Program-made: the position numbers and the translations under genes | Assembly: GCA_950295325.1 (NCBI GenBank) | Contig: OX485804.1 | Coordinates: 51,634,429 to 51,698,428 of the forward strand | DNA from: Polytrichum commune | Lineage: Eukaryota; Streptophyta; Polytrichopsida; Polytrichales; Polytrichaceae | Direction of reading: 5' to 3' | Length of the DNA stretch: 64,000 bases | In this document: piece after piece, positions 1 through 64,000 of the stretch | Numbering within the stretch: the stretch's first letter is position 1 | Layout of the letters: each line of letters opens with the position of its first letter | Notes under the pieces: model-generated | What the model was told of the DNA's origin: nothing | What the model saw: only the letters and a program-made list of their open reading frames with translations | Databases searched by the model: none

Positions 1-200
1 ATTTTACATGAGGCACCAAACATGGCCAAAAATACATATAATTACGGCCACACGTAAAAGGAACGTCTAGGATTAGAATTGGACAAAAAAATTATTTGAA
101 CGGACACATGACACTTATACCAAGGTACTAAGATGCAAAACAGGAAATAATTGACCTCCAATGCACACCTAAATAGCAAAAAAATGCCATTGATGTGGCC

Positions 201-226
201 TAGGGTTTAGGGTTTAGGGTTTAGGG
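201..226 (+). repeat. Interstitial telomere-type repeat (TTTAGGG)n
   Basis: Three and a half copies of the plant telomere heptamer TTTAGGG in tandem. Shorter CCCTAAA runs occur near 13249, 20331, 48617 and 49358. They support a plant nuclear origin but are too short to mark a chromosome end. Confidence 0.85.
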
Positions 227-2819
227 TGATTATTAAATAATAATAAAAATATTTCTTGATAAAACTTATGAACTATCTACTTATTTATGTAAAATTCATT
301 GATCAAATAATAGTAAATCATGATAAAAACCAAGATCAATGCGACATAGTCCTTAAGTCCTTTGTCCCAAAAGTAGTACCTCAACCGTGAATGCCCCCAA
401 CGACACTGGGATAATTTGCCACAGAATGAAGACCATAGTAGAGTATGCAATTCACATACAAACTTAGAATAATTCACATCCACATTCACTGGCATTTGGC
501 ATGTAAGTCTTCTTGCCTACCAAAAAAGATTCATAGCGAGGCAATTGATTTTTCGGTGCTAAGGAATCAAATTTTCTCATCAACACTCAATAGGTGGGAT
601 CAATACATTCACTTTGATCTTTCTCTCAGATCCACTTATCAAATTCCTTAACCACAGGCAATTGCTTCAAGTCATCACAGATTCTGACCATTGATTCTGA
701 TTCACATAACTATGTCTTGAAAGATGCCTTTGGTAGATGTGATGCCGGACTATTATAATAATCCAATGTAAGAAATCACTTTGAGGCAATAACAATCTCA
801 CAAGATCAACACGATCCCTCTGGCTTGACTAACAACCTCTCGGATTTTATCAGACTCTTCTCAACTCCAAACTATAGCATGACATGCGATGGTAACTCAA
901 CCAATTCGCAACCACAAAGACTTTAGATTGATTTAAAAATGTCAACATATAACCACACAATTGAAGTCAAGGAATCACTCTTTGTTGACTTCTTAGTCCA
1001 ATCCACAATCCACTTTAAATGCTAAAATTAGACACATCAACGTGTAGACCAATGCAATCACCTTGGCTACACTCAATTGCTTAGAGCATCAGACAATTGC
1101 CTTGCAAGTATGTAGCACATATAAATGCACTAAGACACAATCCGTGCTTGATAACTCAAATTCAAGGTGGCTCAAAGGCCAAGTCTCGGGGGGGGGGGGG
1201 GGGGGTAGTCATTGGTTGGAGTAGCAATATACGTGCGAAGTACTATAGGGTATGGAATAATAAGTAATTTGGAATTATAAGTAATGCAAGCCATTTTTCT
1301 ATTAACCCAAAGTAGAAATTTACATAATGATAGCATGTGAAAAAAAAAAAAGAATTGAAAGTAATACCCCCCTATAAAATAGTGGTTGTTCGCACATATA
1401 TCCTTAATGTTTTAACACACTGCCCCCCCCCCCCCCTGAGGGCCAAGTAGTTCAACAAAGTCTGATAGTGAGAAATTTTAACGTTCTCAGGTTTTTCTCT
1501 CTCATTTCCTAACCATATATACTTTGGAGAAAATATGAGGTAGATATCAAAGTGCATGCTTCATCCTATCGGACCATGACATTCCTATCACTATTTCATG
1601 ATATCTTGAGATAATAGCCTTTTTAGACTTACTCAATTAGGAATTTCTAGTTTATCTTAGGCCAAATTTACACATACTATCTATTAAAGCTAGGAAAAAC
1701 AAAAAAATTGTATCACACCCCACATATCAATACTAAATACCCTCCCTCCCTACCACTCCACAAAACATCAACAAGAAACAACCACAAAGCAACACCTACC
1801 TAGAGCAATAAACCTTTCGCAACCACCATGGAGTGTCAATTGTGAACCAATCCCCACAATAGCAACAACATTAGTATGGGAGCCAACAAAAACCTGCCAC
1901 ACCTAACTGAATGCAACTCCAAATGTAGTGACATATTCGATGAAAAAAAGTTAGCTGGATGCAATGGACCTAACATACAACCTAGAGTATGCAACTATCT
2001 CAGCAAAATGGATCAAGCCACAATTACGATGTTCACAATGAAACTTGCAAGCAAGTGGGAAAGAACATACACAACTGTGAATATTGAAGAGAACGGCCCC
2101 TACAATAGAACATACTATTTTGGAGGCAGAGAAGACGACCCTAGTAGTTGAGCAAAAGACCTCAGAGACAATCCCAGTAGCTGAGTGTAATTAATTTTTT
2201 GCTGTTACTTAAAATAACAACCTAGGGAACTAAGTCTCAAAGAAGATTGAGCTAGTGTTTATAAAGGTTAATGTTACATTGGATTAAGGTTCTTCATAAC
2301 ATTTTATGGTAATTCTCATTCTTTACTCTCCTTAACATTAAATTATCCCAATCTTCAAGGGTTCATTTGTGATATTTCCGTAATGAGTGATTTTTGTCCT
2401 ATCTCAGGGTGGGCTCTATCACTCTAAGGCTTTGACTTAATTCAATCGTGAATCTCAAAAACTTTGGTAGATAATCAGTAACTCATAGTCAGGACAACGC
2501 GTCCGGGGTATCGTCTTTCTAGTATCCACCTTTGTCTTTATTTGTGATGAATTATGTTTGCAATAATCTCGAATCAAATCCATTTAGCTTACTTACAACC
2601 ATCGGGCAAGTCGTCGGAAACTGTAACCTCCACCTTTGTCTCTCGACAGACCTGGCAACTCATCTCAAAGGTCATCCACATAGTTAATATGTAAGCATTA
2701 TATAATAATCAGGCTATAACCTTTGACTAATTTGTTTACTGTCTAAAGGACATGCATGGAATTTAGTCTTATGTCACAAAGTAAAGTCTTCTTCTCCTTA
2801 TCATATTGTCTATGCAGTT

Positions 2820-4160
2820 TACTGCCCATGTCAAGCCTCACTAGGCTTCACCATCTCGGCATGCCTACCTAATTATACTAGCTGGTGATATGCGGCTGCC
2901 TCACCCAGGCTATATCCTCTCTTAGGTAGTTACCACAAAGTAATATCTATTGCGGCTCAAGCCTTTGGTCATGGCTATGGCCTATCAAGCTCCCTCAATA
3001 ATGACTTTGCCCATCCCAGGCCTCTCAGTCTATAACGCTCACACTCTGGCTATTCGCCTTCTCTAAATATGGCTCAAGCTTCGGCTTCTCCGCTCATTAC
3101 CTCTGATCTACTCTTAGGCTATTGCCCTTTCACCTTCCCTTTGGAAGTAACTTCTATCTTGACCTTTCACTAGTCATGCCTCAGTACCAACGGCTTCAGA
3201 TTATTGCCTCTTTGTCAGCCATTAGTCTCCACTCCCTCTCACAAGGTAAATGATTCAACACACAAGCTCATTATCTACTAAGTTCTCTTCCATTCAAGCT
3301 CAACTCTCTCTAATATCTTTGACATTCAAAATCTTCACTTGGCATCTCACCAAAAAGACTTACGCTCTTACAATGAGTGACTTGCTCACAAGCTTATAGC
3401 TTGCTGGTATATCTTCCACTCATATCCTAACTCTCTTTCTCTCTAACTCTCATTCCGACGCTTCCTTTGTGGCCTCTCGCTGAAAGACTTAAACTCTCAC
3501 AGTAGGTGATCGCTCGTTGGCTTAACATATCCACTCAATAACCTCACAGCTTATTGCTCTCAAGACATTTGCCTCTTCAGACATTATTCTATGACTTTAG
3601 CACTTAAACTTCCTCCTACTTGACCTATCGCTCAAGACTTCGTATCTTTGATACTCCAATTTCTCACGACATAACGTGATCTCTTGCCTACCGTCTTTCA
3701 CTCTCCATCACTTCTTCATGCCATTGCTCTTTCTCTCTCGGCAATTAGCCCTCACATGCTATCTCAGATTGAGAGAAAACATCTCTCATGCTTATGGGCA
3801 TATTCTGCCTATGACCATTACTGACTTTTAGACAATACTTTCAAAGTTCCTCGCCCTTTTAGAGGATGATACGTCTATTTCAACGCTCATGGCTATTGCC
3901 TGAAATCACACCAGACATTACTTTCATTCAGCAGTATGAGACGACATTAAGAAGAATTCCACTTCAAGACAATTGCACTTAGCATCCTTTTACTCACATT
4001 GTCAAGTTTCCAAGGTAATTCAGAGTCCGAAACACTTGGCTCTTTCGCCTAATTCTACATCTACAAGCATATTGCTTGGCTAAGTGTCTATGGCTGACCT
4101 CAATCACTGAGTTTTGACGTTCATTGCCTATTGCTACCCCTATGCTGAGACTATGTAAGA
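2820..4160. repeat. Strand-biased pyrimidine-rich block, degenerate repeats
   Basis: The plus strand is persistently C/T-rich for about 1.3 kb, with recurring words such as ctctc, attgcc and ggct, and no open frame on either strand. Two stretches, near 3342 and 3470, resemble each other loosely (each has a 'caccaaaaagactta' or 'gctgaaagactta' core followed by ctctcac and gag/ggtga). I read it as a very degenerate tandem repeat or an ancient repeat relic. Confidence 0.35.
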
Positions 4161-5227
4161 TTCTATAAAATGTAAATAGCATGTCTACGTCTTTGCTCGC
4201 CTCCTCCTTATGGTGTCGAGGAGGAGGAGAAGTCGGTTAGGGTCGTAACCGATTCTCAACGGCAACTACCTCTAACTTCTGCTTCAGATGACATCTGAAG
4301 ATTGATAGCCGGATGAATGCCGTCAAAGTTTGAAAATTGCCTAATTTGGCTAGGCTATGGCCAAAAATCGGTCTTACACTGAGAAAAAGATTTTAAAGTT
4401 TGTGCTGAAAACACTATAACATTGGAGAAACATGCAAGTGCAAGGAGCATGAGTTCAGCGAAGAGAAAATCCAAACATAGAAAGAGCGAAGCCAATCACT
4501 TGCAGCTAGCATAGTTGGAGATGACAAACACAAAGGAACACAAATCTATCAACACACAACCCGACCATGAAGGCTATAAAGCGAGTGACCTCAGATGCTA
4601 CGAGAATGACCCTTGCAACAAAATTGACTACTTTAAAGGTGGATAAGACAACCCAATAGCTGAGCAAGAGTCCATAGTGGCTAAGAAGACAACTCTAGTA
4701 GCCGAGCAAGCCATTAAGAGACAAAAAATGCCTTAGTGAGCATGTACAACAAGGTCCTACCCTAACCTCCACTCTAGCACCGTGGGCAACCATTGCGGAC
4801 TATACAAAATTGACAACTCAATGAAGTAGCTCCATTTGCTACTTTGTCTGACAAAATAGTCCAATTGGTAGCCAAAGACACTTAGAGGCTACACTTGCCA
4901 TCAACAATCTAAAGGAGACCACATGGAATGCGAAGAGGAAAAAATCATACAGAAGAGAGAAATTGGCTCCAATCAACACTCACCAAAGCGAAGACACCAC
5001 ACACAAACAAGAAGCAAAGGAGCCACCCTTGGGATTGGCATTGTTGCTCAAATGTGGGTTGGTTTAATTTCCATATCATGAAGCACTTGCCATAGAAAGA
5101 GGGTGATTTTCATTCAAAGAAAAAACAAACTTATTATGAGTTTAAATGTCTAGGAACAGTACCAAATGAGGTTATAGGATTCTATACATTTTAGCAAGTT
5201 TCCCTATGAGTAGCCCAAAAGCTCTAC

Positions 5228-8200
5228 CCCAACAAAAGACTGGATGCATTGCCGGCTATACCTCCACTTAACTCAAATCTCACATCTTGAGAAGATCAAT
5301 CAAGAGACATGCCTCTTCAAAGGCTATCATATTGCCATTGGTTACAAGACATGCTTCAAAACCATGAATATGATTGGTGTTAAGAGTGCATGTCTCGAGA
5401 GACTCCGTCAGATATATAAGAATCTTACATGAAACGAACTCACCAACCATTTGGACATCGGATCAAACTCAATCAACAAGAATAAGGCTTGCTTCATCAA
5501 AATGCACCTCAAATGGCCACATGTGGACGGAATTGTTCTCTTTCATGGCACCCACGCTTATGTATTAGAGTTGGAGGGAAAGAAACGGTCATAAAGAAGG
5601 TGGACCAAAAAATAAGAATTTGTTACTCAAGTTCGCAACCTTTGCCTCCATCTCAAAGGCAACTCATCAAGAGACGATCTTATAGCTTTTTCGCATGTTG
5701 GCAAGAGAAATCTATTACAAGGGTAAACAACACAAGGTCATGAGTCTTATCCAACCTAACGCCACCAAGGATTTTGCATTCCTCATTCTCATTTCCAAAG
5801 AGGCTCAAGATACCATATTGAATAATGAGTTCATCTCCCACCATGAGAGGATTCGAGTTAGCATCACAGGGGAAAAAGAAGCAATTGCACCATTAGAACT
5901 CCACATTAGCATTATTAACCTAATCACCAACAAACCATTCACACAAGAAAAATGCAAATTCTAGACATCTAAAGACATGATCATTAAGAAGTATTTTAGA
6001 GGTAACTAAAGTAGGTGTCAATTTTGGCAATATTGTCAACCATGGAGAGAACAAATAGCGGGTTGGTGTTTTATACAATATCTCAACGCAACCATTTACA
6101 TCAAATAGATCCACAATTCATATACATATTTGGGAGGTGAGTTGACTTTATTCCACATAAATGGAGCATAGATGAATCGGATCCAACAAAACTTCCATCC
6201 ACCTTACTCAAGCACCGACAAGGGAGATGATCACTCACTTAACTCGAGGTTATAGACAATGCCAATATTAACTCCGTCTTCATATAGAAAAACTTTATAT
6301 AAATTCATATAAGAGTGGGAGACAAAGATCGATAGTAAACTCACTCATCTCATGCTACCAACAACTACAACACCAATACCAAGGTAGATGTGGCAATCAA
6401 TACCATGATAGAACACACCATCAACATTCGAAGGATCATAAGTAAGTAACATAGCTACAAAGGTCCAATTGCCTCAACAAATAATATATATGACCACTTA
6501 AAACCTCACGATGTTCGTCCCTATACTCTACCAATGTCTTTCTATCACCAACCAATAAGAACTAAACATCTATACATACAAGGTGTTGTGATGTGAATTG
6601 GCTTCAATATGAATTTTGAATGTAGCTTAATTTAGCATCATCTTATTGAGATGATAATTAAATTACTTTATACAAAATTATTTGAAATTTAAATTACAAA
6701 ATTTGATAATATATTAGGGATTAGTTGTTGATTTGTAATGTTTCGAATAATGTTATGATAATGAAGACTGATCAAAATTATATGGAGCAATGTTTGATGG
6801 TTAAAAGCTAGAGAGAATTAAAGTATTTGAAGATAACCAAATATCAAGAGAAGGTAATTAGAGGCTAGAGTTCTATGTGATCATTGAACCCTAACCACAT
6901 AGGGATCTCAAATCCTACTTGCTGAGATTTTTCAATCCTAATCATTGAATAATTGGATGGTAGCCACCATGATATATAAGAATGGTGTAAGAGGCAAAAA
7001 AACATTTGGAGTTGGAAGGTTTAAGGCTTAGGGGAGTTTGGAGGAGCTTGAAGGTGTTGAAGACCTTAGAGGCTTGGAGGTGTCAAAGCTTTAGATAAAC
7101 TTGAGGATGAATATTGTCAGGTGTACGGTGAAGACTATTGATGAAGCTTTAGGGACCGTTGTCGTGCAAGAAATGGTTTAATATGTAAATATAATGTGAA
7201 ATGGTTTAAGAGTAGGGTTTAAAGCAAATAAAAATAAAACTAAGAAAAATAAAAGTATAGACAAAAAGAAAGGGGGAGATCAGAGGTATGAAAGGGGAAG
7301 AGAAAGAACCGTGGTTTTAACCACGAAACTTGGAGTCTTTGCGTCTTCTCACATGCTCAAGGGATAGGTGGCGCCAATTGATAGTTACCTGCCTAGTTTT
7401 CACCAGTAATGCCAAACCACGTGGCCATTCGCCCGCTCATACATGTTCAAAAGATTTTGAACCCAGACCAGTGCTATGGTGCTTGAAGCAGTTTATCAGT
7501 TGGGTTTCCGCGGCTTGGCATTTATCAGAGCATGCTGAAAGGATTTTTCAACCAAAGCTTGAGCTGAATTTTTCTCTATCTCAACTGTCCAGTCGTACTA
7601 TTTTGTCACTTAGTCCTACACCATTGCATGTGCATCCACAAAAAGAAGCTAGGCCTTCTCGGCCATCAAAACAACCTCGTGTGAAGCAGCGGTGGCACGG
7701 AAACCTTCAACAAGATTCTCGTGCATTGGTGATTTTGTTGCAGGTTGGGTGTATTGAACATGACACTCGAGATGTGACGTTTGGAGGAATTTTTTAAAGC
7801 TTAATGATGATTAATATTTTTGTTGTCTTAGGTAAGTAAAAAGAAGTCGCGGCCATCAACGTTGGCTAGAAGATCCAGTTAACCCATTGACTTATGCTGA
7901 TTGTACAGACTACGTTGCACTTATTCTTCGACGCATCCTCAAGTTTTTGCAGTTGGAGTAAAAATTTTCTTGAAATTCTTTTTAACTTCTTTCAGACATA
8001 TATTTGATATTATACGTTTAGTTTTTAATGTTTTCAAACTTCATCTTGTGTGTTTGAAGTTTGGTAAATGAAAGATAGATTTTTGATGCCTTATGGCTAA
8101 GATAAGTTTATTATTTTGGTAGACTATTGATGCCTTATGGCTAAAATAAATTTATTATTTTGGTAGACTTTTGATGCCTTATGGCTAAGATAAGGAATAG

Positions 8201-10123
8201 ATAAGGGTGAAGTAAGCTAATGGGGGTTAGCCAATGATTAGTTGAAGACCATATGACATAGGTTTGGACTAGTGTTAATTTTGGGAGGAGGCTAAAGGAT
8301 CAGGCCCCCTCTCTTTTCAAAGGGGGTTGAATTTTGAAGTGTGTAATGTGTGGAGAATGAGAGCTTAGTTTATACTGTGAAATTTTCTATAAGACTCTGG
8401 GAGTTTGTATATTTTATCAGTGTGGTTCCGAAATGATATATCATGCTCTATTTGGACTCTGTATGTGATTTTTACGAGTGTTAGAGTGGAATAGTGTTTG
8501 TTGTAATGAAAATTAGAAAACCGAGACTTTAAAAGCTTGTAGAAACTTATTTATAATGTTTTTGTTTATGAGATTTTAGCAAGTGAAGTGTTATTGTATC
8601 AGTTCTTTACGGAGCTTTAAAATTCATGATTTAAAGTGTTGAAGAGAGAGGTATGGCTTTCAAGGTGAGAGGATGTTGAACTGTCAACCAAATTAAAGAG
8701 TGAAAATATGTACCAACTTCAACAAAGCATAGAAAATATTTTGTATAGATTATGAAGATGAATTTTGGAAAGAACCTATATGATGTTGTTAGCTTTCTAA
8801 AAAGCTATCATTTGGCATTGGTAAAGCTTATATGAAGTCAAAATGCCCTGTAAGGTGAAGGGAAGTGTAGCTGATATTGAATTTAAAAATATAACCTTTG
8901 ACGAATTATGGACCTTGGACGGTACCTTATTAACCTTTTATTTTCCTTATATTTTGTTAAGCACTTTGATAGCTTTCCAAAATACTAAAACACTCTTTAT
9001 TTGAAGTATTTATACTAATTTGGTGGTCATTTAAAATTTGACTATAATTTTATAGAGAGATCCCGGATTTTGAAGGTATGTACAATATTTATAAGGATTT
9101 ATATACATGATATATTCAAGGATGAATACTTCTTATATTATCCTTGTTTCTTATGTCTTAAGCCAAAACTAATTGCAACCAAAAATCTAGTATTTTCCCA
9201 AAGCAAAGACTTCTATACCCGATACTATCAAAGGCCATTGGTGAGGCACTTAAAACATTGCACGAGTGAAAAAAAAGAAAAGAAATGAATGAATAAAATA
9301 AAGCATAAATGAAGTACGTAAAAGAAATGATGCATGAATAATGTTAGAGGAAGCAAAAGTAATGACATGAATAAATGAAAGAATGATTCAAGAAAGATTC
9401 GGATGGTAGGCAATTTCGTTAGTATATTTTTTCAGAGTAAGATATGAGTTTTAGTTCTTGAATGTAGGCTAAGTGATTTTTCGTGGATAATTCCTAATTT
9501 GTAAAACAACAATATTAAAAATATGACATTTGGTTTGTGGAAAAAAATTGTTAGTATTAAGCTTACATTTCTTAAACACATAAAGATCATTAAACCATTA
9601 AAATTGACAACCCCGTGCTTCTAGACAAACATAAACTTCTCAACAACAGGAAGCCATTTGCTCTAGATCCTAGCTCCATCCGGATATCATGGTCCACCCC
9701 AACATAACACCCACAAACACTCACTAAGGCTACAAACTCAACCTATGTTAATTTGCGCATAGGTATGTACAGTTCAGCAAAAATGGGCAGAATATAACTA
9801 TGTGAGTGCAACTTGCGACATAGAATCCATACCTTAAATTCACATTCCAAGCACAAAGGGTTCTTACTTCAGTAAAAATTGGCACACCAACACTGACAAC
9901 GCAACACATTTCATAAAAACTGGAATGGAGATTTCCAGAGTCGAGAACTATGGTAGCTACCTTCATGGTTTTTTTAACGCTCATTATTGTATACAGGTCA
10001 TATTATTGTATACAGGTCTCACTAGCACTAACTTCACATGAGAATTTTGCAGCTGCAATTTAAGAGATCTTTGCCCAGGGATGTCCCTGCAAGGCTTACT
10101 TATTGAGGTGTGAGCCCCTGATT
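5228..10123. other. Intergenic; scattered short frames only
   Basis: Between 5228 and 5970 short plus-strand frames overlap one another in different phases, as in a decayed coding relic, but no family is recognisable. The 155-codon plus-strand frame at 7330-7797 is the longest here. It has no identifiable domain and AT-rich surroundings, so I do not call it a gene. The rest is AT-rich DNA with a 44-bp tandem repeat near 8.1 kb. The 3' end of the carboxypeptidase gene closes the interval. Confidence 0.45.
8082..8196 (+). repeat. 44-bp tandem repeat, about 2.5 copies
   Basis: The word 'gatgccttatggctaa' recurs at 8085, 8129 and 8173, exactly 44 bp apart, followed each time by 'ataa(g/a)tttattattttggtagac' or its truncated start. 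It is a minisatellite in non-coding DNA. Confidence 0.85.
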
Positions 10124-13100
10124 TCATTTTGCAGGAAAAGGTCTTGAAAGAGGAGCAGATTCTCCCGTTATCATTTTCAACATCTTGAGCGCCATGCATG
10201 GGTTGTCACTCGGTACCTGCCAAGCCCAAATGAACCCAATTAGTGTGACCATGCAACAAGGTAAGAACCAGTGGTGTAATTGCTAGTGAGATGACACTTA
10301 TTTATTTCATGACAATCTTGGAGAATTTTATTTTTTCTGGAACCATGAGTTTCATCACTCCAGTGGAAATTTATTGATAAACACTTTCGATAGTTTCCAA
10401 CAATGTCATCACCGGTTTAAAAGAGTATTGAAAAAAAGCAATTTTCTATAAAAATGATGGAGTTATAAGCATGAGAGTGCACTGAGTTTGTTACTCCTAG
10501 GTCAAAGGCTTAATTTCCAAAATTTCATCGTCATGGTTCCAAGGTTCTGCATGTTTGTAAAAGATAAGATTGAATTGATTAATTATTGACAAACAAGGGT
10601 CACTGCTATGGTAATTCCAACAAAAAATTAACACCAACTCTGTCTAATTCTGAGTGGATACGGGGAGGAACATATCACCCGTGAAGGATGACCCTGCCAT
10701 GGCTTGACCACCACTATGTCAATAATTGACACAAGTCGCCCGACCATTGGTTGTAATAGGCACCCAACGCCACTAATGTGGCTTGGTAGGTTTACTGCAG
10801 CCTGTGGCCGGGCTCCTAGCATCCATTACGTAAGGTAGACATGCCTAATTCAGTTACTTATCCTAATCGGACACCTATATTTGAGTGGTATGTGGTTTGG
10901 TGTGGCTCCAAGAACGGCTACCAAAAAGATGTCTGTTAAATAGAGATTGGACTGCGTGCTCAAATTCTAAGCACCATTCTGGACTTAATAGTCAACATAA
11001 CTAGGGAGACTTATATGACCACTTAATGAGTATGAGAATCTTCACTTTGACAGGTATTGAATGAAATATTCATGAGCTCCGAAGATTGAGGAAAGTGAAT
11101 ATGGCTTCCATTTAATTTTGTTAACCATCTCATACTAATCGTGAGTTTCATATCCTAGGAGAAGTGGGCTAGTCAGAAAATGTAACTATTAAAGATCCAT
11201 CTACCTTAGTTCATAAAACACAAGATAGAAAGAGTCATGCAACTGAATGTATACAGGGTAAGAAAGAGCATTACCATGTGACCTGCATTCATTATCCAAA
11301 AGAAAGTCAGATTCTTGTGCCTCTTTATGAACGCTGCAGTCTCTCCCCCCTTATCACAATATAAAGCAGTCCGATTTGCTGAGTTGAATTCTTGAAGGTC
11401 AGACCACCTGTATTGACCACAATTTAGTACCCACCTTCAGCAATGCCAACAAAATACAGTGGTATGAAGACAATGCCATACTTTAGTCACAGAATCTAAT
11501 GTAGTGTTCAGGTTCTGTGGATGTTTGAAGCATTCTTGGCTCTTTCTCAGTAAAGATTATTGACTAGTAAACCCCATGGCTCAAGTACCAAAGAAAAGTG
11601 CTGGTACCCCAAAGAATGTAAGATCCTTATTCTACATACCTGAATGGTTTCAAAAAAAGGTGACACCAATCTGACACTGGTCACAACTGTGATGGTTTAA
11701 TGCGAATGAAGACACTCATTGTTCAAAGACAAGTTTTGCTCAGATATTCACTTACTTCAATTTTTGAACCCACGCTTCTGTCCCTGTTGTGCAGCAAATC
11801 AGATCAAGCTGCAAGACAAAGAACATACTATTAAGACATGAAGCCATCGCTTTCAACGAAAAATTATTAATTAAATATAACAGACAACCAAGTACAACCT
11901 AATATTTGATCAGTCATTAAAATACGCAACATCATAGATTTCATTTGGTGCTCTTAAAAAATTTAAGGAACAATATCCAAAACCCTAACTTGCAATAACA
12001 GAATCGCAAATACATTTCAATCCCATAAATATGTTGGGCCTTTGGTGGTTGTATTGGACTTGAGCTTGAGGGCCTGTGACCGTTGAAATCTAAAATATCT
12101 CAATAGTGGAAAAGGCTGAGACCATCCCACTTCATGGTACACTAGAGCTAGAGGCCGTAAGGAACCAATGAGGTTTAAATGGATGGAAACCTAGATGGAT
12201 TGCTACATGGCATAAATTGGAGATGTTTCAGCATCTACCAGATTTTTCCCGAGGCCCACCTTGAAAGGAGGTGGGTTTAACACAAAACCAAGAGCGACGA
12301 GACTCAAAATCTCACAACCCTCAAATAATCAGAACTTATTGTGTGAAAGGGCCCACATGAATAGGATGGTAATGAAATAGCATTTCGTTGAGAACCCTGT
12401 CAAATATGTCTTTACACTTTAAGACCCGTGAATACACAATATTCCGTTTTGATTTTCCATTGTAGAGCCTTTGGATGAGTTTCAAAGGGCCTCACAATTT
12501 CATGGTCACCATCCTTTACCATAGTGTACAGTGGCCATAAGATGCATAAGATGCAATTTTCATACTCTTCATGATTAAAGCACCTTTGGTTGCTCACGTC
12601 TAGTGCTAATAAGTGAGATGTAGTGGGACTCACTTGTCCACTGTAAATAGTTACATTGACTCCCGCAGCCAAGAGCTCATCAACCTGCACACCAAAGATG
12701 GGGTGAGTGGTTAGGGTCAAGTTATGTTTTGATAGACAGTGTTGCAACTTATTGCATTGAGTTTTGACAATTACTAAAATGAGAGTCCAATCTGTTCTAA
12801 AATTACAACCTCCATCCTCATCATTTTCCAGAAGTGGTACACTAAACATGTCAATTAGTGTGCCATTCAAATTTGTGTGCCATTAGAATTTTTGCACCAT
12901 GTTAATGAGAGTGGTCTTCGTGACTTGTCATGTACCACCAATTGCCATGTAACACCCTCTCTATTTGCTACCCAGTGATTGCAAGACAATAAGTGTTGGC
13001 CGCACTAAATCAGATGTTTAGTATAGTAACACATGTACTCATGCACACTAAATATTCTAATATACTTGTAAAAATCTGGCAATGACAAGGTAATGCTGAG

Positions 13101-16100
13101 AGTAAAGATTTGTTGGTCAACCTGGTGTACTGTGTCCTTCATAAAGTCTGCAAGAAGAGCAACAAAAACGACTTCTGCTTCCTCTGACCAGCTGCAACAA
13201 TCCACAGCAATTAAGCAAAAGTAAAAATGTAAGCAAAGCTAGACACCTGAACCCTAAACCTAAACCCTAAAGCCCTCGTGCAAAAGGAACATAAGAGAAC
13301 CGCTAAGCCTTTTACTTCAAATAGCAATGTGGACCATACTAGTTTTGATTTCCGACATTTTAAATGTAATGTGGACCACGATGATCCTAAAATCAACAGT
13401 AATTTTGCTTACACAAAATCAATGTGCACCATTGTGTACCACATGAGAAGTTTTGATGCTCAAAGTAGGTGTATTGTGGAGTCAATCATTGTCAATAATC
13501 TTATCTGCGTCATTTTGCACCGCCAGATATCTTGGTCTTTAGTGTGATGAAATCAGTCAATGTAGATTTTGTCTCACTTGTGATTTTGTTGATCATACAT
13601 GGACTAATATTAAGGCGTTGGATAATTGATGTGGTCACTATATCATTTTCATTACTGCACATAAAAGGTGTAGCTTTCCAAGGCCGAAATCATACATTTT
13701 CAATGAGAATTAGTAAAACTTTGAATTATTTGACGCAAGTGTGTTGTGAGTCTTGTCTGTGACCAGAATTCAGTGAGAACATCAAGGATCGCCGAGACAA
13801 CTACACTAAACATCTGAATTAGTGCGGTCCACACTATTCATCATTGACCCACATTGATTGTCTTGCAATCACTGGGTGGCAACTAGAAAGGGGGCGTCAT
13901 ATGATACTTGGTGATGCTACATGACAAGTCATGAAAACTACTCTAATTAACATGATACACTAATGTTAATGCCACAGTGTTTAGTATACAGTGCAAGAAT
14001 GCCTCCTTTTACTATCACTCTATTTCTCTGGTCTATATACCATTCTTTGCTATTATAGCCTGAACAAACTCAATTGAATATGCAAAAGAGATGAGCTTTC
14101 AAACCTGACATTTGCAGGAATGATACCCAGCTTTTGGCGAATGGGCCCATTCATGACTTGTGTCAAATTTGGAGCTTGTGTAACCCGAAGATGTCGTTTA
14201 GCCATCCTAGACAATAACCCATGTGCACTCACAGATGAAGAAGAGCTGCTATCATGCTTCAGAAAATTGTAAAAGTCCTGTTTGCAATAACTAATCAAAT
14301 CAGAACCGTACCCTTAGGTCAGTTTCAACACTTCTGTGTTGATATAATTGAAGTTTGAAAGCCAGACTGTACAAAATGACATTTTTACTTTATGAGAAAT
14401 TGTAAAACTGACTGATTCCAGGGCTTCAAAGTTCCCAAAGAGCTTGAAAGAACAGAACTAAAACTTTCTTTTTGTTTGGGTGTTTGTCCACATATTCATC
14501 AAAATTAGGACTCGCATGCTTCATATTCTGCTTACTTGTTCCTGAAATTGCCTCAAATGTAGGTTCCCTGAAACTCAGACATAGGTTACTGCTGAATCTT
14601 CATTGTAATATTTCCTACAACAGTACATATCTACAGCAACGTCGGTATTATGGACCACCTTTCTGTGCCAACTAAGGTAGATGGGCCTTAATTGGTGACT
14701 TTTTCGACTAGCCCACTTCTCCTAAAATATGAAACATGCAACTAGTACAAGATGGTTAGCAACTCCAAATCAAGGCCATAGACCACTTTCCCCATGATTT
14801 TCAGAGCTCATATAAATATCTTAGTTATTATCAAAGTAAAGATAGGTCCTCCCAATTATGTCGACTATTAAGCTGAGAACGCTCATCATATTTGAGTACA
14901 TAGTCAAATGTCTTTCAAACACATGTCTTTTTTGGTATCTGTTCTTGGACACACACCTAACCACATTCCACTCAAATGTAGGCTGTCCAAATAAGATAAG
15001 TAACTGAATTAGGTACATCTACCTTACAGCATTGTTTTAGAAAAACCTACAGCAGTTAAGCAAATGTGGCATGATTCACTTGATTTTTTGTTTATATACA
15101 GGAGGAGAAATGATTTGCACATACCACGTTGTCGGTGAGTCTTAGTACAGCCTCCTCCATGCTACCCCATATATATGTCGCATTTGTGTAGTTCCCTTTT
15201 TGCATTTCATAGAGGGCTGAATCTGCAAAGCTGGTTGGTCACGTTCCAATAATGTGAATCATATGGATTCCATGTACTTGATTGTTGTACGGTATCTAGA
15301 GTTAGAATTCCAACAAGATGAATGCTTAACCTCATCACTCAATAAATGCAACACACATGTGTCATACCTTTGTAGAGTATTGACTCCTGCTTCATCAATT
15401 AGTGATGATGCCTTCAATAATGGTGGCCATGCATACTGCACCACATTGAAAACATGAATGCATCAACCCCAAAGCAAAGAAAGAAAGAAAGACTACTCCG
15501 ATGTTTCCACTGGCATGAATTATGTTGTTGCTTCATTTTCAAGTTGCTCTAAGTCTAAATGTATTCCTGATACGGGCATACTCTTAAATAGAGGGTCCCC
15601 CTACGACTACTGCCTCCTTTCAAAGGTGAAAACCTTGAACGCGCGTGGACAAGCTGAACGGTGTGTATCTCCCCCAAGGGCAAGCCCCTAGGTTCCCAGA
15701 TGGTTGGTTGAAAATGTCTGGTTCACTTGGATACCCCCACTATGATTGGTGGGCCGTAGGTGGTAGGGTGCACTAGAAATCAAGTGCTAGGAAAGGTCAC
15801 CCATCCAAGTATTATCTTGGCCTTAGGCAGCTTAACCTCAGAGTTCCCATGGAATCCAGGTCAAGACCTTTGGTTTGAGCCACCGTCATCAATCCCATTG
15901 CAGAGGACGAGGACATGAAATTGAAAATCCTGGGAGAAGTTCCGAACAAGTTATACACAGACCACACATCATTTTGGATTATCTCGAACTAACAAAGTAT
16001 GAAAGAGAGGTTTTGTCTGATCTGAATGCCTACCAGGAAGTCAATTGGTGAAATCCATGTGTCTCCAAGTGCAATGCCTGCAGACCATTGAGGTGCACCT

Positions 16101-18918
16101 CTTTACATTTTAGCAGTAGTTGTGATAGAAATTCAAAGAAGGGAGCTATCTTGCACTTCATTTTTATATTCATAAAATGGACCAGGCTAAAGAAGAATAT
16201 GGGTCCAACGATTATATTGTTCTTGAATAAAAATCAATGGCAACCAGAGTGGAGTGATCTTAGAAAGAAACAAAGTGTGTATCACAGAGATGAAACAAGT
16301 TTACCTTTGAAATTGAAATTCAAGGAACCTGCCACCTTTTTTTCTTGGAGTGCAACACCAAGCTCAGTAGCAAACTTGCCTCCATATGATTCGGCAACAA
16401 CAAAAAAGGGGGTATTTTGAAGTGACAAGTGCTGTCCAAAAAACTTCTCCAAGAATGTCACCAAGTCGACTGTTGCCTGTTTATTGTTCTCTGTGAGAAG
16501 TGTGGAGTCGTCCACATAACTGAAACCTGGTCACCCAACATAAAATGTCCATGTCACCTCTCATTACGCAAGTACACCTAAAATTTGGTATAATTGGCCG
16601 TCTTATTTGCGAGATAGATTTTTAAGGGCCTTTGATGACCTTTGTGTTGGTGCCAAGCAAAAACTGGCACATGTGTTCAACACACTACTAGTAGCAGGAA
16701 AAGAAAGAGAAGAGCAGATAAAACTAAGGTGCAAAAAAACAATGTGACCTAATCAGTGATTAAGTCTACTGAAAGTTTGCTTCTCACCTGTACCTACAGG
16801 GTTATCCTGTGTTGTCAAGTTCACAGAGGGAAATGCCACATCACCACAACTTTAGAAACTCAGCAAAGTACTAAATACATCCACACTGTAAGTTTCCAAA
16901 TGAAATGCTCTGGAGTTCAAAACGATTTGCTCTTCTCTTTGTACAACCTTACACAAATCCTATAAAAATAGCACCAAACAAAACCAGTTTCGGACAGGCA
17001 AGGAAGAGCAAGGAAGAAAAAACTAGAGATTTTTTTGAGACAGAGAGTAGATGGAGTTAATACCACAAAGAGTAAATGGGCCACACTTAGCCATGTGCTA
17101 CTCCGTGGCTTCAAATCAACTGTTAGGGGACCAATTTCGTCAAAGTTCCCAAACCCAACACCAGATGCTCCCTGCACAACATTCCACCAAACTCCACATT
17201 AGAGAAGAAATTGCTATATCTTTGAAGTGCCAGCTCAAGTTCTAGCTGATGATTCATTTCAACTCGTAGTTCAGCCTTTTGAGTCATGCAGTTATAAACT
17301 AAGGTAGACGTGCCTAAATTGAACATAAAAATAATTTGGACACCTATATTTGAGTGGTATGTGGTTAGGTGTGGATCTAAGAACTAGCACCAAAAGACAT
17401 GTTTTAAAGAGATTGGACTACGCGCTCAAAATATGTTAACCATTCTAAGCTCAACATGATTGAGAGGACCTACATGACCACTTAAAGATCGCGAGAATCC
17501 TCACTCTGATAGTGAACAAAACATTCATATGAGCTTCGAATATTATGAGGCAAATGTCTACAAGCACAATTTGGATTTGCTAAACATCTTGCACTAATTG
17601 TATGTTTCATATCCTACAAGAACCAGGTGCAGAGAGAAAAGTATCCATCTAAAGGCACGTCTACCTTATAGAAACAAAAGATCAAAATTACAATCCTATA
17701 TTGGATCCCAAATGCTCCAAGCGCACTTCACAAAATGCAAGTGCCCACCGTTCAATGTTGATACACAGCCTTCAGGATTTAACATCTTTCCAGTTGCAGC
17801 TCAACATCTAGCTAATGATCATTCAACATAAATTAACTTGTAATTCAGCCTTTTAGGTCTGTAATTATAAAGTATAATAGAAAGGGAAAAAAATCAAGCT
17901 TGCAATTCTGTTTTGGATCTTAAATGCTCCAAGGACAGTTCTCAAACTGCAAGAATCTAATTTATCATAGTGAGGCTAAGGGTTGAGAAAGAAAAAAAGT
18001 TTGAATCTTACAGGGCCGCCCTGGAGCCATAAGACGAGGGGCAAGTTGTTGTTGCTGATGACTTCGCTGTAGTACAACCACCAAAACATGTGTGCACCTG
18101 ATTGATCAATCAAACAACCCAAAACAACCCAATGCATCAACAAATTACCAATCTGCCCACCAAAAAAAGAGAATAAATTCACATCGGATCCCAATTTCCA
18201 ACATCCATCCTTCTACCCGATCAATCACTGCATTTTCGCAAACTACCCAATTCTTGGAATTCTTGGAAATCCCAAAGGAGGTAAACCCAACCCCATCACA
18301 CAATGCCAGCAAACCCAACAAAATTTCTTCAACGCATTCTTCGATCCCGGAATGTTTCAAAAACCTACAACACGAAGACTCCCCAAATTCGCCCAAGGCT
18401 TCAAAAATTCCAGGGCCGCTCAGTAGTACCGATTCCCAATGTTTATTATTCACCAAACTGTGCAATATGAGTTTGACATCACATACGTCTGGTCAGTATT
18501 CTGAAATAGTAAGCAAAATGTGAAGCCTATGAGTCATGATTTCGAACATCCGGAATTTGTAGACAAACATCCGGACGAACGAAGGAAGCTACATTGCTCA
18601 TTCAATGTCGAATTCTCTCTTGCATCCAGCAAATCAGAAACCCCAGAAATAAATTCCTACAACATTAAAAACTCTCCAAATTCATCCAAAGCTTCAAACA
18701 TTAAGGCCCTCTTAGTAGTACCGATTTCTGGGAGGGAAAAGAGAAAAAGAAGAATGGGGAGGGAGATTGAACACACCAGGTCGCACATCCGTGTAGCCCC
18801 ATTCCTCAGTGCCATCGGATGTGCCATTGGAGATGTCAGCTTGTGAGGGAAGAGGGTTGTGCAGAAGTAATAACATTAAGCTTAGAGCCAGAACGCATGG
18901 GAGTGTTTGGGAGGCCAT
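10124..18918 (-). CDS. SCPL51: Serine carboxypeptidase-like protein (SCPL51/RISC clade), 14 exons
   Basis: Exons, 5' to 3' on the minus strand: 18777-18918, 18012-18097, 17064-17171, 16788-16806, 16305-16526, 16034-16077, 15368-15435, 15125-15230, 14105-14277, 13122-13191, 12634-12684, 11756-11808, 11275-11407, 10124-10216. Every intron is GT-AG and all phases agree, giving 1,368 nt (455 residues plus TGA), close to the ~460 residues usual for this clade. The start is the first ATG before a leucine-rich signal peptide (residues 1-27). A WGYTDVRPG segment, LWLQGGPGASGVG (oxyanion region) and AESYGG follow. The catalytic triad reads Ser165, Asp365 (GQLDLIC) and His424 (AGHMVPSDNP). By family it is a vacuolar or secreted alpha/beta-hydrolase that removes C-terminal residues, or an acyltransferase relative; substrate unknown. 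Three introns carry MITEs and one a 5S-like insertion. Nothing suggests inactivation. The donor after exon 10 (CAG|gttgac) is weak. Confidence 0.95.
10831..11208 (+). mobile_element. MITE of the TAAGGTAGA family, copy A
   Basis: It starts TAAGGTAGACATGCC and ends ATCTACCTTA, giving short terminal inverted repeats with a TA at each edge, which would fit a TA target duplication. An internal block 'acacctatatttgagtggt' is shared with the copies at 14673, 17300 and 22075. It has no coding capacity, is 378 bp long, and lies in intron 13 of the carboxypeptidase gene. Confidence 0.8.
13249..13270 (-). repeat. Short CCCTAAA telomere-type run
   Basis: Degenerate copies of CCCTAAA on the plus strand inside intron 9 of the carboxypeptidase gene. 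Likely incidental. Confidence 0.5.
14673..15026 (-). mobile_element. MITE of the TAAGGTAGA family, copy B (inverted)
   Basis: Its reverse complement begins TAAGGTAGATGTACC and follows copy A closely ('ttatcttatttggacagcc', then 'tgagtggaatgtggttaggt'). Its other end is TCTACCTTA-like (plus strand taaggtagatgggcc at 14673). It is 354 bp long and inserted in intron 8 of the carboxypeptidase gene, in the opposite orientation to copies A and C. Confidence 0.8.
15766..15884 (-). ncRNA. 5S rRNA-like sequence (pseudogene or 5S-derived retroelement head)
   Basis: The minus strand matches the plant 5S rRNA layout over 119 bp, the length of a real 5S gene. It starts GGTGGCTC, carries GGATTCCATGGGAACTC in place of the 5S GGATCCCATCAGAACTC, then GAGGTTAAGC (A-box position), then CTTGGATGGGTGACC (C-box), and ends AGTGCACCC. 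The internal Pol III promoter blocks are the best-kept parts while the rest has drifted, so it is not a functional rRNA gene. It lies in intron 6 of the carboxypeptidase gene. A SINE3-like element or a Cassandra-type LTR carrying 5S sequence are the likely sources; flanking boundaries are not clear. Confidence 0.75.
16788..16806 (-). other. 19-nt microexon (exon 4 of the carboxypeptidase gene)
   Basis: The minus strand reads ttgacaacacag|, then 19 nt encoding Asp-Asn-Pro-Val-Gly-Thr plus one base, then |gtgagaag. It joins LLFV of exon 3 to GFSYVDDS of exon 5 in phase, restoring the family motif DxPVGxGFS. Leaving it out breaks both frame and motif. Confidence 0.92.
17300..17668 (+). mobile_element. 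MITE of the TAAGGTAGA family, copy C
   Basis: Begins TAAGGTAGACGTGCC and ends GGCACGTCTACCTTA, a clean 15-bp terminal inverted repeat. The interior matches copy A ('acacctatatttgagtggt', then 'caaaagacatgttttaaagag'). It is 369 bp long and sits in intron 2 of the carboxypeptidase gene. Confidence 0.85.
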
Positions 18919-20848
18919 CGCTGCGATTACTTTGCGATTGGACTGCCAAGTCCCAGATTCAAGTTCTGAAATCGTGATGTAGATATCCTTGTTGTTGTTA
19001 CATGCAAGTTATGATTCAGACAAATGGGCCTTCCTTCCACCACTTCTTTTTCGCCCTCAAAGTTGATTTTTCTGTCCTTGCACATTACCATGGCTTTTCG
19101 GATTGATAGGTTCTCTCTTCCCAAGATAAGTAATCACTACCTAAAGAATACGGCACACATTTCTCTTGCTTAAGTCAGTCAAGCAGCCTTTCCTTTCCTC
19201 AAACCTTGCCGACCAAGCCGACCAAGGATTCGACACCTGACACAAATTGCCAACCATGTGGAAGGCATCATGAGGTCCATTTCCTTGAGAAACCTATAAG
19301 AACCCAACATCATCAAGAAACGACATTCGATGATCTCAAAAAGGATTTTCTCGATAAAGAGTGGATTTCATATTGCACATGTTTTTCTTCCTTAGTCAGC
19401 CATGTAGACTTCCTTTCCCGACTTTCTTAACACCTTGCCAACGAAGTATGTGATACCTAGACATAAATTGATAACCATGTGGAAGGCATCATGAGATTAT
19501 TCTCATTGGAAAACTTTTAACAACCCAGCATCACCAAAAATCATATTCAATGATCCCAAGAAGGCCTTTCTTGCTAAAGAGTGGAGTTCTTTCCATCTCT
19601 CGGGGAAGAAACTAGATTACATCCACCTTAAGGAATTTCTCAAATATGAATGTGAATCATACGTAAAGCAACCATTGAAGCCACAACAAAATCAAGATCA
19701 TTGTTGCTTACCACAAATCAAATCATAAACTTGCCATTGAAACTAGACATACGGTCAACTATCCTTATGTAATGTGTATCTCAAGAAAAGTTTATAATAA
19801 TTATAATAATTATAAGAGGCATGCCATCTATGAGCTACTTATCCTTTGGTTTAACTAGGAGTTAAAGCTCCCCTCAACTAGTCCTTGCCCATAAGTCATC
19901 TAGCTCTCCCTCCATGCCTTTAGGGCTTGAACCATCATTGATCACAAATAATCGTGCAAAAGCATGGTTCAACACCATAGTCCTGACTACACTAAATAGG
20001 ATATTTAGCGTTTGATACACTAAATACAAACACATACATTAAATATCAATAACCCTTTGAATGTAAGTAACATTAAATGTAAAGTCAAACACTAAATATC
20101 AACTATGGTAATATGTGGAAGTTACATATTTGAATTTAGTGTTAGTAAGGAAATGAGAAAAAGGATATAATAAGAGAGGTGGCAGTAGGGAAGGTAGCAG
20201 CACATTTATGTCTAACACTAAAAGTCAAGGAATTGAAAATTAGTGTTGAGCATAGTAGAGTTGTAACAACACTAAATATAATCAAACACTAAATAGTTGA
20301 TAGCTCCTCTTTACCCTTGGAACTATTAGTACCCTAAACCCTAAACTCAAATTGTTATAATCAAAGCAACGTTCCGGTAATGTTGATTTACCTTCAAATC
20401 CTACCTTTTTCCCCAAGCAAAATATTTCCAAATCTAGTTGGTGGAGATCGACGACAAGCCTCCATATTCTAAATGCTAGTCTTCTAAATATACAACGGCA
20501 ATGTGTGATGGCTAGTATATAATTGAAATCAAAAGAAACAAGGATCCATGGATTAGAGGAATTATCAAAACTCCTCACTCTATATCCATCAAGGGCCTCT
20601 ATGTGGAGGGCTTCATAAATGTAAATGTTCGTACATATAAGACCCAAGGCCAACACTAAACCTGATAAGACACAACAAACACTATGTACCAATGTCATGC
20701 ATTTGGGGCTTCAAATGTATGAAGTGACACATAATGTTGGTTTCAAGTTATATGTTGATTTCGGATATATGTACCTTTTGTTCTCTATCCATTCAAATAT
20801 CTATCCAGGGTGGCATTGTAAATACATGCTCATATGTGTGAAGGTCCA
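18919..20848. other. Upstream flank of the carboxypeptidase gene; no gene seen
   Basis: The promoter and 5' leader of the carboxypeptidase gene must lie just above 18918, but no unambiguous TATA element can be singled out. The 138-codon minus-strand frame at 20282-20698 has no recognisable domain and overlaps repeat sequence. From about 19985 to 20300 the DNA is crowded with ACTAAAT words, beginning CTACACTAAATA as does the MITE at 36253, so this may be a related but decayed element. Confidence 0.4.
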
Positions 20849-20857
20849 CTTAGTTAT

Positions 20858-22051
20858 GGCAGACATTAAACACCCCCGTACGAACTTTCGGGGGTGTCAG
20901 ATCTGCGGGGCAGCCCTCCCGGGAAAATTTTGAACTTGACCAAAAATTGTTGCCCGCCCCGCCCAACTTCAAAAAAAAATTGCCCTTGCATTCTTGAAGG
21001 CCCCTTGACTGCAAATCCCATATTGAGTGCACTTTACCTTCAAGGTCCAAAATCCAATATATATGTTCATTTTTATTGAGTAAATAAGCAATTGACTGGG
21101 ATTTCATTATCAAAGTGAAATTGTCAATAAAGCATGTAATTTACTTGGAAGTCAAAAATATTACAACACACCCTCACTAGCATTGAGATTATAAATTTTG
21201 TAACTTACAATTTGAAATTGTACTTGTCATTCTAAATTGACACTTAAATTAGTGTGATGATTTAGTATAAATATTTTAGGTGATGTTGTCTACTTTTACA
21301 TGTATTCATACGCATTCTAATTAAGTATGATTGAATGTAATTAAGTCTAACTAATCCTAATTAATTCCAAATAAATCAGAAAGTATGCTTACCAAGTTAA
21401 GTAAACCTAATTAATTATAAAACGTACTTATTGTAGTTAATTAGTTTCTGGAATCTATTCCAGTGAATTAACTCTAATAATCAATTCCAGTGAATTATTT
21501 CTAATATTTGATTTCTGGAATTAATTCCAGTGAATTAATTATAAAAATTAATTAATTTCAGTTTCAATTAATTAATGAATGCCTATGAATACATGTGAAA
21601 GTAGACGACATTACCTAAAATATTATAAATTATACATACTAAATCATCATACTAACTTAAGTGTCATTTTGAAATGACAATTACAATTTCAAATTGTAAG
21701 TCACAAAAATTATAACTTGAGTGTTAGTGAGGGTTTTGGAACATTTTTGACTTCCAAGTCAATTACACGCTTTATTGACAATTTCACTTTGATAATGAAC
21801 CCCTAGTCAATTGCTTATTTACTCAATGAAAGTGAACATATATATTGGAATTTGGACCTTGAAGGCAAAGTACACTCAACATGGGATTTGTAGTCAAGCG
21901 GCCTTCAAGAATGCAAGGGCAGTGTTTTTTTCTTCAAAGTTGGGCGGGGCAGGCAACGGTTTTCGGTCTAGTTCAAAATTTTCCCAGGAGGGCTACCCCC
22001 GCCCAGATCTGACACCCCCGAAAGTTCGTACATGGGTGTTTAATGTATGCC
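20858..22051. mobile_element. Foldback (long-TIR) element, probably Mutator-like, non-autonomous
   Basis: The two halves are inverted copies of each other. The left begins GGCAGACATTAAACACCC and the reverse complement of the right begins GGCATACATTAAACACCC. Similarity continues for about 0.5 kb (for example 'ttgacttccaagtcaatta' against its inverse near 21140). The central ~250 bp are AT-rich with repeated 'ttccagtgaatta'. Flanking it are cttagttat (20849-20857) and ctaagttat (22052-22060), a 9-bp duplication with one mismatch. A 9-bp duplication with long inverted ends is typical of Mutator-like elements. No transposase frame is present, so it would depend on a partner. Confidence 0.88.
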
Positions 22052-22074
22052 CTAAGTTATTATAGCTTCCAAAT

Positions 22075-22345
22075 TAAGGTAGACAACCTTTATTCAAATT
22101 TTTTTTATTAGGACACCTAGCAGTTTTGAATGGTAGGTGGTTTGGTATGGCTCCAAGAAAAGAGTCTAAAAAATATGTGCTTAAAAGAGATTGGACTGCG
22201 TGTTAAAAATTTGGTGACCATTCTAGTCGACAAAATTGGAGGAACTTATACGGATGAGAAACTTCACGTTGATGATAAATAGGATATTCATAGGAGCTCA
22301 AAAATCATGACGACAGTGGCTATGGTCTCGATTTGGACTTGCTAA
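22075..22345 (+). mobile_element. Truncated MITE of the TAAGGTAGA family, copy D
   Basis: Begins TAAGGTAGACAACC and keeps the interior landmarks ('ggacacctag', 'tgaatggtaggtggtttggt', 'gtgcttaaaagagattgg'), but the 3' third is missing. The match stops near 'ggacttgctaaggtagag'. It lies only 15 bp beyond the target duplication of the foldback element. Confidence 0.65.
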
Positions 22346-24162
22346 GGTAGAGTTACCGAAAACGGTGAAAATAAACCGTTTCGGCTAGAAAGAGTGGTTT
22401 GAAATTTATGCAATATCATTGAAAGATGGAGTAGAGGAGATGTTGAGGAATGGGAGTTGTGTCGTAATTTTATTCCATAAAAATAAATAGTTGCATTTCT
22501 TCAAAGAGGCAAGTAAGTAAAACCCCTTACTTGTATAATAGAGTCTCCCTAATTTGAGCATCAAAATATCCTACTCTACATACGAATGGTCACAAACTAG
22601 TTAACTCAATTGCACCATGTGATACATAATTTTGGTTAGGATGTATGACTTTTTGAATTCTGATGAAATATGTGCTCCAAATGGAAGTTAGAATGCCGAA
22701 TGAATAGAAAAATAATAAATTGGTGACTAATTAGTAGAAGTGAGTAAGAAGTGAATTCTTTTCACTCACCTCAACCAATTATAAGGACGGGAGAGTCGAA
22801 TGGGCAGGGCCATATACATGTGATCAAAAGGAGGAGACTCAAAGGATCAAGATATGGGCAAACCTATTGGCGAAAGAGGTTGGTCTGGTTGATAAGGACC
22901 ATAGGCAAGGGAGGGGTGTGTCCTTTTCCTCTCATTTTTTTTATATCTCGGGAAGAGAGTAGATTCTTGGCCTTCTTCAAGTGATGCTTTGGGTGTATAA
23001 AGAGAGACCATTTTTTCTGGGTGTGAAGCCCTTGTTTTGTAAACAAGATCCTATTATGATATAAAAGTGTGACGCGCATTTCAACCTCTCACAGTGAGAG
23101 TCTTATGTTTTTGAAGTGCAAGGTTCTTAGTGAGGACCGCCCCTTCAATATTGTTCGGAGGATATTTTGTGGGTGATATTTAATGGCTTAATCACAAAAG
23201 ATAATATGCCACATACCTTGCTCGTGAAGAGTAAGAGTCTCCTTATTTCTACTTGTGTCAATTTGTTATGGAATGGTGTGACACCCTATAATTCCTACCC
23301 ATTACTAGAGAAATAATTGAGGTTAAGCATACACTTTATTCCAGGCTGGTATGTATGAGGACCTAAAATAGGACATTTTGTTCGGTGCAGTCTTTTTCTC
23401 ATAATTTTACCTCAACATCTTGATGAATTTATCTAACATGTGAAAGGATTAAATATGTATTTGGTGCTCAATCGATGTCAAGTTGTCGGAACAACAACAT
23501 GTGCAACTTTGAGGGGAGGAGTGTAAACTGGACAACTTCAAAGTGCGATAAATTTTGGAATGAAGTAGAGTAGCACGGCTAATTACCTGTTTATTCTCGA
23601 CATGATGGGAGCAAACTGTGTCAGCTGAGATATCTTTCTATCAATACCCTAGGGATTCAGTAATTTTACCACCATGGGAGATGTAGGTGAAAGGTACTCT
23701 CTAAGAGAGGAACACAACTTCATCTCTTGTGTGAAGAATGTGGTGTGCACAGTGTAGTTGTAAGTTGAGATAACTCAATGAAATTGAGAATCGGGTGTCG
23801 GAGTAAAGCTCGTGATCAAATTTTATGAGGCCCATTGTCTAAGTAACTATCTCAAGAGGTGACCATAATCTTCAATGTTGGGGCCATAGTCTGCGGTGGC
23901 GGTGAAAGGTCAAGAAGATTGAGGAGCATCGTAAGAGGAGGTGAATCGCGGAGAAGAAGGCCTTGGCCAAACTTATCTTTTCATTCTCTCTAAATTAACA
24001 AGTCAATAATACTTTTAAAATTAGTTGTTAAATTTGCAAAAGTCTAGCTACAAACGATGGAACTAAGAGATCAAGTCTAAATCCCCAAGTCCATAGTCTA
24101 GTGACTGCGACCATAGTCTCAGTATCCAAATCCAAGTGTCAAGTCTCATAGAGTGGGCCATA
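22346..24162. other. Intergenic, nothing recognised
   Basis: No frame above ~77 codons and no motif I can name on either strand. The sequence is mixed AT-rich DNA. Confidence 0.5.
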
Positions 24163-24167
24163 GTCTT

Positions 24168-25144
24168 TGTCGCAACCCTTGCTAGCCCTCCTTGACCATC
24201 TTGCCAATTTTCGTTTCTAGCAAAGGTTACGAGCGCTAACCATTCGCATTCCGCCATGCTAATGGATAGCTCCTCTTACCCCGGACCAATAGTTCATAGG
24301 AGGGAACCAACCCTCCTACTTTGCTTTCGGGACTCACCCCTTAATCGGTAACCCATTTCCCCAATGTGGACTTCCATCCATGGAAGTCCAATCCTATGTT
24401 GATGATCATCGCGTTGCCGGAGCAACACTACAACAACCCGAACCATACTAGGCAACTATGGCCTCACAATAGGCCAAAGCCCATGGAGGCCTTGCCGTTC
24501 GGCCTCGGGTGGGTGAGGCCACACCACCTCACCCATATAAGCCTCTAGGACTTCACGCGGGGCCCCTACCCCACCGTCAACCAACCTCTTGTCTCCCTAC
24601 CAAGAGTTGGGGCCAAGTGGACATTTTCCTTTAGCTGCTGGGCCTAGAACCCCCCAGCAGCTTCAGACCATCATAACTTCCTTGTATGATGTCTGATCAT
24701 AACAACCAACCACTCCATCCTCATATACGCTTCACGTAGATGCCGATGGACTCCTCACTTGCTCCATTCGAGCAAGTCTTGAGGAAGTTATGCCTGTTTG
24801 AACCTTGGCAGTCCCGGGAATCCCTCCCAGGCACTGCTGTAACCAGGGCGCTGTCCCGGGACAGCGCCCCACTCAAATGGCCATAACTCCTAGCTCACAC
24901 CTCCGATTGAGGTGTTCTTGAGCATTCTAGAATCACCACGCCATGAGCTACGCATAGCTCATGGCCTTGCCCTTGTGCCTCCTAGTCTTCGTGGGTGGGA
25001 GGCGTTCCCAACGCCCGGGGCCCTCACCCACACTAGGATCACTTGGGCCCTCTCACCAACGGCGCCACAAGTCCCGGGTGTCACTCCGGGGTCCCCCTTG
25101 TGCCCATGGTGTTTCGGGCACTCCTCATGGAGAGGTGCGCGACA
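24168..25144 (+). mobile_element. Solo LTR, 977 bp, with 5-bp target duplication
   Basis: Starts TGTCGCAACCCTTGC and ends GGTGCGCGACA, so the ends form the 6-bp inverted repeat TGTCGC/GCGACA. It is flanked on both sides by GTCTT (24163-24167 and 25145-25149). A diverged second copy lies at 29317-30295 in the same orientation. There is no internal region next to it, so it is a solo LTR left by recombination. Compared with its surroundings it is GC-rich, with a run of proline-rich frames that I take as non-coding. The superfamily cannot be told from an LTR alone. Confidence 0.9.
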
Positions 25145-25149
25145 GTCTT

Positions 25150-27112
25150 AGTAACAGTCACAAGTAAACGTCAAGTTCTTGAAGTCATTCTTGGCCCTTA
25201 CTCCCTTTATACTGGCTCTAAGGCCTTCGACCAAACTTTATGGGACAAGGTGCCTTGGCCTTGGGTGAATGAGACTATTTCCCACTCAAAAAACTATGGT
25301 TGAGTTGTGACTCTCTGTATTGTAAAACTCTAATACGGGGGGATAATACTGTCAAGAGTGAGTTGTAAAGGAGGGACTGAGTACTTGCATGTACTGCATT
25401 GAGCGACCTTGAATGCCTAAACCCCAATCTAAGAGGACTCAAAATTCACCTAAGAAGATGTTTACCTTGGGGTTGTCATACTAATTTCATTTCATAACTC
25501 GTGTAATCTATCAATCAACCTAATAGTGACCCCTAGATGTAAAAGTTTGACACCCATTTGGTCTTCCCTGTGTGGTTTTCTTGATTGAAACCCAAACCAA
25601 AAAACTATCTACACACCCAAAAGTGATTGCAAGCGGTGTGAAACAACACCTACCTGGCCAGCCACTACATTCCACCTGTTTTTGCATCCTTTTCAGACAA
25701 CCACTTTTACAACTAGCCCATTTGGGTCCACAAAAGAATCATTCCACCCCTAGTCTAGTGCACTAGTAGTGGTCATGCACCGTTTCCATAATCTCTACCT
25801 TAATTATCTTGTACTAATTGCATGTTTCATATCCCAAGAGAAGTGGGCTAGTCGGAAAGAAGTAACCATGTACAACCCATCTACCTAGTGTTCAATATTC
25901 AAGTCTTCAACACTTGTCAAATGCCATTTTGGCCGTCAAAAAAATTTGTTTTTTGGGGCACTTCACAAAAATGTGCTTTGCAAAGTTTCCACTGGTCATA
26001 GTGAAGGCCTCTACCAAAACTGCCTATCACAAAATACAATGGTTGTAATTTGCAAATTGAAACATAGCTGGACTCCAATCTTGGCTCTCTGGCAGACACT
26101 TCCAAATTCCAATAGCTCTTGCAATTTCAACTCTGCAACTTCGACTCAGCACTGATGAGTGCAACTTCGGCTTGGCAAGCACAACTATATGTGAATGTGG
26201 ATTTTCCAAACAATTTTGGTTGAAGAGTGATCACTGAAGTTGATTAAAACTTGAAACACTGGATGCATTGATGCGAATGTCATTATGCAGTCTTCCAATG
26301 GAAAATATGGATTGGGTTAGAATTTTTAACACTTAGAAATCGACCAAAAACCAGAGAACTTTGCCTTTGGAGTTGGATGATGATCAAGTGCATTATGTAG
26401 GGAATCCAAATACTTTTATTGCATCGTTTCGTTGCATGTACTTCATCAATATAGTGAGACATCATATTATCTTCATATTCAATACAAAACGGCCAATATC
26501 AAGTTTTTTTTTTGTGAAGTGCTGCAATAAAGTTTAAAAGTTTGAGTGAAGTGTGATTATTTTGAAGCCCTTCACATTGAAATGCATGTGCATTTCAAAC
26601 TTGAACATTGCATCTAAGTCACCTTACACTCAGGCTGGAAAAGCTTCCAGGCTGGTGGATTAGTCCCTGGATACTGTAGTTGGTTCTTGAGATATTTAGT
26701 GGCTACTGTCGAACAACTTGCCAGAGGTACAAGCTTTTCATAAATAGCATGCACATGGAATAGTCATCCTCTCAGTAAGGTACTTGAGAGCAGTGTGTAT
26801 GTTTGACAAAGTTTTTGCAAGCCTTTCACTTTGGACATGTAAAAACTCGCCCAAAACAAAAAAAAATGCACGTCAATTGATAAGTACAATTTAGAAGTTG
26901 ACATGTAAATGTGTATTGTGACTTGTGAAGAAGAAAAACCACACATCAATTGACATGCTAGAAATTAAAATGACACGTATTACTAGGCAACTTAAGTACT
27001 ATAAATGCAACTTAAGTATATGGAAAACATAACTCATAACAATAAAAGAACTTCCTACACTCACTTGCATACCTAAGTTCAGCCTTGTTCTTGTAGTATT
27101 TTTTGTAACCAG
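25150..27112. other. Intergenic, with one MITE 3' fragment
   Basis: No gene is recognised. Positions 25797-25888 match the 3' end of the TAAGGTAGA MITE ('gagaagtgggctagtc' then 'cccatctacct'), a truncated copy. The interval leads into the orphan peroxidase exon. Confidence 0.5.
25797..25888 (+). mobile_element. 3' fragment of the TAAGGTAGA MITE, copy E
   Basis: Shares 'tactaatNgNatgtttcat' and 'gagaagtgggctagtc' with copies A and B and ends at CATCTACCT. The 5' three quarters are absent. Confidence 0.65.
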
Positions 27113-27226
27113 GAAGGCTCTGCAGCTGAGACAGTGATCAACGAGGTGGTGGAGGCTAAGTACAAGGCCGACAAAATCATCGATCATGGTCTCTTGCGGA
27201 TGTATTTCCATGATTGTTTTGTGCAA
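27113..27226 (+). pseudogene. Orphan exon of a class III peroxidase
   Basis: Thirty-eight codons lie between an acceptor (gtaaccag|) and a donor (|gtatgtgg). They read EGSAAETVINEVVEAKYKAD followed by KIIDHGLLRMYFHDCFVQ. RMYFHDCF is the class III peroxidase active-site helix, with the catalytic Arg and distal His and the Cys that pairs in the fold. The exon ends exactly where intron 1 falls in many peroxidase genes, after FHDCFVQ. I found neither the signal-peptide start upstream nor the proximal-His heme site or later exons downstream before the copia element. It is either a fragment or an exon of a gene with very long introns reaching elsewhere; the former is likelier. The intact family oxidises phenolics with H2O2 in the cell wall. 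Confidence 0.8.
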
Positions 27227-28056
27227 GTATGTGGATGAACAATTTGCCCCAACATATCTCAAAGAGTGATGCTTTGGCTCATTAAATATTGGGTTAATTT
27301 TAGGTGTCTCAACTTGACACTACAATGATTTAAGGTAGACTTTGCATTGTACATAGATCCCCTTCAAATTGAGTTTAGTGTACAATGTACAATTCACAAT
27401 GCATGGATTGAAGCTAGATTGAAAGCAATATTGTTGTTGGGTATGTGATTTAAATGCCACCATCGTTCACAAGTCCCTCTAGTTCGTCACGTACTCTAGG
27501 CCAGAAGTAAATCATTCACTCTCATTAGTGGCACCACCTACATTTGTGATAGTTACTTTTGTATGGTCAATTTCTAAGTCACTTGGATGAAATTTTAAAA
27601 ATTACACAATAGGCTGAACTTGAAGACCCTTGATGCTCTTATGTGGGTCTCTTTTTGTGGGCTTGAAGTGGTAGCATTGGATTAGGCTACCATCTTCAAC
27701 ATTTGGAGAAACATGAGAGACCAAAGGATACTTACGCTCAATTGATAGTTTTTTTTATTACAAAAGATTGTAGTTTGATTATTCAAATGATTATTTTTCT
27801 AAAATCTTGTGCAACCCAACATCAACATGCCTCTAGAGGCAACCTTGTGAATTCCTTTCCATGGCATTAAGTTTGGGGAGATCGTTTGAGATTTAGACTA
27901 TGTACAAAGTATTTGCCTCACTCTCTTTGGAGGATCCAACTGGGGTTGTGCTAATTAACCATCTTGAGATGCGATTTATTTTATTTTATTTTAGTTGCCC
28001 CTGAGCTAAGTTCTAAGCTTCCTAAGCGAAACTCTCATTTCAATATGTAAAACTAG
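27227..28056. other. Intergenic, nothing recognised
   Basis: No further peroxidase exon is recognisable on the plus strand here, and no other feature stands out. Confidence 0.5.
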
Positions 28057-28061
28057 TACAA

Positions 28062-28330
28062 TGTAAAAGGTAGAGCATTAAATTGCTCATAGTCAATAGA
28101 AATGTAGTGGAAGAGGCATGAAAAACAATAAGGTTAATATAAGGCCACAACGCTAGTTCGAACAAAGATAAGAGTTATCCCATATTGTTTGTATGAACCA
28201 AATAAAAATAAATAAATAAAAGCAAAGCAAGGAGAGCATGAGATCATCTCACTCCAAGCATTGTTCATATGTCATTGTGTATGTGTATATGCTTGTGCAA
28301 TCTCATCTCTAGTCTTATTGACTTCCAATA
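28062..28330 (+). repeat. 5' LTR of the copia element
   Basis: About 269 bp, closely matching the 3' LTR. Shared landmarks are 'taaggccacaacgctagt', 'caaagcaaggagagcatgag' and 'gtgcaatctcat'. Confidence 0.9.
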
Positions 28331-29127
28331 TGTTATTTGCCCACCATGTAAGTGAAGTACCTAGAGATATTGCTTTGAGGTTGTGAATGGATCTTAAAGA
28401 GTTGACGATTTGGAGCTTTGAAGCGTTGGAGGTATTTGAGGGTGCATTTGGTTGTTATAAGTATTTCTTTGTCTTTTGTTTTTGCTTGAATGTATGTTTG
28501 ATGCATGAGCATTTGACTTGAGTGTTTTAAGCATTGAGAGTTTTATTTGAGAGCTTTGAAGGTATTTAAACTTCTATAGCACATGATTTGAAAGGCTTGA
28601 GTGTTGAGAAGTTTATTTGAGAAATTTGGAAGTGCTTAGACTTCAAAAGCATATGACTTGAGTGTTTTAAGTGGGTTTAAGGTTTATTTATGAGGCTTGT
28701 TTGAAATCATTCAAGGTGTTATGAGTTGAAGTAAATGTTGTTTTGAATGTCTTAAGGTGTAGAAATTTTGTCTTAAGATATTTGAAAAAATAAGGCACAT
28801 TTGAGGTAAATGAGATATTGTTTTAGTGATTTGAATGTCTTAAGACCTCTTTGAGATGTAGAGAATCTAACTTCAAGTATTTGAGGTGAAAGAGATTTTA
28901 TTTTAGGTGAATTGAATGATTTAAGGTGAAATGACACATTTTAGAGACCAACAAGCCCATTTGAGAGCATATGGGCATATTTCCACTACATTGGGGTGAA
29001 AACGCATATTTTAGTGTACAATGTTATCTTTTAGTTTGGGTTGGGTTGATTGTAGGCCAAGAAAGGCTACTTTGAGTGTTTTCAAAATATGTTTAAGCGT
29101 ATGATGACATTATCTGAAAGTGAAGCC

Positions 29128-29316
29128 GCTAGAGTCATTGCAAGTTCAATGGAGGGAACTTCAACCTTTGAAGGTTCAAAATTGATGTGTTGTTGGCATC
29201 CATGGATCTTTGGGACATTGTGCACAAATCTAAGGAAACTCCATGTTTTCCAATGTAGATCCCAAGGTCAAGAAGGAGTACCAAAGGCATGTCAAGAAGG
29301 CCATGTCCATTATCGG
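29128..29316 (+). pseudogene. Copia gag N-terminal fragment
   Basis: Read with frame changes, the segment gives VIASSMEGTSTFEGSK, then SMDLWDIVHKS and a PKVKKEYQ-like stretch, the pattern of the copia gag start (a short N-terminus, then a Trp-containing 'L-W-x-I-V' helix). It is broken by stops and frameshifts and cut off by the nested LTR at 29317. Confidence 0.6.
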
Positions 29317-30295
29317 TGTCGCGACCCTTGCTAGCTCCCTTTAATTTATATTGATCATTTCTCAATTCTAGCAGGTGTCATGAGCGCTCACCCTATGCAT
29401 CACGCACACACGCATAATTAACTCCCATACCTTGGACCTCCAAGCTCATAGCTTCGTAAGCAACTCTCTTACACATGCATTCGGGATTTTTTGCTTAGTA
29501 GGTAGCCAATGATTGAGCCAATCTTGAGTTGATCATTGCGTTGCCGGAGCAACACTATAACAACCTGTAGCATACTTGGCAACTATGCCCCCATAGTGGG
29601 CCAATGCCCGTGGAGGCTGTGCTGTTCCGCCTCGGGTGGGGTCGGTCAGTCGGCGACGCCGCCTAACCCATATAAGCCTCTAGAATTTTGGGCCCCTACC
29701 CCACTATCAAGTAACCTTTTGTCCCTCTCCTAAGAGTTGGGGCCAAGTAGACATTTTCCCTTAGTTGAGGAAGGTGCAGTCCCCCAACAGCTATAGATCT
29801 CCATAATTTCCTTGTATGGTCTTTGAATCTAACAAGCGACCACTTCATCGATATCTACTCTTCCCGTAGATGCGGATAGATTCCTCACTTGCCCCATTCG
29901 AACAAATTATGAGGTAGTTTTGGCTCTTCTAACCTTGGTAGTCTTGGGCGCCACTCCCAGGTCACTAGTGTCCCATCACAACGTCCCTGGAGTGTTGTGC
30001 GATGTCCCTAGGCAAGGCCCCATTCAAATTGTCATATCTCTTAGCTCACACACCCAATTGAAGAGTTCTTGAGCATTCTAGAATTCAGATGCCATAAGCT
30101 ATCCAATGCTCATGGCCTTAGCCTTGTGACTCCTAATATCCATTGGTGGAAGGCATTCTCAACGCCCGGGGCTGTAACCCATACTAGGATCACTTGAACC
30201 CTCTCACCTATGGCGCTACAGGTTCCGGGTATTACTTTGGGATCCCCTTAAAGCCCATGTTGTTGTGGGAACTCCTCATGGAGAGGTGCGCGAGA
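29317..30295 (+). mobile_element. Second copy of the TGTCGC LTR, nested in the copia element
   Basis: Begins TGTCGCGACCCTTGC and ends GGTGCGCGAGA, matching the solo LTR at 24168-25144 along its length (shared 'ttgccggagcaacactata' and 'agagttggggccaagt'). A clean target duplication is not visible (ATCGG against GTAGG). It is more diverged than the copy at 24 kb and separates the copia gag and RNase H relics. Confidence 0.82.
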
Positions 30296-30962
30296 GTAGG
30301 ATCGCGCATGTATGCAATGGTGGGTACGAAGGTCGATCTTGTATTTGCGGTGAGTATGGTGAGCCAATTTATGTTGAAGACCAGTCCACCACAGTGGATG
30401 GCCGTGAAACACATTATCATATATTTGAATGTCATTTTAGACTTCAAATTATGCCTTAGATGCAAGGGTTTTCTCTTGAGAGAGTTTTGCAATGCAGATA
30501 AAGCGAGAGATGCAAACAACCAACAATCCACCACAGGGTACATGTTTCTTGTTGGTGTTGGAATTATTACATGAAAATGCAAGAAACTACCAACCATTGC
30601 ATTGTCAACGATGAAGGTGGAGTATATGGCCACGCGTCATTGTACAAAAGAAACGGTTTGGCTTAGGCAACTTTTGGCGGATATGGGATACATGCATGAA
30701 GGACTTGACATCCATTCTATGTGACAATCAAGGATGCATAGCACATGCAAAGAATCCCACAGACCATTCTCACACCAAACATATCGATGTATAATAACAC
30801 TTCATTAGAAAGAAACTAGACAATAAATAAAGATGCTTAAAGTATTGTCCAATGGAGGATATGATAGCGGACGTGTTAACCAAATCATTTGCAAATGATA
30901 GGTTTCAAGCAATAACAAAAGGCAATGGGTTTAGAAGCCTTTGACTACTTGCAAAGTGGGAG
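30296..30962 (+). pseudogene. Copia RT tail and RNase H relic
   Basis: Starts at the conserved GSRMYAMVGTKVDLVFAVS, then continues with SQFMLKT, LREFCNADKARDANNQQSTT and GYMFLVG, ends of the RT and the RNase H core. Further on, KLPTIALSTMKVEYMA, LRQLLADMGY and the NPTDHSHTKHIDV region follow across frame changes. A TGA replaces the Trp codon expected after GVGIIT, and frameshifts occur after 30700. It ends at the purine-rich 'gtgggag' tract before the 3' LTR. Confidence 0.88.
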
Positions 30963-31235
30963 TGTAGATGGTAGGGCATTAAATTACTCGTAATCAATAG
31001 AAATGTAATGGAAGAGGCATAAAAATCAATAAGATTAGAATAAGGCCACAACGCTAGTCCAAAGAGGTATAAAATTTATCACATAATGTTTGTATGAACC
31101 AAAGAAAAGAAGAAAAATAAGAAAAGGCAAAGCAAGGAGAGCATGAGACCATCTCACTCCAAACATTGTTCACATATTTTTATGTATGTGTATATGCTTG
31201 TGCAATCTCATATCTAGTCTTATTGACTTCTAATA
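30963..31235 (+). repeat. 3' LTR of the copia element
   Basis: About 273 bp, preceded by the purine-rich tract 'caaagtgggag' and followed by the duplication TACAA. It matches the 5' LTR. Confidence 0.9.
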
Positions 31236-31240
31236 TACAA

Positions 31241-33020
31241 TTCATTGTTGATGTCCACCACTTTTTGCAGATTAATTGATGTCTTCCATTCATTTTGTGT
31301 CTCAGGGTTTTTGGACTTGCTGATTTTTCCAACTCAACATCTTTCCTCAAACCAGATAACCTTTGAATTCTTGGAGACGTAGCAACATTACAAAACTACA
31401 CATTGCCATTGCTTTGGTGTTGAATATCCTTTCTTTCTAGATCTACACCAACCCAATTAGGCAAGTAAGATAACCTGTGAAATCACACAATATAGAATTA
31501 CAACTGTGAGTTAACACACATTCACTGTCTTGATGTTGGAAATCCTAGCTTCTTCCAAACATAAAACAAACAAACAAATACAAAAACTTATGGAACTATC
31601 AAGCCAATTAATCTCCATAACACCTGTGAATTCAGACACATAGAACAACACCTACAAGTTTAGACACACTATGATCTCGGTATTGTTGGAAATCCCTTTA
31701 GATTTGTAGATGAAAATACTACACCATTAGCATGCTAATCAAAAAGTAACTAGTGAAATTATCAAACCACTTCTTTTCTCCACTGTGTATAAATCACACT
31801 TGTGAGTTTAGACACATAGAACATCATCTTTGAGGTTATATACATTATCTTAAATCGTGTTCAAACTTCAAAAGCCCTTCTTTTTAGTTGCAAAATAAGT
31901 GCCATTGCCATCACACATACAAATCATAGATAACATGTGCAAATATTATGAAGCCAAAATTAGTTACACACATAGAGCATTGTCGTCATCATCATCACCA
32001 TCATCATATATGAGGGTAGACACAAATATTGTCTTGCTGATGATTTTGGAATCACCCCTTAATCATATGTAGACTTTCTCAAATCACCAGTCGTCTACAA
32101 ATCATAACCCTTATCAAGGAATGAATTATTAATTAGTGATCCACTTTTGTATAACATCTAGACAACACTAAAATTGATTGATTAATTAATTAGTTCATGT
32201 GTCGGGGTCTTCACTGCCCCCTTCTATGGTATTAACAAAGACAACATGAGGGGTTGGGCAACCGATGTTGGAGAAAAAACTCACTTGCGGCAAATAATGT
32301 CCCTCTTGCACAATATATGTTTGGTTCCAAGGAAATTTAGATTGAAGAGGAAGATATACTAAGATGGGATATTGATGCTATAAGGGTTGGGAAAGTCAAG
32401 GCTTGTATCCAAGGAGTGCAAGATTGGATTGCAACTCTGAGGATAAGGGCTCTTGAAGACTTGGCCTTGATAAAATTAGATAGTTTTTGCAACCTTTGGG
32501 AGAGTCATGACCTAGAAATGTGTGAGATGCAATCAAAGACACTCAACAAATTCCTCAAAGCAAGAGAGGATGTTGACTTGGGTTGGCTGCCATTGTTGTT
32601 TGGTAAGACTACCAATTGGATAGGGTACCTCGGGCAGGACAGGACATCCCCCAAGCTGGGACTTACCACGCCCGTTGTGTGGATGAATGTTGTCGGAGTC
32701 CACGTCCCAAGTCGAAGTGCCGCTCAATTTGCAATACCTGCCGCACAATACCTGCCACGGCCAAAAGTTTTAATCAGAATTTTTTTGGGCTGCCCAAATT
32801 TTGAAGGAGGTTAGGGTTTGATATAAAGTGCGGGTTCTAAACATTCCGCCTCCCCTAAACATTCTTTCCTTCATGAAATGGATGAATGTTTCAACAAATT
32901 TGAAATGTGGGTCCTTGGATGTGAGGCTTTCATTCAATATTAGGAAAGAAACTATATAATGTGTTTGTAAAGATTTAGGGTTATCTTTCTCACTTTATTG
33001 TGGAGCATCAAATGAGGTCT
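31241..33020. other. Intergenic, with an 'end-unit' repeat near 32.7 kb
   Basis: A (CAT)n run lies near 31988. The plus-strand frame that begins 32416 runs into the repeat at 32623 and may be a short coding relic (IRALEDLALIKLDSFCNL is its clearest part); no family is recognised. Confidence 0.4.
32623..32795 (+). repeat. Dispersed repeat unit carrying the TGCAATACCTGCCGCA motif
   Basis: From gggtacct to gggctgccc it matches, in inverse orientation, 42177-42363. Shared blocks are 'ctgggacttaccacgccc', 'cggagtccacgtcccaagt' and 'gtgccgctcaatttgcaat'. The motif tgcaatacctgccgca at 32730 is also the core of the MULE terminal repeats at 33036 (inverted) and 36809, so this may be a free-standing or leftover element end. 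Confidence 0.75.
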
Positions 33021-33369
33021 GTGGCACATTTATGTTGCGGCAGGTATTGCACTGTCTTCCCTATTCTTCACTTAAGCAAGCATGGAAGGTGTCCAAAGAG
33101 CATACGGTATATATATATATATGTTGTGTCAGGTATTGCATGGTTGTTGTGATTTGGTTTCATGTTTTCATTTGTATTTCATTTGTATTTCATTTTTCAT
33201 TATCACATTTCATTTCCTTATAGTTTCCATGAATGTGAATGTTTAGGGTCTATTGTATGGATCAATTTAGTATAGTGTAGAATTGATAGTCATGTTGGTT
33301 TTCTGATTGTGTTGATATATCAATTAAGATCAACTCTTTTTGTTGGTTGCTTAAGGTAAGACAATAGCC

Positions 33370-35566
33370 ATGGGCAGAAAAAAGGAGATACCACATATTC
33401 AATATCCAAGTGAAGGTCCTATTCATTACCAAGATTTGATATGGACTCAAGGGATGAGACGGGGTTCAAAGGACTCCTCTATTTGTACAGTGATGACGGC
33501 CTATATTTTGTGGGAAAGAATAAACGACTTTATCGAAGGACAAGTCATGGACGATGGTTCTTCAGTTGAATGGGCCAAGGAAGATAGCAAGGAGAACAAG
33601 AAAGAGCTCAAACGCATACAACTGACTTCATCTATTGTTCAAACATGGTATGTAATTTTATTTTTTGTTTGTTTGTTTACCATTTAGTACTCCATTGAAG
33701 GAAAAATATATTTATGGTTTTACAATTGAAACTGAAACAAACTACTTGTATTTTTTTAGGTTTTATTGTCCTTATGGAAAAGAAGATCACCGATTCGATC
33801 CTAAGCATAAAAAAAAAAAAAAGGATGTTTAGCACGATTTGCTGTAAGGCAATTGCAACTATATCCTCATATTGGTGAGGTTATCTACTACCATAGTGAG
33901 CATACTAGGGAGAATGGTGAAGTTGCACATGGAGTAATGGATCCCGATTCAATAGCAAGGAGAAGTGAGGTAGCTCCTCGAATATCTGAAGAGTTGAAGA
34001 CATGGCTTATTAAGCGTTTGGATGAGGGACTCACGGCTAGACAAGTCTTTGAAGAACATAAAAAGATATGGTATGAAGGTTGGACAAAAAATAGGAAACA
34101 TTCAAAAGACAACTCTTTACTTCTTAAGCATGTTCGTTACTATGAGTATCAAAGGAAAAAAAGTATTTGGTACAGGCACAAAAATGCGTTGGTGAGTGTG
34201 AATATGTAGAAATTGGAGAATCCTAATGTGGTCTTCTACTATCAAAATGGTGACGCTACTGGAGGTGTTCCTTTCACCATTGGTATTCAAATTCCATGGC
34301 AAAAGACAACTCTTTTGAAATATGGAAAAGATGGATGCATTTCTATGGACGCAACTTTTGGTACAAATGATTTGATGTATCATTTGTTTACTCTGGTGGT
34401 TTTTGATGAGTGGCACAACAGAATTCCAATTGTATGGGTTATTACTTCACGACAAAAAGAAGATGATATTTATGATTGGCTATGGGCTCTAAAGTTGTTT
34501 GTCAACAACGAGGACTTAGATTGGAAACCATCATGCTTCATTGTAGATGATGCAATACAAGAACGAGAGACAATCAAGTAAGTATGTCATTGCTAATTTT
34601 TCTTTTACATTTAATATTTTTGCATTTAAGATACAATATTCTATTGGTTGACAATAACATTACAATATTGATTTTGTAGGAGGGTATGGAATGATGCAAA
34701 AATTTATTTATGTGCATTCCATGTTTTGAAGAATTGGAAAGAAAAGTGTACACAAAGAATATTGAGTGACAAATTTGCGAAGTGGGAAGTATTTTGGGAA
34801 ATGCAACAAGTTCTCTACCTTAGCATTGAATACAAAGAAACGGAGTAGTATTTTATTGAACGTGCTAAGAATGCTATGAATAAGATATTTGAAGAGTATA
34901 ATGTACCCGCCATTAAGACATATTTTGAAAAACACTACGCCAAGATATATGGTAAGTCACTCTAACATCTTCATTTTCAAAAGTTATATTTGTATATGAA
35001 AAATTTTGCTATATTTTATTTTATTTTTGTCTTATATATATTTCAAGTTCTAATCATTAAATTGTTTATCCTATGTAGAATTATGGTTGGTTGGTTTGCG
35101 TCGCTTACCTCATGCAAATCAAGATACAAACAACATTATTGAGTCTTACCATGGTACTCTAAAGAGATGGCTTACTGAATTCACAAGAGGTGCGTCGGGA
35201 AGAAGATTGGATTGGTTAGTGTGGCGTTTGACAACATCTATTGTCTCTCACTACATGTACATCGAAGAACAGAAGTTCAAAGGCTTCATTCCAAACAAAA
35301 AAGTTGAAGCAATTGTGGGCAAGGGTATTGAGAAAGCCTGTAATATTCCCATTCATGATGTATTACAACCTACATCTTTGGACAATCGATGGAAAGTGAA
35401 GTCTTCAAACCCTACAATTCTTACTCAATGGTACTTTTTTAGAAGTAATCCATTTGTAGACTATGCTTGTTGTTCTTGTGAACATGTATTGAGAGGCAAT
35501 TTTTGTAAACATCAGATTGCTATTCTTTTAAAGTTTTTGCCCGATTGCCGTGAGAGCTCTATATAA
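33370..35566 (+). pseudogene. MULE transposase with SWIM zinc finger, broken
   Basis: Exons 33370-33647, 33760-34577, 34680-34951 and 35079-35566 join in phase at GT-AG sites. Exon 2 has the MULE catalytic segment CISMDATFGTND, HLFTLVVFDEWHNRIPIVWV and the CAFHVLKNW helix. Exon 4 has NIIESYHGTLKRWL and a SWIM finger (CSC...CKH in ACCSCEHVLRGNFCKH). Breaks: a 14-base A run (33809-33822) out of frame by one base, TAG at 34207-34209, and TAG at 34846-34848. The coding sense continues beyond 35566 in another frame (YGTQRGGLEALCLFSKPHEI), so a further shift is likely. The enzyme would cut and paste the element in the nucleus; this copy cannot make it. Confidence 0.88.
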
Positions 35567-36152
35567 GAATATTGTGGAACTTACTATGGTACTCAGCGTG
35601 GGGGCTTGGAGGCTTTGTGTTTATTTTCAAAGCCACATGAGATTAGCGATTTTGAAGAAGAATTGGATGAAGACACATGTGGACATAGATGCAGAGAAGA
35701 AGAAAAAAAATAGTGATACTGATGATGAAGAAATTGAAGATACAATGGCAGGTCCTACACAAGAAGGAGTTGCATTGAGGACGAAACAACTTTTAGAGGG
35801 GATACAAGAAGAGTGTTTTAGTGGAGGAATGTTGTTGATGCAACATACAAATGCAATTTTGGAGCGGCTACATACTGATGTGAGAAATTTACGAAGATCA
35901 AATGTCATTGATTCTCTCCATCCAAATGTACATTTTGAAATCAGATATCACTTCAAAATCTATCAAATGGATTAGAGACCATATGGAGATCTATATAGAG
36001 AGGAAACAAAAAAGAACAAGAAGAACTAGGGGTGAATAATATAGTATACATACTAGACGCTTGAGATCATATATATATTGAATGCATTTTTTGATAGACA
36101 TATTTATGATTACCATTCAAATTTAATTATTTTGAGTATATTCAAACAAGTT

Positions 36153-36838
36153 CGCGAGTCTGCAATAATTGCCGCATGTTTTTTTTTTCACATTGATTTT
36201 TTGTAAATAAGTATCGCGAGTCTGCAATATGTGCCGCATATTTTTCTGGCACACTACACTAAATAGGTTGATTAGTGTTAGATGAAGATTAGTGTTAGAG
36301 CCAATAGTTACCCAAAACACTAAATGTTACTTGAAAGTACAATTACTGTTAGAATTGCCTTTGTCTTTTTTTTTTCATTATCAAAGTTGGGTTCCATTAA
36401 GTTTAAATTTTTGTAATATCAACTACCTAGCACATTACATTTTCTATAAGGCTCACATATTCTACCTCCAATTCTTCATTTAAAGATCTACAAAAAAATC
36501 ATCTAACACTAAATGCGTTTATGTAAATATTCAAAGCTACTAATTGGTACGAATAGTGTTAGAGTTGACATTTAATGTTCTAACACTTTGAATACAATTG
36601 ACATTTAGCGTTTCCGTCGACTATTAGTGTTTCCAACACTAATCAACGTATTTAGTGTAGTTCTCTGTAAATAAGTACCGTAAAAATGCAATATGTACCA
36701 CATATTTTACTGCTACACTGATTTTTTGTAAATTAGTACCGTGACTCTGCAATACCTGCCGCATTTTTTACTGCTACACTGATTTTCTGTAAATTACTAC
36801 CGCGACTCTGCAATACCTGCCGCACTTTTTCTTGCCAC
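36153..36838 (+). repeat. Five ~61-bp subterminal repeats of the MULE
   Basis: Units begin near 36153, 36215, 36679, 36740 and 36801 with cgcgagtctgcaat-type words, a gccgca core and a 'ctgattttNtgtaaataagtac' tail. Spacing is 62, 61 and 61 bp where uninterrupted. The gap between units 2 and 3 is the inserted MITE. Repeated subterminal motifs are often transposase binding sites. Confidence 0.85.
36253..36661. mobile_element. MITE with ACTACACTAAATA ends, nested in the MULE
   Basis: The left end ACTACACTAAATAGGTTG and the reverse complement of the right end ACTACACTAAATACGTTG form a ~26-bp inverted repeat with one mismatch, both continuing ATTAGTGTT. It is 409 bp long with internal AACACTAA words and no coding capacity. 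It splits the second subterminal repeat of the MULE, so it arrived later. No target duplication is clear. Confidence 0.8.
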
Positions 36839-37132
36839 ACTAGTTGAAACATCATTTAGTCATACTCATTCTAAGATTAATGCTAGTGCACGCATGTCCA
36901 AGGTTTACTGAAATAAGGCAAGATAATTTGAGTCCTTCTGATCCTCGCAATGTTTGTTTCAAAATTACATATTTAGACTTATACCAACTTCATAATGAAG
37001 CAACACCTTAATTCAAGTTGGTGGGGGCAACATGTGGGCTTTCTTTCTTTCTTTCACATAAGAACACTACTCCATTCATTTGATATGCAATGGCCTACCT
37101 TTCCCATTAGTGTACAAAGAAAAATTTGAGCT

Positions 37133-37306
37133 AACCAATCATTCGTTGATATGCTATAATCAACCAATCATACATTAAAATGCTACAATCAACCAATCAT
37201 ACATTGAAATGCTACAAACAACCAATTATTCATTGAGATACTACAATCAACCAATCATTCATTGAAATGCTACAATTAACCAACCATACATTGAAAGTCA
37301 CCAAAA
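37133..37306 (+). repeat. 29-bp minisatellite, six copies
   Basis: The word aaccaatcat recurs at 37133, 37162, 37191, 37220, 37249 and 37278, exactly 29 bp apart, each followed by 'NcattgaaatgctacaatN'. Variation between copies is low. Confidence 0.92.
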
Positions 37307-37417
37307 GATTTAGGAGACATTGCTCATATTGATAATATTCATCCAAAACAAAATTCATATCAATACTATTCACTAAAAATATTGACACACATGTAGGTTG
37401 CATTGTTCATCTTGCAT

Positions 37418-38817
37418 CTACTCACGAAAATAATAAGGATATCGAGTACGATAATCCTCTAGTTTCTCCTCAACCCTAGCCCTAATTGAAGTGGATTTCA
37501 TATTCCACAAAGTTTCTTCAACATTGAGCATATCTTGCTCATACTTCTCCCATCCAAGATTGTACCTTAAACAAACAAACAAATATTTGAATGTTGAAAA
37601 AAGAATTGAACAATAAATATACACATATACAATAACATAAAAAAATATTGAAACCAAATAATTCAAACTCATATAATTGAAAATGAACATACCAATAAAA
37701 AACTTCTTGATCTTCGTGATACGCAAGCAACTCCTCTTTGAACATCTTGCACTCGTGAGGAATTTGATTGTTCGAAAATGCCGTCACCAAATTAGTATAT
37801 TTAGATACCCTCGTAGTTGCCAATTTTCGACGAAAAACATCATTTGTCTCCAAAAAACTCAAATTTTTGGAATTAATCAACCCCACTCCACATTCACTAA
37901 TTCCAAGAATTTCAACTTTCTTTGAATCAATGAAGCTACAAAGAAGAGGTTTAGGAATTGGCTCACGATTTTGCGCCTTTTCTTCAAATTTTACTCCACG
38001 AAGCCAATGCCTTTTGCCTCCATACATCCACTTGTCGGCTATGAATTTTTCGTAGCCGCTTCTCCACATCTCCCATAATCTTTGAATTCATCTTCTTGTG
38101 GTCTTGATTTCGAACGCGATGGTTTTTTCTTGGCCTCCTTAGGTCTGTTTTTTCTATAAAAAGTTTATATTTTTTCTTCATGTGTCCACGGAGATTCTTC
38201 AAATTCTTAAATTTGGAAGTGCACTCTCCATGGCGACATTCAAAAGCTTGGGAAATGTCTTTCCGGTCCTTCCGGCTTTGAGGAAACCAGTAATGAGTAC
38301 CAAAACTCGCAAAAGGCAAACCATCCTCTACACCATATAAGAAACAAATTTGAAGTTTAGAAAATATACATCACCACAGGTTTTAAAAATTGACATGTTA
38401 CATTTTCAAGCACGAAAAAAATTATAACATTAAATTGAAAGCGGTTAAAGAAGTTATATAAATGTAATACCATTTGTTCTCATATTTAGAGGCAGATGCA
38501 TTTGTGACCGCTCCGCATCCGATATGTCGCTCTCCGACCCTAAATCCATATGCTCACTTTCCGACCCTAAATCCATCTCCTCACTGTCCGATCCTAAATC
38601 CACAACTTCACGGGCTGCAAGTGGTTGCACTGCATACATGTGGTTTCACATTGTGAATTAAATGGTCAACAATTGTCAAATTGTGGAACATTGAATATGC
38701 ATATTTTCAAATAAGAAGAATGTGAAGGAAAAGTCACATACCTGAAGAAAACATTGGCGTCGTTGAAGTGGATGCCGGATCCGGTAAGAAAAAAAGAGGA
38801 GTTGGGAGCTGCGACAT
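37418..38817 (-). pseudogene. Unidentified four-exon gene with C2H2-like finger, probably broken
   Basis: Exons on the minus strand: 38742-38817 (MSQLPTPLFFLPDPASTSTT), 38471-38629, 37693-38327 and 37418-37565, with GT-AG junctions in phase at each joint. Exon 2 carries an acidic triplicate (DLGSDSEEM, DLGSESEHM, DLGSESDI). Exon 3 begins EDGLPFASFGTHYWFPQS and has a C-x4-C finger-like segment (FECRHGECTSKFKNLKNL, then RGHMKKKYK) whose second His is missing. The frame at the start of exon 3 runs to a stop at 37984, but the segment matching the exon 3/4 junction (KFIADKWMYGGKRHW to QEVFYW, then YNLGWEKYEQDML) lies in another frame, so at least one frameshift is implied around 38050-38150. The family is not recognised. 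It lies just outside the MULE. Confidence 0.5.
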
Positions 38818-39921
38818 AGTGATGTCGCTATAAGAATAACCTAGCCTGAAAATGAACCGTACATGAATGAAAAAATTAGTATATAAAACTTGGCAAATGT
38901 TTCTAGGGTGTAGAGTACATTTATGGTTTTAAAAACGTCTCACTTTGTTGATTCTTAAAGAAACTTTTGGAGGATCATGATAGCCCAAGTTGAAGGTTGA
39001 ATTAGACCCCAAAAGCTTTAAAATTATGAAATCCACAAAACATGGAAGAAGGAACCTTACAAATTGCACAAACACTTAACCCCCGCATGATAATGTTTAC
39101 CTCGTATGAAATCCAGAAACTTTGCACTTCTATCTCAACAATCAATATGTTTCTATGTTAATTAGAATGACAATTGTTTCATCCAAGAGGCAATCTCAAG
39201 CAACAAAGACAATCATTTCAAGTTTCAAGATCAAAGTTGCGAAAGTTATAAGAGATGAAGTGAAGGTTCTCTCCCTCTTGAAGTGCTCACATACAGGTTC
39301 CCAATATTGAGCATATAGTCTAATCCATTGCAGCATGTGCTTGTGGTGTTCATTTTTGAGACGGTCCAATTAAGCTGAGTGACCACAAAAGGCCCATTCC
39401 GTCCATACTAGAGTGCTGATATTTGCAAGTGACAATGATTGCACAAAAAAGGGCTCATAGTGAGTTTTGAATTCCATACCTTTGTAAACAAGTATAGCAG
39501 ACACAATCCTTCTACCATACTTAGTCATCTACTGTACATCAGAAGCAAGTACTAAGCTCCACTATTTTATTTAAGGAACGCCTACAATCAATTTGCTTTA
39601 TTCTCTTTCTTGAGGTAATCACCAGTGTCCAGGAAAGAGTTTTGGGCATAATCGGTCAAGATCCTAGTGTTTCCAAGTCCACCCAGTTGCACATTGAAAT
39701 CTTTCGGTTTTTCTCAATTAATTTGAGGTATGTTCCATAGGTCCCTCTTGAACGATTGGTCCACCAGGTATTTCTCAAACTCAACCGGTTCATCTGTAAC
39801 TACCGGTCAGTTCATTGCACCATGAACATGACCCTTCTAATGATCTTTGGAAAGAATATAATACTGTACAGACAATCAGTTTCTAAGTAGAAACTTTCAC
39901 ATGTAGGTGCCCGAGATGGTG
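38818..39921. other. Intergenic; contains a dispersed repeat shared with 63.3 kb
   Basis: About 39668-39800 ('gtttccaagtccacc', 'atctttcggtttttct', 'tttgaggtatgttccat') matches 63297-63365 in the same orientation. No gene is recognised. Confidence 0.5.
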
Positions 39922-41727
39922 TTACAACTCATTCTTCATGATAGCGATGAGAGCTTGTGAGCTTTTGATTTGATCTGCCAAGGCTCGTATCTCTGCTGCA
40001 GTAGCTGAGTCTGTTATTAGGTTCAATTGCTGATATAACTTTGCACACAGGGTAAGAGCAAACTAGCAAATTTATAAGCAATATACTTAGAGCTTAAAAA
40101 CTGCAATGAAGTAAGAGTACCTGTAAGAGGTAGCAATGCAAGCTTTCAAGCATTTGTGCAAAGTTTGTTGCTGATAAATCCACCACTGTCATTCCCTGCA
40201 TCATCACGAGTGAAATGAAAGTTCTCAAATTGCATATCTCAAATTGCATATCCATGTTGATTTGGTTGATCAAATAAGACTGGCTGAATGTTGGACGATA
40301 AGAGTTATCCTTTAACTCAATGGGGCTTTTTGACAGGAGTTGGTCCCTGAGCATCCACTTCAGAGCATCCACTTCCACTTGCAAAGCCAAAATTTTCAAG
40401 GCAACAAACCATAATCCAAATTTGCAAAAGTACAAATGCATAATTTGGCACCAACATCCATACCAGGTCCTGCTCATAGTAGAATAGGTGTTGGCGATCA
40501 GTCTTTAGTTTGAAAAGAGCTTCACACACAACCTTCAACCTTCCAACCTGTGAACCATCACATGCATGCCCCTTCCAATGACTTCTGCAAGTATCAAGAT
40601 ACAAAACGTCTAATACACAACTTTCTGAGGTATAGCATTTAGTAAAATAAATCCTCTTTCTTCATACATTAATAATGAGGCCAACATCTTCCAGAAAGAA
40701 CTAACCGTTGTTGCGCTTGGGAGCTTCTTGGTAACTGGAGCTTTTTCTCCAACAGAGGCTGCTGTGCATACAATATTAACAGCTGAACAGCCCCGCCACA
40801 TGTTTGTTACTCCCATGAAGTCAAGCAATTACAAGAAATCCTACCTGATTCCATGAGTTCTGATTGGTGACTTGAAGCTTTTAGGTCTGAACATTGTGAA
40901 CTCTATTCAGCAGTTGCGCCCACCTCACTAACTCCAAGATGGATAAGTTCAGAATAATTTCAATAACCACAACTAGTAACCACAATTTGGCTGAGGATTT
41001 GGGTTGAGTACTTACAAAGCAGAGTGCTAGACAATTTTTGTGTGTTTCTGAAGGTCGAGTGGAATATCATGCAATACTCTCAGCTGTTCAAACCTGTGCA
41101 CCAATTCATTGAAAGTGAGAAATATGAAGATTGTAGCTACAACTCTACTTTGAAACATCTATGGCAGCTTCCTTCTCCATTTCACAAGGATGATTTTCCA
41201 TTTTCAGCAAACATGTGCTACAAAGAATTATTAAACAGCTGAGAATTGCCAGGTGAGGACATACCGGCGATGGCATTTGATTATGTCTTCAATGCTATTT
41301 GTTTGCATAGATGTGAGCAGGTGGCACACATACCTGAATTATCCAAGTTAAGAAATAATAAAAAAGGAGGGAAAGTTGTACGCTGCAAGTGATATTTGCT
41401 TTGTGCTTTCCATGCGACCAATCTGACTGGTCAATACAAGGAGGCAAGGCAGAATCTTTATATGCAAATTGAAGCAGGTTGACATGCGAGTGAAATTGGT
41501 TTTCTTGAACCTCATCCCGATAACAAAGTCCAAATAAAGAAGTTGCATCTGAGGTAGACACATAATAGAAAAGTCAAGAGACCCCAGAGAGGCACCTTAT
41601 TTCGGAATCTCGTCTCTCCCTTGGTTTCACCTGCAAAACATTGCAGCAAGCTATCATAGTTAGCGGGGCTTTCAGTAATGACTTCCTTAGGTGTGTATTT
41701 CACATAATCGTAAATTGAAGCAGCCAT
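39922..41727 (-). CDS. Unidentified multi-exon gene, partial model
   Basis: Supported exons on the minus strand: 41631-41727 (MAASIYDYVKYTPKEV, then ITESPANYDSLLQCFA), about 41334-41548 (ATSLFGLCYRDEVQENQF, then LLQFAYKDSALPPCIDQSDW), part of 41030-41092 (FEQLRVLHDIPLDLQKHTKI), about 40706-40800 (MWRGCSAVNIVCTAASVG), 40464-40584 (VGRLKVVCEALFKLKTDRQH), an exon ending at 40121 (MTVVDLSATNFAQMLESLHC), and 39922-40029 (QLNLITDSATAAEIRALADQ to a TAA stop). First-to-second and last-two junctions are in phase. The second exon may end earlier than shown. The C-terminus looks helical and could be a coiled coil. I do not recognise the family, so no function is given. The first exon sits at the edge of a 124-bp tandem duplication. 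Confidence 0.55.
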
Positions 41728-41971
41728 GTGATGATAAGTTCTGCAAAAATGCTCCACAGAGAATACCTTGCACGACCTTTCATTGGAACCCTAAACCCAC
41801 AACACCCACCTAAAGGAATTTGCTCAAAATTGGTGAAAGAGATGCCGCCCTGTGATGATAAGTTCTGCAAAAATGCTCCACAAAGAAAACCTTGCACGAC
41901 CTTTCATTGGAACCCTAAACCCACAACACCCACCTAAAGGAATTTGCTCAAAATTGGTGAAAGAGATGCCG
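41727..41971 (+). repeat. 124-bp tandem duplication, two copies
   Basis: The block from tgtgatgataagttctgc to gagatgccg occurs at 41727-41847 and again from 41851, with very few differences. It overlaps the start of the unidentified minus-strand gene, so the sequence just upstream of its first ATG, including an acceptor-like ttgcag, is present twice. Confidence 0.93.
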
Positions 41972-42138
41972 TGGAATCAATTTATGGCGAAATAGCATAG
42001 ATGCTCTGCTTTGTACACAGTATAAAGAGAACAAAGAATCTTTCCAGCATTGAGCTCTTGCTGCTGGGAGAGTGAGACGACGTGCCAGACGAGGAGGAAG
42101 TGCAAGGGAGAGGAGAGAGGTCGAGGTGGGAACTCCCA

Positions 42139-42185
42139 CACCTCGGGAGCAGGAGCGGGGGCAGGGGCGGGGGCGGGGGCAGCCC
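42139..42185 (+). repeat. G-rich tract, potential G-quadruplex
   Basis: At least four runs of four or more G separated by single C or CA, at the outer edge of the repeat that starts at 42177. It could form a quadruplex on the plus strand. Confidence 0.6.
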
Positions 42186-42363
42186 AAAAAAAATTTGCTC
42201 AAAACTTTTAGTTGTGGCAAATATTGTGCGGCAGGTATTGCAAATTGAGCGGCACTTCGACTTGGGACTTGGGACTTGGGACGTGGACTCCGACGGCATC
42301 CATCCACGCAGGGGGCGTGGTAAGTCCCAGCGTGAGGGATATCCTGCCAAAGCGGGGTACCTC
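42177..42363 (-). repeat. Inverted copy of the 32623-32795 repeat
   Basis: Runs from gggcagccc to ggggtacctc, the inverse of the 32.6-kb copy. It carries tgcggcaggtattgca at 42227-42242 and a three-fold 'gggacttgg' expansion not seen in the other copy. No transposase lies beside it. Confidence 0.78.
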
Positions 42364-44049
42364 TTTGTTCCATTCTATCTATTACGTTACATGAAATGTA
42401 ACATTGGTGACTTGTAACATTAGGCTATATTACATATGAAGCTCAATGTAACACTAGTGTTAGTAAACCGATGTGATTTATGCATGTTGTAGATTCCACA
42501 CCTAAGCGATTTGAGAGAGTGCAAAGTTTGCATAGTTGGTTGCTACAAGTTCTTGCAAACATCAAGAGCAGGATCAAGCTTGAGGACAACCGCCTTCTTA
42601 CCAATTACATGGTGGACATCTTCACCACCAATGCATTGTGAGGGTAGAATTGGTATGTCTCTTTCACTTTCTTGTTGGAGTGATAGCGCACATCTTGATC
42701 AATGAGGAAAAGATCACGTGTGAACCCTTTTTGTCCGTCCATGATTTCCTTAACATGAAGCCGATGCAGTGCCATGATTTGGAAAACTGTTGGATTCAAA
42801 TCCATTTTCTTAACAACCCAAATCTTGATATTCTTGGGGGTGCAAGCACAGTAAAGTGAACAACTCTTGATCCCTACCTAGTGTTTAGTGAAAGTGATTC
42901 AAAACTATACACTAACTTTAAATTATGAAGACAAATATCATAAACATTTAAAAAAAGACTGATATACAAAGCCAAGCAAATTATGATGAAAAAAATATTC
43001 CAAAAAAACTCTACATATTTTAGAAGATGATGCAAGTGGTATGCAAGTAGGTGATATTGAACAAGTGACTGTTTAAAATTTGTTTAAAGTATGATAGAAT
43101 TATATCAAATTAATGGCTTTCCACAAAATTTTGTAATGATGCCCTAAATTAGATAATTAATTCAAGGAATATGAAAGAAAATTCCAACTTCAAAATAGTT
43201 AAGGTCATGAAATCTATGTCCAAAACCAGACTCAACCGTTTGCTTTTGAGCATCACTTTTAATGATAAGTATTGAAGATCTCAACTTGATTTTCAACATT
43301 TGAGTATTCAACACAACATAAAGATCATCATGAAAAGAAATTCAATTTAAAGAATGCTTTGCTACTATTTTTAGGCCTTTGACAAAATAAGTTATGATTT
43401 TAGTATACCGGAGAATTTTTTTGGTCCACTTTACCATGCTTGCACCCTTGGACAATTGCACTGCGAATGCACTCCTGTCACATGGTCTCTCTTTGCCATG
43501 ATGGACATGAAGGACATAACACTATATTCGTTAAATTGAGACTTTCTCTAGTCTCAAATTAATATATGGATCAAACAACATTCCGTGTTCCGAAACTATA
43601 TTGCGAACAATCTCAAATATATTATATGTTCTAATATCCCAAATCTATGGGGTGTGGACATAAGCACATATGGTAGAGCACTCAACACCAACTTCATCAA
43701 CAAAAACACTTTGGGTAGAGCACTCCAAACTAGTTTCACCCAAGAAACATATAAAATGATTTCTATTATTAGCATGGTCAATAAAATATAGACATTGCAA
43801 CATACAAAGTACATGCAATAAATGCATTTTTCTTCAATGGAAAATTTAGTCCCAAACTTAATAAAAAAAATGAACTTCACAACTGTATTGAAATATAGTA
43901 AATGGATATTCATCCAACCCCAAACAATATAGCATTCGCAAGTTCTACCCAAACTTTGCCCCAAGTTTGAGGAGCACACATATGAGTAATATATATTCGT
44001 CGAATTACATATTACACTATAATCATGCTAACACAATCCTACCAACTTC
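42364..44049. other. Intergenic, nothing recognised
   Basis: AT-rich DNA with short frames only. A short imperfect duplication of 'ggtagagcactc' occurs near 43672 and 43714. Confidence 0.5.
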
Positions 44050-47000
44050 TCATTCAACGTGGGTTGCTTCTTCTGCGATCCGAGCAAGGTTGTCTTTTGC
44101 AAAAGTTATGTACTTTTGAGGGATGGACACTGATCCACTATGATTTTTCCGTGGTTTCCATGCTATGAATATGGAATCTGTATCTACCCAAGATGGACCA
44201 TGCTCAGAATCCACCTTCCACCGAAAGTTAGGGTTTGTATCCCAGCCTGTATAATGCCGAACAACATCTTCATTCCGTGCTGTCGGTCGGTAGTACTCTA
44301 CTTGTATTTGTCGAAAATGAGGGCTGGAAGTTACAAAATTTGGTTTGGACAAGCTCTTGCCACCCACACTGGCTTTGCATATGTCTCGTCTCCAGGACGC
44401 AAAATGAGCATATAACCTTCATGACAATCCACTGCAATGCGGAAAGATGGTGGCGGACGACTACTAGCAGGTCCCACGTAATGGTCGTCCACATCAAACT
44501 CCTCTCGAACCTCTCCATTTCCCAAAAGACTAGCCTCCGAAACTTGTACGTTGACACGTGTTTGTGGCCAAAACCCATGCCTTAAAGTAAGGGGTGTATC
44601 TTGATGAAGGTTTGCCAAAGCGCCACGAACACGTGTCCAATATTGTATCCAACTTCCGTAACGAAGCCAACACGATCCACCAACATCTGCTACCCTCAAA
44701 CTCTCCCAATATTGTATGAAGCCTGATATGCCTTTACAAATGTCCTCCAAATTCTTCATGGGTATTGGTTTACAAGGCTTAGGCTCTCCGTCAGGCAACA
44801 TCGTCCTTCCCTCCCCATCAACACGCCATACAAGGAGACCCTCCGGCGGGCTCCAGTCTTGTGACGTGCACAACAACTTGTATTGCATGGCGGGGACACC
44901 ATCGTCACGCACGTAGAACCGAAATTGTTGTGCCTTCGTATGTCCGATCAATCGGTGAGCTCCGCTTCGAATATACGGTTCTATAAATGCCTTGAAGTCT
45001 GGAACCTCCTCGATCATATGGGAGATGACGGGAATATTCTCCAAATCCATGTACGACTTCATCAACAATGGGATTGTTGGAAAATCCTCCTCGCGCAACT
45101 TCATGCTCCACCGCCTAAAAGACGCATCAATATCATCGTGCGTGTGGCCTACCAATAGAAAGGACACAAAAACCTCCTTGAAAATGCCTTTCGCAACCAA
45201 CAACGACCAATATGCAAAAACATATCTACTTTTATTGTCCTTCGCACAATTGTCCAATTGGACACGCAGAGTTGGGGGCAAATTCTTCGCAATCACATCT
45301 TCACTTGGTGGCTCCGGCAATGAGTGCACGCATACATCTCTTCCATCCAAGACCGCTTCATATAGAGGTGTTGATCCCGAGTTTTCAAATAACAATCTTG
45401 ATGAATAGGACGGCGGTTTTTCCAAATCACGTAAAAGCTTTGCAAATGATCCTATCGTGTGGTTTGAATCCGCCGGATACAAATCAAGAGCATAATGAGC
45501 ATACTTGACATCACCATGCCCATGTGCAATCATTCCTGCAAAGACAACCCAATGGTTTAATATTCAACTATAACACCAAAAAATTCACATGATGTATATG
45601 TTTGGCCCCAAGTACAAACCTAAACGCACAAATTTGTGTTTAGGTAATGCAATGCAATGCAATTGTTATCAAAATCACCTGTAACCGAAACAGGAAGCTT
45701 AAAAAGGCCGTCCGTGGCTTTGATTCGATTTGCAAAACATGAAGAGGTTGTTTTGGCATGGCCCATTTTGTCATGGATGATTGTAAGGACCTCCAAAGGC
45801 CTTGAGATGGACAAAGCTCTATTTGTGTAGTAATCATTACGGTGTGCCTCTTGCATGTTCACATGCTTGAAATAGTTCATTTGATGTGCGGCATAGGACT
45901 CTGTCCCCATCGTGTGTGCATCTCGAAGGCGTTTCAACTTCTCGCATTTGGAACAACGGGCAAATTTGTCACCTCGTCTTTTTGTGATGTATTCGCTAAA
46001 GTGAGATTTTTTTTATTGCACTCAGTTTCGACAACGAAATAGGGTCTAGCCCGGCCTTCTCGCCAACTACGTTTACGTCCAACAATATGTCTTTCCATTT
46101 CGTGCCTGTAGGAAGAACCTTCTCCACAACCTTTTCACCGGTTGAGAGTGTGCGTGTTTTGTGCAGCATTGCATCGGCAAGGGGGACAATGATGGTTGCC
46201 AGAGTGGCTGTTGCTTGTCTCGTTGCTTCCCTTGGTTTCTTTAAGCCCGTATTCCCATGGTGACGGGACCGGCGTCCTTCCTTGGCATACGCGGCTTGTC
46301 TATAAAATTCCGCTTTCGACATACCATGAATGGTGTACCATGCCGTACAACACACGTCTATGCTCTCAAGGGTGATGACCTTGCGACCCGCTCCGTTCAT
46401 ATGTATCGCCCTATGGACATCAAGCTTTTTGGTGGATCTTAGACGGAAATCTCCAAGCCACATTTCCTCGCGGATGGCCTTCAATTTATCCCTTGGGAAC
46501 AATTGGCAACAACGATGTACACAACAATCCTTTGTGGCAACTTTTCTAATAGACTCCTCACAGAGCAACCTTTGACGTTTACACTCATTTGCAGACGGAG
46601 TAGGACGTGCCAATGTATCGTACTTCCGTAGGCCTTTGCGTGGCCGAATGTTTGCTTGGAGCTCTTGTTGGATTTCGATGTGTCGTCGCTCATGCTCATG
46701 CAAATTAACCCCATCAATTGTCACATTCCTCAACGGCCACCTTCGCAACGAGAACCTATGAGTTGGATTCACTTCGGAATGTACGAATGATTCCAATATA
46801 ACAACTCCAACGTCCTCGGTGCCAAGGGGGTTTTCATCAATGCAATCTTGTGGATGTGTGTTACGACAAATACCCTCCGCCACAGCAACTCCACTGTCAT
46901 TAACAAGTACCACATCCAAATTCACCCATGAAGCTCGTGAAAGCCCAACACATTCCACAGTGGGGCAAGAAGGGGCAGATGGCGAAGGACTCCCCAAATG

Positions 47001-47123
47001 ACCTTCATTTGCACTGTCACCAAAACTATCCTCCCCAACAATGTCTAGGTCATCCCCAGACGAAAAATGGGAGTTGCCCATGTCATCAGAGAAGGCATCC
47101 CCTCTTCCACCAACTCCCTCCAT
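44050..47123 (-). pseudogene. DUF7869-type (transposase-like) gene with two frameshifts
   Basis: Exon 1 is 45679-47123 and exon 2 is 44050-45535, joined in phase (VSVTG|MIAHGHGDV). The start ATG follows an acceptor-like tgtgtag, which suggests an upstream 5' intron. After an acidic low-complexity N-terminus come a Cys-rich block (KDCCVHRCCQLF, VCCTAWYTIHGMS), GEKVVEKVLPTGTKWKDI, a CSKC knuckle and TIIHDKMGHAKT. The core is VQLDNCAKDNKSRYVFAYWS and FLLVGHTHDDIDASF, with the Asp and Glu/Asp positions of an RNase H-like fold, as in DUF7869 proteins. Frame breaks: eight-base A run on the coding strand (46007-46014 plus T run), where the sense continues one base shifted (SHFSEYITKRRGDKFARC), and near 44353, where it shifts again into VTSSPHFRQIQVEYYRPTAR. 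Both are single-base indels in or near short homopolymers. The role as a mobile-element recombinase is inferred, not shown. Confidence 0.85.
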
Positions 47124-47312
47124 TTCGCCTACACACATGCACATGAAACCTCAACAAACATGCACACCATGTAAGGGTTCAAAAGAATCAAATATCGAAA
47201 AATACAAGACATCATGATAAATGGGGACACCGAGGATAAAGACATTTGCAACACAACTACAATGTGAACTCCCAATACTTTGCGCAAGTTCCAAAAAAAA
47301 TTTTGGGAGGGG

Positions 47313-47915
47313 GTTTGGGTCGACCGACCCAAACCTTCTCATGGTCAACCTCTAGCCGCCCAAGCTGGGGTTGGGGTTTGGGTCGGTCGACCCAAACATT
47401 ATATGTCAAGGGGTTTTGGTCAAGCCCGCCCACACTGGTCGAGGGGTTTGGGTCGACCGACCCAAACCTGATCAGGGTCAGGCTGAACCCTCCCACACTA
47501 GTGGAGGGGTTTGGGTCGACTGACCCAAACCTGGTAAGGGTCAGGCTGAAACCCACCCACACTAGTGGAGGGGTTTCGGTCGACCGACCCAAACCTGGCA
47601 AAGGTCATGCTGAACCCGCCCACACTAGTGGAGGGGTTTGGGTCGACCGACCCAAACCTGGTAAGGGTCAGGCTGAAACCCGCCCACACTACTGGAGGGG
47701 TTTCGGTCGACCGACCCAAACCTGTGTAAGGGTCAGGCTGAAACCTGCCCACACTAGTGGAGGGGTTTCGGTCGACCGACCCAAACCTGGTAAGGGTCAG
47801 GATGAAACCCGCCCACACTAGTGGAGGGGTTTCGGTCGACCGATCCAAACCTGTGTAAGGGTCAGGCTGAAACCCGCCCACACTAGTGGAGGGGTTTCGG
47901 TCGACCGACCCAAAC
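47313..47915. repeat. Palindrome array 1: ten copies at ~64-bp spacing
   Basis: A 22-bp inverted repeat, GTTTGGGTCG-NN-CGACCCAAAC (several copies GTTTCGG), starts at 47313, 47376, 47456, 47509, 47573, 47636, 47700, 47765, 47829 and 47894. The centre is mostly AC, once GT. The spacers are also repeats ('tggtaagggtcaggctgaa', then 'cccacactagtggag'). The array lies directly upstream of the DUF7869-type gene. Long frames through it on both strands only reflect the repeat period. Confidence 0.97.
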
Positions 47916-50900
47916 CTGATAAGAGTCACACTGAAACCCTCAAAATCCGGCGGATAATGCGGCGGATAATCCGAAATCCCATATGATTTTGAGTTCATTG
48001 CAAAGTTCCCGGTGGGCTTCCATGCTGTGGATAGGTGCTCATGAACTTGCATGCTGTGGATAAGTGCTAATGAACGGCAGCATGCACGAACCTTGAAGTA
48101 TAGCTCCGACTAAGAGTTCTCTCTACGAATTCAAGAGTGGGAGAAGAGCAAAAAAGGACAGACTTTTGGGGGGTGCATCCCTTTATACTATCCACCTCCG
48201 TTTCTCCGACTTCCTCATTGGATGCCTTTCCCGCCTTGTTCTCCTGCATAGGTTTTTTCAAACCTCCTGACATAATTCCCCGTTTTCTGTTTATAGTAGA
48301 AAATGCGCATCTATCAATGCCCCTCTCATACCCCAGCCGTCATATGACTTAGTCTATGATATTTAATCTTTTTTTTTTTTGTCTTGTGTGGATATGACAT
48401 ACGCCGTTGGGAGGAAGGGTGGCGGCCACATTAATTTTTTCAAGTATCATCAAGGTATATTTTAACCAATATGTAGACCCAAACACAACTCCATTCAATG
48501 CTTTCAAGTGTAAACATATTTAGGTGGGGTTTGGGCCATTTGGAGGCTGCAATTATGAGAGAGTTTCCAAGGCTTGAGGCCATTGTCATCATGAATAGAA
48601 TTATTTATTTGTCTCCCCTAAACCCTAAACCCTAGAACCTTGCTCTATTATCTCACATGCAAGAGTGGCAATGACGAACGTATGTGGACGTTGTTAAGGG
48701 GATACTAACTACCAATGTCCCTTTTTAGTTCAATCTTTTAATGTTACTTGAATCCATCCTCAAGTTCACTTCAAGTTTACTAATGTGTGAGAGCAAAACA
48801 TCGAAGATTGGACCCTAAACCCTTATAACATCCACAACATGAAATACGCATTGACTACATACAAAACCAATTAGGATATCATGTTTAAACGTCCCATATA
48901 TCATATTAACATGATGAAGATTGTATTTACTATGACCTTCCGATTGGACTCTTCTTCATATTATGCAAACAATATCTGTTATATCTTCCTCCATTATCTA
49001 ATACACGTGGAGAGAACAATGAATAACAACATGATGTTGTGCTTCTCCGATTTACTTTTACATCACATTCCATATATGAAATACATCATGAACGATGGTT
49101 TATTAGCGACTAATATGTGATTCCCTAAAGTGAGCGAAACATCCAAAGTTGGACCCCTAGCCCCTATTAACATCCACAATATTTCATGTTATTTGAATAA
49201 ACACACGACCAATCAATATATCGCGTTTAAACGTCTCAAATAACAAATTAACATAATCAAGATCGTCTTCACTATAACCTTCCTATAAGACTCTTCTCAC
49301 GAGTAAGACAATGTTATACATTGACATTGGATAGATTAATATGTTATAACCATATCTCCTAAACCCTAAACCCTAAACACCAAATGTAGTTGTGGTCCAC
49401 TGATGCCCCCATATACAAACAACATCTAATTTATCTTGCGTCATCATCTAATATACATGGAGGGAACAATGAATAACAACATGATTGCTTGAATGGTTTC
49501 ATTTCATGTTGCGCTTATCCGATTTACTCTTATATCATAATCTATATATTAAATATATCGTGAACCATGGTTTATTGGCGAAGTCATCAAAGTCACGATC
49601 TCAGGGATGTACTTAAAACTTGCGCATGTTAGTATTTTCAAATAAGGATCATGCATTTCAAAACCCTTACAAAATGCAGTTGGGGAAGGTATTCATTTAA
49701 TAGGCTCCACACTCACGTATTCTAAATTGTTCCACATGTTGGGGGGTGTGGGACCCTTTTTTTATTCATTCAATATCGTGTGAGTTGTTGGCATCATTGG
49801 TAAAGTCTAGATGTCAATGATTCCATCGTCAAATATCACGCAATTGTATGGTTTTCCTAACATGGTCAAACAAAAGAGAAACCAATGCCTTCAATGTGTT
49901 TGGAAAAGGGAGGGTATGGTGTCATGTATGTAGGGGTTAAGTAATAGTTTAGCATAAAGTTTTGTTGTAAGAATGCATTGGCTATATAAATGGTTAGTTT
50001 TGTAGAATAACACATTTTATGTAGACCCTTAGTGTACTCCAGAGATCAAGTTACATACTATTTAAGGGCTTTATGTTGGATGAACGAGAGGTGCACTTGT
50101 GCACTTCATAATTATGTCTTGCTATAACTTTTTACCGACATTATCGTTTTTAACCAACTAAGTCAGATCATAATCTTTCGTGTGCATACTACCTACTTAT
50201 GTTATTTGGATGAAAAAAATACTTTCTATTAAATGTTACAGAAATGTGTAGCTCCGAATGGTAACCCACACTAATTAGAGAAAACAGTCTAGTGGATTAG
50301 GAAATGATCACAAGCACAAGGGATTGAAATCTTGAGAAACTTGTACAAAAGCTTTGGTGGGGTGCGAGGTGGGGGTGGGGGCCATTTTATACATCATAGT
50401 AGAGTTATACATGAAGTCGAGGATCAAACTTAGGTTTGAGAATAGAACCATAAAGTCATCCAATTATTTCAAGGGCTTAGAACCATATTTATTGTAAGAC
50501 CACAACAACATAGTCTAATGTTTGGGTCGTCCTACCTAAACCATCACAAATTAACGAATAAAGTGATTAATACAAATGTAGCCTAAAAAATAAGTGACTT
50601 AGCCTATAAAATTTTGAAAGTGTAGGACAAAGAGCCTATGCACAATTTAAGAACATAGGATATCAACCTATGTGATAAAAAACATGTAGGAAATTTTACA
50701 TACAATTTGTTTAAAATAGAGGATTTTGGCCATTCATCCTTCTTCAAATTCGGAAATTAGTTGGCCTAAGTACATATCTTTAGGCTATATCTTAGGAAGA
50801 ATAGAGGTTGAATCAGAAGATGGTGAGGACTTTCACCCTTGAACTCATTTGAATTTAAGCAACCTTTCATAACTTATAATCAACGCTTTAAAAAACAGAT

Positions 50901-51130
50901 GGTTAATCCTTGGCCTTCAAACGTGGTGAAAGGCTTAGCCAGGTTCAATTCCTGCCAAGGATACGACTTAGTACTCAAATTTTGAATGCAATTGGCGGGT
51001 AACTTAAAGGCTCAAAAGGTTTTCAACTTACAAAAATTTGATATTGTAGTATGCAACCTATGCCATGAGGGAAATTGCCTATGCCTTTTTAAAGAGGTAG
51101 GCCCGCTAAGGGTTTAGAGTCGGGCTTTCG
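47916..51130. other. Intergenic between the divergent genes
   Basis: No gene is recognised. Telomere-type CCCTAAA runs occur near 48617 and 49358. A decayed copy of the palindrome (gtttgggtcgtcctacctaaa and one more base) starts at 50522. A 68-codon minus-strand frame at 48067-48273 could be a leader exon of the DUF7869-type gene, but nothing confirms it. Confidence 0.45.
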
Positions 51131-52065
51131 AATTTAGGGTTCCCTATAGCCCTATTCCCGTGGGTGCCCTAATCTTGTGGGCACCCTATTCGCGCGGTTG
51201 GGGGCCAATTCCCGAGGCAAACAAAACCCCAACCGTCACAAAATTTCATTCTTTCTCTCTTACTCTCCGCGCCAAGCATACGCTCCGCGCCTCGCTTGGA
51301 AGCGCCGCCTCTCCTGAAGCGCCGCTTTCGCGAAGCGGCGTGGCGATTCAGGCGCATGTGTAGCTTTTAGTTTGCTTTCTCCCGCGTTTTGCTTGTATTT
51401 CATTCTTCTATATCCCTCCTTTCTCTTGCTCTACAACAGAATAGCACTTGTTCAACCTTGGAAGTTAGGAAGAGTTTAGAAAAAACCAGAAACACACGGA
51501 GGAAGGTTTTAGGGCGTGAGGGTGAAGGAAAGAGTTGGAAGAGTTGTTGGAAGAGTGTTGGAAGAGTGTTGGAAGAGAGTTGGAAGAGTGTCCAGGAGTT
51601 CTTGTGAGATTCAGGAGTGTTTGTGAGGTGCACGTTTTGTGAGTTTGTGTTGTTTTAGGTTTGTTTGATAGATTCAGCAGTTTTTTGTGAGATTCAGGAG
51701 TGGTTATATCTTTGAAGTTTTGGGAGTTTGTGTTGTTTAAGGAGTGCTTGAGAGATTTCGAATTCGTTTAAGAGGTATAGTAGTTGTGTGTGAGATTCAG
51801 TAGTTGGTTCAGAGGTTCAGGAATTCGTTCAGAGATTCAGGAGTTTGTTGAGAGATTCAAGAGTTGTTTGAGAGAATTTATAATTGTTTGGAAGCCACAG
51901 AACCAGATCTACTCCAAAGTGTCTGCAACACATCTTTCAAAGGTATTGTGTTTTCTTATATCCACAATGTGAGATGTTTAATTCATGGTTTGTAGCATAC
52001 ACAACGCATAAGCAATGTATATGCTTCATGCCAAGTTTAAAATATATAATAAAATAATACTATTT
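51131..52065 (+). promoter_or_regulatory. Probable promoter and 5' leader of the four-exon gene
   Basis: A GC-rich patch (51160-51365) is followed by purine-rich minisatellites: ttggaagag-type units (51535-51590) and 'gagattcaggag' units (51605-51870). A donor-like aaag|gtattg occurs at 51942. Together with the acceptor ttacag at 52711-52716, it would make a 5' intron containing palindrome array 2. This is inference from splice words and layout. Confidence 0.4.
51535..51590 (+). repeat. TTGGAAGAG minisatellite
   Basis: About six units of gttggaagag(t) in tandem, some with an extra ag or tgt, within the likely 5' leader region. Confidence 0.8.
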
Positions 52066-52404
52066 GGGGAGACGACCCAAACACAACCTCTTGTTTGGGT
52101 CGATCGACCCAAACACAACCACTTGTTTGGGTCGATCGACCCAAACACATCTTTTTGTTTGGGTCGATCGACCCAAACACAGCCTCTTGTTTGGGTCGGT
52201 CGACCCAAACACAAGTTATTGTTTGGGTCGTCCGACCTAAACATGTCCTCATTTTGGGACCCTGACCCCTAAAGAAAGCCACATGTCTGTGAACCTAAAC
52301 ACAAAAGAAAGCCTCATGTTTGGGTCGTTCGACCCAAACATGGCCTCATGATTGGGAACCTAAACCCAAAACAAAGCCTCATGTTTGGGTCGACCGACCC
52401 AAAC
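52066..52404. repeat. Palindrome array 2: exact 32-bp spacing, then decaying
   Basis: After a half copy (52066-52083), full copies start at 52093, 52125, 52157, 52189 and 52221, exactly 32 bp apart, with centres AT, AT, AT, GT and TC. Two more follow at 52318 (TT) and 52383 (AC), with eroded units between. Two further copies with arm mismatches lie at 52577-52598 and 52668-52689. All sit just before the first coding exon of the plus-strand gene. Confidence 0.97.
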
Positions 52405-52716
52405 ACGACGTCTGAACAAGTAAAGTATCAAAAAATCCTTCAGATGTCCATAATTGAAATTGATGAAATCATGTACATACACATATATTATACTAAATAC
52501 ACACAAACTCTCTAACGAGGAACCATCATAGGTCTATTTCAGCACACAAGGAGCACGAGCCACCAAGTGTTCAAGGTTTCGGTCGATCGACCCAAACCTT
52601 GAATTCGGGCTGGTCAATAAAATACATTTGTTCCATTTCCACCAAATGTTAAATGCATTGTCGACTACTTTGGGTCGATCGACCGAAACTAATAGTTTTA
52701 ATTTCTGGACTTACAG

Positions 52717-55700
52717 ATGGCCCCCAAGAAGAGACCTGGAGAAAGGTTCTTTATGCTCGCGCCAGACGTAATATGGTAGGAGTATGAAACCCCCCAGGAC
52801 GACTCATACGTGCCCAAGGATGGGCTTGTCCTTGCGTGGTCAGTTCAGGTTGTAAAGGGCTCCCAGTTCAAGCTCCTGTTCGTGGTCAAAGTAGGGACCC
52901 ACGAGAACCACACTTGGACAACGTTGACAGGATGGGAGGTTGCGTCCGTCCAAGCCCTCGGGGATTACGTGGACGTAATTCTCGAGAACTCCGCCGTGCA
53001 GAACGCCCACATGTTCATGCACCAGTTCTCCGAGTCATTCGACACTATATACGCCAAGGAGTCATGCGTGGAGCCTGAAACAATTAAACCGGAGACAATT
53101 TTCATAGATGGCAATGTAACCAACACGAAGGTTGCAAGTAGGTTTACAAAATTGAAACAGGCCATCACGGTCCTCAACAAGGCGCTGCAAAGTAAAGCCA
53201 AAACGCAGAAGCCTGTGAGGCGTAAGGCAACGGCGGAAGAAGGCGCAGGGTCGTCCAGACCCCAAACTGTGAGGATACCGTGTCCGGTCCCTGCAGACTC
53301 CAGACGGCCTAGCACTACAGGAACGCCGGCTGACAGCGAAACGCCCACACCGTCCGGAAGCCGGCAGACGACCCCGTCGAAGAGGGCGAGAGAGTCCTCC
53401 GTCATGACCACCGAGCCAGTTTCCCCGGAGCTGCGGATGCCGAAACCTGGCCAAGAGGTGGATGCAGGCGAGATACAGAAAATCAATGATAACTTCGAGA
53501 CGAAGTGCCTGCATTGCATGGGCAGGGACTTCAAGTTCGAGGTGAACATTGCACAGTGCCACCTTGCGCCACCTGAGAAGTGTGTCCGAGCCAAGGAGGA
53601 CGCCTACGTCGACTGGATGGTCGCTCAGATCTTGGGAGGGCAATTCAAAGACGACAGGCAGACAATTGTTGTCATGCTGCAAGGGCTGAAGAGAATGCCG
53701 ACGCCTGAAATGTGGCCGACAATATGCAAAGGCGACTTCTGGCTGATTGACGGCCAGCACAGTGTGGAGGCGTCCAAAAAAATTCAGCTGATGACCGAGT
53801 GGGACGACCCCAACAACCAAAAGGAGAAGCTAAAGGTGTGGAAGGCATTGGTGGTTTGGTCTGACAACGAGACCGTACTAACCGACATCTCACGCTTCTT
53901 CAACATGGAAAACAAGAAGAGGGCGTACCAGACATCCTGGATTCGGAACATCATGGCCTCGAAGGAGGTGTGGGAGTTTTACGGCAGGCCTCCCAAGGAA
54001 AGGGAGAATGCTAAAGACAAGAACCCAAAATGGGAGGTGAGTATGTTTGGATCGATCGACCCAAACTCTTAAATTGTTTACCTTTTTTATTCAGGTTTAT
54101 AGTTTGGGTCGATCGACCCAAACTGTAACATTGCTTATTTTTTCTCGTGAGATTTATAGTTTGGGTCGATCGACCCAAACTCTTACATTCGCAGTTTTCT
54201 AACGTGTGTTATTTACTTCATGTGCAGGACTTCAAATACCAGATGATCAACAAATTATCCTCGATTGACAACGTTTCCCACAAGCAGAAGAAGTACAACG
54301 AGCTAAGAGGAGAAATTTATTTAATCACAGTGTCTGACTCCGTGTGGGGGAGATGGAAGAGTGTTTTCGAGAAACACGAGACGGGGGACCTCATGGATCC
54401 CGACACCGGCATGCTCTTCAATTAGACTGCGCGCTTCAAGCAGATGAAGCCTCTGGTGAGGGAGTTCTTCAGGGCTCTTCAAGGTCTCTCGGAGACAGAG
54501 ATGGAAAAGGTGGCGTCCCACATCCTTCACGTACAGCCGACGGCGAAGAGATGTTGGGTCCACCCGAAGATCGTATTCATCAAGCCCAAAATCTTCGTCC
54601 CTTCATGCTACACCATGAAGGAATGGACGGAGAATAGGAAAAAGAAGACGACCATCGTCCAGGAACTGCACAAGCTGGTGCCGGAAAGGAAGCTCATAGT
54701 GGATGGAGAGGTCGACGAGGCGCACTGGAGGGCATTCAAAGCCGACTACAAGTTCACCAGTGCGTCAATGGCGGCACTCATCAGGGAGGCGGGAGATGAC
54801 TTCCTGAAGTCCAAGCTTGTGAAGGGGGGGAGGAACCGGGCGCTTCCCGAACACTCCGCGCGTGCCTTCTCCAACTTTATAAAGGAGAAGAAGATCGTCA
54901 GCTTCGAGGGCGACGCCTACTTCAACTTGGTCATCCTCGAGCCTCTCAAGATCCAAGGATGGCCGGGCTCTGATGCCAGGAAGGCTATCAGGACAAAAGC
55001 CGGGGACCGCTTCCCCTTCGGAATGATAGACTTCAGGAACATCCCTGGAGCCTCATTCGAGGGGACAATGAGCACCCCATTCTACGAGCCGTTCTTCACG
55101 AAGTTTGTGGATTACGGCAGCCCCAAATTTAGGGAGGTCGACGTCTGGCTGTGGATTGTCAAGGACAGGAGGGCAGAGCAGGTGTACGAGATCGTGCGGA
55201 AATTGCAGCCAGAGTACGCCGTCTCAAAATCTCACTACGTTGCTGCACCGGCGGAGGGGGCGTACAGCACGCTGAAAGACAAGAAGACGAAGATCGTCAA
55301 CGTGCTGTGCTTGTACTTTGTGTACAAAGCTGAGCTGCTTAAGGTGCCAAACCATCCCATAGCCAGGATGGAGAAGCTCTTCCAAGTCCAAGAAGGGTTG
55401 GGCACCAGCAGGAGCTTGTACGACGAGGCGAAGTACGCCAACTACCCCGCGGATGAGCTGCGCATGGAGTTCTATCTGCGGATGATGAGGACCCTCACAA
55501 AGAGAGGGGACTGCATCTTCAACGTCTTCGGGGGTTCCAAACCGGTTTTCGCAGCCATGGTAAGCAAATAACCTGAAGGAACTATATGGACGGTTTGGGT
55601 CGAGCGACCCAAACTAACTATTCTTATTTTGTTTTGGATGTCACTTTCCATTATTTGTTCATTTGGTGATACTAATAGTATTGATTTTGATTGTGCAGAT

Positions 55701-58494
55701 GTCTGGGTTGAACATCTACTCCTATGTGGAGGATGCCGATGTTCAATTCTATAGGACCCAGAAGGCGCTGGCCAAGAGAATGGACATCCTCGACTGGATA
55801 CCCGGATCCTACGTCGAAGAGATCGTCGAGGGGGGCGAGAATCCTTTGGATATGGCGAGGCGAATCAACCCGGGTGAATTTGCCATGCGAGCCCCCGTTC
55901 AATTGCCAGAGCCGCTCATCGGGTTGCATCCGGGCAATCCCTCTATGGGAGCAGGTGGCGAGGTTGCGGAGGAGGGGGAGGAAGAGGAGGAGGAGGAAGC
56001 AGAGAAAGTGGAAGGGGAGGTGGAGGAAGGGGCAATAGGATTCACTCAAGAATCCGAGGCCCCTCAGCGGAAGAAGGCCATGCGGGCTGCAACGCCGCAG
56101 AGCAAGCTAGTACCCGTCCTAACGGTGGCCGACGCGAAGGACATGTATTCGAGGGACGCGACGGCCACCTTCAGGGAGCGGCGAATGCTGAAGGGGAAGA
56201 AGTTGTACGGGGACTATGCGGTGGAGGAGACAATCGCCATAAGCTCCGAGGACGACGACGACATGGAGCTCGCGAAGAGGCTGAGGTCGGATCCTGCCTC
56301 CCCCACAGCGTTCGCCGGGATGGTGAGGGTGAAACCCGAGGTCCTCACCGTGGAGGAGGCCAACGTGAAGATGCTCCGGGACGAGGAGCAACGCGTCCGA
56401 TTGCAAAAGGCCGCCGCTGAGGAGCCCTCGGTCCGCAACGAAGTCGCGGAGTTGAGGGCTCTCCTGTTGGAGCAGGAGCGGCAAAGGGCGATGGCCCCAC
56501 CTCCGTCCCAAGCGGACCTGATCACGCAAGTGATCCAGGGCATGCTGGCGCAGGGATTGGTGATGGCTCCCCCGAGTTCATTCCCTCATTTGCCCGCAGG
56601 CTTCCCTCCACAGGATATCCGCCCGCGGCCGGCGCCGCAGCAGTCCTTCAGCTTCGCGCATTTGCTGCAGCCGCACGCCCGCCCTTACGCGCCCGTCCAG
56701 TAGGTGGACGACCCCAACCTTTGGCGCGTCCCAGGAGCTTCCAGCCCGTTGGCACCCCCGCTGCTCCGGCCTCCCATCCTCTTGCCCCCACACCACCAGC
56801 GGGACGACCCCCACATGTTTGGGTCGTCCGACCCAAACAGTGCCGACGTTGCAGCGTCCCAGAGCGACGCTCGCCAAGCAGCAGGGTTTGGGTCGGCCGA
56901 CCCAAACCCCGTCCCCGATCAGACCCCGGTGGACGAGCCCATGCTAGATGTTGAAGGCCCGCAAGGGCCTGGTGATACCTCTACTCCTAACCCAGTCGAT
57001 GAACCAATGCATGATGCGCATGCGGAGGTTGGGTTGGGAGAAAGGCCTGACAGTCAGCCTTTGCAGGAGCAGGTTGCGGCTGACGTCGTCGTCGGAGGCG
57101 GCGGTGACAGAGGTGGGGCAGCGCACGCGGTGACGGCATCCACGTCGTCAAGGCACGACCAAGGCAAGGTAATGCACTGACCCCACTCAGTTTGGGTCGG
57201 TCGACCCAAACTCCATGGGTCTTTGTCTTCTTGCCTTGGTCGTGTCCCCTAACTACCCTAAACTCACGGACACGTCGCCCCCCCGGCACTCGCGCCCTTT
57301 GCCACTTCCCCCCGACCATTCGTTCGTCCACATACCCCCCGGCTTGCGACGAAGTCTTCATCACGGCGGCCCGTCTCTTCAATTTTTGCTAGATGTAGAA
57401 GTAGGCTAGTTTGAACGCATCGTTCAACGCGGCTCCCCCCAATCAAGATGTACATAGAGCATTGTATACAATATAATCACCATTTTTTACTCCTATATAC
57501 TCGTATCCTGTGTTTGAATGTATGTTGTATGCTCTTGCCTATCTTGTGTCCCTTGTTGCACCCCCTCCAAAATGAATCAAATGGTTTTGTGTTTGCACCG
57601 AGAACACTCGTTTCTTTAATGCTTCGTTTGGACATAGCATGACATAAGTCGCCCACCGTTTTCTCTCGATCGTATCCGCAGGGCTCGGAGCATAGCGTAG
57701 CGGCTCCCCGACGCTCTTCTCCAAGGAGCGAAGAGGGCAGCGCGGCGGCACCCCCGGTTTTACCCGCCCCGCCCCCGCGGCCGAAGAAACGATTCCTGGT
57801 GTTAGACCTGAACGGGGTCCTCGTCCAATGCGTTCATTGCCCGAGGACCCCCACGGTGCCCTTTTGCAAGCCCGAGGACGCGAATTACGACGGCCCGCCC
57901 ACGTTCATAAAGAGCAAGCTAGTTCACCTCCGCCCGTGGCTTCGAACCTTCCTCCATATGGCCCAACAACGATGGTGGGTGGTCGTTTGGAGCTCCATGA
58001 CGGCCGAGAACACCAATGCCGTCGTGGAGTTCATCTTCAAGGGCATCGAGCCCCCGTGCATAGTCCTAGCACAGGAAGCCTGTAGAATATTGTACACACC
58101 GGACGGCAAAGTCGTCAAAAAACCAAACAACCCCGCTTCCCCCCAATACCTCAAGGTCTTGAAGCCCATTTTTTGGGACCAGTGGCCGTCCTTGATAGGC
58201 GTCCCCTACGACGTCCGTCCCACCCGCGAGAACACGCTCATGGTGGACGACAGCGCCGCAAAGAACATGTTGAACCTGACGGCCAACCTCATAGTTTGCC
58301 CTACCTGGACGGTCGAGAAGGTCCGGGACCGATTTTTGTTAGACCTTGGTAAATACCTCCAGGCGCTCTGCGGAAGCGGACTGCCCGTAAACAATTTTGT
58401 TAGGAACAATCCGATAGGCGAGAGATACTTGGATCCACGAGACCATTTGTACAGAGAGTTGTTATCTCACGCGAAATTTAACAAGCTCATTTGA
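52717..58494 (+). CDS. Four-exon gene: DGQH/ParB-like segment plus FCP1-like HAD domain, three in-frame TAG
   Basis: Exons 52717-54036, 54228-55559, 55699-57168 and 57682-58494, all joined in phase 0 at GT-AG sites; about 1,644 codons. Exon 1 has a lysine- and proline-rich linker and GDFWLIDGQHSVEASKKI, resembling the ParB-like nuclease box (weak call). Exon 2 is a conserved-looking helical region (KFREVDVWLWIVKDRRAEQV). Exon 3 starts MSGLNIYSYVEDADVQFY, then an acidic tract and a Q/P-rich tail. Exon 4 is an FCP1/NLI-type HAD domain: FLVLDLNGVLVQ (the second catalytic Asp of DxD is Asn, as in a known plant subset), VVVWSSMTAENT, NTLMVDDSAAKN, ending HAKFNKLI. TAG codons at 52777, 54423 and 56701 interrupt it, with no in-frame TAA or TGA. 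The exons are much GC-richer than the surroundings. Introns carry the 22-bp palindrome. The product is unknown; the gene is either recently decayed or read through. Confidence 0.72.
54045..54180. repeat. Three palindromes at exact 57-bp spacing in intron 1
   Basis: Copies start at 54045, 54102 and 54159, each with centre AT (the first with one arm mismatch), starting only 9 bp after the exon 1 boundary. They fill most of the 191-bp intron. Confidence 0.96.
55593..55614. repeat. Single palindrome in intron 2, centre AG
   Basis: Arms are perfect (GTTTGGGTCG and CGACCCAAAC) around AG, within the 139-bp intron between exons 2 and 3. Confidence 0.95.
56817..56907. repeat. Two palindromes inside coding exon 3
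   Basis: Copies at 56817-56838 (centre TC) and 56886-56907 (centre GC), both with perfect arms, read in frame as MFGSSDPNS and GFGSADPNP. They lie after the third TAG, in a proline-rich stretch. Confidence 0.95.
57190..57211. repeat. Single palindrome in intron 3, centre GT
   Basis: Perfect arms around GT, 22 bp past the exon 3 donor. The remaining ~470 bp of the intron hold no second intact copy. Confidence 0.95.
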
Positions 58495-58501
58495 GACACT
58501 A

Positions 58502-58539
58502 CGTGTGTTTGTATGTATGTGTGTGTGTGTGTGTGTGTG
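58502..58539 (+). repeat. (TG)n microsatellite in the 3' flank
   Basis: TGTGTTTGTATGTATG followed by a pure TG run, starting 8 bp after the stop of the FCP1-like exon. Confidence 0.9.
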
Positions 58540-58649
58540 GGCGCGCCCTTTCATTTTGTGTAGTATATGCTTCATATGTATCTTGATTTTCACGCGCTCT
58601 ATCAAACCCTCCTCCCTTGGATTTTGTTTCGTTTCCTTTTTTGCGCCAG

Positions 58650-59202
58650 CGTTTGGAGCCCTCGATTGACATCGTCAGCGAGTCAGACTTGGGGAGCTTC
58701 TTCTACGAGACCGTCTACGACGCTGCGTCGACCATTGACTACTCCAAGGAGCCTCTTGACGCCGGCGTCGTCGATAGCCCCCCACCCAAGCAAATCTTCC
58801 GGCATTCTCCATCCCCGTCGCCGCTCAAGGGCATAAATCGCAAATGCGTCCGGACATCCCCCTCTCCGCCCGGCGGCAGTAGTACACCTCAACGGCGGCT
58901 GCGGATGGACGCTCGGCCAACGAAGAGTGGAACCCTTCCTATTCCTTTGCGGGACGCATTGCCCCTCCTCGCCGACTCCGACGGGAACGCCCCCGGTGAC
59001 AAGGTGAGCCCCCCCCCCCCCCAAAACCTGGTTAACCGCGCATTACAATAATTTTGCACTTAAAAAATGAACGTGTGACACGTTTGGGTCTTCCTCCCTA
59101 AACTAACACATGTGGTCTTGCATTGACGCGTTGCAGGTTGCTCCCACCCGTAAACCTATGCGTCTAGTGCGTCCATCGAGTTCGAGCGTATGTACGCCAT
59201 GA
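58650..59202 (+). CDS. Small two-exon coding segment, unidentified
   Basis: Exon 58650-59003 follows an acceptor-like ttgcgccag and reads RLEPSIDIVSESDLGSFFYE, then a Ser/Pro/Arg-rich stretch to GNAPGDK. A donor gtgag is followed at once by a C run. Exon 59137-59202 follows gcgttgcag and reads VAPTRKPMRLVRPSSSSVCT, ending with TGA. Phase is 0 at the join. The codon use is as GC-rich as in the upstream gene. The start is not identified: it could be a separate gene with an upstream leader, or a former or alternative 3' part of the four-exon gene. A decayed palindrome (gtttgggtcttcctccctaaa) lies in the intron at 59081. No family is recognised. Confidence 0.5.
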
Positions 59203-59468
59203 CCAGAAATGCGAGACAATCCACTTCATCGTATTTGAATTCTTCGACGTATATTTCGGGCGGCCGACGGACTCCAAAATGTGTTATGGATGGCGGTCAC
59301 CCCAAGAATGGCTATAGTCGCGGGGCGGAGATTTTCAGGAATGTTGAAGCAATGCGAGCAAAAGAAGCTGCAGCAAAAGAAAAAGAGGCAAAAGAAAAAG
59401 AGGCAAAAGAAAAAAAAACAAAAGAAAATGAAGCAAAAGAAAAAGAGGTAGTATCCGAGGCTAGATAG
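59190..59468 (+). CDS. Short Lys/Glu-rich reading frame
   Basis: A 92-codon ATG frame overlapping the end of the preceding segment by 13 bases. The N-terminal half (SSYLNSSTYISGGRRTPKC) is unremarkable. The C-terminal third is a run of KEKEA-type units encoded by a 15-bp minisatellite (gaggcaaaagaaaaa, 59356-59451), predicted to be a charged helix. It could be chance coding across the minisatellite. Confidence 0.25.
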   Translation: MYAMTRNARQSTSSYLNSSTYISGGRRTPKCVMDGGHPKNGYSRGAEIFRNVEAMRAKEAAAKEKEAKEKEAKEKKTKENEAKEKEVVSEAR

Positions 59469-59650
59469 GCCATAGTAGGCGTAGGGTTTTGGGCCATAGG
59501 CAAGAACATTTTGGGTCGCACTATCCAATGGATGTGTGGTGTTAGCATGATATGCATTTTACATGCCACACTTTGTATGTTTTTTTTTGCAATAATATAA
59601 GTTAGACATGATTTCCCCTTCCATATGGTCTAAGGTTTGGAGTGCCTTAT

Positions 59651-59957
59651 TGTGTGCATTAATATGAATGTTTTAAGATTTCCCCTTCAATAAGATCTAT
59701 GGTTTGGAGTGCCCTACCTAAACCATATTCATACAAGCTCTCATATTTTGTGTGCATTAATATGAATGTTTTAAGATTTTCCCTTCAATAAGATCTATGG
59801 TTTGGATTGCCCTACCTAAACCATATTCATACAAGCTCTCATATTTTGTGTGCATTAATATGAATGTTTTAAGATTTTCCCTTCAATAAGATCTATGGTT
59901 TGGATTGCCCTACCTAAACCATATTCATACAAACTCTCATATTTTGTGTGCATTAAT
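59651..59957 (+). repeat. 98-bp tandem repeat, three copies, with decayed palindromes
   Basis: The word tgtgtgcattaatat recurs at 59651, 59749, 59847 and 59945, exactly 98 bp apart. Each unit contains ggtttgga(g/t)tgccctacc followed by taaacc, which keeps the outer arms of the 22-bp palindrome (GTTTGG...CCTAAAC) but not the CpG-rich core. A further partial unit lies at 60458-60530. Confidence 0.93.
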
Positions 59958-60778
59958 ATCCCAGGGTGTGCACTATTCATTAAAACCAAGCATCACGTGC
60001 GTGCATGCCCCTTATTAAAATACCCCTGTATACATTTTATTTTTGCTAAAATCAAGCAATATACTTACAAATCTCATTGCTTCAAAATACATTTCCATAC
60101 ATACACAAGGGTCCAAAAACAAATACAGAAATTGTATATAACATGTGTACAAATGTTTGGAAATGCAAAAATATGGCCCTATTATATGTATAATATCAAA
60201 TCATGGATTTTTAGTTATAAAGTCGTTACTTAGTGGATGAAAAAACACATGATTCTTGGTCCAGGTCTAACTTGAACGCGTAAACGCGTAAATGCGTACT
60301 TTACATATATTTTTCTATAGCCTCATGTATATCTACTTCTTGCTTAATAGCAATATGTCTCTTGTACGTACATTTTGTACATGCTTGTTTTAAATAATAC
60401 CCCTTTTGTGCACCCACGTGTATAAATACAGTACTTGAACAGTGCACTCCCTGGGATTAATATGAATGTTTTAAGATGTCCCCTTCAATTTGGTCTAAGG
60501 TTTCGATTGCCCACCCTAAACCATCACAAATATGAGTTATTAATGGGGTTCTTGGTCTAAACACCCGCTTCAAAGTGTTCGCATCTTACAACTTTCACCA
60601 ATATGTGTTCCATTTATCCTTGTTCTTATTTCTATGAATGTCTCAAAATGCCCAAAAAGTCTCAATTTAACGAATATAGTGTTACATACTGGTTGCAATG
60701 TTTCACTTGAATGAGACATATTAATGCAATGTGGCGGTGCAAATAGAGCACTTTCACTGTGAACTCAACTTTGCATCC

Positions 60779-61341
60779 TCATTTTATCAAGGCACCCCAT
60801 TGTGCAAGGCTATCTCTTTTCCCAATGTGTTCTTTGTTGTTGGGAAAACTCTTCCCGTCCTTTGTGTAGGATTTCTTTTTGGGAGACATGTCATCTGAGA
60901 TTTCCTTGAGAACAAAGCTAAAATCTTGAGGGCCATATTCGCATTGGTACCTTGTCAACATAAAGAAAGGTAAAATAAGCCAGTGTTACATAGGATAGAA
61001 CGTGAATGAAACAACTGAAATGGAACATTACAAGGATTAAATGTACACATGTCCAGATAATAGCATGAGTTAATTGGAAGGAAGGACATGCGATGCGTAG
61101 TGTAGTCAACCACCCACCTAGAATCAGATTGGCATTTTGCAGCTTCCCTTGTTCTTTGCCTTGACGGAACTTCGGAACTCAGTGTGTGAGTGGGAATGTA
61201 ACATTGCATGACAAACCTAGATTTGTGGTTTGCATCATAATGACGTTGAATAACGTCCCACATGAGATCACGGTGGTATAAAACTCTAGGAGGGGGATGT
61301 TGAACCTTTTGTTCAATATCTTCCAATACCGCTTCATGCAT
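60779..61341 (-). CDS. Unidentified two-exon coding segment (3' part of a gene?)
   Basis: Exons 61118-61341 (MHEAVLEDIEQKVQHPPPRV, then DLMWDVIQRHYDANHKSRFV, to KCQSDS) and 60779-60950 (RYQCEYGPQDFSFVLKEISD to WGALIK and TGA) join in phase at TCTAG|gtgggt and gacaag|G. The minus-strand frame is open further upstream of the ATG at 61341, so an earlier exon is possible. The product would be about 131 residues, ending in a basic stretch (MSPKKKSYTKDGKSF). I do not recognise it. Confidence 0.45.
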
Positions 61342-61377
61342 TTTTTTTGTACAACCCCATGTAATTTGGCTCCTCAA

Positions 61378-64000
61378 TTTTCGTAAGTACCATGCATGGT
61401 GTGACTAGCAAGTACAAAGTTTTTAAAATTACAATGAATATGGGTGGAGTACATGAGATTGGAAGTCTGTTAATGAAAAAAAGGATGGGAAAGAATCTTT
61501 ATTGAGGAGCACAAAAGAGTGTATGAAAAAATTGTTGTTTTCCTGCATTCCAGACACAAGGTTTGTCTAAGGAACCCATGAGTGATACCAAAATTGCAAC
61601 AATTTATTGGAAATTGGGCAACATGTCTTAGTAGTTAGGAAGACTGAATATTTATTTGAGGATTTGATCTCTATTATCAAGAGGGGGGATGTCACTTGAC
61701 ATTTTGAGGGGTAAAGATAATGACAATACATAAGAGTGTGAGGTGATGATATGAGCCACCTTTAATTATTTGGACCATTGGAGGTAACAATATGATACAA
61801 TGCAAGATGGTGACCATAACACTAATGTTCAAAACTTATAGTATGGCAACAATGTTATAAGTTCACATGACACCCAAAAAGCTAATGATGAGCACAAATG
61901 TTTTTGAGGTCAAGAAGACTACACAAAAGTAGGGGTACATTAGTCAATATCGCACTCCTCAAGCTAATAGTTGAACTAATTTAGGCACAGAATGTCATCA
62001 TGAGCAACAAACAGACCCTTAACACAATCCAATTTGAGTACACACAAGGCCCTAACACAAAGTGTATTATGAATTGTAGATGCTATTCATAACAAGAACT
62101 CAACCACACAACCTCACACCCCACATAGATTGGGAAGGAAAGGCATCATGAGCAACAAAATGACACTTAACACCATTCAATTCGAGTACAGACGAGCCCA
62201 TAACATAGAGTGTATTACGAAACATACACACTGTTCATTACAATGTTCAACTCTAGCACAAAACCTCAAAGCCTACAAAGTTTCCTCAAGGGAAGGGAAG
62301 GGTTGTTGCCTCAAGGCTTGACCGTTATCTCTAACCCTAAATCCCCCCGCCTTCGATTTCAAAATTAAGTCTCAACTTCCTGCCCCTGAACTCCATGAGG
62401 CATGTTGAAACATGTATGTATCATGTCCAGTGTTTCGACCCATATGTTACATATGCATAATACGTCCATATAAGGATGGAGTGTATGTATCATAACAACT
62501 ATGCCCATGGTAAGCCCATCAATGTAACACTAAAACATTGTGGTTTGTTTCAGGTTTATAGTGAAATAAAATTTTATAACCGCGATTGTAAGGTGAATGG
62601 AACTGGTTTTCACTGCCCGGGGATTGGAGCCAAGCCAGTGGGGCCCACCATCAACAACATGTGCTGATGGTACTTTAATTAGAAAAGCACATTGAAGACT
62701 AATGACTATAACTATGTTAGGGGAGTAATTGTTGCAAAATTTTCCTCCATAAATAGTAGCTCACTGTCCACACGAGAATCATGAGCCATCCATGGCAACT
62801 TCATTACCACAATCCCAATATTTAAGAGTAAGCCTACTCATCCTGCATATGCATTTGCGCTTTTTCATCCACAATGTAGATATAGATGCGGGATTGTGAA
62901 GTTAACCATGCCTACAAGTGCCATCTAGGATGAATTTTTTTGGTAGGTGAAGTAAAACTTCCTGTATATGTGAGAGATATGCAGGGAGGGTTATATATAA
63001 TAAGACATGATGCTTTTTAACCTCTTCCCTACTACTTTTTGCTAGCTATAGCTACATAATTACATATGAAGCGGTTGAGTTTGAGAAATAATTGGTTGAG
63101 GTTTAGGGGTTTAGGAAAATTACGAATCATCGATGAACTAGTTGAGTTTAAGAAATAACTAGTTGAGGTTTAGGGGTTTAGGAAAGTTTCATTATAAAGA
63201 TGAACCGGTTGAGTTCGAGAAATAACCGGTTGAAGGTCAAGACTCTGGGAAAATTACCAGGACAATTTTGAACAATATCGGTAAAAAACATATTGTTTCC
63301 AAGTCCAACCGGTTACATGTTGTGATCTTTCGGTTTTTCTTCATTAAATTGAGGTATATTCCATGAATTCTTCTAAAGTGATGGGTATTTTTCCTTAACC
63401 CCTAAACCTCAACTAGTTCATTAGTGATGGGTGATTTTCTCGAAGTTTTCATCTTCAACCGGTCATTTCTCAAATTCAACAACCTCATCCGTGATGGGTA
63501 AAGTCTTCATCTTCAACATGTTGTTTCTCAAACTCAATTATCTGGTTGCAAAGCAGAACGAGTGGCAATTTTTTGTAGGTCTGCATTTGCATCTTGGATG
63601 AAGGTCATTTTTCATTTATGGATGCAGATGTACACCCAGGAGTGACTGGGGTTGCTCTACTCCGTGCTTTGCCTAAACTTCAAGCCTTAATTTACTTATA
63701 GCTCATTCTCGAATAAAAGTCCCAAGAAGAAAAAGGGGGAAAAAAGAAAAAGAAAAAGAAGCAAGCAAACAAACATTAAGTAGCAATGTAGTGCCACCTT
63801 TACTCTTGAAGAGGATCAAACCGACACGCTCTTCAAACTCTCTTTCTTAATCCTTAATTAAAGAGGGCTTTTGGAGAAATGAAGGATAATAATGGATGCC
63901 CCAATCTCACCCGTGGCGCCATCTACACCTTACCCCAGCCCCTAGCTACTGGACATAGATGCGATGGACTTACAGATCCTTCTGAATACCACCATATTCA
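61378..64000. other. Intergenic, repeat-rich, no gene recognised
   Basis: Short frames only (longest 63 codons). A 67-bp tandem repeat with inverted partners lies at 63.07-63.55 kb. The rest is AT-rich DNA. Confidence 0.5.
63071..63545. repeat. 67-bp repeats with inverted arms (foldback-like)
   Basis: Three units start at 63071, 63138 and 63205 with (g/c)(c/t)(a/g)gttgagttNgagaaata and a 'ggttgaggtttaggggttta' tail, 67 bp apart. From 63390 the inverse of these words appears (cctaaacctcaactagttca, then aaccggtcatttctcaaatt), giving a loose hairpin. Part of it (63297-63365) is also found at 39668-39740. Confidence 0.65.

Follow-up and report, generated by a model that had tools for sequence, protein, structure and literature searches.

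Organisation of the locus

Analysis of a 64-kb stretch of Polytrichum commune DNA, referred to here as the window, revealed a complete DNA transposon, bounded by terminal inverted repeats and flanked by target duplications of fixed length (Table 1). The window copy is flanked by the 4-bp duplication ACAT at positions 43514-43517 and 60684-60687, and 4-bp duplications were present at 15 of 15 copies checked (the window copy and 14 others); in the 28-bp inverted ends, three mismatches were seen at one end of one copy. The genome contains 682 exact cores of the element ends. Two genes are arranged as a divergent pair, a DUF7869 transposase candidate and a ParB-fold/FCP1-like gene. The initial annotation had proposed a link of the palindromes described below with DUF7869-type and FCP1-fusion loci; this link is correct, since a single transposon harbours both genes together with the palindrome arrays.

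Table 1. Features of the transposon, with positions in the window.
Feature	Position	Strand	Basis and remarks
Whole DNA transposon, 17,166 bp	43518..60683		Ends common to four copies; 28-bp terminal inverted repeats AACACTATATTCGTTAAATTGAGACTTT
Left terminal inverted repeat	43518..43545	+	28 bp, shared ends
DUF7869 gene, candidate DDE transposase	44050..47150	-	PF25273, E 2.5e-42 on frame 44331-45563
64-bp tandem array, 10 palindromes, immediately upstream of DUF7869 gene	47313..47939		Pattern and tandem-repeat match
Isolated palindrome, 2 mismatches, between the two genes	50520..50541		Pattern match
Nine palindromes, partly 32-bp tandem, upstream of ATG	52093..52689		Read as 5' UTR intron, splice sites by eye
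Exon 1 of ParB-fold gene	52717..54036	+	One in-frame stop in window copy
ParB/sulfiredoxin-fold domain, DGQHSVEA motif	53521..53931	+	Model residues 248-384
Intron, three palindromes at 54045, 54102, 54159	54037..54227	+	Pattern match and spliced reading
Exon 2	54228..55559	+	One in-frame stop in window copy; methylase-like motifs by eye
Intron, one palindrome at 55593	55560..55698	+	Pattern match and spliced reading
Exon 3	55699..57168	+	One in-frame stop in window copy
Two coding-sequence palindromes	56817..56907	+	In frame as FGSxDPN in window copy
Intron, one palindrome at 57190	57169..57679	+	Pattern match and spliced reading
Last coding exon read, NIF/FCP1-like phosphatase domain	57680..58494	+	PF03031, E 2.8e-13
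98-bp tandem repeats, 4-mismatch palindrome, near right end	59650..59959		Tandem-repeat match and by eye
Right terminal inverted repeat	60656..60683	-	28 bp, shared ends

When the eight larger open frames of the element were scanned with Pfam, only DUF7869 and NIF were recognised. The PF25273 profile scored 145.1 bits against a curated cut-off of 26, and the predicted structure of the DUF7869 homologue P0053 resembles DDE transposases, which makes the DUF7869 protein a candidate DDE transposase. DUF7869 was not named in the open PMC literature searched.

The structural model of exon 1 of the second gene best matches ParB, Noc and KorB and shows the ParB/sulfiredoxin fold; Foldseek alone gave no match under E 0.04 for this model. 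The nucleotide motif of ParB proteins is of the GERRxRA type, with the arginine motif GERR. Its place, assigned by eye in the alignment, is occupied by DGQHSVEA, and the replacement of GERR by DGQHS makes nucleotide clamping as in bacterial ParB doubtful. In the model, the ParB-fold domain is followed by helices, the last of which has low confidence, and no DNA-reading domain was recognised in the protein. Pfam assigned no family to the frames of exons 1-3, the ParB part included, and relatives of exon 1 were found in neither the prokaryote nor the viral collections. A methylase reading of exons 2 and 3, based on motifs seen by eye, found no support from any profile, family or PDB entry. The phosphatase domain carries DLNGV where phosphatases of the NIF/FCP1 type usually have DxDx(T/V). 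No copy of the ParB-type gene read end to end was open throughout: three in-frame stops interrupt it in the window copy, and frameshifts or stops occur in the other spliced copies.

The palindrome family

Matches to GTTTGGGTCG-NN-CGACCCAAAC with up to three mismatches numbered 27 in the window, 16 of them exact, and all lie between 47313 and 57211; the rest of the window contained none, and neither did 100 dinucleotide shuffles. The initial annotation had counted at least two dozen copies and seen no intact one elsewhere in the window, and both statements hold. Allowing five mismatches raises the count in the element to 33. Decayed versions had been traced to 60.5 kb, a fair description because the 98-bp tandem units at 59.65-59.96 kb contain a version with four mismatches (counted by eye). 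The proposed 13-kb domain, in contrast, is not a chromosomal one, as the palindromes sit within the 17.2-kb transposon and its wider bounds. When four copies of the element were inspected with their flanks, no palindrome with up to three mismatches was found beyond the transposon, which also speaks against an independent self-spreading mini-element, as do the 100 listed genomic places discussed below. The palindromes belong to the fixed make-up of a large cut-and-paste transposon that is multicopy and has recently been mobile.

A count across the genome gave 9,231 exact palindromes, compared with none in the reversed-sequence control. All seven centres named earlier for the variable central dinucleotide were found, but the centre is not free: pyrimidine-purine steps occur in just 38 of the 9,231 exact copies, all of them CA/TG, and TA or CG in none. 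The arrays clearly expand and contract, with tandem units of 64 bp versus 78 bp upstream and of 57 versus 46-49 bp in intron 1. Unlike a satellite or simple repeat, which would form long, uniform tandem arrays away from genes, the copies read lie in transposons and have varying units. The genome also contains the palindrome families GGTGTCTCGGTACCGAGACACC and CCCTGTGCGTTAACGCACAGGG; GTTTCGGTCG was noted as a variant.

A search of open PMC papers for the exact string GTTTGGGTCG gave titles that, among the matches listed, look unrelated, and no paper on the Polytrichum genome was found in this literature. The exact palindrome is absent from viral contigs, and scans of the sequence with Rfam (gathering scores) and for tRNAs gave no matches.

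The palindrome arms are far better conserved than the surrounding ParB-type gene. Between subfamilies, the arms of the coding-sequence palindromes are 99% identical, compared with 77% at other exon positions (four copies). Preserved arms, flanks that are not preserved and a dyad that avoids pyrimidine-purine steps support the earlier proposal of selection on the arms as in a dimer-binding site. A comparison of CpG loss between palindromes and spacers within arrays (p 0.054) had too small a sample and was superseded by the exon comparison. Among 25 homologues with the intron tail, compared as protein sequences only, a peptide fitting the palindrome was present in 13, a variant in 6 and neither in 6. 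The palindrome guessed for the VSGDRPK homologues has no copy in this genome.

Proposed function of the palindromes

On balance, we favour the reading that the palindromes built into this mobile element are dimer-binding sites for a protein of its own, most likely the ParB-fold one, which would act in anti-silencing. Each palindrome would be bound by an element-encoded protein of two-fold symmetry, which, given about 30 sites per element, could coat the element's own copies. Such coating might free the promoters and introns of the element from silencing, or switch them on, for which the action of VANC on VANDAL elements serves as the model. New sites would be supplied by tandem duplication of spacer units.

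The same palindrome is carried by an unrelated Mutator-like element, in 32-bp arrays with different spacers, located in an intron and an intergenic region. Comparing profiles of this element's protein and the ParB gene showed no significant relationship (probability 0.3); a ParB-like relative was suggested there by a single motif seen by eye. As the two elements share the palindrome without a significant protein relative, the common factor could be a host protein, such as a transcription factor or chromatin boundary factor, whose site was acquired by several transposon families for transcription or escape from silencing. We regard this as unlikely. All 100 palindrome places listed for the first 2.16 Mb of C1 (of the 9,231) lie, according to the loci read, within two kinds of transposon. 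That no ordinary host locus is among them would be unusual for a host-factor site; moreover, exact palindrome peptides accompany the ParB-type gene even in homologues as distant as 67% identity.

Somewhat less plausible still are sites for the DUF7869 transposase or an accessory factor, acting in transposition like the subterminal repeats that DNA transposons often have. The array adjoining the DUF7869 gene and the decayed versions near the right end would suit such a role, but the best-kept palindromes of the window copy are internal, placed in introns and coding sequence and separated from each end by about 3.5 kb or more, whereas it is those close to the right end that have decayed.

A function as RNA, in which array hairpins or 22-bp duplexes feed or divert a small-RNA pathway, appears very improbable. 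A single palindrome was predicted to fold into a 9-bp hairpin (-13.2 kcal/mol), and four tandem palindromes pair mutually (-86.6 kcal/mol, z -17.1); hairpin folding is, however, a property of any DNA palindrome. This reading also leaves the single intron sites and the near-absence of pyrimidine-purine centres unexplained, and because a hairpin loop does not account for this avoidance at the dyad, a dimer-binding site is favoured. That the palindromes are functionless and kept by tandem duplication and gene conversion would fit the changing unit sizes of the arrays but can practically be dismissed, given the arm conservation and two exon 3 palindromes that stand singly, 69 bp apart in five of five copies.

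Extending the favoured reading of sites for the element's own protein, one can tentatively speculate that palindrome and ParB-fold protein together make up a portable cassette for self-marking, equivalent in eukaryotes to parS/ParB. Two or more unrelated superfamilies of moss transposons (DUF7869 and Mutator-like) might use it to coat themselves and withstand silencing; GGTGTCTCGGTACCGAGACACC and CCCTGTGCGTTAACGCACAGGG could then be the codes of sister systems.

Comparison with known systems

The VANDAL elements of Arabidopsis, with their VANC anti-silencing proteins, contain arrays of short motifs as fast-changing tandem repeats, both within accessory-gene introns and upstream of the transposase gene (PMC5735166); the moss element resembles them in being a multi-gene DNA transposon with motif arrays at both kinds of place. 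The VANC21 motif is the 9-base directional YAGTATTAY, whereas the moss site is a 22-bp palindrome. Furthermore, the moss accessory protein is a ParB-fold/FCP1-like fusion whose ParB part has no Pfam hit, and the element ends in inverted repeats with 4-bp duplications. By analogy, the architecture may be called VANDAL/VANC-like, but with an apparently different protein and a palindromic site.

As in bacterial ParB/parS, Noc and KorB, whose known sites measure 13-16 bp, a ParB-fold protein is encoded beside clusters of palindromic sites; unlike them, the moss protein resides in a eukaryotic transposon and has an altered arginine motif. ParB-methylase fusions of the Bce_0392 type are described in bacteria (PMC5512222), and the order of a ParB domain followed by methylase-like motifs (by eye in the moss protein) is similar. 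The moss methylase reading differs in lacking support from profiles or the PDB. In addition, DPPY, the usual methylase motif, is absent.

CACTA/En-Spm elements possess TnpA with many subterminal sites, usually 3-bp duplications and a transposase of the TNP2 family. The moss element shares a CACTA string two bases inside its end and a second protein with many proposed sites, but its ends read AACACTA, its duplications are 4 bp long, DUF7869 replaces the CACTA transposase and its best sites are internal rather than subterminal. Membership was rejected, as the scan of the eight open frames showed no CACTA transposase.

These results define a large plant transposon that has moved recently and carries both a DUF7869 transposase candidate and a DNA code that is conserved and can be counted. 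Docking sites for its own protein, which the palindromes probably are, would represent a new mode of self-marking for a plant transposon. Self-recognition by a transposon becomes testable with a short palindrome, a candidate binder, diverged copies and natural sites in the thousands. Should the ParB-fold protein bind, a eukaryotic transposon would have put a palindrome-binding fold of bacterial type to new use, and plants would have evolved anti-silencing through motif arrays at least twice.

Palindromes are ordered parts of a transposon

The initial annotation had taken palindrome A, a 22-bp palindrome of the form GTTTGGGTCG-NN-CGACCCAAAC, as the mark of a 13-kb domain. Shared boundaries, 28-bp inverted ends and 4-bp duplications instead make the palindromes parts of a transposon, the first element, which carries a gene pair and ordered palindrome sites. 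By BLAST, its left (~43517) and right (~60684) boundaries were common to the window and three of five other fetched regions. Its ends are inverted repeats AACACTATATTCGTTAAATTGAGACTTT, with 3 mismatches within the first 25 bp of one end in the C1:1174918 copy (C1 and C5 are contigs of the same genome). Duplications of ACAT flank the window copy, and AAGT, CCTT and TTAT flank three others; a fifth full copy (C1:32031646-32047678, 16,033 bp) has TTAG at each side. Ten additional end pairs, hand-picked from the core-match list by a spacing of 16.4-17.5 kb, all showed a 4-bp duplication, so that read off the flanks it was present in 15/15 copies checked.

The fifth copy matched the C1:610757 copy with 97.7-99.9% identity in long unique blocks and 94.9% in the final 0.6 kb; the family has therefore been mobile recently. 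The 23-bp core of the element end has 682 exact copies in the genome (408 Mb, 64 contigs; the window sits on a 70-Mb contig). Among the 91 ends on C1, neighbours within 60 kb face inward in 35 pairs (21 of them 14-20 kb long), the same way in 4 and outward in none. For exon 1 of the ParB-type gene the genome offers 1,120 candidate places; the best 100 were scored, and the matches shown from these had 87-100% identity. A Physcomitrium patens protein is 52% identical to the DUF7869 gene, the candidate DDE transposase; on this basis the genome is probably that of a moss.

At least two dozen palindromes had been reported at 47.3-57.2 kb, and pattern search confirmed 27 with ≤3 mismatches (47313-57211), 16 of them exact, with no match in shuffled window sequence. 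Their layout is identical in five of five full copies (see table), which contain 27, 40, 26, 36 and 32 palindromes at the same threshold; none lay in the flanks of the four copies fetched with flanks. Among copies, the upstream repeat unit measures either 64 or 78 bp and that of intron 1 either 57 or 46-49 bp; spacers are therefore turned over while the palindrome persists.

Palindromes of the first element and other features of the window and of fetched genome regions (L0xx)
Feature	Position	Context	Occurrence
Palindrome array	3.8 to 6.6 kb from left end	just upstream of DUF7869 gene	five full copies
Palindrome group		upstream of ParB-type start codon; reads as 5′ UTR intron	five full copies
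Palindrome groups		introns 1 and 2, ParB-type gene	five full copies
Palindrome pair		inside exon 3, ParB-type gene, 69 bp apart	five of five full copies
Single palindrome		intron 3, ParB-type gene	five full copies
Internally deleted copy	L051 (C5:1407801-1413800)	993-aa open frame joining exons 1 and 2; palindromes lost together with intron 1; 18 other palindromes (≤3 mismatches) kept in 6 kb	
496-bp insertion	window 59960-60455	right arm of first element	
NIF/FCP1-like domain	window 57796-58368	DLNGV at DxDx(T/V) position	
MULE transposase remnant	window 33811-35975	PF10551 on 34210-34581; SWIM-like C-terminus by eye	
Repeats, apparently another repeat or transposon family	window 24167-25145 and 29317-30296	74-97% identity	several C1 places
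Elements related to each other, cautiously Mutator-like	~C1:2151944-2164288; C1:433656-483275	second fragmented by insertions	
Palindrome CCCTGTGCGTTAACGCACAGGG	L018-L019 (C1:2157775-2160050)	in Mutator-like element with palindrome A	20 copies (≤3 mismatches)
Palindrome family GGTGTCTCGGTACCGAGACACC	467478-472086; L020-L023, L026, L027 (C1:432001-488000)	138-bp tandem units	28 copies (≤3 mismatches)

The 496-bp insertion has inverted ends CCCAGGGTGTGCACT and is predicted to be a hAT-like MITE because of its 8-bp duplication ATTAATAT. A 99% identical copy lies in C1:2104001-2134000, outside the element of that region.

Constraint on arms and centre

The palindrome arms are under strong constraint. 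In 142 aligned sites (≤4 mismatches, four copies) arm columns held 1.3-2.0 bits versus ≤0.55 bits in flank columns, with 0.33 and 0.51 bits at the two central positions; selection of these sites by pattern match favours the arms, and comparison of the ParB-type gene between two subfamilies is the fairer test. In this comparison, which covers that gene, the paired exon 3 sites had identical arm positions in 158/160 cases versus 12,551/16,296 at other exon positions, which upholds the proposed selection on the arms. CpG was kept in 16/16 cases in the exon 3 sites versus 945/1,420 other exon CpG columns, and intron identity was 0.86-0.95 inside palindrome columns (any copy having a site there) versus 0.50-0.64 outside.

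Between the window and two other-subfamily copies, the DUF7869 gene (84-97% identity) is better kept than the ParB-type gene (76-80%), and the latter is therefore either faster-changing or swapped by recombination. The window copy is apparently mosaic, its DUF7869 half being nearer to the C1:1174918 and C1:2112817 copies and its ParB half to the C1:610757 copy.

The centre had been described as variable. This is true of ten centres other than pyrimidine-purine (YR) observed across four elements (≤1 mismatch), but not of YR centres, which occur in 38 of the 9,231 exact genome copies, all as CA or TG and never as TA or CG; as these copies share descent, they represent fewer independent events. 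The scarcity fits a bound DNA dyad recognised via its shape. On C1, 6/7 YR-centred copies are located between paired element ends, and the seventh (C1:68320440) is 15 kb from the closest end among those listed.

Palindrome peptides in exon 1 homologues

Of 45 exon 1 homologues, 30 reach the exon end under the pattern used, 25 of them with a tail of at least nine residues. In the protein sequences, from which all tail evidence comes, 19/25 tails fit a peptide encoded by palindrome A in one of three frames, either exactly (13; e.g. VWVDRPK, FGSIDPN, LGRSTQT) or as variants (six; LGCSTQT, VWAGRPK, VSVARPK and three times VSGDRPK). Shuffled tails gave 0/5,000 matches, and the tails of P0004, P0005, P0007, P0014, P0026 and P0045 contained no such peptide. 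Exact peptides also occur in P0021 and P0023, outside the tail pattern; the lowest-identity homologue with one is P0028 (67% to the window exon).

A second host of palindrome A

The previously suggested link with DUF7869 and FCP1-fusion loci holds, both genes being part of the first element. Among 100 matches listed from the first 2.16 Mb of C1, a small fraction of the genome, 77 lie in three first-kind elements and 23 in two related elements of another kind, a split which depends on the reading of nested loci. In the latter two, palindrome A forms 32-bp arrays whose spacers are unlike those of the first element; these arrays occupy an intron of a minus-strand gene as well as the region separating two divergent genes. 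The two elements also contain a further palindrome, CCCTGTGCGTTAACGCACAGGG, repeated in units of 64 bp. With caution, they may be called Mutator-like. Both end in long inverted repeats with 9-bp duplications (AGTTGGCAT; TGGATGGAG, by eye), and the C-terminus of their minus-strand protein matches SWIM weakly, below the cut-off (E 0.076). Their plus-strand gene encodes WDGNHRFFA, resembling a ParB/Srx motif, and a methylase-like VVDLTCSTGAS...FEGD; profile comparison of its protein with that of the first element was not significant.

Putative mechanism

Active phosphatases of the NIF/FCP1-like type carry DxDx(T/V); the DLNGV found in its place suggests that this domain of the ParB-type gene may be inactive. 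A methylase-like reading of exons 2-3 is a lead only. Membership of the first element in CACTA, or in a true ParB partition system, is not claimed, because a defining feature of each was looked for and not found.

A dimeric protein encoded by the element, most likely the ParB-fold one, would bind the palindromes, and this binding would maintain expression of the element. The closest working model for such a predicted protein-palindrome system is VANC on VANDAL elements, taken as a likeness to the first element and not as a claim of membership in VANC. PMC5735166 places VANDAL motif arrays in VANC21 and VANB21 introns and upstream of VANA21, and PMC10398659 describes VANC binding as stripping silent marks.
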